Origin: Desulfurococcaceae archaeon AG1
GTDB taxonomy: Archaea; Thermoproteota; Thermoprotei_A; Sulfolobales; AG1
Length of the DNA: 64,000 nt
NCBI GenBank assembly: GCA_003116855.1
Contig: BEWT01000005.1
Coordinates: forward strand, 62,001 to 126,000
Direction: 5' to 3'
In this document: in pieces, positions 1-64,000 of the stretch
Layout of the letters: the number at the start of each line of letters is the position of its first letter
Position numbering within the stretch: position 1 is the stretch's first letter
Made by a program: the position numbers and the translations under genes
Notes under the pieces: generated by a model
What the model saw: only the letters and a program-made list of their open reading frames with translations
Database searches by the model: none
What the model was told of the DNA's origin: nothing

Positions 1-1269
1 TGCCCTTGTAATACCGCTTGTCGTCAGTTCTCTAGCACCTTTAGGAGTTATTGGGTATAGATATTTATCGATCACTAGAGCCCCTAGCTGGTTGATAGCT
101 ATATGAGGTGCTAGAGAAGCTGTAACAGCAGAAGATGCTCCCAATCGCTTGAGAGCCTCTAGCACAGATAACCCCTGCCTCTTGGAGATCATGGCTATAT
201 ATACTGCGATATACGCTATAGATACAGCGATCCATAGTAAGAATATAAGTAGCACCTCTAAAAGGGGATCCCTCCCGCTATGGAGGGTTAAGAGGATTGG
301 GTATGAATATATGGAAAAAGCTATAGCTATTGTTGGTGTGTACTGAAGCCCATAGAGTGCTAGCTCCACCTTTTGTGCAAAAGATATACTGGATCGTATT
401 ATATGGGCAAGCCCCCTCCTTACAGCCTGGACTGCTCCGAAGCTCCATCTCATCTGCTGGATCTTAAAAGCTCTATATGTGGATGTTACCAAGACCTCTA
501 CATACTCATCATCACAGTAGCAAACGTTAGCCCCGACTCGTGAGAGCTTTATACCCATCCAATAGTCATCCTGAATAATATTGTTATCCCAATAACCAGC
601 TCTAGCTATGATCTCTTTCTTATACATAGTACCGCTGCCCAGCGGAATTATGCGAAAACCGTGACCAGCTCGCCCCCTATACAGGGATCCCACTATAAAC
701 TCCATAGCCGTCGAGAGAGCCTTGGCTAATCTAGTGTTGTAGTAATAATACCCTTTCCATCTAAAAACCACAGCATCACAGCCGCTGTTAATAAGCTCTA
801 CAGCCCTTCTAACAAGCCCTGGCGATGGTTTTGTATCAACATCGAGGAAAAGTATCGCATCGCCCCTAGCAACCTTTGATGCCAGGTTAAGGGCACCGAT
901 TCTTCCATCAAGCGGGGAATCCCTATAGATCACCCTCACATCTAAGCCTGAAAGAGACGATACTCTATCAACCACCCTCTGGATCCCTGGCCTAGCACTC
1001 TCTGGATCATCTGATATTACAAGTACCTCTAGTTTCTCTTTATCCCACTCTATTAAGGCGCAGGACATAAGTGTTCTCTCAAGTATCTCTGGATCCTCAT
1101 TCTTTATAGGAATAGCTATGGAGATGTAAGGATCGTTTATACCAAAGGTGTTGGTAGAATTACTAAAAATCTTTCGAGCGTACTTACCATAACCAGCTGC
1201 ATAGAATACGTGTAGAGCCTGGATAAAGATCGATGCCACCATCGAGATCACAGCAATAGACTCTATCAA
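1..1269 (-). CDS. Family 2 glycosyltransferase, integral membrane (3' end outside window)
   Basis: The gene runs off the left edge. The readable part opens with a hydrophobic segment, then a GT2 catalytic domain. A DVD metal-binding motif (LFLDVDTKP) is encoded near 830-850, and the processive GT2 signature QxxRW (QQMRW) near 437-451, followed by hydrophobic membrane segments including one at 181-240. It probably moves sugars from nucleotide-sugar donors across or along the membrane, for a polysaccharide or glycolipid; the product cannot be told. TTG at 1269 is the first possible start after an in-frame TGA; GTG 1251 and ATG 1242 are alternatives. The family is secure and the substrate unknown. 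Confidence 0.82.
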   Translation of the reverse strand, partial: MIESIAVISMVASIFIQALHVFYAAGYGKYARKIFSNSTNTFGINDPYISIAIPIKNEDPEILERTLMSCALIEWDKEKLEVLVISDDPESARPGIQRVVDRVSSLSGLDVRVIYRDSPLDGRIGALNLASKVARGDAILFLDVDTKPSPGLVRRAVELINSGCDAVVFRWKGYYYYNTRLAKALSTAMEFIVGSLYRGRAGHGFRIIPLGSGTMYKKEIIARAGYWDNNIIQDDYWMGIKLSRVGANVCYCDDEYVEVLVTSTYRAFKIQQMRWSFGAVQAVRRGLAHIIRSSISFAQKVELALYGLQYTPTIAIAFSIYSYPILLTLHSGRDPLLEVLLIFLLWIAVSIAYIAVYIAMISKRQGLSVLEALKRLGASSAVTASLAPHIAINQLGALVIDKYLYPITPKGARELTTSGITRA

Positions 1270-1474
1270 CCTTGTCCCATTTCACATTATCCAAGGCCCT
1301 ATTAATAAACCACCCTATTGAGAGTATAGCTACAATCTATTTGAAAGATCCATAAGCCCGCAATTCTTCTTTAATACTAAGAAAATCCTTTATCACTCTA
1401 GACTGGGTAAAAATCATCAGATATGGGAACATCAAAAGAAACCAACTAATATCGGGATTGATGGTCGGGAAAAG

Positions 1475-2539
1475 CTACCTCTTAGAAAGTCCTAAAGAGA
1501 TATAGGTCTCAGCATTGAGTACCGTGTTCCCAGCAGCACCCCTTATAGTGTTATGCCCAAGCGCAACCAGTTTAACAACACTGCCCCCACGCTTGGCGGC
1601 TATTCTTATTCTTCCTATAGATACCGACATCCCGTTCCCAAGATCCCGATCTAGTCTTGGTTGAGGTCTATCCACAGCCCTGTGGAGGATCAATGGCTTC
1701 TCAGGCGCTGTAGGCAATCTCAGCTCTTGTGGATAGGATCTAAAGTTCTCATACGCCTTCAATACCTCGTTAATATCGACAGACCAGCTATAATGGGCAT
1801 GGATCACAACTGTATGTCCGTCTAGCACGGGTACCCTGGTGGTTGTTGCATCTATATATAGTGATTCGTTTGGCTCGATCGTCATGTTAGATACCCTTCC
1901 ATAGATCTTCCTCGGCTCTTCAAGCATCTTCTCCTCCTCATTCTTTATATACGGTATAACGTTATCCTGAATAGCCATCGATGGTAAGCCGGAATACCCA
2001 GCACCTGATATTGCTTGGAGCGAGACTGCATCTATATGCTCGGGGATTCCCAGGAGATCTATCAGGGGTTTTATTGCTAATGAAAGGACATTTGAAGTGC
2101 AATTGGGGGTTTTTACAAGAACGCCCCCTAGGACGCTTCTCTGGAACGCTGTTATGCTCAAATGATCAGCATTGATCTCAGGGATCACCAGAGGGACTCT
2201 GGGATCAAGTCTCATAGGGCTTGAATCGGAGAAGACCGTTAACCCTGCTGAGACGAACTTTGGCTCGATCTCTCTGGAGATATCTGTAGGCAGTGCCGAG
2301 AACACTATATCGATATCCTTAAACTCTGAGGGCTCTGGTTTCGAGAGCCTTATCTCAGCAACCTCCTCGGGAACGGTACCGCCGATCACCCATGATACAA
2401 CGTCACCATATCTAGCGCCAGCCTTCTGAGGTGACGCGCTAAGGGCTACTAGATTGAACCATGGATGTTTGCTCAGGATCTTAACATACCTCTGCCCAAC
2501 CATCCCTGTAGCTCCTAGAACTGCTACATCGTATTTCAT
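1475..2539 (-). CDS. asd: Aspartate-semialdehyde dehydrogenase
   Basis: Reduces aspartyl phosphate to aspartate semialdehyde with NADPH, the second step towards threonine, methionine and lysine, in the cytoplasm. The 354-residue protein starts with the Rossmann motif GATGMVGQRYV (residues 9-19). It carries the catalytic cysteine in TPNCTSNVL (about residue 147), the ISGAGYSGLPSM segment, and the C-terminal catalytic region with LDGHTVVIHAHYSW. Length and motifs fit the archaeal/fungal-type enzyme. Its ATG overlaps the stop of the upstream aspartate kinase by 4 bases, so the two consecutive pathway enzymes are translationally coupled. Confidence 0.95.
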   Translation of the reverse strand: MKYDVAVLGATGMVGQRYVKILSKHPWFNLVALSASPQKAGARYGDVVSWVIGGTVPEEVAEIRLSKPEPSEFKDIDIVFSALPTDISREIEPKFVSAGLTVFSDSSPMRLDPRVPLVIPEINADHLSITAFQRSVLGGVLVKTPNCTSNVLSLAIKPLIDLLGIPEHIDAVSLQAISGAGYSGLPSMAIQDNVIPYIKNEEEKMLEEPRKIYGRVSNMTIEPNESLYIDATTTRVPVLDGHTVVIHAHYSWSVDINEVLKAYENFRSYPQELRLPTAPEKPLILHRAVDRPQPRLDRDLGNGMSVSIGRIRIAAKRGGSVVKLVALGHNTIRGAAGNTVLNAETYISLGLSKR

Positions 2540-3660
2540 CTACCGAACACCTCCTTGTGTATTATTCTAACAAGCTCTACGGGATCTGCCTTTGATAGTA
2601 CTAGGGTCTCTACCTCGTCTCTAAGCTCTATGTTGCTACCATTCATTGGGTTCTTACCAACCGCTGTCTTGACAACCTTACCGGAGCCCCAGCCTATCAC
2701 AGAAATGCCTCCAGCAAAAGGAGCGATTACCTTGGCTCCTTCCCTTCTACACTCTCTACATATCTTGGTACCTCTCATACTCAGATCTAGTATGTGTATC
2801 TCACCATCATAGTCCCAGACGTGCTCGAACATCTTATAGTTAAGCCCTTTAACACTATATCTAGACGCTCTCTCACCCTCGACAAAATCCATAACCTCTA
2901 CCGTATATGCTCCAGGCACTATCTTCGGATCTGTTGTCATGATCCCCGGGGTTTCTGTAAGGAGTATAGCCTTACTAGACATAGTAGCCCTTGCTATAAG
3001 CACTGCTGTTAGATCTGAGCTACCCCTACCCATAGTTGTTATATAACCATCCTTCGTAACCCCTATGAATCCCGGGATAACTGGAATATACCCGCTATCT
3101 ATGATCTTTCTAACAGATGCCCCGATATCCTCATATATATCTGGAACCTTGGGAGACGCGTCTCCGAACCTATCGTCAGTTATGATCCCGACATCCCATG
3201 GCCATGCTATCCTAACCCTTAATCCCATATCGCTTAATGTTTTTGCAAGGGCTATGACTGAGAACCTCTCGCCTATTGATAGAACCCTATCCCTATGGAT
3301 CATTGACTCTCTACACATAGCGCTATATCTCACAACTTCTTCTTCAAGCGCACCTACGTGATCGCTGTAGGGACCTGTTATGCCGAGTTCTCTCGAGAAT
3401 CTCCTGTGGGTTTCGATCACTTTATCAAGGGCTTCCCTATCACCGTTGCATATGGATATTAATAGATCTGTTATCCCTTTAATAGCTGAGACAACTATAG
3501 CTGCTCTGGATTTTTCGAGGATATCTCTAACCAGGATCTCTGAGACCTTCACATAGTCTTTCGGAGATCTTACTAGAGATCCTCCGACCTTAACTACTAC
3601 AAGATTTTGTTTTTCCTTCACCCCTGATTTTACCCGCACCTCCCACCTTCCCACCCCCAT
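2536..3660 (-). CDS. lysC: Aspartate kinase
   Basis: Phosphorylates aspartate to aspartyl phosphate, feeding the next gene product, Asd. The amino-acid-kinase domain is clear: VVVKVGGS near the N terminus, GFIGVTKDGYITTMGRGSSD in the middle, and LLTETPGIMTTDP for nucleotide binding. The C-terminal part looks like ACT-type regulatory sequence but is short, so allosteric behaviour cannot be judged. The open frame extends to 3711 (GTG). I chose ATG 3660, while GTG 3621 would place the start closest to the conserved KVGGS. None has a convincing Shine-Dalgarno site, so the N terminus is unresolved. It could equally be called thrA or ask. Confidence 0.92.
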   Translation of the reverse strand: MGVGRWEVRVKSGVKEKQNLVVVKVGGSLVRSPKDYVKVSEILVRDILEKSRAAIVVSAIKGITDLLISICNGDREALDKVIETHRRFSRELGITGPYSDHVGALEEEVVRYSAMCRESMIHRDRVLSIGERFSVIALAKTLSDMGLRVRIAWPWDVGIITDDRFGDASPKVPDIYEDIGASVRKIIDSGYIPVIPGFIGVTKDGYITTMGRGSSDLTAVLIARATMSSKAILLTETPGIMTTDPKIVPGAYTVEVMDFVEGERASRYSVKGLNYKMFEHVWDYDGEIHILDLSMRGTKICRECRREGAKVIAPFAGGISVIGWGSGKVVKTAVGKNPMNGSNIELRDEVETLVLSKADPVELVRIIHKEVFGR

Positions 3661-3865
3661 CTCTTTTGTTAACGATAATCCATGGATGCTTATAAGCTTT
3701 ACACCGATCACATTGAGTTCGCAGGACCTCGACGTATAGAGATATAGATCTAACGATGCTACAGATCCTTTTGATCATCTAAACATGGAATCCCTATAAT
3801 ATACCCCTAGATCTACATTAAAGATAAAACAAGACTTGGCAAGTAAGTGTAGGGGGCACTTAAGA

Positions 3866-4540
3866 GTGAGTTTCGACACGAGGCCTTATGTGATCGTTTT
3901 TGTCACTGCAACAATAGATGGAAAGATAGCATCGCGAACCAGGTTTAGCAGCATAAGCTGCCCAGAGGATCTTAGAAGACTCCATATGGCTAGAAAAGAG
4001 GCTGGGGCTGTAATGATCGGTGCTAATACCGCTAATATCGATGATCCCTCGCTAAGACTCAAGTACGTGGAAGGACAGAATCCTGTGAGAATAGTTATAG
4101 ATGGTAGATTGAGTATTAGAGAGGATCTAAGGCTAGTTAGGGATAAAATATCAAGAACAATAATCCTAACCTCAAGAGCTGCAGATCCCGATAAGATAGA
4201 GAGGTTGAAGAAACAAGGTGTCGAAGTCTACGTAGTAGATTCCGAAAAGCCTCCAAAAATAGATATGGAACAAGCCCTGAAACTCCTCCACAAGCTCGGA
4301 ATAGAAAAGATCCTTGTGGAGGGGGGTGGAGAGCTTATATGGAGTCTTGCTGAGAAAAAACTGATCGATGAGATACGGGTAACATATGCAGGCTATATAC
4401 TAGGAGGGCGGGAATCAGTAACTATAGCAGGTGGCGTTGGGTTTGAAACAACCTCAGAATCCCCCCTCTATAAGCCTGTCAGCATACTACTATGCAAATG
4501 TGGAAGAGAGGTTCATGTGATCTTTAAGAAGGTCGTGTGA
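3866..4540 (+). CDS. arfC: 2,5-diamino-6-ribosylamino-4(3H)-pyrimidinone 5'-phosphate reductase (RibD C-terminal family)
   Basis: NAD(P)H-dependent reductase of archaeal riboflavin and F420 precursor synthesis. The 224-residue protein has the RibD C-terminal dihydrofolate-reductase-like fold, with RPYVIVFVTATIDGKIA at the N terminus, GAVMIGANTANIDDPSL, NPVRIVIDGRL, and KILVEGGGELIWSL near the end. There is no deaminase domain, as expected for the archaeal single-domain enzyme. The frame is open from TTG 3836, but GTG 3866 is preceded by AGGGGG and starts just before the conserved RPYV strand, so it is preferred. The gene is divergent from aspartate kinase. Confidence 0.88.
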   Translation: MSFDTRPYVIVFVTATIDGKIASRTRFSSISCPEDLRRLHMARKEAGAVMIGANTANIDDPSLRLKYVEGQNPVRIVIDGRLSIREDLRLVRDKISRTIILTSRAADPDKIERLKKQGVEVYVVDSEKPPKIDMEQALKLLHKLGIEKILVEGGGELIWSLAEKKLIDEIRVTYAGYILGGRESVTIAGGVGFETTSESPLYKPVSILLCKCGREVHVIFKKVV

Positions 4541-4712
4541 CAGCCGTACCTAAATGCCAGCCCATACCTTGTTTTCTTCTGCATCAATTCCTCAGGTTTA
4601 GAATTCGATAAATGCTATAACCTCTAAAGGATCATAACTACAGTGATAGAAAACAACCTCCGCCTTTAGAGCTTCTATGTGTTGAAAGTACTAGAGGAGG
4701 TGGTGTTTTGGT

Positions 4713-5117
4713 TTGGTAAGAATGCCCCAGACAATGATCACGGAGAAGCTTGTTGGTAGAAGCATATATATCGAATTAGTAGATGGAGAGATCGTTGAAG
4801 GGATCCTGGATCACGTGTCCAACTACGAGCTCGGTGTGAGAAGACGCGATGAGGCTCTAATAATATTCCGTCACGCAATCAGGAGCGTTAGGGTTAGGGA
4901 GAACGAGGTGGCAGGGATTGTTAAGGACTGTTGCGAGGATCAGCACATCCTTGATGGTAGCTATGCTGGCTATGATGTTACGGTGAGATTCATAGGAGGA
5001 AAAGAGCTTTCCGGAAAACTTCTCTCTGTCTCTAGATATGAGGTTGCAGTAGCCTCAGGCGGGTATGCATATGTTGCCAACAAGGGTTCTATCTCATATA
5101 TAAAGCTGATCGGATAG
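4713..5117 (+). CDS. Tandem Sm/Hfq-like domain protein
   Basis: A 134-residue protein made of two similar halves. Residues about 8-62 (LVGRSIYIELVDGEIVEGILDHVSNYELGV..., ending IIFRHAIRSVRV) read like an Hfq/Sm core, where Hfq has the ...YKHAISTV end. Residues about 80-134 (GYDVTVRFIGGKELSGKLLSVSRYEVAV) repeat the pattern. Sm-fold proteins bind U- or A-rich RNA as rings; a two-domain chain could form a pseudo-hexamer from three subunits. TTG 4713 follows the strong site GGAGGTGGTG at 4697-4705. It stands alone between the riboflavin reductase and a phosphoribosyltransferase. The fold call is by motif reading only and no function is shown. Confidence 0.6.
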   Translation: MVRMPQTMITEKLVGRSIYIELVDGEIVEGILDHVSNYELGVRRRDEALIIFRHAIRSVRVRENEVAGIVKDCCEDQHILDGSYAGYDVTVRFIGGKELSGKLLSVSRYEVAVASGGYAYVANKGSISYIKLIG

Positions 5118-5176
5118 GTGTTTATTATGGATAAGTATTTATAGCTTCATAAATATATTCTATATCTGGGACATCG

Positions 5177-5851
5177 TTGCCCCGTGTGCCTACTAAGTTG
5201 GTGACTTGGGAAGAGATCGTTGATTGGAGCAGGGGCTTGGCTAACATTATTAAGAAGAGTGGGTGGAGACCTGATGTAATAGTAGCTGTGGCGAGGGGAG
5301 GATATGTTCCGGCAAGACTTCTATGCGATTTCCTTGGTGTAGAGAACCTGCTCTCGATACAGAGCCAGCACTGGACAGAGGCTGCAAAGGCTGAGGAGAG
5401 AGCTATTCTCAGATTCCCGTATGTTGTTGATATGAGGGATAAGAGGATCCTTATTGTCGATGATATAGTAGATACAGGTGATACTCTAATAACTGCTGAG
5501 AAGTTTATTAGAGAGAACTGGTACCCCCTCGATGTGAAAAAAGCAGCTCTCCAGTGGATAAGCAGTGTTGCAAAGATCAAGCCTGATTATTACTATATAG
5601 AGGTTAAGGAATGGGTCTGGTTCCAATACCCATGGACAAGGCTTGAAGATGTTACATCCTTTATAAAGAGAATGATCTCTGAGGAGGCTAAGAACGGAAG
5701 GATCGCGTGGACTTTCAACGACATAGTAAGTAGTTTCAGAGAATGGTATGGTATCGATGTAGATAAAATCTACTACGAAGACGCTCTAGAAAACCTTATC
5801 GAAATGGGATTTCTTGATAGAAAAGATAACCTCTATATTATAAAATTATAG
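5177..5851 (+). CDS. Phosphoribosyltransferase (purine-type, with C-terminal extension)
   Basis: Transfers phosphoribose from PRPP to a base, probably in purine salvage. The PRPP-binding loop ILIVDDIVDTGDTL is at residues 91-104, and the N-terminal VAVARGGYVPARLL matches the type I fold. The first about 165 residues make the enzyme; the remainder (from about residue 170) looks like a small helical or winged domain (GRIAWTFNDIVSSFREWYG ... ENLIEMGFLDRKDN), which may be regulatory. Start TTG 5177. Its nearest family is xanthine/hypoxanthine-guanine phosphoribosyltransferase, but base specificity is not visible. Confidence 0.85.
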   Translation: MPRVPTKLVTWEEIVDWSRGLANIIKKSGWRPDVIVAVARGGYVPARLLCDFLGVENLLSIQSQHWTEAAKAEERAILRFPYVVDMRDKRILIVDDIVDTGDTLITAEKFIRENWYPLDVKKAALQWISSVAKIKPDYYYIEVKEWVWFQYPWTRLEDVTSFIKRMISEEAKNGRIAWTFNDIVSSFREWYGIDVDKIYYEDALENLIEMGFLDRKDNLYIIKL

Positions 5852-5905
5852 AGAATAGAGATCCGTATATATAAACATTGAATATAGATACCACTAGGTG
5901 GTGTT

Positions 5906-6583
5906 TTGGGAGAAGAACCAACGCCCATGAGGGTTATCGAGACATCCCTATATTCAATATACAGAGTAATAAAGCTCACGCCATTGAGGAGCTTTAGTTT
6001 CAACCCAGGTCAGAATGTCGAGCTTGAGCTGGGTCAAAAGATCTGTAGCGATTGTGGTACAAAGACACTATCAATAGCGTCAAGCCCAACAGAAGACTAC
6101 ATTATGCTTGCAACAATAGACAGGGATTCCCGGTTCAAAAAAGCACTCGGAATGCTTAAACCAGGTGATGAGATCAATGTATGGGGACCCTATGGACACT
6201 TCACGTTTGACGAAAAAGCTGAGGAGATCATGATGATCTTTCACAGTATAGGCGTGACACCAATCAGATCCATGATCATATACTCAGCCGATAAAAACAT
6301 AAGATCAAGGATCCTGGCGATCCATATCGATGAGAGAGAGGATTACTTATTCAAAGAAGACCTAGTAAGAGCCTCTAGAATCAATAACAATATAAGGGTA
6401 ATATGGAGAAAAAGCCTCCCGAGCACCGATGAGCTCAGAAGCTTTATAAGCGATATGAAGAGCCCCATATTTTACGCATCAGGACCTCCAGAGAGGGTTA
6501 GGGAAATAATAACTCTTCTCAAGGGTCTAGGCATAAAAATACGTAAGGAGACGCTTAGAATCGAATCCTTCTCAGGCTATTAG
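5906..6583 (+). CDS. Ferredoxin-NADP reductase-like flavoprotein
   Basis: A 225-residue protein of the FNR superfamily. A flavin-binding beta barrel comes first (SFNPGQNVELELGQ, TLSIASSP in place of the usual RxYS, LKPGDEINVWGPYGHF). A nucleotide-binding half follows, with IFHSIGVTPIRSMI and YASGPPERV. A CSDC pair sits in the barrel near residue 49. It would pass electrons between a pyridine nucleotide and an iron-sulfur or flavin partner; the partner is not encoded nearby. TTG 5906 lies 5 bases after GGTG (5898-5901), the same spacing seen at other starts in this window. Confidence 0.8.
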   Translation: MGEEPTPMRVIETSLYSIYRVIKLTPLRSFSFNPGQNVELELGQKICSDCGTKTLSIASSPTEDYIMLATIDRDSRFKKALGMLKPGDEINVWGPYGHFTFDEKAEEIMMIFHSIGVTPIRSMIIYSADKNIRSRILAIHIDEREDYLFKEDLVRASRINNNIRVIWRKSLPSTDELRSFISDMKSPIFYASGPPERVREIITLLKGLGIKIRKETLRIESFSGY

Positions 6584-6822
6584 GACTTTCACCGCATAGT
6601 CGGTGTTTTTAACTATCTCTCAAACCCAGTCTCAGATCAAAAACTTTATCATCGATGCAAATATGTCAGGGCTTATCAGCGCCTCCCAAACCAATAAGCC
6701 TTATAAATGCTCCTTGATTCTTTATCGAAAGTGGCATAGAAATAATGATTTATCTATGCAGCAATGTATCTGCTAATGTTAAATCCTTTAACCTCTCTAG
6801 AAGTTTCTAGAGTAGATAGGTA

Positions 6823-7230
6823 ATGCCTCTAGTAGATGAGATGAAAAGCTCTCAGCACGAATGCGACTGGTCCTCGCCTTACTCCTCTCTAGAGGCTATA
6901 GATACAGATGATCTTGTTAAGGATTATAATGTTGTGCAAATAGTAGCATCCAGAAGGATCCTTAGGATAAGGATTGGCGGCCTCACATTCTATCTAATAG
7001 GCTCTGGCTCCTATGTGCATATCGTGATACCGAGGATCTTTTGCAGCTGTACAGATTTCTCGATAAATGTTGCCTTGAGATGTTCTAAGCGTTACTGCAT
7101 CCACATGGCTGCTGTTGAGTTGGCTGAGAGGAAGGGGCTCTATAGAGAAGCCCAGCTAGATCCAGGCGAGGCCTCCGAACTAATAGCTGCAGTACTTGAG
7201 GCAGAAACAACGTACAGGCCTATTGTTTAG
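6823..7230 (+). CDS. SWIM zinc-finger protein
   Basis: A 135-residue protein with a SWIM-type zinc site: CSC at residues 74-76, then C87, and CIH at 92-94 (CxC...CxH), preceded by beta strands (VVQIVASRRILRIRIGG, SYVHIVIP). SWIM domains mediate DNA or protein contacts. Small crenarchaeal SWIM proteins resemble the eukaryotic Sws1 partners of Rad51 paralogs, so a recombination role is possible but is inference. The 3' end overlaps the convergent permease gene by 11 bases. Confidence 0.72.
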   Translation: MPLVDEMKSSQHECDWSSPYSSLEAIDTDDLVKDYNVVQIVASRRILRIRIGGLTFYLIGSGSYVHIVIPRIFCSCTDFSINVALRCSKRYCIHMAAVELAERKGLYREAQLDPGEASELIAAVLEAETTYRPIV

Positions 7231-8008
7231 CCTCTGTGATCCTTATTATAACAAGCACTAGAAGGCTTATTGCTAGTAGTGTAGCGCTTACTGGGAGGGC
7301 TCTTCCAAGTCCCCCGCTCTCGAAAAGATCCCATATTAAAACGGAAGCCTGCTTTGTTCCCTGGAAAGGAGGGTTTATGATATAATATGCAACGATCGAT
7401 ATGGAGCCGAACTCGCTCACAGCCCTTGCAAAGGTTATAGCGTATGAGTTAAGGATAGCCCTTATACTCATTGGGAGTGTGATTAAAAAGAACACCCTGA
7501 CTCTGCTTATCCCTAGGCTTAGTGCTGCTATCTCTGGCTCGGGATCCATTGCCTTGAAGTTATTCACCATGGTTCTTATCATGATCGGTGATGATACTAT
7601 TAGAAGTGCTAGAACTAAAGCATAGAATGTATAGCTAATGCTCTCAACACCTAATAATGGGAGGGCTGGTGAGAGGGGTCCTGAGAAAAGCAGCAGGATC
7701 GCTACTCCTATAAGGGGGTGGGGCACCGATGCCGGGAGATCTACTAGGGCTTCAACAACCCCCTTGCCTTTAAAATCGTATCTAGCTAAATAATACGCTA
7801 CCGGGATCCCTAGTACTAAGGCTATTAGGGTAGCTATCGCCGATGATACTAGGGTTAGCACTATAGATCTCATTACATCCTGGCTCAGCGAGAGCTGGGG
7901 ATTTGAATACCTACCTATAGATCCCTCGTAACCCACATACAGTATCGGGACTGCCACTATTATTAAAACAAGAGCTATGAAGAGCCAGAAGAACACCTTA
8001 TAATTCAT
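7220..8008 (-). CDS. ABC transporter permease, tungstate/molybdate type
   Basis: Inner-membrane channel subunit, about 262 residues with roughly six hydrophobic segments. The permease EAA loop is present (EIAALSLGISRVRVFFLITLP), as are the PASVPHPLIGVAILLLF segment and a C-terminal IIRITEAKQ tail. I place the start at ATG 8008, directly after the Shine-Dalgarno GGGGTGAT; an in-frame ATG at 8038 is less likely. It follows the binding-protein gene (stop at 8013) with almost no spacing, and the ATPase gene lies divergently at 9107. The Wtp/Mod assignment rests on the binding-protein family and the gene set. Confidence 0.84.
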   Translation of the reverse strand: MNYKVFFWLFIALVLIIVAVPILYVGYEGSIGRYSNPQLSLSQDVMRSIVLTLVSSAIATLIALVLGIPVAYYLARYDFKGKGVVEALVDLPASVPHPLIGVAILLLFSGPLSPALPLLGVESISYTFYALVLALLIVSSPIMIRTMVNNFKAMDPEPEIAALSLGISRVRVFFLITLPMSIRAILNSYAITFARAVSEFGSISIVAYYIINPPFQGTKQASVLIWDLFESGGLGRALPVSATLLAISLLVLVIIRITEAKQ

Positions 8009-8012
8009 AAAA

Positions 8013-9038
8013 TCACCCCAAGAGATCTTGATACACACCTCTTATCTCAGGCTTTTCAAGTGGTATAATCCCTGCTCTCACCATGAGCTCTCTACCCTGA
8101 CTGGTTAGGAGATATGATATGAGCGAGAGGGCTGCTTCCCTATTAACCGCTGTCTTTGGTATCGTGATTGGTATTTCTATCACGTTCCCCCTTATCACTA
8201 CGCCCTGGCTGGTTGTATAATTGACCCTTGCATAGAGATCCTTCTTAGCGGGGTTCGATAGATCCAGATCGTCTGGAAGTCTAGCGTATTTGAGATTAAA
8301 TAGCCTTGCCTCGTGAATATATGTGAAAGACACGTCTATCTGTCCCGTCTGGAGGAGCGATACAAGAGCTGCCGCATCCCTCGTATAGACAGCTTTTCCT
8401 GATTTTATTAACTCATTGAATCTCGCTAAATAGTGGTTCTCATCACCCATTATGAGAAGCCCTGCTAGCTTCAGAATCATTATGGTTCTATAGCCCTGAG
8501 GTACATTATCGGGATTACCCAAACCTATTCTATACTGTCCTGATAACAACTCGTTGAAGAAAGAACCTAGTTCGCCTTTGTTAAGAAGATCCAGAAGCCC
8601 TCTAACCTTATCTTCGCTAGAGTTGCTATACACGAGAACCATTGACGATGTAGCTATAACTATATACCATGTAGCAGCCCTGCTCGGAAACAGTATTTTC
8701 TCTATAACCTCTGTATCTATTGGTATAAATAGATCAGCCCTTTTACCCAGATCATTTATCTCCCTAGCCAGCTGGGTAGAGCCTTTAGCCTCATCGTAAA
8801 CTATATATCCCTTCTGGCTAGCGATCTCTTTAAGCATATCAACCATGGGCTTCAGCGTTGCAGCCTCTAGTATATAGATCTCCTTCTTATAGGTTCCCGA
8901 ACTCTGGTTCGTAGTTGTAACACCTGCCATACCAGTCCCGGCTGAAGCAAGAGGTCCCAGTATATATGGTGATACGATCAAGCCTAGGAGAAATGATGTG
9001 AGGATCACCATAATATTTAATATGACATTTCTTTTCAC
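8013..9038 (-). CDS. ABC transporter substrate-binding protein, tungstate/molybdate (WtpA/ModA-like)
   Basis: Extracytoplasmic anion-binding protein anchored by an N-terminal hydrophobic segment (VILNIMVILTSFLLGLIVSP) and a Ser/Thr-rich linker. The mature part has the type II binding-protein pattern YILEAATLKPMVDMLKEIA, EAKGSTQLAREINDLGKRADLFIP, GLGNPDNVPQGYRT, and VSFTYIHEA. The GNPD..P.GYR element is typical of the Wtp/ModA cluster. GTG 9038 begins directly before the signal anchor; the open frame extends to 9104 but those residues are not signal-like. It is first in a two-gene minus-strand operon with the permease. Confidence 0.84.
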   Translation of the reverse strand: MKRNVILNIMVILTSFLLGLIVSPYILGPLASAGTGMAGVTTTNQSSGTYKKEIYILEAATLKPMVDMLKEIASQKGYIVYDEAKGSTQLAREINDLGKRADLFIPIDTEVIEKILFPSRAATWYIVIATSSMVLVYSNSSEDKVRGLLDLLNKGELGSFFNELLSGQYRIGLGNPDNVPQGYRTIMILKLAGLLIMGDENHYLARFNELIKSGKAVYTRDAAALVSLLQTGQIDVSFTYIHEARLFNLKYARLPDDLDLSNPAKKDLYARVNYTTSQGVVIRGNVIEIPITIPKTAVNREAALSLISYLLTSQGRELMVRAGIIPLEKPEIRGVYQDLLG

Positions 9039-9106
9039 ATTACCACCGTTACTCCTATGAGCAAAAGCTAATATATTTTCACAATTTAATGATATATAGG
9101 TCAACT

Positions 9107-9739
9107 ATGACTATGCTCGTGCTTAAGGGTATTGTGAAAACATTCGGCAACTTTACACTCAGGGCAGACTTTCTAGAGATCCCTAGCGGGAGGATAGTGT
9201 GTGTTAAGGGACCAAACGGGTCTGGAAAATCAACCCTTCTAAACATAATAGCAGGGATCGTTCTCCCTGACTCTGGAAAGATATTCTATAACGGTATAGA
9301 TATAACCTATCTAGAGCCAGAGAAAAGGAGATTCCCGATCATAAGGAGTGAGAAAGGAATCTTTCCCCACATGAGTGTGGAGAGAAATATAAAGATAGCA
9401 AAGAGGGTTGATGACAACGAGCTAAATAGAATACTAGACCTGCTAAAAATAAACCATGACGACTTAGAAAAAAGGGCAGGCAGTCTAAGCACGGGGTGGA
9501 AGATAAGAGTATCGCTGGCAAGAGGGCTTGCATCAGCCCCAGGTGTGATACTAATAGACGAGGGGCTCGACCACCTGGATCCCTGGTATATCGAATGCTG
9601 TCTGAAAAACTTAATGAGCTATATGAGAGAGAAAGGAATAATAGCCCTCATAGTAACACACAGAGACGATATCGGCTGTGACGAAACATTAGTAATGATC
9701 AACGGCTTAGCATCACTAGAAACCAAGAGAAACACCTAG
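9107..9739 (+). CDS. ABC transporter ATP-binding protein
   Basis: ATPase subunit for the adjacent permease and binding protein, transcribed divergently from them. Walker A is GPNGSGKST, the signature region reads LSTGWKIRVSLARGL instead of the usual LSGGQ, Walker B is VILIDEGLDHLD, and the H-loop is VTHRDD. At about 210 residues it lacks the C-terminal regulatory domain found in ModC/WtpC and is close to a minimal nucleotide-binding domain. ATG 9107 is chosen; ATG 9089 and ATG 9113 are possible. The divergent promoters lie in 9039-9106. Confidence 0.86.
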   Translation: MTMLVLKGIVKTFGNFTLRADFLEIPSGRIVCVKGPNGSGKSTLLNIIAGIVLPDSGKIFYNGIDITYLEPEKRRFPIIRSEKGIFPHMSVERNIKIAKRVDDNELNRILDLLKINHDDLEKRAGSLSTGWKIRVSLARGLASAPGVILIDEGLDHLDPWYIECCLKNLMSYMREKGIIALIVTHRDDIGCDETLVMINGLASLETKRNT

Positions 9740-9888
9740 CCAGGCTTTCATCAGTCCTAGATATTCTTCTATTATTCTTTATTTCTTTATATTAAAGGGC
9801 CTTCACCCACATGTATGTGGATAGTCATTCCTAGCTTGTAAGGCATCTCTAGCTATACTTATACCCTCTCTATATATTATTTTATTTG

Positions 9889-9975
<87 letters not shown>

Positions 9976-10617
9976 GGATTAGTTGTATGTATTACTTGGT
10001 TCTAAAAAGGCCTTAAACTAAAAAATGTCCAGATCGCCAGAAATATTAGCTGTTGCATCCCGAAGATCTCTAGCGTGTTATGCGCAGCACCATGATCGTT
10101 ACAATACATGACCCTACTGGCTGACCATGATACCATCGATATATGGTCTCTATATTAATGCATCTAAATATCTTGAAGGATCATATTGAACAGTTGAGGA
10201 TTAGCTGTTTTTCCAAGATTCTGGGCTGTTTCTTTGCTGATATCCATAGGAAAGATTTATGGTTTTGATTAGGATTGTTTCAGCTAGAGTCGGTCTCTAT
10301 ATCTCTATATTGACATTGACTCTTGATAGCGATTGGAGCACACTTAAGCCACCCAGAGGATGATACCCAGTAGATGGGAGCCCTATTCTGTTGGGCTAGC
10401 AAGGAACATGAACACATAGGGGTAGAGATCCCTGGGAGAGGTGAAAGCCCCTATATGTGGAGAAACATCAAGAAATATTAGTAAACTCCAGGGACAGACG
10501 GGTAATAATCGATAATTAGGATATCAATATATGGTATCACTCAAAGCGCTGGCGGATCTTTTGGGTTAGTATAGAAATTCCAATTAGCAGTAATAGGTTT
10601 ATCGGGTAGCCAGATAT
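9976..10617 (+). other. Intergenic region with no convincing gene
   Basis: This 640-base gap holds no open frame that looks coding on either strand. Its right part (10370-10500) has several complementary segments, described separately as a candidate structured RNA. The left part shows nothing recognisable. Confidence 0.6.
10370..10500 (+). ncRNA. Candidate structured RNA with nested hairpins and a possible pseudoknot
   Basis: Three complementary sets are visible. AGCCC (10379-10383) pairs with GGGCT (10393-10397). CACATAGGGG (10413-10422) pairs with CCCCTATATGTG (10448-10459) with a two-base bulge. Within the second loop, TCCCTGGGAG near 10429-10438 can pair with CTCCAGGGA near 10486-10494, giving a pseudoknot. 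I do not recognise the class. It lacks the conserved cores I would look for in RNase P or SRP RNA and has no clear C/D boxes. Strand is assumed from the neighbouring genes. Confidence 0.3.
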
Positions 10618-11124
10618 ATGAGGGATCCTTGTGTTGTGTGGTTTATAGCTTATAAACTGAATCCTAATGTCTCGCTTAATAGGTTGGAGGACAGATTATT
10701 ACTCCAGAAGATAGGCTATATGGTTCAAGAGATTCTTGGATATAACCTTGGATACAAGTTTAGCTGGTATAGCTATGGACCGTATTCAAGAACCCTGTCT
10801 AGGGATCTCCATGCCTATGAGACTGCCTGTATTGCTCGGGGAAACATGCTTGACGATAGATCCTTATCACAGCTTGTAGATAGATTTACCAGTATATATG
10901 TTAAGGCTCAGAGCCTATGTAAGGATGAGCCTATGGCAAGGACGCTCGAGATAATTGCATCTATACATATGCTTGCTAAGAACACATACCCACCCTCAAC
11001 AGACCCGGTAGCAGATCTTCTAAGGATCAAGCCCTATATAAGAAGAACATGCGCTGAAGAGATAGAGAGGATGCTCATAGAAGAGGGTATTATAGACAGG
11101 CTTGGTAGTGATCAGGTTAAATAG
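10618..11124 (+). CDS. YwgA/Panacea-like protein
   Basis: A 168-residue protein with the pattern of the YwgA/Panacea (DUF4065) group near the N terminus: RLLLQKIGYMVQEILGYNLG then FSWYSYGPYSRTLSRDL (residues about 26-63). The rest is helical. Panacea-type proteins are known mainly as antitoxins or accessory factors in mobile and phage contexts; YwgA itself is uncharacterised. It is followed 33 bases later by an HD phosphohydrolase, probably in the same transcript. A second, more distant relative lies at 60575-61309. The family is likely and the function unknown. Confidence 0.55.
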   Translation: MRDPCVVWFIAYKLNPNVSLNRLEDRLLLQKIGYMVQEILGYNLGYKFSWYSYGPYSRTLSRDLHAYETACIARGNMLDDRSLSQLVDRFTSIYVKAQSLCKDEPMARTLEIIASIHMLAKNTYPPSTDPVADLLRIKPYIRRTCAEEIERMLIEEGIIDRLGSDQVK

Positions 11125-11157
11125 CTTTGAACCTAGGTACTCTTAGTAGGTGCTGTA

Positions 11158-12423
11158 ATGAATATGCAGAAGTATAGAAAGAAGGTTTATGACGAGGTCC
11201 ACGGATATATCGAGCTTGACGAAACAGCACTAAAGATCGTTGAGCTCGACGTCTTCCAAAGGCTTAGAAGGATCAAACAGCTTGGTGTTACATTCTATGT
11301 ATACCCTGGTGCTGTGCATACTAGGTTCAGCCATAGCCTTGGTGTTTATCACATAATGAGAAAACTTTCTGAGAGACTGAGTAGGGAGGGCTATATAAAG
11401 AGAGACGATATACCACTCCTAGAAGCTGCAGCACTCCTCCACGATATAGGTCATCTCCCATATAGCCATGCTCTAGAGATGTTTTACCTCAGAAGCGAGA
11501 GATCAGGCTTTGGGCATGAGGATCTAAGCAGAGAGGTTATCGTGAATGATGGGGATGTAAAGGAGGTGTTAACAAGCGTCGGGATCGATAGGCATGAGGT
11601 GGCATCGATAATAGAGGGTAGGCATAGGGAGCCCCTCTATAACCAGCTAATGTCATCGGATCTCGATGTTGATAGAATGGACTATCTAGTCCGCGACTCT
11701 CTCCATACAGGGGTTACATATGGCTCAATAGATCTCGACAGGCTTTTGGAAACCATATCAGTAGATCCTGAGGGAAACATAGCTGTGAAAGATAAGGGGC
11801 TTATAGCTGCAGAGAACTTCTACATAGCAAGACTTCACATGTATAGAGGTGTTTATTACCACAAGACAAGCCTTGGGTACGAGCTACTCTTAACGCTCAT
11901 ATGGGGAGAGCTTATAAACATGTACAACGAGCTCAAGCCTTTTAGAAGCATTAGTGGTATCGCAGGGCTTATCAGGAGTGGTGTTTTTAAATACCTAGAC
12001 GATTACTGGATCAACGGGCTTTTCTATAGAATCCTAGGAGAACAGGGAGGGTTCGCTGATGAAGAGATCAAGGATCTCATATCAAGGTTTCTCTATAGAA
12101 AAGGCTATAAGGCATGTTACGATCAAACAGTGCTAGTATATAAAGAGGCCCCCAACAAAGCCGAGATCGAGAGAGAGGTAGAAGGCATCCTGAGGGGTAT
12201 GAAAAAGAAGGTTGGCGATGTGGATGAGAAATACATGCTAGTATTTGCTGATACAATCCCAGTATATAAGGAGGAAGAAGCGGTAAGCATAGTAACTGGG
12301 AAGGGAGACTCGCTCAAGATCCATGAATACCCTGGGAGCTTTATAGGGAGATTGCCAAAATACATATTGATCAAGAGGATATATATCCATCCATTTCTAT
12401 ACCAATTAGCAGGATGTATGTAG
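11158..12423 (+). CDS. HD-domain phosphohydrolase (dGTPase/SAMHD1-like)
   Basis: A 421-residue protein with the HD superfamily order: VYDEVHGYIELDE, RLRRIKQLGVTFYVYPGAVHTRFSHSLGVYH, LLEAAALLHDIGHLPYSH (metal-binding HD near residue 100), and the final metal Asp in SSDLDVDRMDYLVRDSLHTG. Relatives hydrolyse dNTPs or other nucleotides; the substrate here is not visible. It is close downstream of the YwgA/Panacea-like gene, suggesting cotranscription. The C-terminal 150 residues are typical of the archaeal HD family and are not a recognised extra domain. Confidence 0.85.
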   Translation: MNMQKYRKKVYDEVHGYIELDETALKIVELDVFQRLRRIKQLGVTFYVYPGAVHTRFSHSLGVYHIMRKLSERLSREGYIKRDDIPLLEAAALLHDIGHLPYSHALEMFYLRSERSGFGHEDLSREVIVNDGDVKEVLTSVGIDRHEVASIIEGRHREPLYNQLMSSDLDVDRMDYLVRDSLHTGVTYGSIDLDRLLETISVDPEGNIAVKDKGLIAAENFYIARLHMYRGVYYHKTSLGYELLLTLIWGELINMYNELKPFRSISGIAGLIRSGVFKYLDDYWINGLFYRILGEQGGFADEEIKDLISRFLYRKGYKACYDQTVLVYKEAPNKAEIEREVEGILRGMKKKVGDVDEKYMLVFADTIPVYKEEEAVSIVTGKGDSLKIHEYPGSFIGRLPKYILIKRIYIHPFLYQLAGCM

Positions 12424-12508
12424 ATAGATCTTTACACACCAGATACTGCAGTCTATAACAGGACAAGAGCAGTAGGGATATTTAGGCAACTTGCCATATA
12501 GTCTTTAG

Positions 12509-13279
12509 GTGCGTAGAGTGAGAAGTAGAGTGAGAAAGATTGCCTCGTACATAGTCTCCCAAGTACTTGCAGTGCTATATGCACTTGCTCTAACATTCCT
12601 ACCAGGAGATCTATACTGGATCGTGATAACACTCTTCTTTATATCGTATATGGCGATAATGGTAGCGATCAATGTAAGGAGAATGAGGATCTCAGCAACC
12701 AGTCCAGATGCCCAGTTCGTGAGCTCCGGTAGACAGATAGTGAGAATGGATTCCAAGAAAGCGTTGGAAATAATGCAGAATGACACAGATCTTAATTATG
12801 AGCTTAGGGAGCAGGCTAAAGTGATGCTCATGCCTATGCTCTCATTACCGATAGTGTTTGCAATTTACTACATATACACAGCACATGTTACACCACTATA
12901 CATTACCCATGACGATGCGTTAATCAGATTTCTTGGAAACCTGGTAATGTTCGAGATCTTCTTCCTAATACCTATGGCTATTAATAAGCTAATGAGGAAG
13001 GGCAAGCCAACAGTGTTTGTCCAGCCTGTTATGAACTATCTTATAACAGATAGAGGTATCCAGGGTGCGGGTATTCTGATCAAATTCCCAATAGAGGATC
13101 ATAGCATTGACATCAGATGCAATAAAAGCAGGAAGTTCTTAGAACTTGTCAGAGAGCAGAATAACCCAATGTCAGGGAGAATGATAATGATCCAAAGGCT
13201 CTATATGGACTCCAAAGAGCTTGAAAAAGCAATAGACGCCTTAAAAAAATACGGGAAAATCGATATCAAGTGCACCTAA
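12509..13279 (+). CDS. Crenarchaeal membrane protein of unknown function (possibly DUF2208)
   Basis: A 256-residue protein with four hydrophobic helices: two near the N terminus (VLAVLYALALTFLPG, YWIVITLFFISYMAIMVAI) and two in the middle (LSLPIVFAIYYIYTA, LVMFEIFFLIPMAI). A soluble C-terminal third of about 80 residues follows. The layout fits the archaeal membrane family DUF2208, recalled from memory, so the family is tentative. It starts at GTG 12509 and stands alone after the HD gene. No catalytic motif is seen. Confidence 0.6.
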   Translation: MRRVRSRVRKIASYIVSQVLAVLYALALTFLPGDLYWIVITLFFISYMAIMVAINVRRMRISATSPDAQFVSSGRQIVRMDSKKALEIMQNDTDLNYELREQAKVMLMPMLSLPIVFAIYYIYTAHVTPLYITHDDALIRFLGNLVMFEIFFLIPMAINKLMRKGKPTVFVQPVMNYLITDRGIQGAGILIKFPIEDHSIDIRCNKSRKFLELVREQNNPMSGRMIMIQRLYMDSKELEKAIDALKKYGKIDIKCT

Positions 13280-13643
13280 CCCCACAACAAAGACAGAACT
13301 AGAATGCCTGCTGAGACTAGATATTTAGACTCTCGGCTATTTGTTTATCACAAGAGAACATGTATGCCGTACTGCATCTATAGCTAATAAAGCCAACCGC
13401 TCTACTAAGCCCATAAACAAGGATTGACTTTGGGGAAGCCTGGAGCAAGAACAGCAGGATACCCTGGATAATTTTCCCAATCATATGATCATTCGAAACA
13501 AGATTCCAGGTAATATGGAAAGTCTAAAGATCAGTTAAGAATATAAGGATTGAAGTGCATAGCATATGATGTGGTCAGATTGACGCTGAGCATGCTTGTT
13601 GACCACATATTTGTAAATATAAACAGTTATTCGGGTGTTGATC
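13280..13643 (+). promoter_or_regulatory. Intergenic region with inverted repeat upstream of the lipid reductase gene
   Basis: This 360-base gap has no coding frame. Near its end, ATGTGGTCA (13569-13577) and TGACCACAT (13600-13608) form a perfect 9-base inverted repeat with a 22-base centre, ending 35 bases before the ATG at 13644. It could be an operator or a hairpin in the 5' leader. The rest shows nothing specific. Confidence 0.4.
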
Positions 13644-15008
13644 ATGAGTGTTGAGAAGAAATACGATGTAGTAATAGTTGGAGCCGGAGTTGCCGGTGCA
13701 ACCGCGGCTAGTCTTATAAGCAGAATGGGCTTCTCGGTGGCTCTCATAGATGCCAAGCCAAGTTATAGAGTTGGTGATAAGCCCTGTGGAGATGCTATAG
13801 GTAAGCACCACTTCGAAGAGGTGGGAATAAAGCCCCCTAGCGGTGAGGAGCTCGACGGTCTTGTTAAGGGCATCCTACTCTATAGCCCCTCGGAAGAGGT
13901 TGTCCTAACTATAGAGGGCGAGGGTTACGAGATAAATAGGGTTAAGTTCACACAGAGGCTGATTAGAGAGAGTATTGATAACGGTGCCGAGTATTATGAT
14001 GAGACAAACGCCTCAGCACCAATAATAGAGAATGGCTTTGTGAGAGGTGTTATAGCTACTAGGATGGGTGAGAAGCTCGTCTTCAGATCTAATGTTGTTA
14101 TAGACGCTTCAGGATCTGCTAGAAGCATTGTTAGAAGACTACCACCAGAGTGGCCAGTTGTTGACCCTATAAAGCCTGAGGATACACAGATAGCCTATAG
14201 AGAGATAAGGATCCTTGAGGAGTGGATAGATAAGCCAGAATACATAAGGATCTATGTGAACCAAAAGATAGCTCCTGGAGGCTATTGGTGGAACTTCCCA
14301 AAGAGCATAGCAAGAACAGTTAATGTTGGCCTCGGCGTACAGAACGGGAAGGGGTATGAGCATCCGAGAACCTATCTATATAAATATATCCTAACAAGAC
14401 CCGAGTTCAAGAACTCAAAGATCGTGGAGACGAGCGGAGCATTAGTACCAACAAGAAGACCCCCATACTCTATGGTATGGAATGGCATAATGGTTATAGG
14501 CGATGCCGCATACACCGTAAACCCGGTTCATGGGGGTGGTAAGGGATCCGGGATGCTTGCAGCTAAGGCCGCATCAATAGCATTCGCAAAAGCATCAGAG
14601 ATTGGTGATTATAGCGCTAAGGGTCTCTGGATAATGAACAAGCTCTATATAGACTATTATGGAGCTAAACAGGCGTCGCTAGATATATTCAGGATCTTTC
14701 TCCAAAAGCTCAGCGATGACGATATAGAGTACGGGCTTAGAAAAAGGATCTTGAAGGAGAGCGATCTATACGAGACAAGCATAACAGGTGTTATAAAGAA
14801 TAAGAAGAGCGTGTTCGACAAGCTCGGCAGAGTCATAGCAGGGCTTGGGAGGCCGAGCCTACTTGCAAAGCTCATAGTTGCTGCTGAGTATATGGATAAG
14901 ATGAAAAAGCTATATGAAGAATACCCAGATACTCCTGAGAAGCTTAGTGAGTGGATGTACAGAGTCAACTCTCTCTACGAATCCTTTGAAAGGGCTTTGA
15001 AAGAATAG
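13644..15008 (+). CDS. Geranylgeranyl reductase family protein (digeranylgeranylglycerophospholipid reductase)
   Basis: Flavoprotein that saturates the isoprenoid chains of archaeal membrane lipids. The N terminus has the FAD Rossmann motif VVIVGAGVAGATAA. PCGDAIGKHHF matches the conserved active-site region of the family, and IMVIGDAAYTVNPVHGGGKGSGM is the second FAD contact. The 454-residue length is typical. ATG 13644 follows GGGTGTTG; GTG 13635 is possible. The stop at 15008 abuts the convergent aIF1A gene with no gap. An inverted repeat lies just upstream. Confidence 0.9.
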   Translation: MSVEKKYDVVIVGAGVAGATAASLISRMGFSVALIDAKPSYRVGDKPCGDAIGKHHFEEVGIKPPSGEELDGLVKGILLYSPSEEVVLTIEGEGYEINRVKFTQRLIRESIDNGAEYYDETNASAPIIENGFVRGVIATRMGEKLVFRSNVVIDASGSARSIVRRLPPEWPVVDPIKPEDTQIAYREIRILEEWIDKPEYIRIYVNQKIAPGGYWWNFPKSIARTVNVGLGVQNGKGYEHPRTYLYKYILTRPEFKNSKIVETSGALVPTRRPPYSMVWNGIMVIGDAAYTVNPVHGGGKGSGMLAAKAASIAFAKASEIGDYSAKGLWIMNKLYIDYYGAKQASLDIFRIFLQKLSDDDIEYGLRKRILKESDLYETSITGVIKNKKSVFDKLGRVIAGLGRPSLLAKLIVAAEYMDKMKKLYEEYPDTPEKLSEWMYRVNSLYESFERALKE

Positions 15009-15329
15009 CTATGTTCCAGCCAGCTCCAAAAGCTCTTTCGGCACTATACCTTTATCTATCAAGTACTTTTTCTCATGCTTCTCATACCTATATATAACAT
15101 CAGCCCTATCAGCCCTAAAATCCCATGGAACACAGAGAACAATATCCCCGGGAGCTATCCAAACCCTCTTCCTAAACTTACCCGGTATCCTTGCCACTCT
15201 CTCAACACTATCTGTGCACAGAACCTTGATCCACTCAGCCCCCATAGCTCCTGTCACAACACATATAACCTGTCCTTCCGATGGAAGCGGTATCTCCTTC
15301 GGAGCCTCTTCCTGCTTCTTCTTAACCAA
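15009..15329 (-). CDS. eif1A: Translation initiation factor 1A (aIF1A)
   Basis: OB-fold initiation factor that binds the small-subunit A site. The 106-residue sequence matches the family: a basic N terminus (MVKKKQEEAPKE), GQVICVVTGAMGAEWIKVLC, ARIPGKFRKRVWIAPGDIVLCVPWDF, and a RADVIYRYEKHE C-terminal strand. Length is typical of archaeal aIF1A. The gene converges on the lipid reductase gene. Confidence 0.95.
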   Translation of the reverse strand: MVKKKQEEAPKEIPLPSEGQVICVVTGAMGAEWIKVLCTDSVERVARIPGKFRKRVWIAPGDIVLCVPWDFRADRADVIYRYEKHEKKYLIDKGIVPKELLELAGT

Positions 15330-15727
15330 CTATAGCACCTAATATGGTGTGCGTTCAAAGACTTATAACATACAAAAACATACCTGGACTTTCTTAAGCA
15401 ATACAGCTATGTAGTTTCAATAGCCCGGTTAGGTCTCGGGAAGAACGGGTCATGAACGATCATAGATTGTGATAAGCTATCAAGGAACCATGCTTGTTAT
15501 AAGCAGTAATAATATTCTAGTAGTCTGATCATTATTACCCATTGATATGCAATGCCGAGAAATCCAAGTCTTGCTGACAAGCAGCTAGGAAATATAGAGC
15601 TAATTGCCAGGGATCAGGGCTAAGTCTCCTTATAATTTTCTTTTTCTAAGAATTTATGAAACGTGAGAGAAACCGGATCAGGGGTTTCTCTAACTGGTAG
15701 CCTATTTAGTTTCATCCCATATTCTGG
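15330..15727 (-). other. Intergenic region, no gene seen
   Basis: About 400 bases between aIF1A and S6e. No coding frame, tRNA or clear structured element was found. The part just upstream of the aIF1A start must hold its promoter, and the right part the 3' end region of S6e. Confidence 0.6.
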
Positions 15728-16375
15728 CTATGGCTTTCCAACAATAACGGTGTTTAGTTGAACTGTATCCTCATTAACAGTATTACCTCTTACGAATTTT
15801 CTTCTTCTCATACCATCCTCTGTTGGGTGAAAACCTGGAGGGCCGCTTAGGAGTACATATTTCTTAACAGGCCCCTGGATTGTTGGCAACATTGGCGCCC
15901 CGGCTTTATCGCTCCCTCCGGTTATCTGTAAGCTATAGCCTGGGAGGCCTATGAGGGATCCATCGAACTTATCGCCTATTTTCAGCCCAAGCAGCTTTGA
16001 GCTCTTCTCACGGGATAACGTTATCTGGAAGCTAGGGGCCCTCATGATCTCAGCCAGGGCTTTGTCGCTTCCGAGCTTCTCTCGCATAAATGCCTCTGGG
16101 AGCTTTATCATCCCTTCTGACACCGTGTTATCTGTGACAGCCTGTGCTGTGAGTTTTACTATGCTTCCATCTTGTTTCTTGATCCTAATGCTCACTACAC
16201 CTAGCTGTGGATCTAATATTTTCCTAAGAATAGGCGAGATCTTTACCTTTACAAGAGTCTTTTGGGATTTCTCATCCTCACCATAGCTTAGGCTTGGATC
16301 CGCTGTTGCTATCACCTTAACTCTTTTAGGTTTCTTCACATCCGGATCCGAGATCACGATCTTGATCTCAGACAA
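15728..16375 (-). CDS. rps6e: Ribosomal protein S6e
   Basis: Small-subunit ribosomal protein of the archaeal/eukaryotic S6e family. The conserved C-terminal half is diagnostic: LLGLKIGDKFDGSLIGLPGY, LQITGGSDKAGAPMLP, VLLSGPPGFHPTEDGMRRRK, and FVRGNTVNEDTVQLN. At 215 residues it is longer than many archaeal S6e proteins because of an N-terminal extension of about 90 residues (VKVIATADPSLSYGEDEKSQK onward), as seen in some crenarchaea. It lies downstream of, and on the same strand as, the THEP1 NTPase. Confidence 0.93.
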   Translation of the reverse strand: MSEIKIVISDPDVKKPKRVKVIATADPSLSYGEDEKSQKTLVKVKISPILRKILDPQLGVVSIRIKKQDGSIVKLTAQAVTDNTVSEGMIKLPEAFMREKLGSDKALAEIMRAPSFQITLSREKSSKLLGLKIGDKFDGSLIGLPGYSLQITGGSDKAGAPMLPTIQGPVKKYVLLSGPPGFHPTEDGMRRRKFVRGNTVNEDTVQLNTVIVGKP

Positions 16376-16409
16376 CTTTATCCACTATATGCATTAGGTG
16401 AGAGGAGAC

Positions 16410-16967
16410 TTATATTTGTTTATACTCACTAACGATCCTCAATGCTAGGGATAGGATTTCGTTATAAAGCTTATCCCTATTAACGGGATCGACCATGTAG
16501 AGCTTATAGGAAACGCCGGAGCCTTTGAGTCTCGACGCTATTTCACTCGCAAGTCTATAGTGAACAACAAAGATCCCAGGTTTATCCATAGAGATAGCCA
16601 GATCTATAACCTCCTTAGAGCTCTTGATATTGAGCTCCATAGGGCCTATCTCGTCTATAGCTATGATGCTAGCAGTGGGAAGAGATGCTCTTGTTCTAGC
16701 CATAACCCTCTCAACCTCATTTTCAAGAACACAGTATTTCCCAATCCTTGGACCTCTACAGCTACCAAGCTTATCGATGCTTATGGCAAGCCAACCCTCA
16801 TAACCACTCATGAGATCTATAACCTTAAACCCTATCCTAGTCCCCGATTCCCTTACCTCTGGGCATACGAAACCAGCAGTACTATAGGATCTCCTTAACT
16901 CCGAGACCACCCTAGAGAAAAGCGTGGTTTTACCAACACCAGGTCTACCCGTGATTAGGATTTTAAT
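16410..16967 (-). CDS. THEP1-family nucleoside-triphosphatase with non-canonical start
   Basis: NTPase of the archaeal THEP1 family, about 185 residues. Walker A (ITGRPGVGKTT) is encoded at about 16925-16957, followed by AGFVCPEVRESGTRIGFKVIDL and the Walker B region IIAIDEIGPMEL. Family members hydrolyse NTPs in vitro; the cellular role is unclear. There is no ATG, GTG or TTG between the in-frame TAA at 17001-17003 and GTG 16910, which lies after Walker A. GGTGGT (16971-16976) is followed after AGT by ATT at 16967, the spacing used by TTG starts elsewhere in this window, so ATT is my best start. A base error is the alternative. Confidence 0.82.
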   Translation of the reverse strand: MKILITGRPGVGKTTLFSRVVSELRRSYSTAGFVCPEVRESGTRIGFKVIDLMSGYEGWLAISIDKLGSCRGPRIGKYCVLENEVERVMARTRASLPTASIIAIDEIGPMELNIKSSKEVIDLAISMDKPGIFVVHYRLASEIASRLKGSGVSYKLYMVDPVNRDKLYNEILSLALRIVSEYKQI

Positions 16968-17085
16968 ACTACCACCAAAGAGAAATACTCTAGAGAGATA
17001 TTACTGGTGCTTTGGTATAATGTCAAAGAGATCTAGGGCAATGCTATTAGGTAACTTAATTATCTAAATAACGGGCGATAGCCGC

Positions 17086-17409
17086 GTGGACGGGGTTACT
17101 CTCGCACTTCTATATAGTCTGCTATTATCCCTTGCATATAGAGCTATTGTAAGGGTTCTTGCAAATAAGCTCTCTAGCGTGGAGGGATTCATGTTGGTCT
17201 ATTTAATAGCTATATACATCCCAATATACATATCACTGGCAAGAACATCGCCTCTAGCAGTATTGATCCCGCTCTCTCTCCATATCTTCTCTATTATCTA
17301 TGTTACCAATAGTAGATGTGATACGGACTTTATTATCAGAACCAATGTGTATGCATCGATAGCATTCATACTACCTTTACTCATTATAGGGTTATCTGGA
17401 AAGCCATAA
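17086..17409 (+). CDS. Small hydrophobic membrane protein, unknown
   Basis: A 107-residue protein that is almost entirely hydrophobic: about four membrane segments (VTLALLYSLLLSLAYRAIVRV, FMLVYLIAIYIPIYISLA, LAVLIPLSLHIFSIIYV, ASIAFILPLLIIGL). The start is GTG 17086. I recognise no family. It is isolated, divergent from THEP1. The long uninterrupted hydrophobic frame supports it as a real gene. Confidence 0.5.
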   Translation: MDGVTLALLYSLLLSLAYRAIVRVLANKLSSVEGFMLVYLIAIYIPIYISLARTSPLAVLIPLSLHIFSIIYVTNSRCDTDFIIRTNVYASIAFILPLLIIGLSGKP

Positions 17410-17802
17410 CAGCTATTGTCCGCTCCTGGATATTCTTTATTGAAAACTCCTTGTAACAAAAATCACATAGATCAAAGCACGTAAACATCATACGAATATC
17501 AAAAGGAAACTCTGGGAAAGATCGTAGATGGTCTCCCATACCTATCAACCTAAGCTAAGCCTTCCGTTTACTACCTGTCTGTGGATGTCCATTGATGTTT
17601 TTTCATATCGGGGACTAACGGTAGAGTTCCTGGATGAAGCAAGACCATCTATAGAATGCCTGAGTATGAATGGTTAGTAAAAACCTACTTTAGAGTAGTT
17701 ATAGAATAATTAGGATATAGCTATACCGAGCCTATCGATCAATTAGATTGTATAGATATCTGTACCGCAAGATATATAAGCCCGTAATTCCTTAGTATCG
17801 AG
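17410..17802 (+). other. Intergenic region, no gene seen
   Basis: About 390 A/T-rich bases without a coding frame or recognisable RNA. The right end must hold the promoter of the aminotransferase gene; TATA-like runs occur near 17770-17780. Confidence 0.55.
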
Positions 17803-19032
17803 GTGTATCACCTGGCGCGAAACTCCCCAATTGATGGTGCAAAAAGCATAGTAAAAGACCTTAAGGGCGAGCTTGGTTTCGCATATATAGCTAGGGCAAG
17901 GGCTCTTAGGGAAAAAGGGCATAGGGTTATAAGCTTTGGAGTCGGGCAACCCGATATACCTACATTTGATCATATAGTTGAGAGTGCCAAGAAAGCCCTT
18001 GACAAACGGATCACAGGCTATACCGAGACACAAGGAATACCGAGACTTAGAAGAGCATTTGCCGATTATCTTAACGAGAGATACGGGGCTGATGTAAAGG
18101 AAGATGAAGTTATAGTCACCACAGGTGCGAAAACGGCTATCTTTCTCGCAATGGCATCATATATATCGCCTGGAGATGAGGTTATAATACCTGAGCCAAG
18201 CTATCCTGCATATGGAGAGGTAGCCAGATTCCTAGGAGGGGTTCCTAAATATGTTCCACTCAGGTTTAAGGGATCCTCTGGGGGGTTTGAGCTCGATGCT
18301 AACTCCATCGCTTCTATGGTGACAGAGAAAACCAAGATGATCGTGATCAATAACCCCCACAACCCGACGGGCTATGTGTTCCCACCAAAAACCCTCGAGG
18401 AGATCTATAGGATTGCTCAAGAGAACGGGTTATTAATACTTGCCGACGAGATCTATGATAACTTTGTCTATGGAGAGACACCGTTTAGAAGCATGACCAG
18501 TATGCCAGGCTGGAAGGACTATGTTCTTTACGTGAACGGAGTTAGCAAGACCTTCTCAATGACTGGATGGAGGATAGGATTCTTGGTCGTTAGGGGCGAT
18601 ATAGCCAGGAAGCTGGCCAAGCTTGCTGTGAATATATATAGCTGTGCTCCGAGCTTTGCCCAAGAAGCCGCTGTGGATGCATTCAAGGGTGACTGGGAGC
18701 CTGTTAGAAGAATGGTCGAGATCTTTAGGAGGAGGAGAGATATAATCTACGAGGAGCTATCAAGGATCAAGGAGTTCGAGGTCTGGAAACCCCACGGTGC
18801 GTTCTACATATTCCCAAGAGTATCTACAGTGCTTGCCAAAGGCGGACTAAGCGATATAGAGTTTGTAGACCTCCTGCTTGATAAATACTATGTGGTTACC
18901 ATACCAGGAAGCGGTTTCCCTGACACTGCTGGTAGAGATTATATAAGGCTCAGCTACTCGGTTTCTGAAGAGGATATAAGGGAAGGCGTTAGGAGGATCG
19001 CCGACGCTGTCAAGGAGATCATGAGCTCATAA
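17803..19032 (+). CDS. Class I/II aminotransferase (aspartate aminotransferase-like)
   Basis: PLP enzyme of fold type I. The substrate-binding GVGQPDIPT, TTGAKTAIF cofactor loop, NNPHNPTG, LADEIYDNFVY and the PLP-lysine motif NGVSKTFSMTGWRIGF are all present, and the C-terminal IRLSYSVSEEDI holds the carboxylate-binding Arg. At 409 residues it matches archaeal AspC-type enzymes, which make aspartate or act on aromatic and branched substrates; specificity is open. GTG 17803 is the start. It is a single gene ahead of the L21e cluster. Confidence 0.9.
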   Translation: MYHLARNSPIDGAKSIVKDLKGELGFAYIARARALREKGHRVISFGVGQPDIPTFDHIVESAKKALDKRITGYTETQGIPRLRRAFADYLNERYGADVKEDEVIVTTGAKTAIFLAMASYISPGDEVIIPEPSYPAYGEVARFLGGVPKYVPLRFKGSSGGFELDANSIASMVTEKTKMIVINNPHNPTGYVFPPKTLEEIYRIAQENGLLILADEIYDNFVYGETPFRSMTSMPGWKDYVLYVNGVSKTFSMTGWRIGFLVVRGDIARKLAKLAVNIYSCAPSFAQEAAVDAFKGDWEPVRRMVEIFRRRRDIIYEELSRIKEFEVWKPHGAFYIFPRVSTVLAKGGLSDIEFVDLLLDKYYVVTIPGSGFPDTAGRDYIRLSYSVSEEDIREGVRRIADAVKEIMSS

Positions 19033-19096
19033 CCCGCTAATAGTTACAAAAGGGTAACACACTTATAATCTTTAGAGTTAAAACTCCATTAGGTGT

Positions 19097-19501
19097 GTGA
19101 GGCTGGTAAAGGCTCCAAAGGGTTACAGGCATAGAACACGAAAACTCCTCAGAAAAAGCCCCAGAGAAAGGGGACAGGTTCCCAGCCTCAGCTATCTTCT
19201 AATAGACTACAAACCCGGAGATAGAGTCCATATAGTAATAAACCCATCGATACATAATGGAATGCCCCATAGAAGATACCATGGAAAAACAGGTGTTATA
19301 GCAGGTAAGAGAGGCGATGCATACGAGGTTAAGGTAAACCTCGGGGATAAAGTGAAAACATTATATGTAAGGCCAGAACATCTTAGACCCACACCCGAAG
19401 TATGGGAAAGAGTTGTTAATGAGACAAAGAAGCTTATAGATAGTGTTAAAACAAGGATCTCAGAAGTTAGGGGTCTGATAGCTAAAACCCTCTCCACATG
19501 A
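19097..19501 (+). CDS. rpl21e: Ribosomal protein L21e
   Basis: Large-subunit ribosomal protein of the archaeal/eukaryotic L21e family. Key segments are APKGYRHRTRKLLRKSPRERG, DYKPGDRVHIVINPSIHNGMPHRRYHGKTG and VRPEHLRP. At 134 residues it has a C-terminal helical extension beyond the usual about 100 residues. It is first in the conserved archaeal order L21e, Rpo4, DUF655, Dim1 and is followed 13 bases later by rpo4. Confidence 0.93.
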   Translation: MRLVKAPKGYRHRTRKLLRKSPRERGQVPSLSYLLIDYKPGDRVHIVINPSIHNGMPHRRYHGKTGVIAGKRGDAYEVKVNLGDKVKTLYVRPEHLRPTPEVWERVVNETKKLIDSVKTRISEVRGLIAKTLST

Positions 19502-19514
19502 ACGGGGGATATAC

Positions 19515-19847
19515 TTGAAGATCTTGTCGGTAAAGGAGATCCCGCTACCTATAGTTAAGAAGATGCTCTTGGAAGCAGAGGCCAGAGGATCCAAGCTCCA
19601 GGATCTCCAGAGAAGGGTTTTGGAACACGCATCTATCTTCTCGAAATGCGATGATGAGGCTGCTAACGAGCTTTTCGATAAGTTAGGAGAGATTGGTTTG
19701 AGGGAAATAACACGTGTGCAGATAATAAACATATGTCCCAAGAGAAAAGACGAGCTGCTTACTCTAATGAATTTCGAGAGCAAGGGCTATGGAGAAGAGG
19801 AGTTGGAGACTGTGCTAAGGCTCGTGAGAGAATATTGTAAGTGCTAG
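19515..19847 (+). CDS. rpo4: RNA polymerase subunit Rpo4 (RpoF)
   Basis: Stalk subunit of archaeal RNA polymerase that pairs with Rpo7; it binds nascent RNA and supports open-complex formation. The 110-residue sequence has the Rpb4 pattern: a short strand (MKILSVKEIPLPIVKKML), then a helical HRDC-like part (LREITRVQIINICPKRKDELLTLM, EEELETVLRLVREY). TTG 19515 is the start. Its place between L21e and DUF655 is the usual archaeal order. Confidence 0.88.
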   Translation: MKILSVKEIPLPIVKKMLLEAEARGSKLQDLQRRVLEHASIFSKCDDEAANELFDKLGEIGLREITRVQIINICPKRKDELLTLMNFESKGYGEEELETVLRLVREYCKC

Positions 19848-19862
19848 AAAGCGGTGCATATT

Positions 19863-20531
19863 ATGTATAGAGGTGCTAGGGATCGTGAGACGAGATATCC
19901 CAGGATCAGGGATATCTATGTAATAGTTCTTGACTATATGCCCAACGGCAATCCGTTTGATAAGCACCCCCACCATAGAAATTCTCCAATAGCACAGGTT
20001 ATAGGGACCAAATACCTCACGCTGGCCGAGCTGATCCCAACCCCTGGGCAGCATCCAAGCATTGGTGAGAGAATCTATGTCGAGCCCGGTCCGAGAGGGG
20101 CTCCGGGACCTCGGTTTGGGGATAAACTATTATGGCAGGAGCTAACAGGCATTGCTAGGGATAATCTTACCAAGGCTTTGAGGGATATAGTTATCGAGAA
20201 GGAGGCTGTATATACGGAGTTTTTTAACATAGCATCTTCCATAAATATCAGGCTCCATATGTTCGAACTTCTCCCTGGTATTGGTAAGAAGAGCCTTGAG
20301 ATATTATTGTCTGAGAGGAAGAAAAAACCCTTCGAATCTTTCAAAGATATCTCGCAGAGAGCTAAGCTCCAGGATCCTGTGAAGATTCTTGTTGATAGGA
20401 TGATTCTAGAATTTATGGGGGGTGAGAAATATTACCTCTTCATAGAACCCCCCAAAGGATCTCCGGATGCTGTCTTCTTCAAAATGCTTGACTATCTATA
20501 TGCTAGGACTAACTATAGGGAGCCTTGGTGA
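19863..20531 (+). CDS. DUF655 protein, predicted nucleic-acid binding
   Basis: Conserved archaeal protein of unknown biochemical role with an OB-like N-terminal part (RDIYVIVLDYMPNG, VIGTKYLTLAELIPTPG, GERIYVEPG) and a helix-hairpin-helix near residues 135-160 (FELLPGIGKKSLEILLSER). The 222-residue length is normal. ATG 19863 follows GCGGTG by six bases and is preferred to GTG 19854. Constant linkage with Rpo4 and Dim1 in archaea suggests an RNA-related role. It overlaps the methyltransferase gene by 7 bases. Confidence 0.88.
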   Translation: MYRGARDRETRYPRIRDIYVIVLDYMPNGNPFDKHPHHRNSPIAQVIGTKYLTLAELIPTPGQHPSIGERIYVEPGPRGAPGPRFGDKLLWQELTGIARDNLTKALRDIVIEKEAVYTEFFNIASSINIRLHMFELLPGIGKKSLEILLSERKKKPFESFKDISQRAKLQDPVKILVDRMILEFMGGEKYYLFIEPPKGSPDAVFFKMLDYLYARTNYREPW

Positions 20532-21394
20532 TCCTTAATAACATACCCATGGATAAGGGATCCCTCTTAAAACTTACTAGAAATCTTATTAGAGAAGCGG
20601 GTATAAAGCCCAGCAAGAGACTTGGACAGCACTTCACAATAGATCCCAAGCTTATAGAGGAGCTGGGGAGACTTGCCGGGAGCCTTGGATGTCTCTCAGA
20701 AGAACCTGTGATCGAGGTTGGCACGGGATTTGGTATTGTTACAAGGTATCTAGCCACACTATGCTCTAGGATTATAACTATAGAGATAGATGAGAGGATC
20801 TATAACATTGCTAAGAAGACGCTTGAAGGATTAAATAACGTCGAAATGATCCTTGGAGACGCTCTTGAGATTCTTGAAAGAATCAATTTCACAGGAGTGG
20901 TGGGAACCATACCCTATTCAATAACAGGACCACTGCTAGGCACCATAGCGAGGAGCAATGCTAAATGGGCTGTGCTGGTTTTGCAAAAAGACGTTGTGGA
21001 TAGGATAAAATCGCCCCCTGGAACCAAGAGCTACGGTTCTATAGGGGTTATGCTAAACATAGCTTTCAACATAGATAGTGGGAACATATATTCGCCCCAG
21101 AGCTTCTACCCAGAACCCGCTGTGTTCTCACAAACACTGATACTCCGCAGGAAAGAACCAAAGGTAGAAGTGGAGAAAGGGCTTGAAGAGTTTATCAAGT
21201 GTATATTTAGCCAGAGAAAAAGACTGGTCCATAAGGCTATAGAGAACTGTACCGGAGTAGAGATCCAGAGGACAGACACGAGGGTTTTCCAAATGACACC
21301 GGAGGAAATATATAGGATCTATAATAAGATCAAAAAAGAAAAGCAAAAACAGAACCCGAACACAGAGTTAGATGTATATACTCAAAAAACCTAA
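20525..21394 (+). CDS. ksgA: 16S rRNA adenine dimethyltransferase (Dim1/KsgA)
   Basis: SAM-dependent enzyme that dimethylates the two adjacent adenosines near the 3' end of 16S rRNA. Motifs: the KPSKRLGQHFTIDP entry, the SAM loop VIEVGTGFGIVTRYL, IITIEIDERIY, GDALEIL, and the catalytic motif IV GTIPYSITGPLLG (NPPY/NIPY equivalent). The C-terminal rRNA-binding region ends in a lysine-rich tail. The start may be TTG 20525 (overlapping DUF655) or ATG 20549. It is last in its cluster, followed by tRNA-Glu 27 bases downstream. Confidence 0.92.
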   Translation: MVILNNIPMDKGSLLKLTRNLIREAGIKPSKRLGQHFTIDPKLIEELGRLAGSLGCLSEEPVIEVGTGFGIVTRYLATLCSRIITIEIDERIYNIAKKTLEGLNNVEMILGDALEILERINFTGVVGTIPYSITGPLLGTIARSNAKWAVLVLQKDVVDRIKSPPGTKSYGSIGVMLNIAFNIDSGNIYSPQSFYPEPAVFSQTLILRRKEPKVEVEKGLEEFIKCIFSQRKRLVHKAIENCTGVEIQRTDTRVFQMTPEEIYRIYNKIKKEKQKQNPNTELDVYTQKT

Positions 21395-21421
21395 AAGACC
21401 CCATGTAAATGCTAAAAATGG

Positions 21422-21496
21422 GCCGCGGTAGTATAGCCCGGACAAGTATGCGGGCCTTTCGAGCCCGTGACCCGGGTTCAAATCCCGGCCGCGGCA
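21422..21496 (+). tRNA. tRNA-Glu (TTC anticodon)
   Basis: Acceptor GCCGCGG pairs with CCGCGGC, discriminator A at 21496, and CCA is not encoded. The anticodon stem CGGGC/GCCCG closes the loop CTTTCGA with anticodon TTC. The T arm is CCCGGGTTCAAATCCCGG. No intron is present. The split methyltransferase pair begins about 200 bases downstream. Confidence 0.95.
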
Positions 21497-21697
21497 TATA
21501 CTACAGCTTCTCCTTCACAATCACACATTTCTTCTGGTTTATACTTGGCCAGACCTTCACCTTATTAATTACAATAAAAGACCAAATCCCCTTTGAAACG
21601 TCTAAGAATTATTATAGTAAATACATGCGATCTCTTTAGGCACCACACATTATATTATCATGTGACGTTAAATTACCATAGCTAGGTGTTATATATA

Positions 21698-23245
21698 ATG
21701 AACGGGAAAGATGATGCTCGATATATAGCGATGCTAGAAGAGATTGGAGATCTGATCGATGTTGCTGAAAGATCCAGTATAGTTGATAGTGATTCCTATA
21801 AATTTTACAGCAGTGTTCTATCAGGAATATATAGAGGTCTTAGCGATCGTGAACTTTTTACATTATTCTCGATTCACACGGCAATTCAGATGTACATAAA
21901 CACACTTACCGCTATAGCCCTTGAGAGAGGGGAGGATCCTCTTGAGATATGCTCAGGCGATGCAACCGTGGATTACCTGGTACCTATACCTCAGCTTCTC
22001 TGGTGGAGGGATCTTGCTGAGAGAGGGGAGGAAAAGATCCTTAAGATATGTCTAGAGGTAATATCTCGCGCAAGGTCCCTTAATAAAAGAGATCTCCTTG
22101 AAATAGATCTCATGAGCAAGCTATACGAGGATCTGATTAACAAGATGCTAAGATACCACTCAGGAGAGTATTATACCCCTAGATGGATTACCGAGTTAGT
22201 GATTGAGAGGCTTAAAGCTATGGGGGCTCATTTCACTGACGAGCTAATAATAGATCCCTCTTGTGGGAGTGGCAGATTCTTAGTGAGCATACTACGTAGA
22301 AAGATCGCTGAAGGGGCGGATCCTGTCCATGCTTATTATGAGATCTTGGGGTTAGATATAAACCCATTAGCAGTAGCAATGGCAAGAGCCAGACTGCCTG
22401 TGGTCTATAAGCTCCTAGTCGGTAGTGAACCACCCGGGGCTCCAACAATACTCTGGGGAGATTTTATAAGCCATAGTCTATCCAATAGATACCTGGGAAT
22501 TCCAAGCGATCTGTATAGTGCTCTTCTCAATATTGTAATTAAGAGTCTTATTATGAGGAGTACGGGCATTGGTGGGGATAAAATATATACGGCTGGGCAT
22601 ATAGTGAACATACATAACTCTATAATAGATATGCTAGATAGCCTGTGGAAGGAGATCTCCGAGCGCGGTTCAAAGGTTCCATGCAAATCCGCTAACTCTG
22701 TTGTTGATATGATATATAACAAGATCTACAGATCTATACCTCAGAAACTTCGCAATGAGTTTGCTCATTTTATCGAGAGGCATGGGGGAGGTCTAGGGAT
22801 CCTGATCTTGTCATCAGCGATCCTGAGAGACATCTTAAAAGCTTTAAACATCCCTAAACCTGGGATCGCGGTCACAAATCCTCCATGGCTTGAGATAAAC
22901 GAGCTGCCGAGGAATGAGTGGGGCAGGACTATTAGGAAATATGTTAAGTCAGAATATATTGGAAAATACGGGTTACCAAGACAAGCCGCCCAGAAGGGGG
23001 ATCTGTCGGCCGTTTTTCTCGACCTCATGCTGGGGTTTATCAGGGATCGAGGCTATGTGGGTATAGTGTTACCAGCTGGACAGAGCTATAGTGGTTCTAT
23101 AACGCCCCACGGAGCTGGTAAGTTGCTAACATACATGGTTCTTGAGAAATGGGATTGTGAGGGTGAAATACTATATCTAGGCGATGTATTTAGACACGGC
23201 ATCCACGCATCCATAGCCATTGTGAGAAGGGGTGGGGGCTTATGA
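21698..23245 (+). CDS. Adenine-N6 DNA methyltransferase, catalytic subunit
   Basis: A 515-residue SAM-dependent N6-adenine methyltransferase. The helical N-terminal part leads to HSGEYYTPRWITELVIE, then motif I DPSCGSGRFLVS, LGLDINPLAVAMARARLP, and catalytic motif IV TNPPWLEIN. The order and the YYTP entry resemble type I HsdM and type IIG enzymes. Motif VIII-like VGIVLPAGQSYSG is at the end, but there is no nuclease domain. ATG 21698 follows GGTG by nine bases; GTG 21686 is possible. The stop overlaps the next gene's start by 4 bases, and I propose that gene supplies target recognition. Confidence 0.85.
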   Translation: MNGKDDARYIAMLEEIGDLIDVAERSSIVDSDSYKFYSSVLSGIYRGLSDRELFTLFSIHTAIQMYINTLTAIALERGEDPLEICSGDATVDYLVPIPQLLWWRDLAERGEEKILKICLEVISRARSLNKRDLLEIDLMSKLYEDLINKMLRYHSGEYYTPRWITELVIERLKAMGAHFTDELIIDPSCGSGRFLVSILRRKIAEGADPVHAYYEILGLDINPLAVAMARARLPVVYKLLVGSEPPGAPTILWGDFISHSLSNRYLGIPSDLYSALLNIVIKSLIMRSTGIGGDKIYTAGHIVNIHNSIIDMLDSLWKEISERGSKVPCKSANSVVDMIYNKIYRSIPQKLRNEFAHFIERHGGGLGILILSSAILRDILKALNIPKPGIAVTNPPWLEINELPRNEWGRTIRKYVKSEYIGKYGLPRQAAQKGDLSAVFLDLMLGFIRDRGYVGIVLPAGQSYSGSITPHGAGKLLTYMVLEKWDCEGEILYLGDVFRHGIHASIAIVRRGGGL

Positions 23246-24429
23246 GTAAAATTCTATGTGGGATTGTGAGGCTTCTTAGAAAACTAGACGATGATTCAGC
23301 ATTAGAACCAGGCTCTGTGGAGGTGAGTCTTCTACCCCTAACCCTTAAGGATCATGTTAGCCATATTATGGAGTACTTCTCTCTAGGCATAATAACCCTT
23401 GAAGGAATCGATCGAATCAGGCTGGAAGGATCCGAGGTCTCCCCCATATTCACAGGCGGCAGGATCTCTGTGAACCGACCCATAATCCCCCTAGCTTTCA
23501 CCATAACTAGCTATGAGAACAACAATAATAGCTATATTGCAAGACCCCTTGATTTGAAAAAGTTAGTAAAAGGCACAAACACCGATACTATCTCCAGAGC
23601 GGAGATTAGGGTAAAAAATATCATGGATCATATGGCCTGGTATTTAGCCAGAGGATCCCTATACCCGTTTACAATCATAAGGCTATTCAAGATTTTCTAC
23701 AGCTCAGGCGGTACCAAGACACTCAGAGATCTCTTGGAAAAGCTCTACGCATCAAATAGAGAGGCTTTGGCAAACACGTTATCAATCCTTAAAGCGCCCC
23801 CTAAGCCTGACATACCCTGCGATAGGGATCATAATGCCTATTTAGTACTTTATAGATGCTCAAGAGCGTTTGCATCGTCCGTCCTAGAACCACGGGTCAT
23901 AAGAGATGTGTGTAGAAGTGGGAACGGGATAATAATAGATCATCATGTATCGTATATGATCACATATAACATGGATGCTGCTTATTACTACTCAGCCCTG
24001 CTTAACTACATGGTCTATGAGACCAGAAAGCTCGGGCTTGGAGCATTCATAAGGGATCAGTTCGGAAGACCCTTAAAAGCTATTAAAGAGGCCGGGCTAG
24101 AGTGGAAGGGAGAGCAATGGCAGCTCGATGTAGCAAGAACCTCAACAAAGATTCATGAGTGTGCAAGGAGAACCGCTCTAGAAGTGCTCGGATTACCAGA
24201 CGATATACCGTTATACGAGCTTGTCGACGAGGGTAGAGATGAGCTTGTTAAGAGATCCCTTGGTGTGCGGGTTGACAGAGTGCTCAGAATCCTGGAAGAG
24301 AGGTGCGGCTTTAACAATATAGCGAGATCCATAGACGATAGAGTCGATGCTCAAAAGCTTGCCCAAATTCTTAGAAGAAATGTCGCCTCACACAGATCAC
24401 CAGATATCATGCTCAAGCAGCTATCTTAA
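23242..24429 (+). CDS. Probable partner subunit of the DNA methyltransferase (target recognition?)
   Basis: A 395-residue protein translationally coupled (ATGA overlap) to the methyltransferase catalytic gene. It shows no motif I or IV of its own. The N-terminal half has a beta-rich stretch (PGSVEVSLLPLTLKDHVSH ... GGRISVNRPIIPLAFTITSY), and MAWYLARGSLYPFTIIRLFKIFYSSGG ... LNYMVYETRKLGLGAFIRDQFGRP looks like the C-terminal region of single-chain type IIG enzymes. The simplest reading is that an ancestral single polypeptide is split in two, with this half holding the DNA-recognition part. That is inference; no restriction nuclease lies alongside. Confidence 0.55.
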   Translation: MSKILCGIVRLLRKLDDDSALEPGSVEVSLLPLTLKDHVSHIMEYFSLGIITLEGIDRIRLEGSEVSPIFTGGRISVNRPIIPLAFTITSYENNNNSYIARPLDLKKLVKGTNTDTISRAEIRVKNIMDHMAWYLARGSLYPFTIIRLFKIFYSSGGTKTLRDLLEKLYASNREALANTLSILKAPPKPDIPCDRDHNAYLVLYRCSRAFASSVLEPRVIRDVCRSGNGIIIDHHVSYMITYNMDAAYYYSALLNYMVYETRKLGLGAFIRDQFGRPLKAIKEAGLEWKGEQWQLDVARTSTKIHECARRTALEVLGLPDDIPLYELVDEGRDELVKRSLGVRVDRVLRILEERCGFNNIARSIDDRVDAQKLAQILRRNVASHRSPDIMLKQLS

Positions 24430-24445
24430 AATATGCAAAAGACCC

Positions 24446-25414
24446 CTAACAGATTGTATCCGCCCCCCGATTACTCCCCTTTACTATGTCTAAGCTAATG
24501 CTTTTCTCATCTGAAATATAGCTTGAGATCTCTTCACACTCGTTCTCACGACACGGTATATATATTGTTGGACCCATGCTGCTGAGCCCGTGCTCTATGC
24601 CCCTCAATAATAGCTTTTTCCTTATGCTCCACACACTCTTATCCTGGTAGAGCCACTCGATTTTCTTAAACCCCACTTCCTGGATCATTCCAATAGATCT
24701 CTTGAATAACTCGATATCCCCTATCTTTACAGAAGGAATCAACCCCATTAGGAGTATGTGGGATACTCTCCACACCTCCTCCTCAGGCATTCTCCTCCCC
24801 TCCTCAAAGATCCTTCTCTCAAGATCCCCGTAGATCTTCCTAGCCCCTAAGGGTCTCACCAAAACAAAGCGCCAGTTCTCAGGGATCTCAATCCTAGTGA
24901 TCATAGGCGGAGGTGGTGCTACAACTTGGTCCGAAGGGCCTATAAGCTGCTTCTCAGTTGGATAGCTATGACCAGCATCGACGATAAAACCTCCTAGCTT
25001 GAAGCTATAGGTGCCTATTCCTGAAGTGCCTCCACGCCCAACGATCTTTGCCAGCTCTATGGGATCCTCGTCTAAACCCATAGAAGCTGAAAGGGATTTA
25101 GCAATCGATAGACATAGCTGTGTCACTCCGCCTAAGCCTACGTGGAGTTCGTAGCCCCTTATAACCTCTATCCTTGCTCCACAGGATCTGCAGGCTCTTG
25201 CGAGGTATCTATTGGCGCATGTAATAGCTATATCTCTATACTCCATACCACCTGAAAACTCTATACTACCATGATCTAGGATCTGTGCGCTAACAACAAA
25301 GCTAGGCTCACTTAATGTGACCCCTGCACCACCATCAATCCTTCCCAGTCTCCCAATGAGATCTATTAATGTTATATGCAGCCTCGAAACGCTCCTTGTC
25401 ACACACTTAGCCAT
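24446..25414 (-). CDS. Beta-ribofuranosylaminobenzene 5'-phosphate synthase (beta-RFAP synthase)
   Basis: GHMP-superfamily enzyme that condenses PRPP with 4-aminobenzoate (or 4-hydroxybenzoate), the first committed step of tetrahydromethanopterin-type C1-carrier synthesis. The 322-residue sequence has the family N terminus SVSRLHITLIDLIGRLGRIDGGAGVTL, the GHMP glycine-rich loop HVGLGGVTQLCLSIA and VGRGGTSGIGTYSFKLGGFIVDAGHS. It sits 9 bases downstream of a radical SAM gene on the same strand. In a crenarchaeote the product would be a sulfopterin-like or related C1 carrier. Confidence 0.88.
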   Translation of the reverse strand: MAKCVTRSVSRLHITLIDLIGRLGRIDGGAGVTLSEPSFVVSAQILDHGSIEFSGGMEYRDIAITCANRYLARACRSCGARIEVIRGYELHVGLGGVTQLCLSIAKSLSASMGLDEDPIELAKIVGRGGTSGIGTYSFKLGGFIVDAGHSYPTEKQLIGPSDQVVAPPPPMITRIEIPENWRFVLVRPLGARKIYGDLERRIFEEGRRMPEEEVWRVSHILLMGLIPSVKIGDIELFKRSIGMIQEVGFKKIEWLYQDKSVWSIRKKLLLRGIEHGLSSMGPTIYIPCRENECEEISSYISDEKSISLDIVKGSNRGADTIC

Positions 25415-25423
25415 ATAATCGCC

Positions 25424-26482
25424 TCACGGAGCGGGTCTTGCGAGATATATGTTATCCTTATCACTTATTATCTTGACCAGGATCTCTGCCTCTTCATCGA
25501 TATCATCGAGACCAACGATCGTTACTACTCTGCCCTTAGCATAGCCTATAACCTCTCCTTTGAGCCATCCTTTCGAATAGATCTTCACTGCAACCTTATT
25601 ACCAACCCTTATTGGTTTTGGAATACTTATATCAGGTCTAACCCCGAAGTCCTCGGGTGAGAGTCTGAGCTTAACCCCTGTCTTCCTTTCGAGGGTTTCT
25701 AGGAAGCTATAAAAGCTATCCCAGCTTGGTTCAACAACCCCGGGGATCTTTCTCCCCCTCCTGTGGATAACATATTTCTGGATACCGAGGATCGGTGAAG
25801 ATCTATTATTTATATTCCTCTTAGCCCAGAGAACTATCTCCTCGATATCCCTATCATTAACACCCGGGATCCATACAGGGGTTATCATTACATCAATACC
25901 TATGGAGTTTGCATAGAGAGCCATCTCAGCAACCCTTTCAATGTTATACCACTTAGCACCAGCCAGCATAGAGGCTTTCTCAGGATCGAGACTATCTATA
26001 GATATATTTAGCCTCGAGATCCCGGCCTCGTATAGCCTCCTAACCATGTTCTCATTTAACACCGCCCCATGGGTCTCAGCAGCTATTACACCGATCCTCT
26101 CGCTCTCTCTCAGACCGGCTATGAGTCTATCTATCTCTGGGTGTAGAAGGGGTTCTCCAACACCATCTATAAGTATATGGATCTTCTTCGAGATCTTGTG
26201 AGAAACAACATACCATGCCCACTCAAGCATATAGTCAACATCAACTATAAAATCAGAGATCCTTGTCCTGGTATTGGGACCAGCATCTACAGAGCAGAAT
26301 ATACATGATAGATGACACGCACTATAGGGCCTAACCTGTAACAGATTAGTCCCCCTATCTATTATGCCAAACGCTATATGCCCGATCAATGGCAGGGGCT
26401 CATTAACTCTGACAATACCATATACCCTACCACCTACACTATTAATAACACGGCTCTCTCTGCCGGATCTTTCGACCACCAT
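25424..26482 (-). CDS. Radical SAM protein with C-terminal TRAM domain
   Basis: A 352-residue radical SAM enzyme. The [4Fe-4S] site is VRPYSACHLSCIFCSVDAGP (CxxxCxxC) near residues 51-70, with GVGEPLLHPEI as the GGE-like SAM motif. The last about 60 residues (VGNKVAVKIYSKGWLKGEVIGY ... EEAEILVKI) resemble a TRAM RNA-binding domain. This fits the archaeal radical SAM group COG2100, whose reaction is not known. Its operon with beta-RFAP synthase raises the possibility of a pterin-carrier modification, but the TRAM domain would also fit an RNA substrate. Confidence 0.78.
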   Translation of the reverse strand: MVVERSGRESRVINSVGGRVYGIVRVNEPLPLIGHIAFGIIDRGTNLLQVRPYSACHLSCIFCSVDAGPNTRTRISDFIVDVDYMLEWAWYVVSHKISKKIHILIDGVGEPLLHPEIDRLIAGLRESERIGVIAAETHGAVLNENMVRRLYEAGISRLNISIDSLDPEKASMLAGAKWYNIERVAEMALYANSIGIDVMITPVWIPGVNDRDIEEIVLWAKRNINNRSSPILGIQKYVIHRRGRKIPGVVEPSWDSFYSFLETLERKTGVKLRLSPEDFGVRPDISIPKPIRVGNKVAVKIYSKGWLKGEVIGYAKGRVVTIVGLDDIDEEAEILVKIISDKDNIYLARPAP

Positions 26483-26548
26483 CTATCTATACACACTACC
26501 TCAGATCATAGTCGCGCGACAGAATATATAAATATATTAGTCCAGATC

Positions 26549-27418
26549 CTATAAAGCTGAGAGGTATAGCTTTAGGCTGCTAAGGATACAGTTCCTGATC
26601 CCTTCCCTTGGTACTAGTTCTCTACACCTATCTATAGAGACACCCGCTCTACCTTCAACAAGATCCTCAAGAGATAAAGGTTCCTTCGAGACTAGATTAT
26701 TATCCAGGAGGCAGTATGGGCCGGCATATTTGAAGAGTCTAGGATGTATTCTCACCAGCTCGTTCCTAAGCTTCCATGCAACAATCCTTATCTCGGTCTG
26801 GGCATGTGTGCACATTCTCAGCCCTAGGAAGTGGAGGATCTCTCTGGCATTCATTGTTACAACTATTTTTGTTGCCACAGCCTGCGGGAGTATATATCTA
26901 GCATCTTCTCTAGAAAGACCTTTTCCTCTAAGCTCCCAGTACTTTGCAACAGACCTTGCATATTCAGAGGCCATCCTGATCCTCAGATCCTCCGGCCAGT
27001 CAGGATCTCCTAGATAAAAAGCCCTTCCAACCTCTGCAAGAGCCTCCTTATCGCCACTCAGTACCCTCTCCGAGATCTCTAGCCAATATTTAGTTTCCTT
27101 GGGCTCGAGCAACCTCTCATTATACCTCTGACTAAGCTGTGTGTAGCTCGCTATCCTGTGCCTCACCAGCTGGTGTGAACATACTCTTGAACATATAACC
27201 TCAAATGTATAGATACAATGCTCCCAAGGGCTTAGATGTCCTCTCTTAAGCGTCTCCCTGATCCATACCTCTACTTCTTCATCATCCATCCTCTCAAAGA
27301 TCTCTGAAACGTCTTTAGACGAGAGAGACCTCTTAGACGAGGCTGCCACGAGCTTTTCACCGTCTTGTGTGTAAGAAATTACCCTTACAGTAGGTATCAT
27401 GGCAACTCTGTTCCTCAT
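26549..27418 (-). CDS. thyX: Flavin-dependent thymidylate synthase
   Basis: Makes dTMP from dUMP using a folate or pterin C1 carrier and FAD. The diagnostic ThyX motif RHRIASYTQLSQRY is present, preceded by HLSPWEHCIYTFEVICSR and followed by LPQAVATKIVVTMNAREILHFLGLR. At 289 residues it is longer than the usual 220-250, with a C-terminal tail (SLEDLVEGRAGVSIDRCREL) that is not an obvious domain. It is adjacent to the beta-RFAP synthase operon on the same strand; the shared theme of C1 carriers is notable but may be chance. Confidence 0.92.
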   Translation of the reverse strand: MRNRVAMIPTVRVISYTQDGEKLVAASSKRSLSSKDVSEIFERMDDEEVEVWIRETLKRGHLSPWEHCIYTFEVICSRVCSHQLVRHRIASYTQLSQRYNERLLEPKETKYWLEISERVLSGDKEALAEVGRAFYLGDPDWPEDLRIRMASEYARSVAKYWELRGKGLSREDARYILPQAVATKIVVTMNAREILHFLGLRMCTHAQTEIRIVAWKLRNELVRIHPRLFKYAGPYCLLDNNLVSKEPLSLEDLVEGRAGVSIDRCRELVPREGIRNCILSSLKLYLSAL

Positions 27419-27532
27419 ATCTATCCTCTAGTATTCATACGGTTTAAAAGAGGTTAGCATTATCCGCTGGCTAGCCATTTCCGAGGCCTATTTCCTAAGA
27501 GACCATTAAAAGATCCGTGATATGTAACCTTT

Positions 27533-27690
27533 ACTCACAACGGGTTGTCGTGAGTCACTGCACAAGCAAATAGCTTTGTATAGGTTACTCGAGAGATCGT
27601 GGAGAGGTTTTATAAATAGCGAGGGTAGAGTTACTAGTAAGGTTTATATACCCCGATAACCAATTAGATGTGACAAATCTCCGAGGTGGT
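27533..27690 (+). promoter_or_regulatory. Promoter region of the leu operon
   Basis: An imperfect inverted repeat ACTCAC (27533-27538)/GTGAGT (27550-27555), extended by CACAA/TTGT, lies upstream of two TATA-like boxes at 27611-27618 (TATAAATA) and 27643-27650 (TTTATATA). A GAGGTGGTG Shine-Dalgarno site follows at 27683-27691. The second TATA box is well placed for a start near 27672. The inverted repeat could bind an Lrp-type regulator; this is inference. Confidence 0.45.
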
Positions 27691-27697
27691 GGGCTAG

Positions 27698-29191
27698 GCT
27701 TCGAGAAGAGTATATATATTCGATACAACTCTTCGTGATGGTGAGCAAACCCCAGGCGTAGCTCTAACAGTTAATGAGAAGATCGAGATAGCCAGGGCTC
27801 TTGACGAACTTGGTGTCGATGTGATAGAAGCCGGATTCCCGATCACTAGCAAGGGCGAGTTTGAGGCTGTAAAGAAGATCTCTGGTCTTGGCTTGAGCGC
27901 AAAGATCTGTGCTCTTGCTAGGACTAATAATAAGGATATCGAGCTAGCCCTTGATGCGGATGTTGACAGGGTTCACGTATTTATAGCTACATCGGATCTT
28001 CATCTAAAATACAAGCTTGGCATCACCCGTGAAGAGGCTCTTAGAAGGGCTGTAGAATCTGTTGATTACCTAAAATCCCACGGTGTTGAGATCGAATTCT
28101 CGGCTGAGGATGCTACGAGAAGCGATCCTGAGTTTCTGAAACAGATATACTCAGCCGTTGCAGAGGCAGGCGCGCATTATCTAGATATCCCCGATACTGT
28201 TGGTACAGCTACTCCTGAGTATATTGCTAGGCTTGTTAGAGAAATCGTTAGTGTTTCGAGGGGAAAAATAGTTAGTGTTCATTGTCACGACGATTTTGGC
28301 TTAGCAACAGCAAACAGTATAGCAGGGATCCTGGCTGGTGCTAGGCAGGTTCATGTAACAATCAACGGGATTGGTGAGAGGGCTGGTAATGCCAGTCTCG
28401 AGGAGGTGGTAATGGCTCTAAAGATCCTCTATGGCTATGAGCTCGGCATAAGGACAGAGAAGCTTGTTGAAGTCTCAAGACTTGTCTCGAAACTAACCAG
28501 GATCCCTGTTCAACCTAACAAGGCTATTGTTGGCAGAAATGCGTTTGGACATGAGAGCGGTATACATACCCACGGGATATTGAGAAACCCTGCAACGTAC
28601 GAACCCTTCCCGCCCGAGCTTGTTGGTGCAAGGAGATGGCTTGCTGTCGGCAAACATGCCGGATCCCATGGGATCAGGGCTAGGCTTGAGGAGCTGGGCT
28701 TCAAGGTTTCTGATGAGCAGCTAAAGCTTGTCGTCGAGAGAATCAAGAATCTCGGTGATATGGGTAGAAGGGTTACTGATAAGGATCTTGTGGAGGTAGT
28801 TAAAGAAGTACTTGGGCAAAGATCTGATGACAGCCGCGTTGCAGAGCTCTTAGAGGTGAGTGTAACGAGCACTAGAATGGGTGTAGGAGCCATTATCAGG
28901 ATATCTATAAGAGGCGATATATATGAGCTGTATGGTAAGGGTATGGGGGGTGTTGATTCTATAGTTAATGCTATGGAGAAGATCCCTCTCCTAGAGAATG
29001 TGAAGATCAAGGATTACTCTCTAGGAATCGTACAGATCGATGGAAAGATAGGAGTTGAAGCAACAGTGATCCTAGAAACACAAAACGGTATCCAAGCCAC
29101 TGCAAGCTCTATAAAGCCAGATCCACACTGGGCTGTTGCAGAAGCTATAGTAGAGGCTATAAACCTGATCATGGCGCGTAGGGGTGGTTAA
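27698..29191 (+). CDS. leuA: 2-isopropylmalate synthase, without a canonical start codon
   Basis: Condenses acetyl-CoA with 2-oxoisovalerate, the first step of leucine synthesis. The HMGL-like TIM barrel opens with RRVYIFDTTLRDGEQTPG (27704 on) and carries VSVHCHDDFGLATANS, GIGERAGNASLEEVV and HESGIHTHG. The C-terminal about 120 residues resemble the LeuA dimer regulatory domain (YSLGIVQIDGKIGVEA). The first GTG (27821) is inside the barrel. Upstream the frame is open only to TAG 27695-27697, and between it and the conserved region there is no ATG, GTG or TTG. TAG stands exactly where a TTG start would follow GAGGTG by six bases, so a TTG-to-TAG change or base error is likely. Citramalate synthase is less likely given leuBCD downstream. 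Confidence 0.88.
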   Translation, partial: ASRRVYIFDTTLRDGEQTPGVALTVNEKIEIARALDELGVDVIEAGFPITSKGEFEAVKKISGLGLSAKICALARTNNKDIELALDADVDRVHVFIATSDLHLKYKLGITREEALRRAVESVDYLKSHGVEIEFSAEDATRSDPEFLKQIYSAVAEAGAHYLDIPDTVGTATPEYIARLVREIVSVSRGKIVSVHCHDDFGLATANSIAGILAGARQVHVTINGIGERAGNASLEEVVMALKILYGYELGIRTEKLVEVSRLVSKLTRIPVQPNKAIVGRNAFGHESGIHTHGILRNPATYEPFPPELVGARRWLAVGKHAGSHGIRARLEELGFKVSDEQLKLVVERIKNLGDMGRRVTDKDLVEVVKEVLGQRSDDSRVAELLEVSVTSTRMGVGAIIRISIRGDIYELYGKGMGGVDSIVNAMEKIPLLENVKIKDYSLGIVQIDGKIGVEATVILETQNGIQATASSIKPDPHWAVAEAIVEAINLIMARRGG

Positions 29192-29192
29192 G

Positions 29193-30206
29193 ATGTATAG
29201 AATAGCATGGATCAAGGGTGATGGTATAGGTACAGAGATCTCAGAAGCCTCTCTAGAAGTTATACATGCTATTGAGAATACCTATGGGGTATCATTCGAT
29301 ATAAGGTTCTATGACGCTGGTGATGAGTGTCTGAAAAGAAGAGGAGAAGCCCTCCCAAGAGAAACAATAGAGGGTGTGAAAACTGCTGATGCGTCTATAA
29401 AAGGCCCTGTTGGTGATACGGCTATGGATGTTATTGTCAGACTGAGACAGATGTTTGATCTCTATGCAAACATAAGGCCTGTGAAGAGCTATAAAGGTGT
29501 TCCAAGTGTGAAACCTGTGGATCTCGTGATCGTTAGGGAGAATACTGAGGATCTCTACAAGGGATACGAGTTCGAGGTTGGAGACGCGGTCGTCGCCCTC
29601 AGGATCATTAGCGAGAAGGCTAGCAGGAGGATCGCCAGGGTTGCTGGGGAAATAGCCTCTAGGAGAAGGGGAATTGTAACCATAGTCCATAAAGCTAACG
29701 TACTGAGAAAAAGCTGCGGATTATTCCTCAGAATAGCGAGAGAAGAGCTCTCTAAATATAATGTTACTGTGAGAGATATCCTGGTCGATGCTGCCAGCAT
29801 GGCTCTTATAAGGAACCCGGAATCCTTTGACGTGATACTCACAACAAACATGTTTGGAGACATATTGAGTGACGAGGCAGCCCAAGTTGCTGGGAGTATT
29901 GGACTAGCACCTTCTGGAAACATAGGCGATGAGATAGGGCTTTTCGAACCTGTCCATGGTGCTGCTCCAGATATAGCTGGGAAGGGTATTGCGAACCCGT
30001 ACGCAATGATCCTCTCGATCTCAATGATGCTCGAATGGCTCGGGGCTAAGAAGAATGATAAGAGACTGCTGAGCGCCTCCAAGAGCATTGAGAGGGCTGT
30101 TGAGGAGGCTATAGCTAGGGGGTGTAAAACTCCAGATATAGGTGGTTCTATGAAAACCCACGATGTTGGAGGATGTGTGGCTAGGATTATTAGAGAGGGG
30201 GTATAG
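29193..30206 (+). CDS. leuB: 3-isopropylmalate dehydrogenase
   Basis: Oxidatively decarboxylates 3-isopropylmalate with NAD. It belongs to the isocitrate/isopropylmalate dehydrogenase family: WIKGDGIGTEIS, the loop DLVIVRENTEDLYKGYE, HKANVLRKSCGLF, TNMFGDILSDEAAQVAGSIGLAPS and EPVHGAAPDIAGKGIANP. About 338 residues, normal size. The RENTEDLYKG segment is also compatible with homoisocitrate-type enzymes; the leu context decides. ATG 29193 follows GGTG by six bases and begins right after the leuA stop; GTG 29184 is the overlapping alternative. Confidence 0.88.
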   Translation: MYRIAWIKGDGIGTEISEASLEVIHAIENTYGVSFDIRFYDAGDECLKRRGEALPRETIEGVKTADASIKGPVGDTAMDVIVRLRQMFDLYANIRPVKSYKGVPSVKPVDLVIVRENTEDLYKGYEFEVGDAVVALRIISEKASRRIARVAGEIASRRRGIVTIVHKANVLRKSCGLFLRIAREELSKYNVTVRDILVDAASMALIRNPESFDVILTTNMFGDILSDEAAQVAGSIGLAPSGNIGDEIGLFEPVHGAAPDIAGKGIANPYAMILSISMMLEWLGAKKNDKRLLSASKSIERAVEEAIARGCKTPDIGGSMKTHDVGGCVARIIREGV

Positions 30207-31673
30207 ATGGGGAGAACGATTTTTGAGAAGATCTGGGATCTCCATGTAATAGCGAGCGAGGGTGATAGATATCTAATATATATAGATAGGCACTATATAC
30301 ACGAAGTAACATCCCCAGTAGCTTTTGAAAGACTCAGGATCTCTGGGAGGAGGGTTAGGAGACCGGATCTCACAGTGGCTGTTATGGATCACAATGTCCC
30401 AACTAGTGATAGAACACTCCCCATAATGGATAAGCTCTCACTAGAGCAGATGGAACTCCTCAGGAGAAATGCCTATGAGCATGGGATAATGCTTCTCGAC
30501 TATTACAGCCCATACCAAGGGATAGTCCATGTAATAGGCCCTGAGCTCGGATTAACGCTACCAGGGATGACTATAGCCTGTGGCGATAGCCACACAGCAA
30601 CCCACGGAGCTCTCGGGGCTCTCGCATTCGGTGTAGGGACTAGCGAGGTTGAGCATATCCTAGCAACCCAGACTCTCTGGCTTAAAAAGCCGAAAACGAT
30701 GGAGGTTAGGCTTGTGGGGAGGACAGAACCTGGTGTTATGTCCAAGGATGTTGTTCTAGCTATGATAGGCTCTATAGGGGCTGGGGGAGCTATAGGCCAT
30801 GCGATCGAGTATACTGGTGAGTATATAGGCTATATAAATGTTGAGGAGAGGATGACTCTAACCAACATGGCTATAGAGGCTGGTGCTAGAACCGCAATAA
30901 TATCGCCTGATGATAAAACCATAGATTATCTTAAGAATAGACCCTTCGCCCCAAAGGATAGCGATTGGGATGAAGCTACCAAGTTCTGGAGATCCCTAGC
31001 AACAGATCCGGGGGCCAGGTTTGACAGGGTCATCGAGATCAATGTCTCGTCGATAGAGCCCCAGGTTACCTGGGGGACTACACCTGCCATGGTCTCCAGC
31101 GTTAATGGCACGGTACCGGATCCTAGCGAGTATGAGGATAAGACTGTGAGAGCTTCTGTTGAGAGGGCTTTGAAATATATGGGGCTTAAACCGGGTATGA
31201 GGATAGTGGATATAACGATCGATAGGGTTTTCATAGGATCTTGTACAAATGCTAGGCTATACGATCTAATACAAGCTGCAAGGGTTGTTAAGGGTAAGAA
31301 GGTTAAGAGCGGTGTAAGGGCTATGGTTGTACCCGGCTCCCAGCTTGTTAAGAGGAATGCTGAGAGGCTGGGGCTCCACAGGATCTTCATAGATGCTGGC
31401 TTTGAGTGGAGGAACTCTGGGTGTAGCCTGTGCATAGGTATGAATGAGGATAGACTATCGCCTGGCGAGAGGTGTGCGAGTACATCTAACAGGAATTTTG
31501 AGAACAGACAGGGCCCTGGCGGTAGAACCCACCTAGTAAGTCCGATGATGGCTGCTGCAGCAGCGATAGAGGGTCATTTTGTCGATGTCAGGGAGTTCGA
31601 GATCTCTCCTGTTGAGGATGTTGTCGATATAGATCTTCTTGAGAGGCTCGGGTATTCGTGGATGCTGAGGTGA
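30207..31673 (+). CDS. leuC: 3-isopropylmalate dehydratase large subunit, bacterial type
   Basis: Aconitase-family subunit with the [4Fe-4S] cluster that isomerises 2- to 3-isopropylmalate with Leu[35 protein letters not shown], cluster cysteine regions [13 protein letters not shown] and [20 protein letters not shown] are clear. Its 488 residues and internal segments match the bacterial LeuC group rather than the about 420-residue archaeal LeuC/HacA type. It is packed directly after leuB and 4 bases before leuD. Confidence 0.93.
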
Positions 31674-31677
31674 TCCT

Positions 31678-32301
31678 ATGCCAGGGCTTAAAATAATAGA
31701 GGGTAAAGCTGCACCCTTACCAATCGATAACATAGATACAGACCAGATAATCCCAGCCCAGTTCCTCAAGATAAGCAAAAGGGAAGGACTTGGGAGATAC
31801 CTCTTCTATAGATGGAGATATGACGATGAGGGGAGACCTAAAGAGGGTTTTGTATTAGATGATGATCGCTTTAGAGGGGCTCCAATACTGATCACGGGAA
31901 GAAACTTCGGGATAGGCTCTTCGAGGGAGCACGCCGTATGGGCCCTTGTTGACCACGGAATAAAGGCTGTGATCTCAACATCCTTTGGAGACATATTCTA
32001 TGAGAACGCTGCTAGAAACGGGCTTGCATGTATAAAACTCAGCGAGGATATAGTGAAAGAGCTTCTAGACAGAGCCTCGCGAGGGGATCTAATCCTCAGA
32101 ATAGATCTCGAGAGAAAGGTGGTTGAATACGAGGGTAAAGTGGTGCCATTCGAAATGGATGAAAGTGCTAGGAAAATGCTGATACTCGGTCTCGACGAGA
32201 TCGGTGTAACGCTACAGAACTATGGAGAGGCTATTAATGCTTATGAGGAGATGCTGGGGAGGCGATTCTCAATAAATAGAGGTGTATTCACAACACTATA
32301 A
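31678..32301 (+). CDS. leuD: 3-isopropylmalate dehydratase small subunit, bacterial type
   Basis: Small subunit that completes the isopropylmalate isomerase active site with LeuC. The N-terminal PLPIDNIDTDQIIPAQFLK and TGRNFGIGSSREHAVWAL are family hallmarks. Length (207 residues) fits the bacterial LeuD (about 200), not the about 165-residue archaeal form. It is last in leuABCD, followed by a 90-base gap and a convergent amidohydrolase gene. Confidence 0.93.
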   Translation: MPGLKIIEGKAAPLPIDNIDTDQIIPAQFLKISKREGLGRYLFYRWRYDDEGRPKEGFVLDDDRFRGAPILITGRNFGIGSSREHAVWALVDHGIKAVISTSFGDIFYENAARNGLACIKLSEDIVKELLDRASRGDLILRIDLERKVVEYEGKVVPFEMDESARKMLILGLDEIGVTLQNYGEAINAYEEMLGRRFSINRGVFTTL

Positions 32302-32391
32302 AATATACTTAAAACTAAACTCTATATCCGGTAATTACACAAAGATCCAAGTCCTTGAGGGGTATTAAAATATGTTGATAGCTCGATAGGA

Positions 32392-33975
32392 TTACCATGC
32401 TCTTCTAAGAATCCTTCCAGCCCTCACACCGCTAAGAAGCCTTCCCCTCTCGACAGCTATTTCTCCGTTCACAACCACATACTCTATACCCTTTGGATAT
32501 GAATGAGGATTCTCATAGGTTGCTGTATCCTCTATGGTGTAGTAGTTGAACACCACTAGATCTGCTTTGAAGCCAGGCCTGATAATACCCCTATCCCATA
32601 GCCTTAGCTTCCTGGCTGGTAGCGATGTCATCTTTCTTATCGCTTCTTGTAGTGAGAGGATCTTGCTCTCCCTAACATATCTAGCTATCACCTTCGGGAA
32701 TGTCCCATAGCTTCTTGGATGGGGCTTCCCAACCCCGGGTCTTGTTACAGAACCATCACTCCCTATAGCGACTAGAGGGTGTTTTATAGCTGTCTCAACA
32801 TCCTCTCTCCTCATACCAAAAATGATCATTCTTGTGGCCAGCCCATCGTCTAGGAGCATTCTAACCACGGCTTCGATAGGGTCAAGACCCATTTTCTCAG
32901 CGATCTTATCGATCCTCATGCCCTCAAGCTCCTTATGGCTTGGCGAGTATGAGATCATTATATCATGCCAAGAGATATACCTATCCTCAAGCACCACTCC
33001 ACCTAAGCCTTGTCTAAGTCTCTCTATGACTGCTGGGTCTGAGAGTTTCTTCATAACTTCATCTCTCGACCCTTCCCTAATATCCTTTGGGAGTAAAGCT
33101 GTGAGTGTTGTTGATGATGCCTCGTAGGGGTATGCGTCTGCTGATATATCATACCCCCTCGATGCGTATTCCGATATCAGATCTAGTGCTACTGATACCT
33201 TGCCCCAGCTGGGTCTCCCGCTAGCCTTTATATGGGAGATCTCTACAGGAGCCCCGGATTCGAGGCCAATCGTTATCGCCTCGATCACTGAGTCTATGAG
33301 CCCAACACCCTCGTTCCTCATATGGGTGGAATATATACCCCCATACCTAGCCACAACCTTGCTAAGCTCTATAAGCTCTCTCGTGTCTGCAAACATGCTT
33401 GGTATATATATAAGCCCACTACTCATCCCAAAGGCTCCTGATTCCATAGCCTCCTCTACATGTCTCTTCATCTCCTCAAGCTCCTTCTCAGAAGCCTTCT
33501 TATCGATATAACCGATTACTGATGATCTGATCATCCCATGTCCTACAAGAGGAGCTATATTTATAGAGGGCCTGGCCTTCTCAAGAGCCTCTAGATATTC
33601 ACCAAAACTGCTCCACTGGACATCGATCCCGGGCCATTGCTTCCTAACAAAATCCCTATAATCCTTATTAACATCTGTCACCGGTGCTGGTGAGGAGCCA
33701 CAGTTACCGGTAACGATCGTGGTGACACCCTGGAGTATATAGTTATCAGCCGTTGGTATCTCGAGGATCGATAGATCACTGTGGTTATGTATATCTATAA
33801 ACCCAGGCGTAATATATAATCCCTGAGCATCTATATATCTCTCAGCCTGAGCACCAGAGAGATCACCAATAGCACTTATTGCATCACCAATAACCCCCAC
33901 ATCACCCCTAAACGGAGGAGAGCCTGTTCCATCTATAATCACACCGCCCCTAATAATCAGATCGTATCTAGTCAA
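32392..33975 (-). CDS. N-acyl-D-amino-acid deacylase family amidohydrolase
   Basis: Metal-dependent amidohydrolase of the D-aminoacylase group, about 527 residues. TRYDLIIRGGVIIDGTG opens the small beta domain, TPGFIDIHNHSDLS holds the first metal-binding His pair, VGHGMIRSSVIGY, STHMRNEG and EISHIKASGRPSWG supply further metal contacts, and IGSDGS the final Asp. It would release D-amino acids from N-acyl derivatives or cleave a related cyclic amide; the substrate is unproven. TTG 33975 gives MTRYDLII; the frame is open to 33999. Confidence 0.83.
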   Translation of the reverse strand: MTRYDLIIRGGVIIDGTGSPPFRGDVGVIGDAISAIGDLSGAQAERYIDAQGLYITPGFIDIHNHSDLSILEIPTADNYILQGVTTIVTGNCGSSPAPVTDVNKDYRDFVRKQWPGIDVQWSSFGEYLEALEKARPSINIAPLVGHGMIRSSVIGYIDKKASEKELEEMKRHVEEAMESGAFGMSSGLIYIPSMFADTRELIELSKVVARYGGIYSTHMRNEGVGLIDSVIEAITIGLESGAPVEISHIKASGRPSWGKVSVALDLISEYASRGYDISADAYPYEASSTTLTALLPKDIREGSRDEVMKKLSDPAVIERLRQGLGGVVLEDRYISWHDIMISYSPSHKELEGMRIDKIAEKMGLDPIEAVVRMLLDDGLATRMIIFGMRREDVETAIKHPLVAIGSDGSVTRPGVGKPHPRSYGTFPKVIARYVRESKILSLQEAIRKMTSLPARKLRLWDRGIIRPGFKADLVVFNYYTIEDTATYENPHSYPKGIEYVVVNGEIAVERGRLLSGVRAGRILRRAW

Positions 33976-34146
33976 AACCACCCTGTAGTAGATAAACAAA
34001 GAGATTAATAACGAAGCATATTAAACACATAGCCTATAATGATCATCTACCCCAATCCTCATCACACCTCAGGGGGCATGACTCAAATCATCCATAATAG
34101 ATTCTCCTCGATAACTTATAAGCCGATCAAATACTATCTATTATTG

Positions 34147-34225
34147 GCGGCGGTCGTCTAGCCTGGTCTAGGACGCCGGCCTTCCGAGCCGGCGATCCCG
34201 GGTTCAAATCCCGGCCGCCGCACCA
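34147..34225 (+). tRNA. tRNA-Gly (TCC anticodon)
   Basis: Acceptor GCGGCGG pairs with CCGCCGC; discriminator A at 34222 is followed by an encoded CCA (34223-34225). The anticodon stem CCGGC/GCCGG closes the loop CTTCCGA with anticodon TCC. The T arm is CCCGGGTTCAAATCCCGG. No intron is present. A tyrosine-recombinase gene begins about 240 bases downstream, a common integration arrangement. Confidence 0.95.
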
Positions 34226-34229
34226 TAGA

Positions 34230-34345
34230 TCTTTACACCTATTGATCCTCGTTTATAAATATTTGATCCTCGGGATCTATTTGTATACACGGGATCTATG
34301 GATCGTTGCTCGGGCTGTTCGCTGATCCTCGGGGATCTTTGCGAA
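34230..34345 (+). repeat. GATC-centred palindromes between tRNA-Gly and the integrase gene
   Basis: The gap between tRNA-Gly and the recombinase has three copies of TGATCCTCG and short palindromes such as GATCCTCGGGATC and GATCCTCGGGGATC, with further CGGGATCTATGGATCG. They could be recombinase or regulator binding sites. Nothing else is recognisable up to the TTG at 34463. Confidence 0.35.
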
Positions 34346-34462
34346 CATTGGATATGATTGTGATTCGCCATATATGTTTATGTGTATCTTGCATTGATTC
34401 TGATAAAGCTTTGTTTTCTATATATATTGTTTCTTGGATTCCATATAATTGGGTTTTTCACA

Positions 34463-35710
34463 TTGAATATAGATGCTTCGAGGCTTAGTGATGAGGCTAG
34501 GAGGAGGCTTGTTGAAGCCCTTGTTGATAGGCTCGGGCTTGCTGGTGCTTCTAAGGCGATCGGTATTTCCAGATCTTATCTCTATGAGCTTGTGAGGGGT
34601 TTTAAGAAGGTTCAGCCATGGATCGCTGGGAAGGCTATCGAGCTCCTTGGGGAGGAGGTTAAGAGGATCCTAGGTGCTGAGGAGGTTCTCAGAGGATGCG
34701 GCGTTATTGGCGAAACAGGCTTCGACAGATCATTTGCAGCTGAGATCCTAAAACTCTCACTCAGAGACGAGATCCTCAGAAACGTCTTAATAGAATTCGT
34801 GACAAAACACTTCAGAGAAGAGCTCAGAAAGATCCTGGGCATCGTGCCTGAGAAAATAGTGCTCAGATGGGATCCAGAGTTCGAGGAGTTCCTCAAAGAG
34901 AGGAAGAAGAGGAGGAAGATAGCCACAGAGGAGACACTGAAGTACTATAGGAGTTTATTCATGAAATACCTAGAGGGTAGAGAGCTATCCAGAGAGCTAG
35001 CGGAAGAAGTTGCTAAGCATAGAAACAAGTGGCTTAGAAACGTGTTTAGACACTATATCCAATACCTCTTTTACAAAAGAGCAATCTCTGGGGAAACATA
35101 TGGCTGGATCATGGAGTATGTCCCCTCAAGAAGTTATAAGGTTGAACCAAGGGCATATGAGATCAGCATAGAAGATCTGAGAAAGACCCTCGAATACCTG
35201 AGGAAGAAACACGAGCTATACTATACAATATACCTATTAATGCTATATTCCGGAGCCAGGCTACAGCATGCACTTAAGCTCATTAGAGAGTGGAACCCGG
35301 ATCAGGTGGTCTATATACCCATGCTAGATCGAGAATCTAGGAGGCTTGTATGCTTCGAGGGATTCTGCAGATACTACCTCGGACTGAGGGGAGGATCGAA
35401 GCCATGTGAATGGGTGTATATGCCAAAAGAGCTCGTGCAAATGATAGAGAGGCATAGGGGTGTTAGGAGGAGTAGAACATTGGTAGAGAGGTATGCAAAG
35501 AGACATGGCTTGATACAGCCTAAGATGCTTAGAAAGATCAACTGGAGGATAGTAGCATCGGCGATGGAGAGAGACGCGGCAAGATTCATGCAATCACGCT
35601 TCGGAGAGCTAGCAATATCAGAAGCACTATACGAAAACCTACTAGAAAAAACAGACAGACAATACCCAAAAGCATTGGAAGAACTCAGAAGAATTGTTGG
35701 CTTTCTATAG
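34463..35710 (+). CDS. Archaeal tyrosine recombinase/integrase with N-terminal helix-turn-helix
   Basis: About 415 residues. A helix-turn-helix lies near the N terminus (GLAGASKAIGISRSYLYELVRG), followed by a long helical core-binding part and a C-terminal catalytic part with YLLMLYSGARLQHAL, holding the first catalytic Arg, and a final helix SEALYENLLEKTDRQY, where the nucleophile Tyr may lie. The overall pattern matches crenarchaeal plasmid and virus integrases. It could act at the adjacent tRNA-Gly. TTG 34463 is chosen; upstream codons from 34382 give an unlikely hydrophobic leader. It converges on the VWA gene with a 6-base overlap. No second tRNA-Gly end (att site) was found in the window. 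Confidence 0.72.
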   Translation: MNIDASRLSDEARRRLVEALVDRLGLAGASKAIGISRSYLYELVRGFKKVQPWIAGKAIELLGEEVKRILGAEEVLRGCGVIGETGFDRSFAAEILKLSLRDEILRNVLIEFVTKHFREELRKILGIVPEKIVLRWDPEFEEFLKERKKRRKIATEETLKYYRSLFMKYLEGRELSRELAEEVAKHRNKWLRNVFRHYIQYLFYKRAISGETYGWIMEYVPSRSYKVEPRAYEISIEDLRKTLEYLRKKHELYYTIYLLMLYSGARLQHALKLIREWNPDQVVYIPMLDRESRRLVCFEGFCRYYLGLRGGSKPCEWVYMPKELVQMIERHRGVRRSRTLVERYAKRHGLIQPKMLRKINWRIVASAMERDAARFMQSRFGELAISEALYENLLEKTDRQYPKALEELRRIVGFL

Positions 35711-37405
35711 CTCTTTATCCGGGTAGATCACTTCTGCGTTCAGAGTCTTTCTAAGGGCTTCTAGATAACCTGGGTTATAGCCTGGTGTTGGGCATAGTAT
35801 GAACCTTATATCCTTTGATCTAGCCTCGCCATAGATATATGGAGGTGGGATTGATACGTCCTGGAAATCCCCAACAACAAACACGGCAGATCCTGGGGGC
35901 ATCCTCTTAACCGCCTCTTCTATTGCTGATGCATAGCTGGTGCCCCCCGACCCTTCCGAGAAGAATGTTGCAAGCTTATCTATCACTTCTTCTACCTGCA
36001 TCTCAGATCCGAGATCATATACATTTGTGTCAAACGCTATGAGATCGTATAATGCATCTATAGAGTTTGCAAGGAGACTTGCTATGCCGGCAGCATATAC
36101 TATATTCTTGAGACCTCTTACCATCTCCTCCATGCTCCCGCTTTTATCAACAACGATTGCAACTCTTGGAGATCCCTCCTCATAGACCCTCCACACCGGT
36201 TTATCTCTGTAGAGCTCCATGGCAATAGCTGTTTTCACAAGATCTATGGCTCCAACTGGCTTTACATCCTCCTCATATCCCTCGAACACACCCAGCCTCT
36301 CCCTTCTGACAGGTCTCAGGATCTTTTCCGATGACCAGCCGGATCTCCTAGCGATTCTATCAGCTATTATGTTTCCTACAACCCTCAGCACAGATGATAT
36401 CTTCCCTCTAGCAGATGCTCCCTCAACCTTGAACAGGGTATATGCTGCGGATGCAGCCGCTTCAAGCGGTCTCTCAAACAGATCCTCAGCCTCCATCCCA
36501 GCCAGTTTAAGTGCCTTCACAACTATGTCAAAGTCTTGGTATGATGTTGAGAACGAGATAGATCCCTTCTCCACCCCTAAAGATGCTATGGCTGCCGAGA
36601 GGATCTCCGAGCTCTCCTTAGAGGCTGGATATACATACCATACATCACCCTTTCTATAGAACCTAATGCCAGAGATCGAGAAGCTATCACCCTTGCTAAT
36701 GGTTGTGAGAACTCCGGAGGGATCCCTACCAATCATCCTACAAATCGTCTGTGCAAGCCTCTTAGCTGTATCTGTATCTAGGGCAGCCACCCCTGTGCTA
36801 GATGTTGATATAGGTCTGCTTTGAGCCGATCCAGAAGATCTGATCCTCGATATAAAGGAGCTCACTTGGCTAGACTGGGGCTGGGCATCCCAGTTGGTGC
36901 GGTTGGAAACCGCTCTCCCCGGGTTGCCCAAAGCCCCGGAGACTCCTGCAGAGAATGTTCTCTGACATGCACAGCTAGCTGCATCCTCAACTAGCTCCTC
37001 TCTCCTCCTCCCCGAGACTGGTTCGAATCTGTGGAGAAGTGCTAGTCTGAGGGCGTCTAGAATTGTATCCTCATCAATATACCCCCTTACCAGCTGGAGG
37101 ATCGCTAGTGCATATATAGATGCTGTGGATGCCCTCTCTCCAGGCTTCTCCTTCACCTCCTCAGCAATCCTCGCAGCATCTGGTGACGGGAAGACGCCCT
37201 GTAGAACAGCTACTGTGCCTGCAAGGCATCTCTTGATCCCTTGGTTTGATGCTACGCTAGATAGTATTTCTGGGAACTCATCCACAGATGCCTTCATAAG
37301 ATCATCTGGAACGCCTTTCGAGCCTCTTGTGGTGCCAAGAGCCTCTGAAACCTCTGAATCGATGACCATGATCTTGTCGTCCAAGCTGTAGAAGCCGAGC
37401 CTCAT
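35705..37405 (-). CDS. Von Willebrand factor A domain protein
   Basis: The C-terminal about 200 residues form a VWA domain with the MIDAS motif VVDKSGSMEEM (DxSxS) and EGSGGTSYASAI (the Thr contact). The N-terminal about 350 residues are unrecognised and Ser-rich in places. Archaeal VWA proteins often work with MoxR-type AAA ATPases, but none is adjacent. ATG 37405 has no Shine-Dalgarno site. The frame stays open and protein-like for about 25 codons upstream (ending LPKTLADRFIVG before the Met) back to a stop near 37480, yet contains no ATG, GTG or TTG, so the true start may be non-canonical or hidden by a frameshift. Confidence 0.75.
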   Translation of the reverse strand: MRLGFYSLDDKIMVIDSEVSEALGTTRGSKGVPDDLMKASVDEFPEILSSVASNQGIKRCLAGTVAVLQGVFPSPDAARIAEEVKEKPGERASTASIYALAILQLVRGYIDEDTILDALRLALLHRFEPVSGRRREELVEDAASCACQRTFSAGVSGALGNPGRAVSNRTNWDAQPQSSQVSSFISRIRSSGSAQSRPISTSSTGVAALDTDTAKRLAQTICRMIGRDPSGVLTTISKGDSFSISGIRFYRKGDVWYVYPASKESSEILSAAIASLGVEKGSISFSTSYQDFDIVVKALKLAGMEAEDLFERPLEAAASAAYTLFKVEGASARGKISSVLRVVGNIIADRIARRSGWSSEKILRPVRRERLGVFEGYEEDVKPVGAIDLVKTAIAMELYRDKPVWRVYEEGSPRVAIVVDKSGSMEEMVRGLKNIVYAAGIASLLANSIDALYDLIAFDTNVYDLGSEMQVEEVIDKLATFFSEGSGGTSYASAIEEAVKRMPPGSAVFVVGDFQDVSIPPPYIYGEARSKDIRFILCPTPGYNPGYLEALRKTLNAEVIYPDKEL

Positions 37406-37452
37406 CCCAACTATGAATCTATCCGCAAGAGTCTTAGGAAGATCCCATGATG

Positions 37453-37531
37453 TTTGGTCATACTCCCTGCTTAGTTGACCTTATAGAAGAAAAATAAATA
37501 CCTCTAAAACTTATTAGAATAGGGTGGTAGC
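37453..37531 (+). promoter_or_regulatory. Probable promoter of the first type I-A operon
   Basis: GGTCA (37456-37460) and TGACC (37476-37480) form a short inverted repeat, followed by an A/T-rich TATA-like stretch (AAAATAAATAC, about 37490-37501) and the Shine-Dalgarno GGGTGG at 37522-37527. The region is divergent with the VWA gene. Confidence 0.35.
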
Positions 37532-37534
37532 CTT

Positions 37535-37948
37535 CTGAGTGGAGATGATAAAGATGTAGTTAAAGATTTTGCAGATCTCGCTAGAATTATTGTTCATGTA
37601 GAGCAGGCTTATGACATTGCAGATGAGCTAGCTAGAGCTCCGAATAAATATGAAGATAGTCTCGCTAAATTATCTAGATTAGCAATTAAGGTCATGAATG
37701 ACATAGAAAGCAGAATCAGTAGATTAAGAGAAGGATCTCAGCAATCTGATGTGAAAGAGTTAGAGAGTATTAAGAATTGTCTAGGCGAGTTCAGTAATTC
37801 CTTAAAAGAGTTATTTAAGTATCTTAAGGGTCTCAACAACGAAGATATGAGAAACAAAGAGATCAAGAGATTAGCCGCTTTAATGGTGGCTCCTGACTGT
37901 AGATCTCTTAATATAAGAGATATTCTATGGAGGAAAATAACTGGGTGA
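37535..37948 (+). CDS. Type I-A small subunit (Csa5/Cas11-like), non-canonical start
   Basis: A mostly helical protein of about 137 residues directly before cas7, the position of the I-A small subunit. The frame reads SGDDKDVVKDFADLARIIVH, then EQAYDIADELARAPNKYED, and ends LMVAPDCRSLNIRDILWRK. It is clearly coding from about 37538, but the first ATG is at 37694 and there is no ATG, GTG or TTG between the TAG at 37520 and it. CTG 37535 lies eight bases after GGTG and is the most plausible start; CTT 37532 is an alternative. The Csa5 name rests on context and helical size, not on motif identity. Confidence 0.62.
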   Translation: MSGDDKDVVKDFADLARIIVHVEQAYDIADELARAPNKYEDSLAKLSRLAIKVMNDIESRISRLREGSQQSDVKELESIKNCLGEFSNSLKELFKYLKGLNNEDMRNKEIKRLAALMVAPDCRSLNIRDILWRKITG

Positions 37949-37953
37949 TAAGT

Positions 37954-39075
37954 ATGCCTTATCCCCCCTATGTAAGGGTTTCAGCCCGGGTATCTGTAGA
38001 GACATCGGTATTGACAGGTTCCGGTTCCATAGGTAATTATAATACCCACGCTATAGCAACGGTAATATTTAAAAGAGGGACTGATCCTCCTAAAGTATAT
38101 GAGGTTCCTGTAATAACTGGAAATGCTATCAAGCATTGGCACGCTCTATATCTTGCGGAGACCTATGAAGCTTTAGGAGGTAAAAACCTAAATGATCTCT
38201 GTAGAAAAGGGATCGGCGCCAGAGGGTATAATGTGAAAGCTAGTATCGGTGGGGCAAAACTTCAAAAGGCCGAATCAGAGGAAGAGGCTATAAAAGATCT
38301 CTGTAACGATATACATGGTTTCTTGAATCCTGAGCAGCAGATCAAGCGGGATAGCTTAGTGAAAGTATCTTTTGGAATACCAATACTAGAGGAAGAGGTT
38401 CTAGAAGTTGCTTCGAAATACTCTGTTACTCATAATAGGGTAATACCTGTAAAGAATGTTGAGGAGGAAATGATGGTCTTTAAACAAGAATATTCTTCTA
38501 TTCTTTATGGTTTCTCGATGAGTATGAATCTAGGGATGACACTCATACCTATGTACTCTGGGGGTGCTGTGTCCGGCATAGGTAACATAGATAATGAGCG
38601 TAGGCTCAGGGTCAAGGCATCTTTGCTAGCTTTATTACCTCTCCTACAAGGCTCGGCATCTAAACAAGCCAGGGCTCTGCCTATATCGCGGGTTGAGGAG
38701 TTATTAATCGTTCTATCCAAGCTGCCTGTGCCTAATATTGTTCACGCGGCCTATCCCGATTATTTAGAAAGATCAATTGAACTAGTGAAAGGATATGTGT
38801 TGAGCGTCAGCACCTTATCTGATAAATCAAAATCGGATACTAATACATGGATCCTTTGTTACAGTAGACACCATAACAGATGTGACCCCCGGACACTTTC
38901 CCAGCTTCCAAGAGATTCCACCACTTCCAAAGCTGAAGACAAAGAAACTGAGGAATTTACAATTGATAATCTTATCAAAATAAAGAGATACAAAGATATA
39001 GGAAATATGATCAAAGAGGCTGCGGAAAAAGCTTCAGATATGGTGCAACCTCTTGAATCCCAGAAAAGCGCTTAG
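37954..39075 (+). CDS. cas7: Type I-A Cascade backbone protein Cas7 (Csa2)
   Basis: Forms the helical filament that holds the crRNA guide. The 373-residue sequence starts YVRVSARVSVETSVLTGSGSIG, a Cas7/DevR RRM strand, and has VPVITGNAIKHWHALYLAE and GMTLIPMYSGGAVSGIG. The C-terminal about 50 residues are charged and helical. ATG 37954 follows GGGTGAT and the upstream stop. It overlaps cas5 by 22 bases. Divergent from the second Cas7 at 52315, so the two operons are not recent duplicates. Confidence 0.87.
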   Translation: MPYPPYVRVSARVSVETSVLTGSGSIGNYNTHAIATVIFKRGTDPPKVYEVPVITGNAIKHWHALYLAETYEALGGKNLNDLCRKGIGARGYNVKASIGGAKLQKAESEEEAIKDLCNDIHGFLNPEQQIKRDSLVKVSFGIPILEEEVLEVASKYSVTHNRVIPVKNVEEEMMVFKQEYSSILYGFSMSMNLGMTLIPMYSGGAVSGIGNIDNERRLRVKASLLALLPLLQGSASKQARALPISRVEELLIVLSKLPVPNIVHAAYPDYLERSIELVKGYVLSVSTLSDKSKSDTNTWILCYSRHHNRCDPRTLSQLPRDSTTSKAEDKETEEFTIDNLIKIKRYKDIGNMIKEAAEKASDMVQPLESQKSA

Positions 39076-39763
39076 TGTTGAATTAAGAGGCCCCATTATA
39101 TCAGTAAGAGACCCCGAAGTATATCAGGTAGCAATAGCACCGCCTCTACCTATACCTTCAACTATAGTAGGCGCTATAGGGTATGCCTACTGGAAGATAG
39201 GGCTATGTAGCGGTGAGGAGCGCTGTATGAGTAGAGCTAGAGAAACTATCTTAAAGGCCAGAGCCTCGTCTGCATTCTCAATAAAATTTAGTACAGTGCT
39301 ATCCAGATACAGAGGCGTTTTGGAGGAAAAGAGATTGCCAAAAGATCCAAATGAGATCTCGAAATTCCGTGACGCACTAGTGCGAGAGTATGTTTTCCTC
39401 GATAGATTTAAGGTGCTCATTCTCCCGTCAGATGATAAATATATAGGTGATATTAGAAGGGCATTGTTAAATGTTGAGAGAATTGGTGATAGCGAATCTC
39501 TTGTCTCGATTTCCTCGATCGAAGAGCACAAGATCGAAGACTGTGAAGGGAATACTGTAAATGTAGTCATCCGTTCCTCGATAGCCTCTGGCGGAAACTA
39601 TATGATCGTCAGGGGATTACTTGAGAATGGAGAGAAGAGTACGCTAGCTCTGCCCCTCATGCCTGAGGGAAGCTATTATAGGCCTAGCGATATTCAACTC
39701 GAAGCTAGTAGGAGGGTTAGGTGTGCGGGCAATTTTAGATTTCCAGATGGTGGTGATTGGTGA
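39053..39763 (+). CDS. cas5a: Type I-A Cascade protein Cas5
   Basis: RAMP-fold subunit that caps the crRNA 5' tag. The N-terminal pattern is typical: SVELRGPIISVRDPEVYQVAIAPPLPIPSTIVGAIGYAY. The 236-residue size fits Cas5a. TTG 39053 overlaps the end of cas7 with GGTG seven bases upstream, so the genes are coupled. The stop overlaps the cas3' start. Confidence 0.87.
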   Translation: MNPRKALSVELRGPIISVRDPEVYQVAIAPPLPIPSTIVGAIGYAYWKIGLCSGEERCMSRARETILKARASSAFSIKFSTVLSRYRGVLEEKRLPKDPNEISKFRDALVREYVFLDRFKVLILPSDDKYIGDIRRALLNVERIGDSESLVSISSIEEHKIEDCEGNTVNVVIRSSIASGGNYMIVRGLLENGEKSTLALPLMPEGSYYRPSDIQLEASRRVRCAGNFRFPDGGDW

Positions 39764-41586
39764 TGTTTTCGAGCTTAGGGGATGTTATAAAGGATATGAT
39801 CATGTCGTGGAATAAAAACGTTATAATTAATCAGGATCTCTTGAATATGCAAGAGAGGATTGCATCTAAGATCTTTGATGAGGCTGTTAAAGTAGAGAAA
39901 AAAGGGTTGCTATTTATCTTGAGGGCGCCTACTGGATCTGGAAAGAGTGAAGTTTTTCTCGCACCATATTTCTGGCAGTGGATCAGAGGCGAATTTTTCT
40001 CTCCTAGAATGTATTTGGTAGAGCCTCTACATGCGCTGTTGGGGCATTTCAGAGACAGGGTTCAGCGATATGTAGACAGTCTTAGCCGGAAAATCGGCCT
40101 AAAAATATCTATTGGCGAGGATCACGGCGAGACTGTCAAAAGCACATATCTATATGGGGCGTTAATAACATTAACAACGGTAGATGCCTATGTTTACGGC
40201 TATGCGGCTAAGAGGGTTCAGGTCTGGAGAACGCGGGGAGGGGCTGTTACTGGGAGGTATACTATGCCTACCGGGTTGATCGTTTCATCACTATCTATTT
40301 TTGACGAGGCACACCTGATCCAGGATGAAGTATTCTTAGCACCAAGACTCATAAGCAGGATAGTATGTTACTTGGTCTCATCGGGAGCTATCGTGCTGAT
40401 CTCATCAGCTACACTGCCTATGTATCTGGAAAAGCTACTGGTAAGAGACACGTGTGGAAATAGCTTTCAGGAGACTTGGAAAGGTCCAGGTAGAAATATT
40501 ATTATAGATACCAGGCAGAGGCGTCTTCAAGATAGCATATTACAGGATCTCTCATGTGAAAGGAATAACCTCATAATAGTAAATACTATAGAAAGAGCCC
40601 AAAAGGTGTATAAAGCCGTAAAAGAGAAGTGCAGAGAAAGCAAGGTATATCTAGTTCATTCACTAATGCGGAAAGAAGATAGAGAAAGATCTCTTGAGTC
40701 TTTAAAAGAGTTAAAGGGACGATATGGGAAAAGCGAGGATTCACGAGAGGCTAAAGACAATGCTAAGATTACTCTGATAGGTACTCAAGCACTCGAAGTG
40801 GGTCTTGATTATGACTTTGACGTACTATATACGGAGCTGGCTCCTATAGATTCTATAATACAGAGAATAGGTAGAGTGGGTAGGAGAGGTAGAAGGGGTG
40901 AAGCCATTATATATCTGGACTTAGAGCATCATGCCCCATATTATCAAGCGCTGATTGATGAAAGTAAAAAAATTATTAAGGGACTCCCATCTATGAACTT
41001 AGATGATCCGAATAATATAAGTGACTTAGTTAATCAGGTATATAAGGAGACACTTATTGAAGAGTTATCAGATAGGGGGAATATTCTATACATTAAATTT
41101 ATTGAGTATATTAAAGATCTACATCTCCTAGCATACCCGCCTCAGAGAGTGTTTACTTTGAGGCCGTCGTTCTATATATATTTATCTCTAATAAGATCTA
41201 GCGATATGAAAGAAGTGGATAAGGACTATATCGTGGATCGAGATAGCATTGAGAAGGGCTTAATTAAATATTCAATATCGATGTTACGCGACCATGCCTT
41301 TGAGAGGCTGTTAAATATCCTTAAAAAGATTCGTGATAGGGATGCTTTATATATAGTTAAAGATTTCATTTGGGATGATCGTAGTGGAAAAGAATCTTTT
41401 AAGATTGAGAAAATAAGCAGTAATAATGATCAAGAAATTAGCGATGCTATTCATAGGAGGGAAACATTCGTGATAATATTAGATGAAATAAAGGATTTAT
41501 ACGAACCTTCCCTAGGATTAGATTATACGAGTATATCAACCGCTGAAGAGAAACCCGTGAGGAGAGAGGGAACTAGGAGGAGGTAG
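39763..41586 (+). CDS. cas3': Type I-A CRISPR helicase Cas3'
   Basis: Superfamily 2 helicase that unwinds target DNA after Cascade binding. Motif I is LRAPTGSGKSEV, motif II IFDEAHLIQDE, motif III ISSATLP, and motif VI IQRIGRVGRRGRRGEA. About 607 residues and without an HD nuclease domain, which is encoded by the next gene, as is usual for type I-A. ATG 39763 is preferred to TTG 39757. Confidence 0.92.
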   Translation: MFSSLGDVIKDMIMSWNKNVIINQDLLNMQERIASKIFDEAVKVEKKGLLFILRAPTGSGKSEVFLAPYFWQWIRGEFFSPRMYLVEPLHALLGHFRDRVQRYVDSLSRKIGLKISIGEDHGETVKSTYLYGALITLTTVDAYVYGYAAKRVQVWRTRGGAVTGRYTMPTGLIVSSLSIFDEAHLIQDEVFLAPRLISRIVCYLVSSGAIVLISSATLPMYLEKLLVRDTCGNSFQETWKGPGRNIIIDTRQRRLQDSILQDLSCERNNLIIVNTIERAQKVYKAVKEKCRESKVYLVHSLMRKEDRERSLESLKELKGRYGKSEDSREAKDNAKITLIGTQALEVGLDYDFDVLYTELAPIDSIIQRIGRVGRRGRRGEAIIYLDLEHHAPYYQALIDESKKIIKGLPSMNLDDPNNISDLVNQVYKETLIEELSDRGNILYIKFIEYIKDLHLLAYPPQRVFTLRPSFYIYLSLIRSSDMKEVDKDYIVDRDSIEKGLIKYSISMLRDHAFERLLNILKKIRDRDALYIVKDFIWDDRSGKESFKIEKISSNNDQEISDAIHRRETFVIILDEIKDLYEPSLGLDYTSISTAEEKPVRREGTRRR

Positions 41587-41591
41587 GCAAA

Positions 41592-42401
41592 ATGAGTTGT
41601 TGTGCATTTTACTGCGAAAAGGAATGTGTTGAGACATATTTGGAGCATGTGAAAAGAGCTATTAATGTTTGGCGTTCCCTCAAAAAATACTATTCTGGGG
41701 TCATTAAGAGGGTTCTAGGAACTTATGGATTTGATCCTATCGCTGTAGCTTTGATCACCCACGATCTGGGGAAGCTGCTGGAGATCTATAGGTTTCGTAG
41801 ATATAGATTTATATATAGACACGAGATTGTGGGGGCTTATGTTCTCTATAAGATGCTTATTGATGAAGATCGCTATTTAGCTACTATACTTAGTTTGGCT
41901 GTGATGCTCCACCATGAGTCAGGCATTATAGGTTATATCGGTGAGCTGGGTGAAAGATACTTAACGGTGACTACTTTGAGATCCATCTTAGAGAGATATT
42001 CTAGATATTTTATAGTAGATAAGGATTGCGATCTTGATATATTAGTTCAAGATCTAGCTAGTTTTGAGGAAATCGCTATGATCCGCGATAAGATCTATTC
42101 GATCAAAGATTTATTGAATAATTTAGGGAGTGAGAATGGCATCAGAGATTTCTTATCTAATGTAAAAAGACTGATAATAGATAGTAGCGTAGGATCATTG
42201 CACAGACTGCATATGGTAAGGGGTAGAGTAGCTGCGGTACTGCACTTGATGGTAGTCTCAGACTCGGTAGCCGCTCATATAGGTAGAAGTGGATTATGCA
42301 AAGGAGATAAAGACGAGGCCACATGGATCGTTAGAAGGGTTGCTGAAAATTCTGAACCGGTCTCGATAGACGAGTTAGAGAATATATTAAGGAGGTGTTA
42401 A
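41592..42401 (+). CDS. cas3'': Type I-A HD nuclease Cas3''
   Basis: Metal-dependent HD nuclease that degrades DNA opened by Cas3'. The HD signature is ALITHDLGKLLEIYRFRRYR with the downstream YRHEIVGAYVL and VMLHHESGI histidines. A Cys-rich N terminus (SCCAFYCEKECVETY) may bind zinc and is unusual. The 269 residues fit a stand-alone Cas3''. It follows cas3' by five bases and precedes cas8a by one. Confidence 0.88.
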   Translation: MSCCAFYCEKECVETYLEHVKRAINVWRSLKKYYSGVIKRVLGTYGFDPIAVALITHDLGKLLEIYRFRRYRFIYRHEIVGAYVLYKMLIDEDRYLATILSLAVMLHHESGIIGYIGELGERYLTVTTLRSILERYSRYFIVDKDCDLDILVQDLASFEEIAMIRDKIYSIKDLLNNLGSENGIRDFLSNVKRLIIDSSVGSLHRLHMVRGRVAAVLHLMVVSDSVAAHIGRSGLCKGDKDEATWIVRRVAENSEPVSIDELENILRRC

Positions 42402-42402
42402 G

Positions 42403-43536
42403 ATGGTATATACTCTATACACCCCTGGACACGGGCTAGTAGCTGATTCACTAGTCCTTCATGGAATCCTCAGGATTCTTGCATGGTGTGGGATTAATAA
42501 GGGAAAAGTTTCGAGATTTGGGGAGAGATTCGTTATAGAGTTAGAGGATAGCAAGCTTAATTGCGATAAAGATATTATTTATGAAATACTGGAGGAGGTC
42601 TTGATCTCTGTAGAGGAATATCTAAATGTTCGGGAGGAAAGAAGAGGCCATCGGGAAATAATTAATGTGTCAGATAGACTAAGTAAAATAAACTATGCCA
42701 ATATAAATAAACCAGTGCTCAGAAACTGGTTAAGCCAGATCTTAGACTCGGTAGAAGGATTCATAAGTCTTCAAGTATATAAAGATCCTAATCATAAAGA
42801 TAGGTTTGAGAAAAGTAGAAAGGGTGGGGGTTTAGCAACACTCTATCTCCCGCTCTCAGCCATATATGGTAAATATGTTCAGGAGAAAAAAGGGGTCTCA
42901 GAGAGCCCCTATAAGGTTTGTGATACATGCTTTATCACTATTAATATGGGGTTATTATTCGGTACGCATATAGTCCGGGTAGATAAAAAGGAAAAAAGTA
43001 GTGTTTACTATACAACTTTTATTGCTAGAGAGGATGTAGATATAAATGATTTATTGTTGCTCCAAAGAATGGGTGAGGGTTATCACCACGTTGAAAATGG
43101 AGCAGAGATACCTCTTATCTCAGCGCCCTTGATAGCTATTTCTCAGGGTGAGACTATAGCTTCTGTGGAGGATCCTTACAAGATCCAAGTCTTGACATGG
43201 TCTCTACAGTTATCTAATAATTTCCAAAGATCCTTAGGCTTATCAGTAATTGACTATGAACCTATCTATAGGTTTGTTGCAGAAATTAAATTGAGAGTAC
43301 CTACTTGGCCAAGATTCTTAAATGAATGTCTCCTCAGGTTTGAGGGTGGAGAAGCTGTTCTAGCGAGTCTCACAGAAACCTTGTTATTTGGAGGTGACAT
43401 ATATGTTGTATCAAGGATGCTGTCATCACATATTATGGATATTCTTAAGAAGGAGAATGAGTATCCTGAGGTGGGGAAATTATGTAAGATTGATGCCGAC
43501 GAGATCGTAAGATCTCTTCAGGAGATCCAAGGCTAG
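42403..43536 (+). CDS. cas8a2: Type I-A large subunit Cas8a (Csa4-like)
   Basis: Probable Cascade large subunit, which recognises the PAM in type I systems. The 377-residue protein begins MVYTLYTPGHGLVADSLVLHG, typical of Csa4/Cas8a2, and has a CDTC motif near residue 166 that may be part of a zinc site. It is last in the first operon; AAGGAGGTG lies just upstream of its ATG. It shows little likeness to the large-subunit candidate of the second operon (54146). Confidence 0.78.
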   Translation: MVYTLYTPGHGLVADSLVLHGILRILAWCGINKGKVSRFGERFVIELEDSKLNCDKDIIYEILEEVLISVEEYLNVREERRGHREIINVSDRLSKINYANINKPVLRNWLSQILDSVEGFISLQVYKDPNHKDRFEKSRKGGGLATLYLPLSAIYGKYVQEKKGVSESPYKVCDTCFITINMGLLFGTHIVRVDKKEKSSVYYTTFIAREDVDINDLLLLQRMGEGYHHVENGAEIPLISAPLIAISQGETIASVEDPYKIQVLTWSLQLSNNFQRSLGLSVIDYEPIYRFVAEIKLRVPTWPRFLNECLLRFEGGEAVLASLTETLLFGGDIYVVSRMLSSHIMDILKKENEYPEVGKLCKIDADEIVRSLQEIQG

Positions 43537-43543
43537 GCGCGTG

Positions 43544-44053
43544 CTAGGTAAATGAAAGGAAAACAATAATCAGAACATTATTATCTTTAATTTGATACAT
43601 ACTACATAAGGCATTGCATAACTCTTGTAAATTATTTATATGCTTATATATGATATTAGAACAATTTAGAGAATATCTTATACTACTAGGATCCGATATA
43701 CCATATAGAATTAATACATCAACGGTTTTATTTATATCATTTAAACATATACGTTTCTTAATTTTACACTTTCTATTATATGTTTCAATATGTCTTTTTA
43801 AACCTTCTTCATTGGTAACTTCAATGGCTAATAGATTATCGTTGCAGTAAGCTATGCAATCAACACAATTGTCATCATATGTTTGACAATCTCTTGAGAA
43901 TTGGTCATCTATTACACTTTTCTTATATTCATTAACCTCGTTCTTGTCATGGGCGCAGATTGTATTTCCGCATGATATTCGTATAAATTTCCTCACATAT
44001 AGATTACTTACACTCTTAACACCTGTTCTTGCTACGCAGGGGCATCTACTCAT
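43544..44053 (-). CDS. Cysteine-rich protein, partner of the adjacent ATPase
   Basis: A 169-residue protein with 13 cysteines, several in pairs that could bind metal: CPC near the start, SCGNTIC, RDCQTYDDNCVDCIAYC, and KCKIKKRIC. The middle (NLLAIEVTNEEGLKRHIETY) has the look of a small alpha/beta domain, which could be a nuclease or toprim-like fold, but I see no certain catalytic motif. I do not recognise the family. It lies 40 bases after the ATPase gene on the same strand and is as A/T-rich, suggesting the two were acquired together. Confidence 0.5.
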   Translation of the reverse strand: MSRCPCVARTGVKSVSNLYVRKFIRISCGNTICAHDKNEVNEYKKSVIDDQFSRDCQTYDDNCVDCIAYCNDNLLAIEVTNEEGLKRHIETYNRKCKIKKRICLNDINKTVDVLILYGISDPSSIRYSLNCSNIIYKHINNLQELCNALCSMYQIKDNNVLIIVFLSFT

Positions 44054-44093
44054 TGTTTTGCACCATCTACATAAGGATCTATTCAGTTTATAT

Positions 44094-45062
44094 CTAATTA
44101 TAAAGATCTACAATCTCATCTGTATAGCTCTCTATGGCGGAAGACATAGGGTCTATGTTCTTAATTTCGTATCTAGTCTTTGAAGTTTTGGTTTTTGATC
44201 TTTCCGTAATTATTAGCGCCATATTTACAGGTTCGACATCTACATCAAGTTCTCTAGCAATTTTATCTACTCTCCTAAGCATGTCCAAGAATAGCAGGCT
44301 GTGTGTAATCAAGATTATCGGCGTACCACTTCTAGCTATCACATGAAGAAATAGTGCTAGTTGTTTCATCGCTATCGGATGTAAGCCTATGTCGGGTTCG
44401 TCAATTAGTACGAGCGATTGCTGTGGCTGGCTAGCTAAGTAAATCAGAATATTAATTAGCAGTCCTGATCTAAGATAGCTTGATGCTGAATATATTGCCG
44501 GGATCTCTCTTCCAACATCTATTCTCTCGATAAACCTCCTACCTTTTACGACGAACCTTCTAGAGAATAGTTTGTCCTCTAACTTATCTAATATCTCCTT
44601 TATATATGGATGAATTTTTCTTTCACGTGTACGTGGTGTTAAAAAATTTATTACTGAGAAAATAAATTCAGCATCAGAAGGCTGAAGAGGATAGAGCATG
44701 CTAAATCTTAGCAATGTATCAAAATAATATGGTATCATATAAGTCTTTCTATCAAATTCTCGTTTATCATTCTCGTAGTAACATGAAGGCTCTTCAGTAT
44801 CCCTTCCAGCAATACACTTTAAATGTAAGTCGGCTTTCTCACCTTTTACTTTAATTTCTATATTACCGAACATTTCAGCCAGATCATTCAGCTCGCTTTC
44901 AACAGGGGAACCCATGGATTTACTAAAGGAAACGGCATCATGAAATATTCTTAGAAATAAAGTCTTTCCGCTTCCAATATGACCAAAAAATACTGTTAGA
45001 TCACTAATCTCGAATATGCCCCTAGAAAGATTCCCTAGGACAAATTCAACATGATATGTCAT
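44094..45062 (-). CDS. ABC/RecF-like AAA ATPase (AAA_15/OLD-type)
   Basis: A 322-residue ATPase with Walker A FFGHIGSGKTLFL (residues about 25-37), a signature-like SSYLRSGLLINILIYLAS, Walker B LVLIDEPDIGLHPIAMKQL and an H-loop IILITHSLLFLD. This order, with DEPDIGLHP, is the mark of RecF/OLD-type single ATPases used in many defence systems (Gabija, Septu, PARIS, OLD). There is no fused nuclease or toprim. It is first in a two-gene minus-strand unit with the Cys-rich protein, wedged between a type I-A operon and the CRISPR arrays. A defence role is inferred from family and place. Confidence 0.72.
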   Translation of the reverse strand: MTYHVEFVLGNLSRGIFEISDLTVFFGHIGSGKTLFLRIFHDAVSFSKSMGSPVESELNDLAEMFGNIEIKVKGEKADLHLKCIAGRDTEEPSCYYENDKREFDRKTYMIPYYFDTLLRFSMLYPLQPSDAEFIFSVINFLTPRTRERKIHPYIKEILDKLEDKLFSRRFVVKGRRFIERIDVGREIPAIYSASSYLRSGLLINILIYLASQPQQSLVLIDEPDIGLHPIAMKQLALFLHVIARSGTPIILITHSLLFLDMLRRVDKIARELDVDVEPVNMALIITERSKTKTSKTRYEIKNIDPMSSAIESYTDEIVDLYN

Positions 45063-45371
45063 AGACCTCTATGACCTCTATAATGGGTTATCTGCTTAGC
45101 TAATAAGCTTCAAAACAGGGTAATATATTGCTATAAAAACCTTGAAGAGTCTCCTCAAAGAAGGCTCTGCTCTAATTTCACGACTCTATGGCAGATTATT
45201 TTACCGGATCTCTTCATATAGGAAATATTGTTCTGAAGATGCTTGGATTTTTATGCTTATTTATAAAGTTATTGGCTTGCTATGATGCTCTACTATGTGG
45301 TGGAGATAGAGACCCAAGCAAAGGCTAATATAGATACCCACCCCTGAATACAGGGCTTCTTGACTGTAGGT
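45063..45371 (-). other. Intergenic region upstream of the ATPase gene
   Basis: A/T-rich, with no coding frame that stands out. It should hold the promoter of the ATPase pair. GATGCTCTACTATG at 45283-45296 resembles the start of the first CRISPR repeat family but may be chance. Confidence 0.45.
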
Positions 45372-45461
45372 CTTTCAATTCTATAGTAGATCATCATCGA
45401 TGCATACTCCTGTGGCATAGGTTTTTCGGAGCTTGGTCTTTCAATTTTTGTTGTGCCCGTC
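45372..45461 (-). CRISPR. Orphan CRISPR unit: one intact repeat, one spacer, one degenerate repeat
   Basis: 45372-45395 is an exact reverse complement of the 24-base repeat of the array at 46654-48427. After a 42-base interval, CTTTCAATT recurs at 45438, exactly one repeat-spacer unit (66 bases) away, then diverges. This reads as a decayed mini-array on the minus strand, 1.2 kb from and opposite in orientation to the main plus-strand array. Confidence 0.72.
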
Positions 45462-46048
45462 ACAGACTTTCCTATAGGCATTACTATCCTATTCCCAGGC
45501 TGTACCTCTGGCTGTCGTTTTGTTCTTGTAGGCTGTTAGATATGTTGATACTATGTGTTTATCAAACCTCTTCACCATAACCTAATCCTTATAAGCCTTT
45601 CCACTGTAAATAGATTTTGAGGAGCTCCTTTCACTCAAGAGATTTCTCAATGTGAAGTCCTCGTGGAATCCTATCCTGTAGTGTGAATATATATCGCCAT
45701 ATTCCCTGCCAGATCCAGGTTAACGGACACTATATATCCCGGGATCTCCTAGGGATCCATCGATCCCCTCTCCAAGTATTTCCAGAGACTCTTGAGAAGA
45801 TCTTGGAGATCATCCTTAAATCCTCCGGGAGAATCGGGGGAGGTATTACACTAACAGCTAAAAAGCAAGGGGTATCAAGGGAAATGGGGTAAAGTCTACT
45901 ATTGCTTTGAGGTCTGGTTGGCCCAGTATCTAGGCTTCTATCGTACCCCGGTCTTATCCTGATATGTTCGTTGCTATTGATATTAATACATGTATTGAGT
46001 TCGAAAACCCTCATATATTTTCCATCTAGCCCTACTAATTGCATAAGA
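45462..46048 (+). other. Region upstream of the winged-helix regulator, no firm gene
   Basis: About 590 bases. An open frame at 45683-45892 (70 codons, ending ITLTAKKQGVSREMG) may be a gene remnant but has no recognisable family. Short palindromes around CCCGGGATC and AGGGATCC occur at 45738-45775. Promoter elements for the regulator at 46049 must lie in the right part. Confidence 0.4.
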
Positions 46049-46396
46049 ATGGGGCTATCACCGCCAGAGCTGGTAGAGCTATCTATAGAAGATCCAGAGG
46101 ACATAATATCATCAGCACTAGACACAATACAAACACTAGAGGAACTCACAGAGGAAAAGAGAAGAATCTTAGAGACAATAGTGAGGAATCCGGGGATAAC
46201 GCCACCCCAGCTGGCAAGGATAATGCGGAAGAGTGAAAAAACAATAGCAAACCACATAACAGAACTCAAAAAACAAAACCTAGTAATAACGAGGGGAAAA
46301 ACAAACAACATACACCCAACAAAGCTGGGAACCATAATAGCAAAAATAATAAAACAAAAAACGAAGATCATCCCGGGATCAACCGGGAAAGAATAG
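46049..46396 (+). CDS. Winged-helix transcriptional regulator next to the CRISPR leader
   Basis: About 115 residues. An acidic N terminus (SIEDPEDIISSALDTIQ) precedes a winged helix-turn-helix of MarR/ArsR type: KRRILETIVRNPGITPPQLARIM, then SEKTIANHITELKKQNLVI and the wing TRGKTNNIHPTKLG. ATG 46049 gives the compact protein; the frame is open to 45971. The gene reads towards the first array and its last about ten codons lie inside the leader sequence, which is mirrored at the other array. A role in controlling array or cas transcription is inferred from position. Confidence 0.65.
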   Translation: MGLSPPELVELSIEDPEDIISSALDTIQTLEELTEEKRRILETIVRNPGITPPQLARIMRKSEKTIANHITELKKQNLVITRGKTNNIHPTKLGTIIAKIIKQKTKIIPGSTGKE

Positions 46397-46653
46397 AGAA
46401 AAAGATCCAAAGAGATCAAAAAGATCATATGATCAGAGATCAAAAAGAGATCCGAGGAGAAAAAGATCCCGAGGAATCATCCCAAAAGATCCCGGGATAC
46501 CCTAGATCAAAAACTTTTGAAGCTAATAAGCATTGCGGTCATCAAAAACACAGATCAAAAACTGGATCTTCGCTTATAAGCTGGATAAGAAATAAAATAG
46601 TAGAGCAAAACTGATCTACTATAGAACTGTATAAAACAAAAACAAATAGATCA
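46366..46653 (+). promoter_or_regulatory. Leader of the first CRISPR array
   Basis: About 290 bases, very rich in GATC and AAAA runs. It contains the 12-base palindrome GATCATATGATC (46423-46434) and GCTTATAAGC (46572-46581). From 46366 to about 46616 it is nearly identical, in inverted orientation, to the leader at 50815-51065. A degenerate repeat (GATCTACTATAGAACTG, about 46612-46628) lies at the junction, exactly where the other array's first repeat begins, followed by about 25 bases before the first intact repeat. Confidence 0.8.
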
Positions 46654-48427
46654 GATGATCTACTATAGAATTGAAAGGTGGACGTGAACTTCAACGCAGC
46701 ATCCCCGATAAAGCTTGTGGATGATCTACTATAGAATTGAAAGTAGAGCCAACCTCAACCACTACTGGCATGGCTCACCTCCGATGATCTACTATAGAAT
46801 TGAAAGGGGCTGTGAGTGTTATGGGCCTGGTTAGAGACTGGCTCATGCTGATGATCTACTATAGAATTGAAAGTGTGGAATAGCCATTACAAGGATAGCT
46901 GTATTACACTTTTCGGATGATCTACTATAGAATTGAAAGTTGTTTTCTGTAAATCACCTCTGCAACTATGTGGGGAGAGGGGATGATCTACTATAGAATT
47001 GAAAGCGATAACAAACACGGGCTGGATAATAACGACGAAGCCCCAGATGATCTACTATAGAATTGAAAGGCATCGACAGCGGCTTCAAGCATGTTATGTA
47101 TAGCCTGTTTCGATGATCTACTATAGAATTGAAAGCTCTAAGGTCTTGCATCAAATCTGGATTATACGAGTTATTGATGATCTACTATAGAATTGAAAGC
47201 AGGGAGGATAAGGTAGTGGTCATCACGGACGGTATTGACTAGATGATCTACTATAGAATTGAAAGCACGTGATAAGAAGCATAGCAGGCACAGAAGGGTT
47301 CAGATGATCTACTATAGAATTGAAAGGAATATCTGGTAGATCTCGTATCTCTCTTTCACATAGAGACGATGATCTACTATAGAATTGAAAGCGGTCTCAT
47401 AAGCGAGAGCGATAGAGTCGACATCACATATAGAGATGATCTACTATAGAATTGAAAGTATATTTATCCTTATGCATGCCCGCATCGACAGCGGCTTCAA
47501 GGATGATCTACTATAGAATTGAAAGGTATAGGTAGTCGTATAGTGCTTTTAGCTGTGATGTTTTTCGATGATCTACTATAGAATTGAAAGGTAGTGGTTG
47601 AGGTTGGCTCTAGGGTTGTTGGAAACAGATGATCTACTATAGAATTGAAAGTTCTATGTGTGTCTAGCCTTCGATCTCTTCCTTCTGCTGTGATGATCTA
47701 CTATAGAATTGAAAGGAAGATATGCTTCTTGAGCTCGATGCCGCTGCTGAAAAACTGATGATCTACTATAGAATTGAAAGATCGGCTAAGCATTATGAAT
47801 ATCTAGGTAGGCTATTGAGATGATCTACTATAGAATTGAAAGCATATTACCAGCCGTGTCTCTTCAGACCTTTGAGGATCTCGGATGATCTACTATAGAA
47901 TTGAAAGATTGTGAATAGATATGTCTTCTCATCGCCTTCCAGGATATGTTGATGATCTACTATAGAATTGAAAGCTGGGCAAGCTCTCTCCCAACACCTT
48001 CAAGAAGAGATGCGAATTGATGATCTACTATAGAATTGAAAGTTAGCCGCTTTCAGCAACACATACTCCTCCTCTGACAGTTTGGATGATCTACTATAGA
48101 ATTGAAAGAATGTGAGAGAGAGCCTCGCAAAGGCACTCGTATACCACATGATGATCTACTATAGAATTGAAAGGATATATAGATCCAGCTGCCCCTGCAT
48201 TTATGTTTACAATCGAGATGATCTACTATAGAATTGAAAGCTATGGTTTTAGGTTTCTACAGGAAGTTACTGAAAAGATGATCTACTATAGAATTGAAAG
48301 ACCACACAACCCCACTCAATTCTTATCAGAGAGAGATAAGATGATCTACTATAGAATTGAAAGTTAGACAAGAGGGATCTCAAATCGCCTTGGATTCTAG
48401 CACGATGATCTACTATAGAATTGAAAG
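46654..48427 (+). CRISPR. CRISPR array 1: 28 repeats of 24 bases, 27 spacers
   Basis: Repeats share the core TCTACTATAGAAT, begin GATGA and end TTGAAAG; all copies I read are identical. Period is about 61-68 bases, spacers 36-44. Orientation on the plus strand follows from the leader on the left and the 3' ATTGAAAG, the usual crenarchaeal crRNA 5' tag. TCTA-CTA-TAGA can form a small hairpin for Cas6. Spacers 7 (47070-47111) and 13 (47459-47501) share 20 bases; spacers 2 (46744-46782) and 15 (47591-47627) share 22 bases on opposite strands. The last repeat is separated from array 2 by one 33-base spacer. Confidence 0.97.
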
Positions 48428-48460
48428 ATCCCTCACAGAGGCAACATATGCAGGCACATA
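48428..48460. other. Single spacer shared by the two convergent arrays
   Basis: These 33 bases lie between the last repeat of array 1 (plus) and the last repeat of array 2 (minus). They are shorter than typical spacers here (36-45). Either strand could yield a crRNA carrying its own array's 5' tag. The flanking repeats are inverted relative to each other and could fold into a long hairpin in either transcript. Confidence 0.8.
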
Positions 48461-50814
48461 CCTTCCATTCTATAGTAGAATTACCAGGACAGCAGGCGTT
48501 ATGAGAAAGAGCGAAAACGTTATCCCTTCCATTCTATAGTAGAATTACACATAGCAAGAAGATATAGCTATAGAGACATGGCACAGGGTGCCTTCCATTC
48601 TATAGTAGAATTACCGTGATCAAGAGCCCTGTGGATCTTATACACATGATCCTCCTTCCATTCTATAGTAGAATTACACACACCTAATCCATTTTCTGTG
48701 GTACCGCTTATAAATCCGCCTTCCATTCTATAGTAGAATTACTTGGATCAATGGTTTTTCATTTGGCATATGCTTATATACCTTCCATTCTATAGTAGAA
48801 TTACCGGTTGAGGGGGCTGCGGCGCCCCAGGCGCAGCCCGCAGCTGCCTTCCATTCTATAGTAGAATTACACCAGGCAATGAAGGAGCTCGCCGTGGAGA
48901 GCGATAAGACCTTCCATTCTATAGTAGAATTACATGTTTTTTATCGCCTCTCTATTTCTTCTCACCCATTCGCCTTCCATTCTATAGTAGAATTACAGTG
49001 CAGAGAACCATACCCACACCAATAATTTATACAACCTTCCATTCTATAGTAGAATTACCCCAGATACCAAGCATGGATGAGGAGAAGGAATATACTTCCT
49101 TCCATTCTATAGTAGAATTACAGTAGATATAATAACCCAGGGAGCCACAAGCGTTACCCTCCCTTCCATTCTATAGTAGAATTACTTGCTCTTAGGGCTC
49201 TCTCTGATTATCTTTCTCTGGATCACCTTCCATTCTATAGTAGAATTACAGGATCACAGCTACAAGGGCTATCACAAGGATCTGGGCTCCTTCCATTCTA
49301 TAGTAGAATTACTTGCTATAACTTCAGCTGGTCTTGTAACTACTCTTTCAGCCCTTCCATTCTATAGTAGAATTACTAGAGAATGCAAGAAAACTCCTTG
49401 AAGACTGTTGAACTCGTACCTTCCATTCTATAGTAGAATTACTGTTTTCACCACATATAATTATAGTTAGGATACTTATAAATCCTTCCATTCTATAGTA
49501 GAATTACTATATATCTAAGGGGTAAGATAGTCAAAGCATATATAAGTATAAGCCTTCCATTCTATAGTAGAATTACCATACTGGCGATACATTCCTACCC
49601 CACCTAAACAGGCTAGCCCCTTCCATTCTATAGTAGAATTACCTACCCGAAGCCGAGATAGCATTCATAGACGAGGTATTCAACCTTCCATTCTATAGTA
49701 GAATTACTCTTGGCAACCTGGAGAGCTGTTGGGTTCGCGTATGGTGTCCTTCCATTCTATAGTAGAATTACAAGGTTCTCTACTACTATGCGTTTATCAA
49801 CGAGAGGTTTACCTTCCATTCTATAGTAGAATTACTGTGTGTGGGTGGTTTAGAGGGTTTAAGGTGGTTTGTGTTTCCTTCCATTCTATAGTAGAATTAC
49901 GATCTTTGTGTTCTCGTCGATTCTGATTACTACATCGTCTACCTTCCATTCTATAGTAGAATTACCTAGTTCGGTTTTTTTGTCTTCTGATTGTGGGATG
50001 TCTATGCTCCTTCCATTCTATAGTAGAATTACGCTTTGTCTGTGCTTGCCTTCATAGGTATTAGGCGTGTCACCTTCCATTCTATAGTAGAATTACATAA
50101 CCAGCCGACGAAACAATGGTATGGGGTTATTGACAACCTTCCATTCTATAGTAGAATTACCTAAACGTGAAGATCTCCAACCCAGATATATCCATTTTGA
50201 AGACCTTCCATTCTATAGTAGAATTACTATACTTTTACTCCTTCTTGCTTGCACCAGATATATTGAAGCCCTTCCATTCTATAGTAGAATTACTCTATCG
50301 AATAGCTCCCTTAATGTGACTAGACTCTTTATTACCTTCCATTCTATAGTAGAATTACAGAACTCAAAGGCCCCCCAGGTAATGCTTGCTAAGTCGACTC
50401 CTTCCATTCTATAGTAGAATTACAGCTGTGAGGAGTGTTGTGAAGGCTAGGGAGGATCTTCTGACCTTCCATTCTATAGTAGAATTACTAGCCTAGGCAC
50501 GGCCTATCCCACCTCTCGCAAAGCTCTAACCTTCCATTCTATAGTAGAATTACGTTGCTGGTGTGAGTGTTTCTGTGTTTATTATTACTGTTGCTCCTTC
50601 CATTCTATAGTAGAATTACCCTCAACAAGAAAATCAGGGAGATCTACAACCTTGACCCACCTTCCATTCTATAGTAGAATTACTCCTGTAGTTTCTTTCT
50701 CATTCTTGCATGTAGCTTGCCGAGCCTTCCATTCTATAGTAGAATTACCCTCTCTGCAATCATTAGCGTTCGAGATCGTCTTACAGAAAACCTTCCATTC
50801 TATAGTAGAATTAC
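48461..50814 (-). CRISPR. CRISPR array 2: 37 repeats of 24 bases, 36 spacers, opposite strand
   Basis: Read on the minus strand, repeats begin GTAATTC, share the core TCTACTATAGAAT with array 1, and end GGAAGG; they differ from array 1 repeats at six of 24 positions (2-5, 19, 23). On the plus strand each begins CCTTCCATTC. Copies look identical throughout. Period is about 62-69 bases. The leader at 50815-51065 sets the minus-strand orientation. The 5' tag would be ATGGAAGG. The TTCTA-CTA-TAGAA hairpin is one base pair longer than in array 1. Confidence 0.97.
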
Positions 50815-51065
50815 CGATCAATTTACTCTAATATTTTATTTCTTATCCAGCTTATAAGCGAAGATCCAGCTTTTGATCTATGTTTTTGATGACCACAACA
50901 CTTATTAGCTTCAAAGATTTTTGATCTAGATCATCCTGGGATCTTCCGGGATGATCCCTCGAGATCTTTTTTCTCTCGGATCTCTTTTTGATCTCTGATC
51001 ATATGATCTTTTTGATCTCTTTGGATCTTTTTCTCTATTCTTTCCCGGTTGATTCCGGGATGATC
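50815..51065 (-). promoter_or_regulatory. Leader of CRISPR array 2
   Basis: Inverted near-copy of the array 1 leader, including the palindromes GCTTATAAGC (50850-50859) and GATCATATGATC (50997-51008). Its outer end still encodes, on the minus strand, the last codons of the winged-helix regulator (IIPESTGKE and stop; the intact gene reads IIPGSTGKE), showing the duplicated unit included that gene's 3' end. 51066-51157 is A/T-rich filler before csa3. Confidence 0.82.
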
Positions 51066-51157
51066 TATGTTTGTGCGTTGTTTTGTTTTTTGTCACATGA
51101 TCTATTCTTTTGTGTTTCATCATAGTTTTTTATCTTTTCATCTGTATCTATTGCTTT

Positions 51158-51838
51158 TTATTTATGTGCTTGCTGTGTTGCCATGTATCTTCCTCTCGAT
51201 ATTCTTGTTACCTGTCCTTTTTCCTCTAAATTCTTCAATATTTTATATGTATATTGCTTCGTCCATCTATAGCCTTTCTCCTCAAGTTTTCTATGTATCT
51301 CTGATAGCTTTGCCTTCCCCAGCTCTTTGAGTGTTTCGAGAACCACTATCTCTGGCTTCACAGCCTCTCTACCATATATATGTGTTACTAGTTCTCCAAC
51401 GATCTCTCCCCTGGCTGTGATCTCTGGTCCTCCTCCCTCGACCTCCCACACCAATGAGACCCTCGCAAGCTTTGGTATTATATGCACTATAGCCATGGCT
51501 GTGTATGAGACCAGAGCCCTCGTACCGCCTGCCAGCGATATTATCAACTCCTCGTTCTCTCTGAGCTCTTTCGAAGCCCTCTCAACCAGATCCAGTATCT
51601 TCTTCACAGCATCGCCGGGATCTAGGATCTCTATTACAATAGGCTCTACACGGATTTTGAGAACCTGCAATATCTTCGATAGATCTGCAATAGCGGCGCT
51701 AGACCTCTGATCCACGTTACCCCTAATGCTTGAGACTAGGAGATATGCTATCCTAACCATATCCCTCTCATACATCCTAGAAACGATCCTGACTATATGT
51801 CCTATGTCGAAGCCAAGAGCGGCAATCAATATTGACAT
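51158..51838 (-). CDS. csa3: CRISPR-associated regulator Csa3 (CARF + winged helix)
   Basis: A 226-residue protein with an N-terminal Rossmann-like CARF domain (SILIAALGFDIGHIVRIVSRM ... ELIISLAGGTRALVSYTAMA, with the GGTR ligand loop) and a C-terminal winged helix (ETLKELGKAKLSEIHRKLEEKG, YTYKILKNLEEKGQVTRI). Csa3 proteins control adaptation or interference genes and may sense cyclic oligonucleotides. The gene reads towards array 2 and is divergent from the csa5-cas7 operon, so 51839-51956 is probably a shared control region; AGTTTTATAAACT there is palindromic. Confidence 0.88.
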   Translation of the reverse strand: MSILIAALGFDIGHIVRIVSRMYERDMVRIAYLLVSSIRGNVDQRSSAAIADLSKILQVLKIRVEPIVIEILDPGDAVKKILDLVERASKELRENEELIISLAGGTRALVSYTAMAIVHIIPKLARVSLVWEVEGGGPEITARGEIVGELVTHIYGREAVKPEIVVLETLKELGKAKLSEIHRKLEEKGYRWTKQYTYKILKNLEEKGQVTRISRGRYMATQQAHK

Positions 51839-51956
51839 TTCTCTAAACCACTATTTATTTTACATGGAAGCTAATATATTTGTTTCAACTATGTTTACAG
51901 TTTTATAAACTATTGTTTTTATATATTGCGGAGCTCATTATTGGAGGGGGGTTTGG

Positions 51957-52322
51957 TTGGATAGGGATTTAGAGGAGAAGAGGTTGGAAAAAACTACGCG
52001 TGGGAGGGGTTCTACAGAGTTGGAGGGGATATACAGGGTGTTCTTCGTCGTGGCTGGAGAGGGGAGGATAACGCTTCTGGATCGAATTATGAAGTCGGAA
52101 GACCCTGATGATCTGATCGCAACGTTCTATGAGGCACTTAGGATGGCGAAGAGCATAGAGAAGAATATAGAGATATCTGAGGAGGAGATAGAGGAAGTGA
52201 TGAAGAGACCAAGGGTACTTAAGAGACTGGCTGTTAGGGCTGCAGCAGTAGCATATAGGAGAGAATCAGAACAGCAGAAGAAGGAGAAGGAGAAGGCTGA
52301 GGAGGTGAGCGAAGGTGGCTGA
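51957..52322 (+). CDS. csa5: Type I-A small subunit Csa5 (Cas11a)
   Basis: A 121-residue, mainly helical protein first in the second I-A operon. It has ELEGIYRVFFVVAGEGRITLLDRI then DPDDLIATFYEALRMAKSIEK, followed by a charged C-terminal tail (SEQQKKEKEKAEEVSEGG). Csa5 stabilises the Cascade R-loop. The start is TTG 51957 after GGAGGGGG. It overlaps cas7 by 8 bases. Confidence 0.75.
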   Translation: MDRDLEEKRLEKTTRGRGSTELEGIYRVFFVVAGEGRITLLDRIMKSEDPDDLIATFYEALRMAKSIEKNIEISEEEIEEVMKRPRVLKRLAVRAAAVAYRRESEQQKKEKEKAEEVSEGG

Positions 52323-53445
52323 AAAGGCTAAAGATTCCTTTGTATCGATTGTGCTGAGGCTAGCGATAGATTCGGAAGCCATGAACATGGTAGAGGCTAT
52401 CGGTGCCTTCACACCACATAGATCAGCACCAATCGTTGTTAGGATAGGGGACGGGCTAAGAGTTGTAAGAGCTCCAGCGGCGTCTGGACAGATGATGGCA
52501 TATGCATACCAGAAAGCCCTGGTCGAACTTGCATCAAAAGCAAACACAAATATGCCCCTCTGCGATGACTGCAGAAACTACAAGACACTCGGAGGGTTTG
52601 TGAAGAGGGCGACAGCAGATCCCGACAGCTTTAAAGACGGGGAGTTCAGCGTCATAGAAACATGTGTGGTAGAGGATCTATCTGGTTTCATGATCGTTGG
52701 TAAGGGTAGGAGGGGTAGTAGGAGGGAGAGGCGGAAAGGCGGTGAGGAGGAAGAGGGGGAAGAGGCTGCAGGGCTTAGAAGAACATCACCAGTATGGTTC
52801 AGCTACCTGCTTCCAGAACCGCATCTCACAAGCTTCAAATTCGAGCCACAGTTCCACGTTAGGTTCAATGTGAAGGAGGGTAACAACCCATTCACAGTTG
52901 AGAATGCAGCTGCCATCTACACTCTAGCCATCGCGATCGATGTGAAGGCGATCGGTAGGGCAGCAGATAGGAATGGAGTGATACGCGAGGTGGGGGATAG
53001 GGATAGAAGGGTAGCTCTAGCTCTTGAGGCTCTGAGAGCAGTCTTCCATGGACAGCTCTTCGGGGCTAAGAAGTCCAGAAACCTCTTCAGATTCGAGATT
53101 GTTGGCGGTGCTGCATCGATATCAAATCCGCTGCCATTCACACTATCCCCACCCATCCGAGGCGATGAAAGCTATGTCGCGAAATCATATAGAAGGGCTA
53201 GATCCATGGTCGCTGGGCTCTCAAGAACCTCGATAGCACAAGAGATAAATATGGCATACTTCGATGGAGATGGTATAGCAGGCGATCTGAAGAGCATCGT
53301 AGAATCTGTGGTGGGCCAGGGTGCAAAAGCTGAAGGAGATAGATACTGCGAAAAAGTAGAGGCTGGAAGTATATGTCTTGAAAGGGTCAGAGACTTCGAC
53401 CAAATGATCGACTGGATACGCAACAAGATCTTTGGGAAAGCCTGA
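52315..53445 (+). CDS. cas7: Type I-A Cascade backbone protein Cas7 (Csa2)
   Basis: A 376-residue Cas7: SFVSIVLRLAIDSEAMNMVEA, APAASGQMMAYAYQKALVELA, then RTSPVWFSYLLPEPHLTSFKF and FHVRFN. A CDDC pair lies near residue 83. Residues about 129-154 are an insert of alternating Arg/Lys-rich and Glu-rich runs (GRRGSRRERRKGGEEEEGEE) not seen in the first operon's Cas7. GTG 52315 is the start; the stop overlaps the cas5 ATG. Confidence 0.88.
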   Translation: MAEKAKDSFVSIVLRLAIDSEAMNMVEAIGAFTPHRSAPIVVRIGDGLRVVRAPAASGQMMAYAYQKALVELASKANTNMPLCDDCRNYKTLGGFVKRATADPDSFKDGEFSVIETCVVEDLSGFMIVGKGRRGSRRERRKGGEEEEGEEAAGLRRTSPVWFSYLLPEPHLTSFKFEPQFHVRFNVKEGNNPFTVENAAAIYTLAIAIDVKAIGRAADRNGVIREVGDRDRRVALALEALRAVFHGQLFGAKKSRNLFRFEIVGGAASISNPLPFTLSPPIRGDESYVAKSYRRARSMVAGLSRTSIAQEINMAYFDGDGIAGDLKSIVESVVGQGAKAEGDRYCEKVEAGSICLERVRDFDQMIDWIRNKIFGKA

Positions 53446-54134
53446 TGATCGGTGCGATCATCTCTCTAGAACTCTTCTCACCGCTCACAATCAGAATACC
53501 ATACGCTGTATACCACAGCGGCTCATACCCACTCCCACCCCCATCAACTATTATGGGGGCTATAGCGTATCCATATGCCAGGGATAAGGGGTTGCCGGAG
53601 AGGATGAGTAGAAAGGTGATTAAAGATGTTGCTAAGAAGGTTCTGTATGCCTCGGCAGCATATACATCTATTCTTGCTTCAAGCAAGCAGCTTGAGAGGT
53701 TCTACCAAGCAATATATCAGAAACCAGATCGAAGAGAGCTCCCCAGGTTTAGGTGGGGCGTGTATTTCCACGAGGGCTATATTGTTTTTTCAAAGCTATT
53801 GATCTTCATCCTGCTCAGGGACGAAGAACTTGTTAGATATCTATATTGTATTGCGAGGGTGGGGAGGAAGGAGACAATAGCATCTGTGGATAAGGTCATC
53901 ATAGGCAAGCCCACAAAGACAAAGGATATAGCTAGATGCTACCCGTTCTACCATCCAAAGGGCATCGCCGCATTTTCGGCAGGCTATATCGAGTTCAGCG
54001 ATATGGGTAAGAGATATGTGATCCCGATCTCGTATGGCACGGATGCAAAGATAGATATAGCCCCGGCAAGCAACGGAGCGATTTTCTGGGTTGGGGATTA
54101 CTGTGTGCCAGCACCTGATATAGCTATATCATAG
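53445..54134 (+). CDS. cas5a: Type I-A Cascade protein Cas5
   Basis: A 229-residue Cas5 with the N-terminal AIISLELFSPLTIRIPYAVYHSG and the glycine-rich YPLPPPSTIMGAIAYPYARDKG, the same order as Cas5 of the first operon (PLPIPSTIVGAIGYAY) but diverged. It is coupled at both ends: its ATG overlaps the cas7 stop and its stop overlaps the next open frame. Confidence 0.88.
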   Translation: MIGAIISLELFSPLTIRIPYAVYHSGSYPLPPPSTIMGAIAYPYARDKGLPERMSRKVIKDVAKKVLYASAAYTSILASSKQLERFYQAIYQKPDRRELPRFRWGVYFHEGYIVFSKLLIFILLRDEELVRYLYCIARVGRKETIASVDKVIIGKPTKTKDIARCYPFYHPKGIAAFSAGYIEFSDMGKRYVIPISYGTDAKIDIAPASNGAIFWVGDYCVPAPDIAIS

Positions 54135-54145
54135 TGGGTGGGAGG

Positions 54146-55150
54146 ATGGTTAGGGTGATACGAGTATCATATAGCAATATAAACGATATCAGGGGCACAC
54201 TGGCATACTGGTTTGCAAACACAGCATGCCAGATCCTCCTAGGTCAGAGGGAATGTGATGTGGCTGGGGAAGCGTATGATTTTCTACCGACAATCGCATC
54301 GAGGCTAGAGGCTATAAAAGACGAGCTCCTAGGTATAAAGGCTGAACACGTATTCCAGGAGATCAAAGTCACCAACAAATATAGGATCAGTGTTGGGGAC
54401 GCAATATCGATTCTAACATCGACAAGCCCCAGGGAGGAGTTCTTCTATGCACCATCACACCTCTTCATAGAGTATGGCGAGTTTCTAGAGGGCTTTCTAA
54501 ACACTGATATCTATAAACGTGATAAGATATTCATAAGCAACATCGTCATATCACTAGCACTCGTTGGAGCGGCGATGGCATACTCATACACAGTATCTAG
54601 GGGAGGGGTGAATGTGCATGGCTATATAGGCTATACAGGGGTGTCAATGATTAAAGGAGAGGCGTTGAATAGATATCGAGCGTTGAGAAAAAGCAGCAAC
54701 GTGATAAGGATATTAGCTATGAATGAAGCGCCATGGGAGACTGTTGAGCTTGCGGTTGCATCAATACTGGTTAGAGACGACCTGAAGCCAGCTGAGTGGG
54801 ATACGTTTGAGGTTGTGGAGGCATATAGAGGCACCAGTAAAATCAACATTGCAAGCTATAGAGTATCACATATATCAACACTGGCATCGGTGATTAGCAG
54901 GGAATTCGCAGAGGGGTTCCTAGAGCTTGTGAATAGATATGGGAGGGATAAGAGTGTTAAAAAGCTGGCAGATCATATAGCTAGAAACATATATCTATAC
55001 TCACTCTATAGAGACCCTCAATATATGTATCAAGCCCTGAGACCTCTGATGTCCAAAGGCATTGACGAGAGGTTCCAAGAGGTCATAGCTGGCTGGGGAG
55101 ACATAGCGAATAAGATGCTGGGGATTGCGGGATGGTGGGCAGGGGAATAG
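54146..55150 (+). CDS. cas8a: Type I-A large subunit, Cas8a family (divergent)
   Basis: A protein of about 334 residues in the large-subunit position between cas5 and cas3'. It begins MVRVIRVSYSNINDIRGTLAYWF and contains FISNIVISLALVGAAMAYSYTVSRGG. It lacks the zinc-type CxxC of the first operon's Cas8a. The call rests mainly on position and size; which Cas8a subgroup it belongs to is unclear. ATG 54146 follows GGGTGGGAGG; GTG 54134 is possible. It overlaps cas3' by 19 bases. Confidence 0.65.
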   Translation: MVRVIRVSYSNINDIRGTLAYWFANTACQILLGQRECDVAGEAYDFLPTIASRLEAIKDELLGIKAEHVFQEIKVTNKYRISVGDAISILTSTSPREEFFYAPSHLFIEYGEFLEGFLNTDIYKRDKIFISNIVISLALVGAAMAYSYTVSRGGVNVHGYIGYTGVSMIKGEALNRYRALRKSSNVIRILAMNEAPWETVELAVASILVRDDLKPAEWDTFEVVEAYRGTSKINIASYRVSHISTLASVISREFAEGFLELVNRYGRDKSVKKLADHIARNIYLYSLYRDPQYMYQALRPLMSKGIDERFQEVIAGWGDIANKMLGIAGWWAGE

Positions 55151-56886
55151 ATCCTGGAGATGCAGATAGAATCGCTGGGAAGATGGTTGAAAAGAATGCA
55201 TGGATAGCTGTGCTGAGACTACCAACAGGCTTTGGCAAATCAACATCATCCCCGATTATCTTCAACAGACTCCACGGGCTTGGGCTGGCTGATAGAATGA
55301 TCCATGTGCTGCCGCTCAGAGCCATCGTGGAGGATCTATATGTTAGGTTTTTATGCAGCGAAGCCAGAGAAGACCTCAGAGGCGTGTATGAAGCACTTAT
55401 AGGGGCAGGTATTGGGAGGGGTGATATAGCATTCCAATCAGGTGATCTTCTGCTTAAACACAGCACCATCGAATGTAGGGAGGGGGAGAGCTATAGTGCT
55501 AAGAAGGATCCTCTGTTTGATTCGAGAGCTGTTATAACAACACTAGACTCGTTCATGATGAATCTTATGAAGATCCCAGTGGCAGAGGTCTTCAAGGCGA
55601 AGAGGCACTATGCATCCCCACTAGCCAGGATATTTGTATCGGCTGTCTTCCTGGATGAGGCACACTATGTATCAGGTGACCCAAGATCTATTGCATCCAC
55701 AAAACTACTGGCAGAATATGCCCAGAATGCTAGAGTACCCCTAATACTTATGAGTGCAACAATAGGCAGAAACCACATAGAGAAGATCGTTGGGAACCAT
55801 CTGAAAGCAATCACAGCATGCCTGGAGGGGGACAGGATCGGGGGTAGATGCGATGTAGAAATAGATGGTAAGGAGTTCATCGAAAAGGCATCGTCTATCA
55901 GCTGGAGGATACGGATGATAGATGAGGATATGGTTGTGGATAAGGCTGCCGAGCTTGTCGGGATAGGCAAAAGGGTTCTGATACTGGTTAGAAGCGTCAA
56001 AAGATCTGCAGAGATATATAGGAGGCTGAGGGAGAGGGGTGTCGAGTCTCGACTACTGCATGCAGGGCTAACCCTCAGAGATAGGGGGGAGGTGCTTTCC
56101 GATGTCAGATCTATGCTGGAGACGAAGAGAGGATTCGCCCTGGTAGCAACGCCTGTGATCAACGCAGGTGTTGATATGAGCTTCGACGCAGCCATAGTCG
56201 AGGCTGCTGACTTCACATCTATAATCCAGATATGCGGGAGAGTCTGTAGATCTGAGCTATGTGGAGATGCGGAGGTATTCATAGTGGCACAGAGATCGAG
56301 CAAATATGTTTTGGATGAGATCGATAAACTCAAAAATATAGACCTGAGGATACCGTTCGATATAAAAGATAGAAAGGGGTATGCAGTACTCCTAGAAATA
56401 GATGCTAGCAACACAGATATAAAGGGAGTTGGGCGTGAGATCCTAGATCTCTTCGGCCTCTTCTACCCATTCTATGTATCGCAGAAAGATATCACGAAAT
56501 ACCTCCTAGAGAATATGGGATCCCCGGCTAGGAGGAGCCTGCTGATCCAGGTATTCATAGATCCTGGCAGGGATGGGATAGAACTGAGGGATGTCCTGGG
56601 CAAAATGATCACGGTGGATGCGTGGGATGTGAAGAGATGCAGAGAATATGCCGATAGCTATCTAGAGATCGCTGAGGAGAATGGAGAACTAGTGGTTAGA
56701 GAGAACAAGGAGGCTTGGGAGAGGATAAGGATGAACCTTGAGCACCCGTTGAGACTATATAGAAGCCTGTTCCATGCAAGGACGAGTGGATCGAGATATG
56801 TGGTTGCAGGAGGCATTCTGATCAGGGGTGAAGGTTATGACAAAGAAGCCGGGCTGCTATGCATACAAGAAGGGGGAGAGGGCTGA
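55132..56886 (+). CDS. cas3': Type I-A CRISPR helicase Cas3'
   Basis: A 584-residue superfamily 2 helicase. Motif I is LRLPTGFGKSTSS, motif II FLDEAHYVSGD, motif III LMSATIG, and motif VI IIQICGRVCRSEL. There is no HD domain; cas3'' follows with a 50-base overlap. It is arranged like the first operon's helicase but is clearly distinct in sequence (GFGKS against GSGKS). Confidence 0.92.
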   Translation: MVGRGIDPGDADRIAGKMVEKNAWIAVLRLPTGFGKSTSSPIIFNRLHGLGLADRMIHVLPLRAIVEDLYVRFLCSEAREDLRGVYEALIGAGIGRGDIAFQSGDLLLKHSTIECREGESYSAKKDPLFDSRAVITTLDSFMMNLMKIPVAEVFKAKRHYASPLARIFVSAVFLDEAHYVSGDPRSIASTKLLAEYAQNARVPLILMSATIGRNHIEKIVGNHLKAITACLEGDRIGGRCDVEIDGKEFIEKASSISWRIRMIDEDMVVDKAAELVGIGKRVLILVRSVKRSAEIYRRLRERGVESRLLHAGLTLRDRGEVLSDVRSMLETKRGFALVATPVINAGVDMSFDAAIVEAADFTSIIQICGRVCRSELCGDAEVFIVAQRSSKYVLDEIDKLKNIDLRIPFDIKDRKGYAVLLEIDASNTDIKGVGREILDLFGLFYPFYVSQKDITKYLLENMGSPARRSLLIQVFIDPGRDGIELRDVLGKMITVDAWDVKRCREYADSYLEIAEENGELVVRENKEAWERIRMNLEHPLRLYRSLFHARTSGSRYVVAGGILIRGEGYDKEAGLLCIQEGGEG

Positions 56887-57568
56887 GAATCTGGCTGAAC
56901 ATCTAGCTGGTGTTGCCCGATGCTGCAGAGAGCACAAGCTCCTAGCACCTGTTGCATCGAAGATAGCTAGGAACTATGGGTTGTCCAAGGATTATGTGGA
57001 GGATATGATTGTAGCTGCATGTCTGCTCCACGACATCGGAAAGGCTGATAGGAAATACCAGGATCTATGTCTATCCAGTGGGTGTGAGGAATTTTCTGGA
57101 CACGATGTGAGGGGCTATAAGCTGGCTGCAACGGCCCTTAAAAGGCTTGAGGATTCGTCTAGGATTGCTGTCAATACCGGGATGGCTGATGTCCTGAATA
57201 TAGCACTGCTAATCCCGATCCTCATGCATCACTACTTCCAGAGGGGTATAGATAATCTGAGGAATGATCTGGATATAATCGATGAGATAGATGTACACCC
57301 ACAATGCATAGAGGATCTCCACATGGTGCTCGAACTAAGAACAGAGCTATTTAAAAACGAATATGTGGAGAACCTAGTGTCCACTGTGTTAGGGCTTATC
57401 ACAGATGGTAGGGTAAGGCTTGTCCCGGTATATCGTTTCGCCAGTGTACCAGATCTTCTGAATGATCTGCAGTCATATACAAACCTACTCCAGAAACACA
57501 GTGCCATAGCTGTGACAGCGATTCTGAATGAATGTGATGGGTGGGTTGCACGTGTTAGGAGGGGATAG
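56837..57568 (+). CDS. cas3'': Type I-A HD nuclease Cas3''
   Basis: An HD nuclease of about 243 residues. RAENLAEHLAGVARCCREH supplies the first histidine, AACLLHDIGKADRKYQDL the HD pair, FSGHDVRGYKL and ILMHHYFQ the later histidines. ATG 56837 follows GGGGTGAAGG; GTG 56828 is possible. The gene overlaps both neighbours. Confidence 0.9.
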   Translation: MTKKPGCYAYKKGERAENLAEHLAGVARCCREHKLLAPVASKIARNYGLSKDYVEDMIVAACLLHDIGKADRKYQDLCLSSGCEEFSGHDVRGYKLAATALKRLEDSSRIAVNTGMADVLNIALLIPILMHHYFQRGIDNLRNDLDIIDEIDVHPQCIEDLHMVLELRTELFKNEYVENLVSTVLGLITDGRVRLVPVYRFASVPDLLNDLQSYTNLLQKHSAIAVTAILNECDGWVARVRRG

Positions 57569-58481
57569 GGAGATCTACTGCTTAAATGTGTCAATTATGC
57601 CGGAGGAGACTATCAAGATATATCCATTCACATCTAGGGTGCTCAAGAGCATAGCTATTCAGAAGATGTTGAGGAGCCACAGGGATCTCATACTCTCTAG
57701 GGATAAATACAAGCCCCTATTCATATCCATGCTCTCGGATGGCAATGGTAGGAGGCTGTATTCGCTGTACAATTCAAAGCCACAGATCCTGCTGCGGGAC
57801 AGGATATATCGTGGAAGAATATGCATCTCCCCAAGAGGCGGTGCATCGATAGATCCAGAGCTAGAGGGCTTTGTAGAAACACCATTCGGAAGGATCATAT
57901 ACTATGTAGAGTCTATAGAGATCCACAGGCTATCAAGCCTATCACTTAGACTGGATGGGAGGCTTTATGTCGAGTTCTTATCCCCTGTCCTGCTATCATC
58001 TAAGATCATCATGTATAGCGGTGGAAACGGGGTGAGGGCTGAGCTGTTCAGGATCCCATCTCCAGGGGCGATCATAGCATATTCTCTGAAGCTGTGGAAC
58101 TCGATATCGCCTCCACAGTATAGGCTGCCAAGACCATGCGATGATGAAACAGCCAGGAGATATGAAGCTATATTCTCAGTCAGAGCGGAGGCATGCACAG
58201 GTGTCGAAATGGCAGAGATAAGATCGGTGGTTGTTGAGACAGGGAGGAGAAGAGATGGAGGGGCAAAAACAGACACAGCATTCGAAGGCAAAATCAGATT
58301 CAAAATAGCATGTGAAGAGATAGAAGAAATAGCATCGAAAACACTAGCACTAGCACAACACCTAGGAATAGGAAGAAGCAGAGGAATAGGACTAGGAGAA
58401 ATACAGCTAACACCACAACCAACAAAAACACATACAAAAGCTTATAAGCTAGATAAGAATTTGGAACAAAAAAGCAAATAG
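57552..58481 (+). CDS. cas6: CRISPR repeat endoribonuclease Cas6
   Basis: Cuts pre-crRNA within repeats, leaving the 8-base 5' tag. The protein has about 309 residues: an N-terminal ferredoxin-like strand (IYCLNVSIMPEETIKIYPFTSRVL) and the diagnostic C-terminal glycine-rich loop LGIGRSRGIGLGEI. The middle has EFLSPVLLSSKIIMYSG, the paired RAMP pattern. The start is uncertain: GTG 57552 is chosen, with ATG 57528 and GTG 57588 as alternatives. It is the only cas6 in the window, so it may process both arrays, whose repeats share the hairpin core. Confidence 0.85.
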   Translation: MLGGDREIYCLNVSIMPEETIKIYPFTSRVLKSIAIQKMLRSHRDLILSRDKYKPLFISMLSDGNGRRLYSLYNSKPQILLRDRIYRGRICISPRGGASIDPELEGFVETPFGRIIYYVESIEIHRLSSLSLRLDGRLYVEFLSPVLLSSKIIMYSGGNGVRAELFRIPSPGAIIAYSLKLWNSISPPQYRLPRPCDDETARRYEAIFSVRAEACTGVEMAEIRSVVVETGRRRDGGAKTDTAFEGKIRFKIACEEIEEIASKTLALAQHLGIGRSRGIGLGEIQLTPQPTKTHTKAYKLDKNLEQKSK

Positions 58482-58810
58482 ATCAGCGATTTTACTATAA
58501 CGGAATAAAAGAATAAGGCTCTCGATTGTAAGAAGATCGAGGCTGGGCTTTTTATCCACACTTGCTACGAGAAGGATGGAACTAAAAGATAGAATAGTGC
58601 TTAACGTGAGGATCTGAGATTAAGGTGGCGAGAAGAAGCTATGAGGAGAATGTGGCTAGTCCTGAGGAGTGCTTATCGTTTCTCCCTACTGCTTAGTGGT
58701 TGGGAGTTCCACTCACCCAAAGGACTCGCTTAGCTTATCCCACGGCTCATGGGTGGCTGTTGAGCCCAGCGATACAGGCTCCTATTGCCTAGACAGGCTC
58801 TATAAAAATA
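58482..58810 (+). other. Downstream of cas6: no gene, hairpin-rich right half
   Basis: About 330 bases without a plausible coding frame. The right half (58690-58800) is relatively G/C-rich and full of short stems, described separately; the left half is featureless. Confidence 0.5.
58690..58800 (+). ncRNA. Candidate structured RNA or element end (multiple hairpins)
   Basis: TGGGAGT (58701-58707) pairs with ACT/CCCA (58711-58719), GGCTCA (58744-58749) with TGAGCC (58761-58766), and GCCT (58787-58790) can pair with AGGC on either side (58776-58779 or 58795-58798), giving two alternative folds. A T/A-rich run follows. I do not recognise the class. It might be a small RNA or the end of a lost insertion element. 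Confidence 0.3.
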
Positions 58811-59083
58811 ATGAAATATTTAAGATTTTCTAGTCTTTCTCAGCATTTGTCCTCAATATATAGTGATATATCTGCTTGTGAGAAGAGGGTTGAGAGATTT
58901 ATCGAGCTGCTTGGGAATCGATATTTAGTTGGTGGGGTGGTTCTTCTGGCTAGGGTTGTTCTTGGCGATCTGGTTCCGGCTCTTTCTAGCTGGATCCTCT
59001 GTGTTGATGAGGAGGGGGGATATGCACTATATCTGTTAAGCTGCCAGACTTGGTTGATGATTAGGATAGGAGGATATACATAG
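58811..59083 (+). pseudogene. Unrecognised small frame, probably a gene remnant
   Basis: Ninety codons (KYLRFSSLSQHLSSIYSD ... GGVVLLARVVLGDLVPALSSW). The last codons (QTWLMIRIGGYT) look unnatural, and a second frame from about 59071 continues protein-like for 40 codons (YIALYIAARATMDYRVAAAL) before a stop near 59200. This suggests a frameshifted remnant. No family was recognised. Confidence 0.35.
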
Positions 59084-59177
59084 CACTATACATCGCTGCT
59101 AGAGCCACGATGGATTATAGAGTTGCCGCTGCCCTCCACATCTACTCTGTTAGAAATAAGGTTGCTGTCCACCGTTC

Positions 59178-59311
59178 ACCGTTCTCCCGAGAGCGGTTTT
59201 GACCACCCTCGGGTTCATCACGGTTTCCCCTAGCCCCCTCCCCACGGTTCACCCATGGGTCTCGGGAACCAGGGGTCACTAACACTCATAACCTCCAGAG
59301 CTTATAAGTTT
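59178..59311 (+). repeat. Dispersed repeat, copy 1
   Basis: Similar in sequence and order to 63805-63962. Both begin ACCGTT, then CCCGAGAGCGGT, pair CCCGAG with a downstream CTCGGG (here 59186-59191 with 59208-59213), continue through AGCCCCCTC and GGGGTCA, and end CTTATAAGTTT. The loop of the first hairpin is longer in copy 2. The 3' end resembles a TATA box. The function is unknown. Confidence 0.65.
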
Positions 59312-59447
59312 CCCTGAATATGAAGAATTCTAGAAACAATCAAAAAAGAAAACAGCCAAGCACTGTGATGAGGGCTTTGGCGTGTTCCAAGGTCTACTCT
59401 AAGATCCCGAGGGCTATAGAAGTTGAAAACCCTATGCCTGGCAGGCA

Positions 59448-59723
59448 ATGCTGTATAGGGGGATTTTATATGCATATTCAATACTGGATCTCGAAAAACC
59501 AGTTCTTATCAAGATAGAGCCGCCGGTGGATAAGAGGGAGAGGCTAAGAACAATGCTGGAGGGGAGGAGAGTAACTGTTAGAGGGAAGACATACTGGGTT
59601 GGAGGTCTTCTGAAGAAGATTAGAGGAGAGAGGATAGCATCATGGGTATACCTAATGCTGAAGAAATCCATCAAAGCGATAGAGGAAACCTGTAGAGGGA
59701 GATACAGGATAATAAAGATCTAG
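59448..59723 (+). CDS. Small basic protein, unknown
   Basis: 91 residues: MLYRGILYAYSILDLEKPVL, then VDKRERLRTMLEGRRVTVRGKTYWVGG and a basic C-terminal helix. The composition is protein-like and the frame opens seven codons upstream of ATG 59448. An overlapping frame at 59320-59517 begins right after the dispersed repeat but looks less coding. No family was recognised; it may be the intact end of a larger broken gene. Confidence 0.4.
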   Translation: MLYRGILYAYSILDLEKPVLIKIEPPVDKRERLRTMLEGRRVTVRGKTYWVGGLLKKIRGERIASWVYLMLKKSIKAIEETCRGRYRIIKI

Positions 59724-59754
59724 GCTTTGAAGAATATTATGAGGCTCTAGCCTT

Positions 59755-60507
59755 CTACACGTTTTCTGCCCTAGTTTTGCTGGCTGTTGTTCTCTGTAGC
59801 TGTATTGTTTCTAGCTTTTCTAGGTCTCTCCATATCTCTATCTCTATATTGTTTATTATTATGTAGTGTCTATTCTGCTGGCTGCTGTCTATATATATGT
59901 ATTTGGATCCCCATGGGAGTTCATGGGTTTTAAACCCTCCCGAGTGCATATGCCCATTAATCACTAGCATCGGTCTTATGATCTTTATTGCTTCGAGGGC
60001 GGTTTTGGATCCTATACCCTCCACCATGAATGGGAATAGGTTTGGTAGATAGGGTGTCTCGTGGATCAGAAGTATATCTATCTCTTGATCTGCAAGCCTC
60101 CTGGCTATTTCCAGAAACTCCTCGGGTTTCCTCCTAGGAACCCCTTTTCTCTGCCTGCGACCAGTTGATATTATCCCGCTTATGCCTGTGACACGGAGAC
60201 CTCCTATATCATATACTCTTCCATCATCCATGAGAACCGGTAGATACTCCTTGGCTCTAATGTTGTAAAGCCTGGTGAGGACATCCATGTTCTCGTGGTT
60301 ACCATAGATTGTGAGTACAACTGTTCTCCTAAGCAGCTCGTAGAACTCAGCCTCATTGACTGTATGACCCCAATCACCACAGGATAACAGATACTCTGGA
60401 CTGTGATAGTCCACGATCGATAAGAGCCACTCCCAAGCCCTACCCTCGTCGAAGCCCTTATAGATCCTCTTGTCATAGTGCAGATCGCAGATAACCATGA
60501 TCCTCAA
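59755..60507 (-). CDS. Calcineurin-like metallophosphoesterase
   Basis: A 250-residue phosphoesterase with the full two-metal motif series: ICDLHYD at the N terminus, LLSCGDWGH, TIYGNHENMD, ILLIHETPY and VINGHMHSGG. Substrates in this superfamily range from nucleotides to nucleic acid ends; none can be inferred here. The C-terminal tail is short. It is last in a minus-strand series after the Panacea-like and ATPase genes, with a 67-base gap. Confidence 0.88.
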   Translation of the reverse strand: MRIMVICDLHYDKRIYKGFDEGRAWEWLLSIVDYHSPEYLLSCGDWGHTVNEAEFYELLRRTVVLTIYGNHENMDVLTRLYNIRAKEYLPVLMDDGRVYDIGGLRVTGISGIISTGRRQRKGVPRRKPEEFLEIARRLADQEIDILLIHETPYLPNLFPFMVEGIGSKTALEAIKIIRPMLVINGHMHSGGFKTHELPWGSKYIYIDSSQQNRHYIIINNIEIEIWRDLEKLETIQLQRTTASKTRAENV

Positions 60508-60574
60508 ATCAAGCCGCCCCAGCTTTTCTTCTCCCCATATAATATCCCTTCAAGAATCAAATGTTCAAGCATTA

Positions 60575-61309
60575 TTAGCCCTTAATAGCCTCTGCTGCTG
60601 TGTTGAGGATCTCGGTGTATAGGTTCTTCGCCCTGTTCCTGATAGTTGTTGGTAGTGGTTCTTTTGATGATGCGTGTTTATTCATCTCCTCTAGCAGATC
60701 TAGTAGATCCTTTGTTATCTCGTTAAGACGTTTAACATCATATGTTGAGAGGTGTCCCACGGCTATGGCGTAGAGGGCTAGCATCTCCTTTGGTAGCATT
60801 TCGAATGCTTCTCTATACTCATCGTATAGCCTTCCCACCAGCTCGATAACACTATCTCGATCCCTATCTACGCTCCTAGCAAGCTCGAAGATCTCTCTAT
60901 ACCAGTCAAAGCCTTTCACACCGTATTCCTCATACACCCTTGTAAGCAACATCTTCAAAGGCATGAAACCATACTCTCTAATCACCTTATCTACAACTCT
61001 CCTCACATCCTCGGGAAGAGGCGGTGGCTCTTCCAAGGCTATATATCTCACCTCGGGTCCAGCATCAACATATAGACGTTCCGATCTAACCAGAGTATCA
61101 AGAACATCGAGAACCTCCCTTGAGAAGGGTCCGAAGACCCATCGCTTCCACTCAATATCTGTAATCCTGTGACCAAGCTCCTTAGAAGATATAGCATCAA
61201 CCAAGAATAGAAGCTTCATCAAACGCGTACGCCCAACACCTCTTGGGAAGCGGGAGACCATATAGAGTATAATATCGCTCAACAGCGGAATACCGATCTT
61301 CACCCCCAT
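60575..61309 (-). CDS. Panacea/SocA-like protein
   Basis: 244 residues. The N-terminal part has RTRLMKLLFLVDAISSKELG then DIEWKRWVFGPFSREVLDVLDTL, the KLL..D/YGPFS pattern of Panacea (DUF4065, SocA-like) proteins. The C-terminal half is helical and unrecognised. Panacea proteins often act as antitoxins or phage-associated factors. It lies 31 bases after the STAND-like ATPase on the same strand, probably in one operon. The relative at 10618-11124 shares only the core pattern. Confidence 0.55.
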   Translation of the reverse strand: MGVKIGIPLLSDIILYMVSRFPRGVGRTRLMKLLFLVDAISSKELGHRITDIEWKRWVFGPFSREVLDVLDTLVRSERLYVDAGPEVRYIALEEPPPLPEDVRRVVDKVIREYGFMPLKMLLTRVYEEYGVKGFDWYREIFELARSVDRDRDSVIELVGRLYDEYREAFEMLPKEMLALYAIAVGHLSTYDVKRLNEITKDLLDLLEEMNKHASSKEPLPTTIRNRAKNLYTEILNTAAEAIKG

Positions 61310-61340
61310 ATCTAGATCCTAAAAACTTAAGAGAAAACAG

Positions 61341-62552
61341 CTATGCCATAGCTTCTCTGACAACGTCTTCTGGGGAGATCCTCCGGCTTCTCTTCCTAGC
61401 CATTGCTTTTAATGCGTGGTAGTATGCTGGGATCTGGAATGCGTATTCCCTGCCTATCCATGGTTCACTTGGGATCTCAGAGATCTTATCTGCAGCTGCT
61501 ATGTATATAGCTATGTTTCTCTTGAGCATCACCGTCTTGAGGTCTATGTCTGCATCGTCTATATTGCTAGCAGCACTCCAAAGCTCCTCCCAGAGCCTCT
61601 CCCCAAAGGTTTTCTGCATCTTCTCTACAAATTTCGAGAGCCTCGTTAGAACCCTTCCCTCAAGCCATCTCTTCAACCCTCTTTTCCATATCCTCTCCAG
61701 AGCCCTCGGGTTCCCCCCAGCTAGTCTCCAGAGAAGCTCTCCAGACTCTTCATAGCCGATCCCGAGCTCCCTAGCGACCCTATAGTGAAGCCCTATCTGG
61801 TTTACGAGCTCCTCAGAAGCAATCCTAGATAGGTTCCACATAAAAGCCCAATTAACCTTGTCATTTACCTCATCCATGATCTCCTCCACTAGTGCGTCGC
61901 TTGTTAGTGCTATAACAGCTATCGATCCCCTTCTCCTAGAGTAAACTCTATTATCTTCTACTATTTCGTTTGCAGATACCTCTAGCCAGTCCCTAAAGGC
62001 TCCCAAGCTCTCCCTACCGCTAGCCCTAGCCTCATCCAGCACTATCAATATATTCTTACCTTTCTCAAACTTCCTAGCGATCCTATCTATTAGGATTGCT
62101 ATGAGCTTCGCTGCATCCACCAAACCCTTAACAACGCCCGACTGATCTAAAGAACCTCCGAGGCTCGATACTGCTTCTGCAAGCAACCCCCAAAGATCCG
62201 TAGAGCTATATGCACTAGACACATCCCAAGAAACCCTGGGCTTTGCAGAGACATAGACGAGCTCATAGCCGCTTTCAAAACCCTCCCGCTCAAGCTCTGC
62301 AAGGGAATATCTGAGAGCACTAAATAAAGTGCTCTTACCACATCCCTTGGGTCCATAGAGAACAGTGATTCGCCCTCCCTCAACAATGTTCTCCCCAGCA
62401 GCTATGTTTTTAACCTCCTCCTCACGATCTACGAATCTACCTAGACTAGTCTCATAGCTATGCATCCTGGAAATGATCTCATCGACTATGTCCCTATCCT
62501 CTCTCCGGATCCCCTCTTTTACAGCCACATACCCACCAAATATAGATATCAA
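61341..62552 (-). CDS. Archaeal STAND/AAA-type ATPase
   Basis: 403 residues with FVDREEEVKNIAAGENIVEGG leading into Walker A VLYGPKGCGKSTLFSALR, Walker B NILIVLDEARAS and GSIAVIALTSDALVEE as the sensor region, then LLWRLAGGNPRALERIWKRG, a typical helical lid of archaeal STAND-like ATPases. The C terminus is helical and ends in a basic KRSRRISPEDVV. This family is abundant in hyperthermophile accessory regions and mostly unstudied. It is first in a probable operon with the Panacea-like gene. Confidence 0.72.
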   Translation of the reverse strand: MISIFGGYVAVKEGIRREDRDIVDEIISRMHSYETSLGRFVDREEEVKNIAAGENIVEGGRITVLYGPKGCGKSTLFSALRYSLAELEREGFESGYELVYVSAKPRVSWDVSSAYSSTDLWGLLAEAVSSLGGSLDQSGVVKGLVDAAKLIAILIDRIARKFEKGKNILIVLDEARASGRESLGAFRDWLEVSANEIVEDNRVYSRRRGSIAVIALTSDALVEEIMDEVNDKVNWAFMWNLSRIASEELVNQIGLHYRVARELGIGYEESGELLWRLAGGNPRALERIWKRGLKRWLEGRVLTRLSKFVEKMQKTFGERLWEELWSAASNIDDADIDLKTVMLKRNIAIYIAAADKISEIPSEPWIGREYAFQIPAYYHALKAMARKRSRRISPEDVVREAMA

Positions 62553-62688
62553 AATAGATATATAGAAAGAGCAGAAGCTATATCCCTATCTCCATAATGA
62601 CTTCAAGATCTCTGGCGAAGGTCTTTTCAGTTAATGAAATATAGGCTGTTATAGCCTATGATTTATAGGTTTCCGTCGGATATAAGCT

Positions 62689-63465
62689 ATGGTGTTTGGT
62701 TTGAGGCTATCGATGCTTAGGTGGGCTGTGCTGTTTAATCTAGCTAAGGCTTTTAGACTAGGTCTTCCCGTTCCTGTGGGTCGTTTGGTTAGGGTTTTCA
62801 AGCTGAATTCAAGCCTTACATATAGGTTTCTCAGTGAGTTGGAGGCTGAGGATATGGTGGAGAGGGTTGGGAGGGGGCTGTGGGTTCTCAGAGATACTGC
62901 GAAGGCTAGAGCCCTGGCTGAATATGTATTGGAGCTTAGACCAGACTCTCCATTCGAGTACTGGGCTAGCATGGTTCCAGAGGTCTACTACTATATCCCA
63001 GATCCTCCTTTCAAGGAGTGGCTCGGCTTCCCAGAGAGATATCTTGTTATAGTTGATAAGATGCTTAAGGATAGGATAAACCCGCCTGAGGAGTATACCG
63101 TGATCTATACGGGTATGAGGGGTCGCTCCTGGAGCTATGATAGGAGCAGGGGGTATTCAAGGGGCGATCCTGAGCAATCTGTTGCAGACATACTTAGCTA
63201 TGACCCGAACTGGCCGATAGAGGTTGATCTCTATTGGAACATGGATAGACTCGACATGGACGATGTAGCCCGTAGATGCACCACCCTGGGACTTAGAAGG
63301 CTCTCAACATTCCTATCCTTCCTAGCCCTCGTAAGCAACCCACTCCCAGCCAAGATAACATTCAACTACCTAGCCCTGCTAGACTCTGAGATCCTGTGGA
63401 AGAACCTCAGCTACTACACAAACATAGTCTACGCCAACGGGGTAGCAGATAAGTGGGGGATCTAG
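62689..63465 (+). CDS. Winged-helix protein with unknown C-terminal domain
   Basis: 258 residues. The first about 65 residues are a winged helix (LFNLAKAFRLGLPVPVGRLVRVF, SSLTYRFLSELEAEDMVERVGRGLWVL). The remainder (YYYIPDPPFKEWLGFPERYLVI ... EVDLYWNMDRLDMDDVARRCTT) resembles the effector part of AbiEi-type antitoxins only loosely. The gene is followed one base later by a short frame. It is divergent from the ATPase operon and may regulate it. Confidence 0.55.
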   Translation: MVFGLRLSMLRWAVLFNLAKAFRLGLPVPVGRLVRVFKLNSSLTYRFLSELEAEDMVERVGRGLWVLRDTAKARALAEYVLELRPDSPFEYWASMVPEVYYYIPDPPFKEWLGFPERYLVIVDKMLKDRINPPEEYTVIYTGMRGRSWSYDRSRGYSRGDPEQSVADILSYDPNWPIEVDLYWNMDRLDMDDVARRCTTLGLRRLSTFLSFLALVSNPLPAKITFNYLALLDSEILWKNLSYYTNIVYANGVADKWGI

Positions 63466-63466
63466 G

Positions 63467-63649
63467 ATGGGTGTGGAGACTAGGAGTAGGGAGGATACTT
63501 CTCATGATCTGGTGGTGGAGGAGCTAAGACATAAGCTAAAGGATCTAACCCCAAGCATGGATATTCTTGTTGAGACGGCTCAAAAGCTGCCGGGTGCTGA
63601 AGGAGGTCTTAGCAAGAGAGATCTAAATATTGTGGCACAGGATGGCTGA
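63467..63649 (+). CDS. Short hypothetical protein, possibly truncated
   Basis: Sixty residues (GVETRSREDTSHDLVVEELR ... GGLSKRDLNIVAQDG) starting one base after the winged-helix gene. An adjacent frame from ATG 63642 (AEFNRWLAESLKQARLRVFL) continues for about 40 plausible codons before running into the dispersed repeat, suggesting a larger gene broken by a frameshift. If the upstream protein is an AbiEi-like antitoxin this would be the site of its toxin partner, but I see no nucleotidyltransferase motif. Confidence 0.35.
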   Translation: MGVETRSREDTSHDLVVEELRHKLKDLTPSMDILVETAQKLPGAEGGLSKRDLNIVAQDG

Positions 63650-63804
63650 GTTCAATAGGTGGCTTGCTGAGAGTTTAAAACAAGCAAGACTAAGAGTGTT
63701 CCTGAGCCCACCTCTGAATTATATAGAATTGATTCATGGGGTTCTCATCTGGTTGGGAGACACGTATATATGCTGCTGCCTTCATCCACCGCCCACCTTT
63801 CTTT

Positions 63805-63962
63805 ACCGTTTACCCGAGAGCGGTCTTTTATTTTCTTTTATATCCATTTATGGCCGCCCTCGGGCTCCTCACAGTCTCCCCGAGCCCCCTCACCGCGGTT
63901 CAGCCACGGATCTTGGAAACCCGGGGTCATCATTTCTTATTCTCCGAAAGCTTATAAGTTTT
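63805..63962 (+). repeat. Dispersed repeat, copy 2
   Basis: Direct copy of 59178-59311 with a longer first loop. CCCGAG (63813-63818) pairs with CTCGGG (63859-63864), extended by AGCGG/GGCCGC. It shares GAGCCCCCTC, GGGGTCATC and the CTTATAAGTTT end. The last 38 bases of the window after it hold nothing assignable. Confidence 0.65.
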
Positions 63963-64000
63963 CTGGAGAACATGATGGGATAGTGGAAAGCATGGGCTGG

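Follow-up and report, generated by a model that had tools for sequence, protein, structure and literature searches.

Two type I-A CRISPR-Cas modules with arrays meeting tail to tail in Desulfurococcaceae archaeon AG1

Introduction

In the I-A(2) region of Saccharolobus solfataricus, csa3b and csa3a flank CRISPR locus C (PMC8699464). Arrays of Sulfolobales are known to undergo deletion, duplication and inter-locus recombination (PMC4390879), antisense transcription within them is known and is repressed by Cbp1/Cren7 (PMC10883916), and a CCN motif is known for crenarchaeal family I arrays (PMC3468723). No description of tail-to-tail, convergent or inverted CRISPR arrays was found in the literature, which was largely open-access, so that this absence is weak evidence. 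Here we describe a locus whose best reading is a pair of canonical I-A modules with the tails of their arrays joined. The window analysed is a stretch of 64,000 nucleotides (positions 62,001 to 126,000) of contig BEWT01000005.1, which is 179,643 bp long and comes from an uncultured archaeon.

Results

The features of the locus, in window coordinates, were as follows.

37694..43536, + strand, type I-A effector operon 1 (Pfam, PADLOC): cas11a 37694-37948, cas7a 37927-39075, cas5a 39053-39763, cas3' 39757-41586, cas3'' 41592-42401, cas8a/csa4 42403-43536
43544..45062, - strand, two genes between operon 1 and the left leader: a 169-aa ORF and an AAA ATPase gene (AAA_21/AAA_15)
45372-45395, - strand, solitary left-type repeat, an exact copy of the array L repeat
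45971-46396, + strand, winged-helix gene, 141 aa (115 aa from the ATG at 46049)
46342-46653, + strand, left leader, from the inverted repeat and a six-leader alignment
46654-48427, + strand, array L: 28 copies of GATGATCTACTATAGAATTGAAAG, all exact, and 27 spacers of 36-44 nt
48428-48460, no strand, junction spacer of 33 nt, common to both terminal repeats
48461-50814, - strand, array R: 37 copies of GTAATTCTACTATAGAATGGAAGG (read on -), all exact, and 36 spacers of 38-45 nt
50815-51089, - strand, right leader, the mirror image of the left leader
51158-51838, - strand, csa3, 226 aa, CARF plus winged helix, divergent from operon 2
51957..58481, + strand, type I-A effector operon 2 (NCBIfam, PADLOC): cas11a/csa5 51957-52322, cas7a 52315-53445, cas5a 53445-54134, cas8a (divergent) 54134-55150, cas3' 55132-56886, cas3'' 56828-57568, cas6 57528-58481

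A first-pass annotation of this DNA had given the order as winged-helix gene, leader, array L (+), 33-nt spacer, array R (-), mirrored leader and csa3, which proved exact to the base, and the repeat coordinates bore out its statement that both arrays face inwards and have a single terminal spacer in common. The leaders that it called mirrored indeed form a 268-nt inverted repeat, 88% complementary (46342-46609 vs. 50822-51089), bracketing both arrays. Each leader is followed by direct repeats (28 and 37, all perfect) with spacers that are all unique within arrays L and R, as in type I-A systems; the pattern is not due to chance, with 65 repeats, two 24-mers and a spacing of 60-69 nt.

Each flank also carries a complete type I-A effector operon, overlooked in that annotation. 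Both operons hold the signature set of the type (cas8a/csa4, cas11a/csa5, cas7a/csa2, cas5a and split cas3'/cas3''). Operon 1 matched Pfam DevR (2.4e-53), Cas_Csa4 (4.5e-41) and Cas3-like_C_2 (6.7e-29), and PADLOC called Cas11a, Cas7a, Cas5a, Cas3a2 and Cas8a; operon 2 matched the NCBIfam models of Cas7/Csa2 (7.1e-42), Cas3' (7.5e-37) and Cas3'' (1.7e-14) and the PADLOC models of Cas11a (3.5e-9), Cas8a (2.5e-8, divergent) and Cas6a (3.3e-35), its cas6 being the only copy found in the window. For adaptation, the genome has a single cas1, located outside the window on contig C15 between two head-to-head arrays (89 repeats on -, cas1, 107 repeats on +).

The right csa3 combines the CARF domain and the C-terminal winged helix of the Csa3 family. 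It matched TIGR01884 over positions 2-197 of 202 (9.8e-15; 54.5 bits, slightly under the curated cut-off of 60.2) and Pfam PF22662 Csa3_N over positions 3-109 of 120 (7.6e-8), with additional wHTH matches, and homologues 30-33% identical adjoin cas7 in other genomes. The left winged-helix protein lacks the N-terminal CARF domain of the family: PADLOC CARF3 models aligned through the wHTH part only (6.6e-23), the TIGR01884 match was limited to positions 124-202, and the Csa3 structures 2wte/6wxq/6w11 of the PDB were matched in the C-terminal domain (about 2e-8). These alignments identify the gene as the Csa3 DNA-binding domain minus CARF and not as a full Csa3, and its product may work like that domain. 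Both sister-species copies of the gene are broken by a stop codon or frameshift.

The two leaders are 85% alike across 293 aligned columns. The left one presents a TCCC-N10-GGGA palindrome at 46371-46388, a TATA box CTTATAAG 81 nt before repeat 1 and a degenerate pseudo-repeat near 46611-46628; the right one has its palindrome at 51043-51060 and no pseudo-repeat, and therefore its TATA box stands just 44 nt before repeat 1. In both, the palindrome, confined within the window to these leaders, lies 202 nt upstream of the same TATA box. In all six readable leaders of the genus it precedes a CTTATA box by 201-211 nt, and GATC[A/G] closes each leader where the first repeat begins. The proposal that different regulators control the two ends was thus left unsupported, with TATA box and palindrome common to both leaders and a genome with a single cas1; because the same elements recur in both leaders and in all six of the genus, one common regulator would be the simpler reading.

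None of the 402 other spacers measured in the genus, which are 35-49 nt long, is as short as the junction spacer, and this abnormal length suggests recombination rather than normal acquisition. Perfect distal repeats were considered as a sign of truncation and dropped: in three of the four other arrays of the genus the last repeats are perfect as well, so that such repeats are no proof of it. The R-type repeat did not occur in the genome beyond array R; its 20-nt core was absent from about 85,000 species genomes, from which records very close to the source genome were possibly excluded, and the repeat was not found in viral collections.

A degenerate repeat end (AAATTGAAAG) lies near 45428-45437, about 65 bp from the solitary left-type repeat. 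Together, these two elements represent the remains of a minus-strand array. They lie at a breakpoint of synteny, the region collinear with the sister species stopping at 45371. An Rfam search of the window returned tRNAs only, with no match at the solitary-repeat elements tested.

Two overlapping spacer pairs in array L showed a CCN protospacer-adjacent motif at three of three testable ends, and array R had no overlapping spacers from which such a motif could be read. No protospacers were found for array R spacers, and no phage target matched the spacers. The sole plasmid match, rejected, corresponded to the CRISPR-like repeats of pNOB8 itself; a 20-mer of spacers L7/L13 in two viral contigs was judged a chance match, stopping at 20-21 nt, and three further spacer-seed scans gave no matches.

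One other genome, that of the sister species, represents the genus. There, 3.2 kb of the left module are collinear at 84% identity, the 169-aa ORF and the AAA ATPase gene are both syntenic, and the left-type array has 62 repeats, a normal end and nothing fused to it. The arrangement of the right module, with csa3 diverging from the cas7 operon and a same-strand array coming next, occurs as a single module in two genomes, G017 and G014, members of two other families in the order. The right flank (58.4-64 kb) had its best family match, at 93%, in a 3.4-kb contig of the sister genome that is too short for context. The layout had been presented as a unit not previously described; no description was found and no second example in the genomes searched, but it is not conserved as a unit, the sister species having a free-standing left module and other families a free-standing right-type module.

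The first-pass annotation had also proposed searching related genomes for the same inverted array pair. None appeared among 229 class genomes or about 85,000 species genomes, in junction scans covering some repeat types only. Tail-to-tail GAAAG arrays were sought in 59 relatives and the 229 class genomes, and all matches were chance occurrences within spacers or non-arrays. Repeats ending in TAGAAAG gave tail-to-tail matches in 66 of the 229 genomes, a reversed control also giving many; only one of the 30 loci examined was within arrays, and these were head-to-head with leaders between. A pattern scan of the species genomes for GGATTGAAA[CG] junctions returned 65 stretches, none with two genuine opposed arrays. 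Three were within arrays: one inverted unit (Fervidicola) and two contig-end cases resembling foldbacks. Each component of the locus is familiar, and it is their fused layout that is rare.

Archaeal RNA polymerase tends to terminate at T-runs, the first of which on the + strand beyond the junction lie at 48755 and 48937; antisense RNA over the part of each array nearest the junction would for this reason be plausible, and little transcription would be expected to cross. For each array to yield antisense RNA of the other, as suggested earlier, transcription would have to continue beyond the junction. Depletion of T-runs was also tried as an indicator of transcription direction and dropped, the counts being too small.

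Discussion

We consider it likely that two ordinary I-A modules became connected through the distal ends of their arrays, which are the oldest, and that each array still works normally. The left module would comprise effector operon 1, the winged-helix gene, its leader and array L, and the right module effector operon 2, csa3, its leader and array R; a recombination or end-joining event would have left a truncated, probably hybrid, spacer of 33 nt. The leader promoter of each array would drive pre-crRNA inwards, Cas6 would cut each transcript at the repeats of its own array, and the independent arrays would give crRNAs with AUUGAAAG handles (array L, +) and AUGGAAGG handles (array R, -). New spacers would enter beside each array's own leader, at opposite outer ends, via the single Cas1 machinery, and the tract would therefore lengthen on both outer sides while its centre stays frozen. 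Some antisense RNA may arise near the junction from convergent read-through, but antisense repeat transcripts would not be expected to be crRNAs.

It is unlikely that array R was instead born in place, from an inverted leader copy beside the end of array L and an array grown outwards from a founder repeat, the 33-nt spacer being the sequence separating that repeat from the last L repeat. The R and L leaders are clearly paralogous, as the 88% inverted repeat reveals, the two have derived positions in common at both ends as compared to the sister species, and the first R repeat occupies the place of the pseudo-repeat in other leaders; the confinement of the R repeat to array R and a junction without normal spacer length also agree with such an origin. 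In other families, however, csa3 and an operon-2-like operon come with an array of their own, so that a resident array would be expected, and at its middle positions the R leader resembles the sister species more than it does L, a pattern that agrees better with old paralogues and patches of conversion than with one recent copy.

We also regard as rather improbable an assembly artefact joining arrays from different places or strains. The source contig belongs to a 28-contig draft genome, CRISPR arrays are notorious sites of misassembly, no more than two other tail-to-tail-like junctions were seen in arrays beside contig ends and both resemble foldback artefacts, and an abnormally short spacer would also be compatible with misjoining. 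However, the L and R repeats have just a 12-nt inverted core in common, far below usual assembly k-mers, and both flanks are long and gene-bearing. The core 16-mer of the junction spacer occurs once in the genome; because this spacer is unique and, in contrast with a foldback artefact, without self-complementarity, and because L and R spacers do not overlap, the junction is not a foldback.

A dual outward-growing cassette, its arrays having separate leaders and separate I-A effector sets but being maintained as a convergent unit with leader exchange, a possible flip and antisense damping between the arrays, seems highly unlikely. Least credible is a maintained regulatory device, based on mutual antisense tuning or on leader recombination flipping the 4.2-kb cassette and swapping array-regulator adjacency: the inverted repeat around the cassette could recombine, the mosaic likeness of the two leaders hints at past exchange and a Csa3-type regulator stands at each end, but the layout is unconserved in every genome searched, the candidate control elements of both leaders are the same, the sister-species copies of the winged-helix gene are broken, and no flip is seen, the L-type array of that species being on the same side.

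If the joining of two ordinary modules is real, the locus would be a natural test of how far a CRISPR array tolerates convergent transcription and of whether Cas1-Cas2 and the regulators treat near-identical leaders alike at opposite ends of a tract; it would illustrate the merging of arrays and I-A modules, and array fusion would join the known changes of Sulfolobales arrays (PMC4390879). The locus alone gives no pointer to a new defence mechanism, and the fused layout probably does not work in a new way.

Among known systems, the Fervidicola ferrireducens array likewise places a reversed repeat beside a forward repeat with one spacer between, but as a single inverted unit in a long one-way array, without a second array or leader there. 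Head-to-head pairs around adaptation genes, such as that of contig C15, also bring together in one locus a pair of opposed arrays whose leaders are homologous; those leaders face away from a common centre, whereas the present arrays meet at their tails and have their leaders on the outside. The S. solfataricus I-A(2) region (PMC8699464) shares the flanking of the array by two Csa3-type genes and a leader TCCC-N-GGGA palindrome, with one array there vs. two opposed arrays here, and with N8 next to BRE/TATA there vs. N10 about 200 nt upstream here. Crenarchaeal (Sulfolobales-type) I-A modules are the closest match in repeat length (24 nt), spacer length (about 35-46 nt), leader length (200-400 nt), the CCN motif of array L, a csa3 gene that adjoins the leader and diverges from the cas7 operon, and full effector sets; in contrast with them, this locus holds two modules that share a single array tract, their tails separated by one spacer, and a right repeat variant (ending in GAATGGAAGG) that is unique to it.

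Organization of the array pair

The anatomy of the array pair matched exactly that described in the first-pass annotation, with 28 repeats on the + strand, one 33-nt spacer and 37 repeats on the - strand. The leaders were mirrored as claimed, forming an inverted repeat of 268 nt (88%), with a regulator gene behind each, a winged-helix gene on the left and csa3 on the right. A full type I-A effector operon, absent from that annotation, was also present on each side of the pair.

Features of the locus (window positions)
37694-43536: operon 1, type I-A effector operon left of the pair (cas11a, cas7a, cas5a, cas3', cas3'', cas8a/csa4)
46342-46609: L leader, arm of the inverted repeat
46654-48427, + strand: array L, 28 identical repeats GATGATCTACTATAGAATTGAAAG
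48428-48460: junction spacer, single, 33 nt, between two facing terminal repeats
48461-50814, - strand: array R, 37 identical repeats GTAATTCTACTATAGAATGGAAGG
50822-51089: R leader, arm of the inverted repeat
51957-58481: operon 2, type I-A effector operon right of the pair (cas11a, cas7a, cas5a, divergent cas8a, cas3', cas3'', cas6)

Of the window proteins tested, none was recognised as an adaptation protein. One cas1 gene was present in the genome (2.0 Mb in 28 contigs, 95% complete); it lay on contig C15, flanked by arrays of 89 (-) and 107 (+) repeats placed head to head. To judge by the genomes and CRISPR types encountered, the small family of this archaeon falls in a large order, apparently the Sulfolobales sensu GTDB. 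A tRNA gene and, after it, an integrase gene of archaeal phage type occupied 34147-35710, which suggests an integrated element adjoining operon 1; a second attachment site was not found within the window, save a similar tRNA end at 21471. On the right flank, stretches 58703-59358 and 63803-63930 recurred at tens of sites in the genome of the sister species (around 75-94% identical) and are probably small mobile or repeated elements.

Leaders and regulators

All six readable leaders of the genus had a CTTATA box preceded, at 201-211 nt, by a TCCC-N10-GGGA palindrome, and GATC[A/G] as their last bases before the first repeat. Within the window the palindrome was confined to the two leaders (two copies in L, one in R, against 1.3 expected by chance), a count that is not significant alone. 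It resembles TCCC-N8-GGGA, reported as a Csa3a-associated palindrome in leaders of S. solfataricus (PMC8699464), but differs in spacing and position, and we consider it a candidate Csa3 site. Since both leaders bear the same palindrome, CTTATA box and leader end, the proposal that different regulators control the opposite ends was left unsupported.

The left regulator consisted of a Csa3 DNA-binding domain without the CARF domain. In the sister species this CARF-less winged-helix gene lay upstream of both leaders (L064, L065), one copy broken by a stop codon and the other by a deletion/frameshift, with 87-89% conservation otherwise. In a different genus of the family (L083), an array had next to it a 47% identical winged-helix stretch without interruption. 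The two leaders of the window had derived positions in common against the sister species at both ends, and the middle of the R leader was closer to that species. Such a mosaic, based on few sites, would fit an exchange of patches between the inverted leaders.

Junction spacer

The junction spacer (33 nt) was shorter than any of 402 other spacers measured in this genome and the sister species (35-49 nt); its core 16-mer occurred once in the genome, and at most 9 nt were in common with any other spacer. Such features would be expected of two broken spacers merged into a hybrid, and also of a stub left when an inverted leader landed beside the array. The repeats flanking the junction were both perfect, which cannot separate these two origins because three of four other arrays here also had perfect distal ends. 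A foldback origin was ruled out, as the junction was not self-complementary, the two repeats differed and the spacer sets of L and R did not overlap.

Proposed working of the locus

From these elements we infer that each leader promoter would transcribe its own array inwards, with Cas6 cutting each transcript at its own repeats, and that new spacers would be added to both arrays at their outer ends, leaving the oldest part of each at the centre. Overlapping spacers in array L were flanked by CCN at three of three ends, a match to the known crenarchaeal motif (PMC3468723); given this motif and the like ends of both leaders, one Cas1 presumably serves both arrays. The first T-runs of at least five would be met at 48755 and 48937 by L transcripts and at 47750 by R transcripts, and read-through antisense RNA near the junction is possible. 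Antisense transcription inside arrays is known in related archaea, where Cbp1-Cren7 suppresses it (PMC10883916).

Solitary repeats and similarity to a plasmid

Solitary exact copies of CRISPR repeats were dispersed in the sister species (L067-L072, L075-L077) and in another relative, G004 (L078-L082). Each stood at the 3' terminus of a non-coding element of around 130-150 nt that is conserved and apparently structured; in many cases GGGAGGAGGTCAG came next, with unique sequence beyond it. The elements tested gave no match in Rfam. Their appearance is that of a scattered mobile or small-RNA element with a CRISPR repeat as its end. The genome of the window also had a solitary copy of the C15-type repeat, at C11:29227 (L012 near 9228), far from any array. 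The conjugative plasmid pNOB8 (L159, 23568-23929) presented, at a site without annotated genes, a stretch similar to array L, which is probably a small series of such repeats.

Rarity of the arrangement and its halves in relatives

Facing repeats separated by one spacer were searched for with patterns in which each of the two repeats had to show an exact 3' end and the gap had to measure 28 to 52 or 55 nt. No genuine opposed array pair was obtained for GAAAG-type repeats in 229 genomes of the class, for TAGAAAG-type repeats in the same genomes (30 loci examined), or for GGATTGAAA[CG]-type repeats in around 85,000 species genomes; repeats of other types, end repeats that are degenerate and gaps of greater length escape these patterns, convergent pairs further apart fall outside them, and the window locus itself would have been overlooked, its array R repeats ending in GAAGG. 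An internal irregularity of an unusual sort was present in an array of Fervidicola ferrireducens, where one repeat unit alone (L163, position 16004) is inverted; the array exceeds 280 repeats, two neighbouring stretches of 20 kb holding 114 and 169 copies on the minus strand.

The left module was syntenic with the sister species (G001, the only same-genus genome compared), the identity being 84% over the genes csa4 to the ATPase. Next in G001 came the winged-helix region, then a homologue of the leader, and last an array with 62 copies of the array L repeat, which ended normally around 170 nt short of the contig end and had no second array joined to it. A relic pair of - strand repeats at 45372-45440, 1.25 kb before array L, lay exactly where collinearity with the sister species stops, and the neighbouring segment 45639-45892 was inverted between the two species. 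The right-type repeat was absent from the G001 array loci read, csa3 had no match in G001, and the cas7 matches of that genome to operon 2 were weak. The right layout, an effector operon divergent from csa3 with the array on the csa3 strand, occurred as a single module in G017 and G014, genomes belonging to two other families.

The first-pass annotation had called the architecture one not known to be described as a unit. A description was not found in the literature covered, which left out most subscription papers. The halves stand alone in relatives. The stronger reading, in which the pair is kept as a convergent or invertible unit of regulation, is unlikely, nothing found here speaking for it. 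Assuming that the assembly holds, the arrangement is real and rare and its parts are well known; with the left half free-standing in G001 and the right layout single in G017 and G014, the locus is accordingly best seen as a joining of two canonical modules, array tail to array tail, rather than a device that has been conserved whole.
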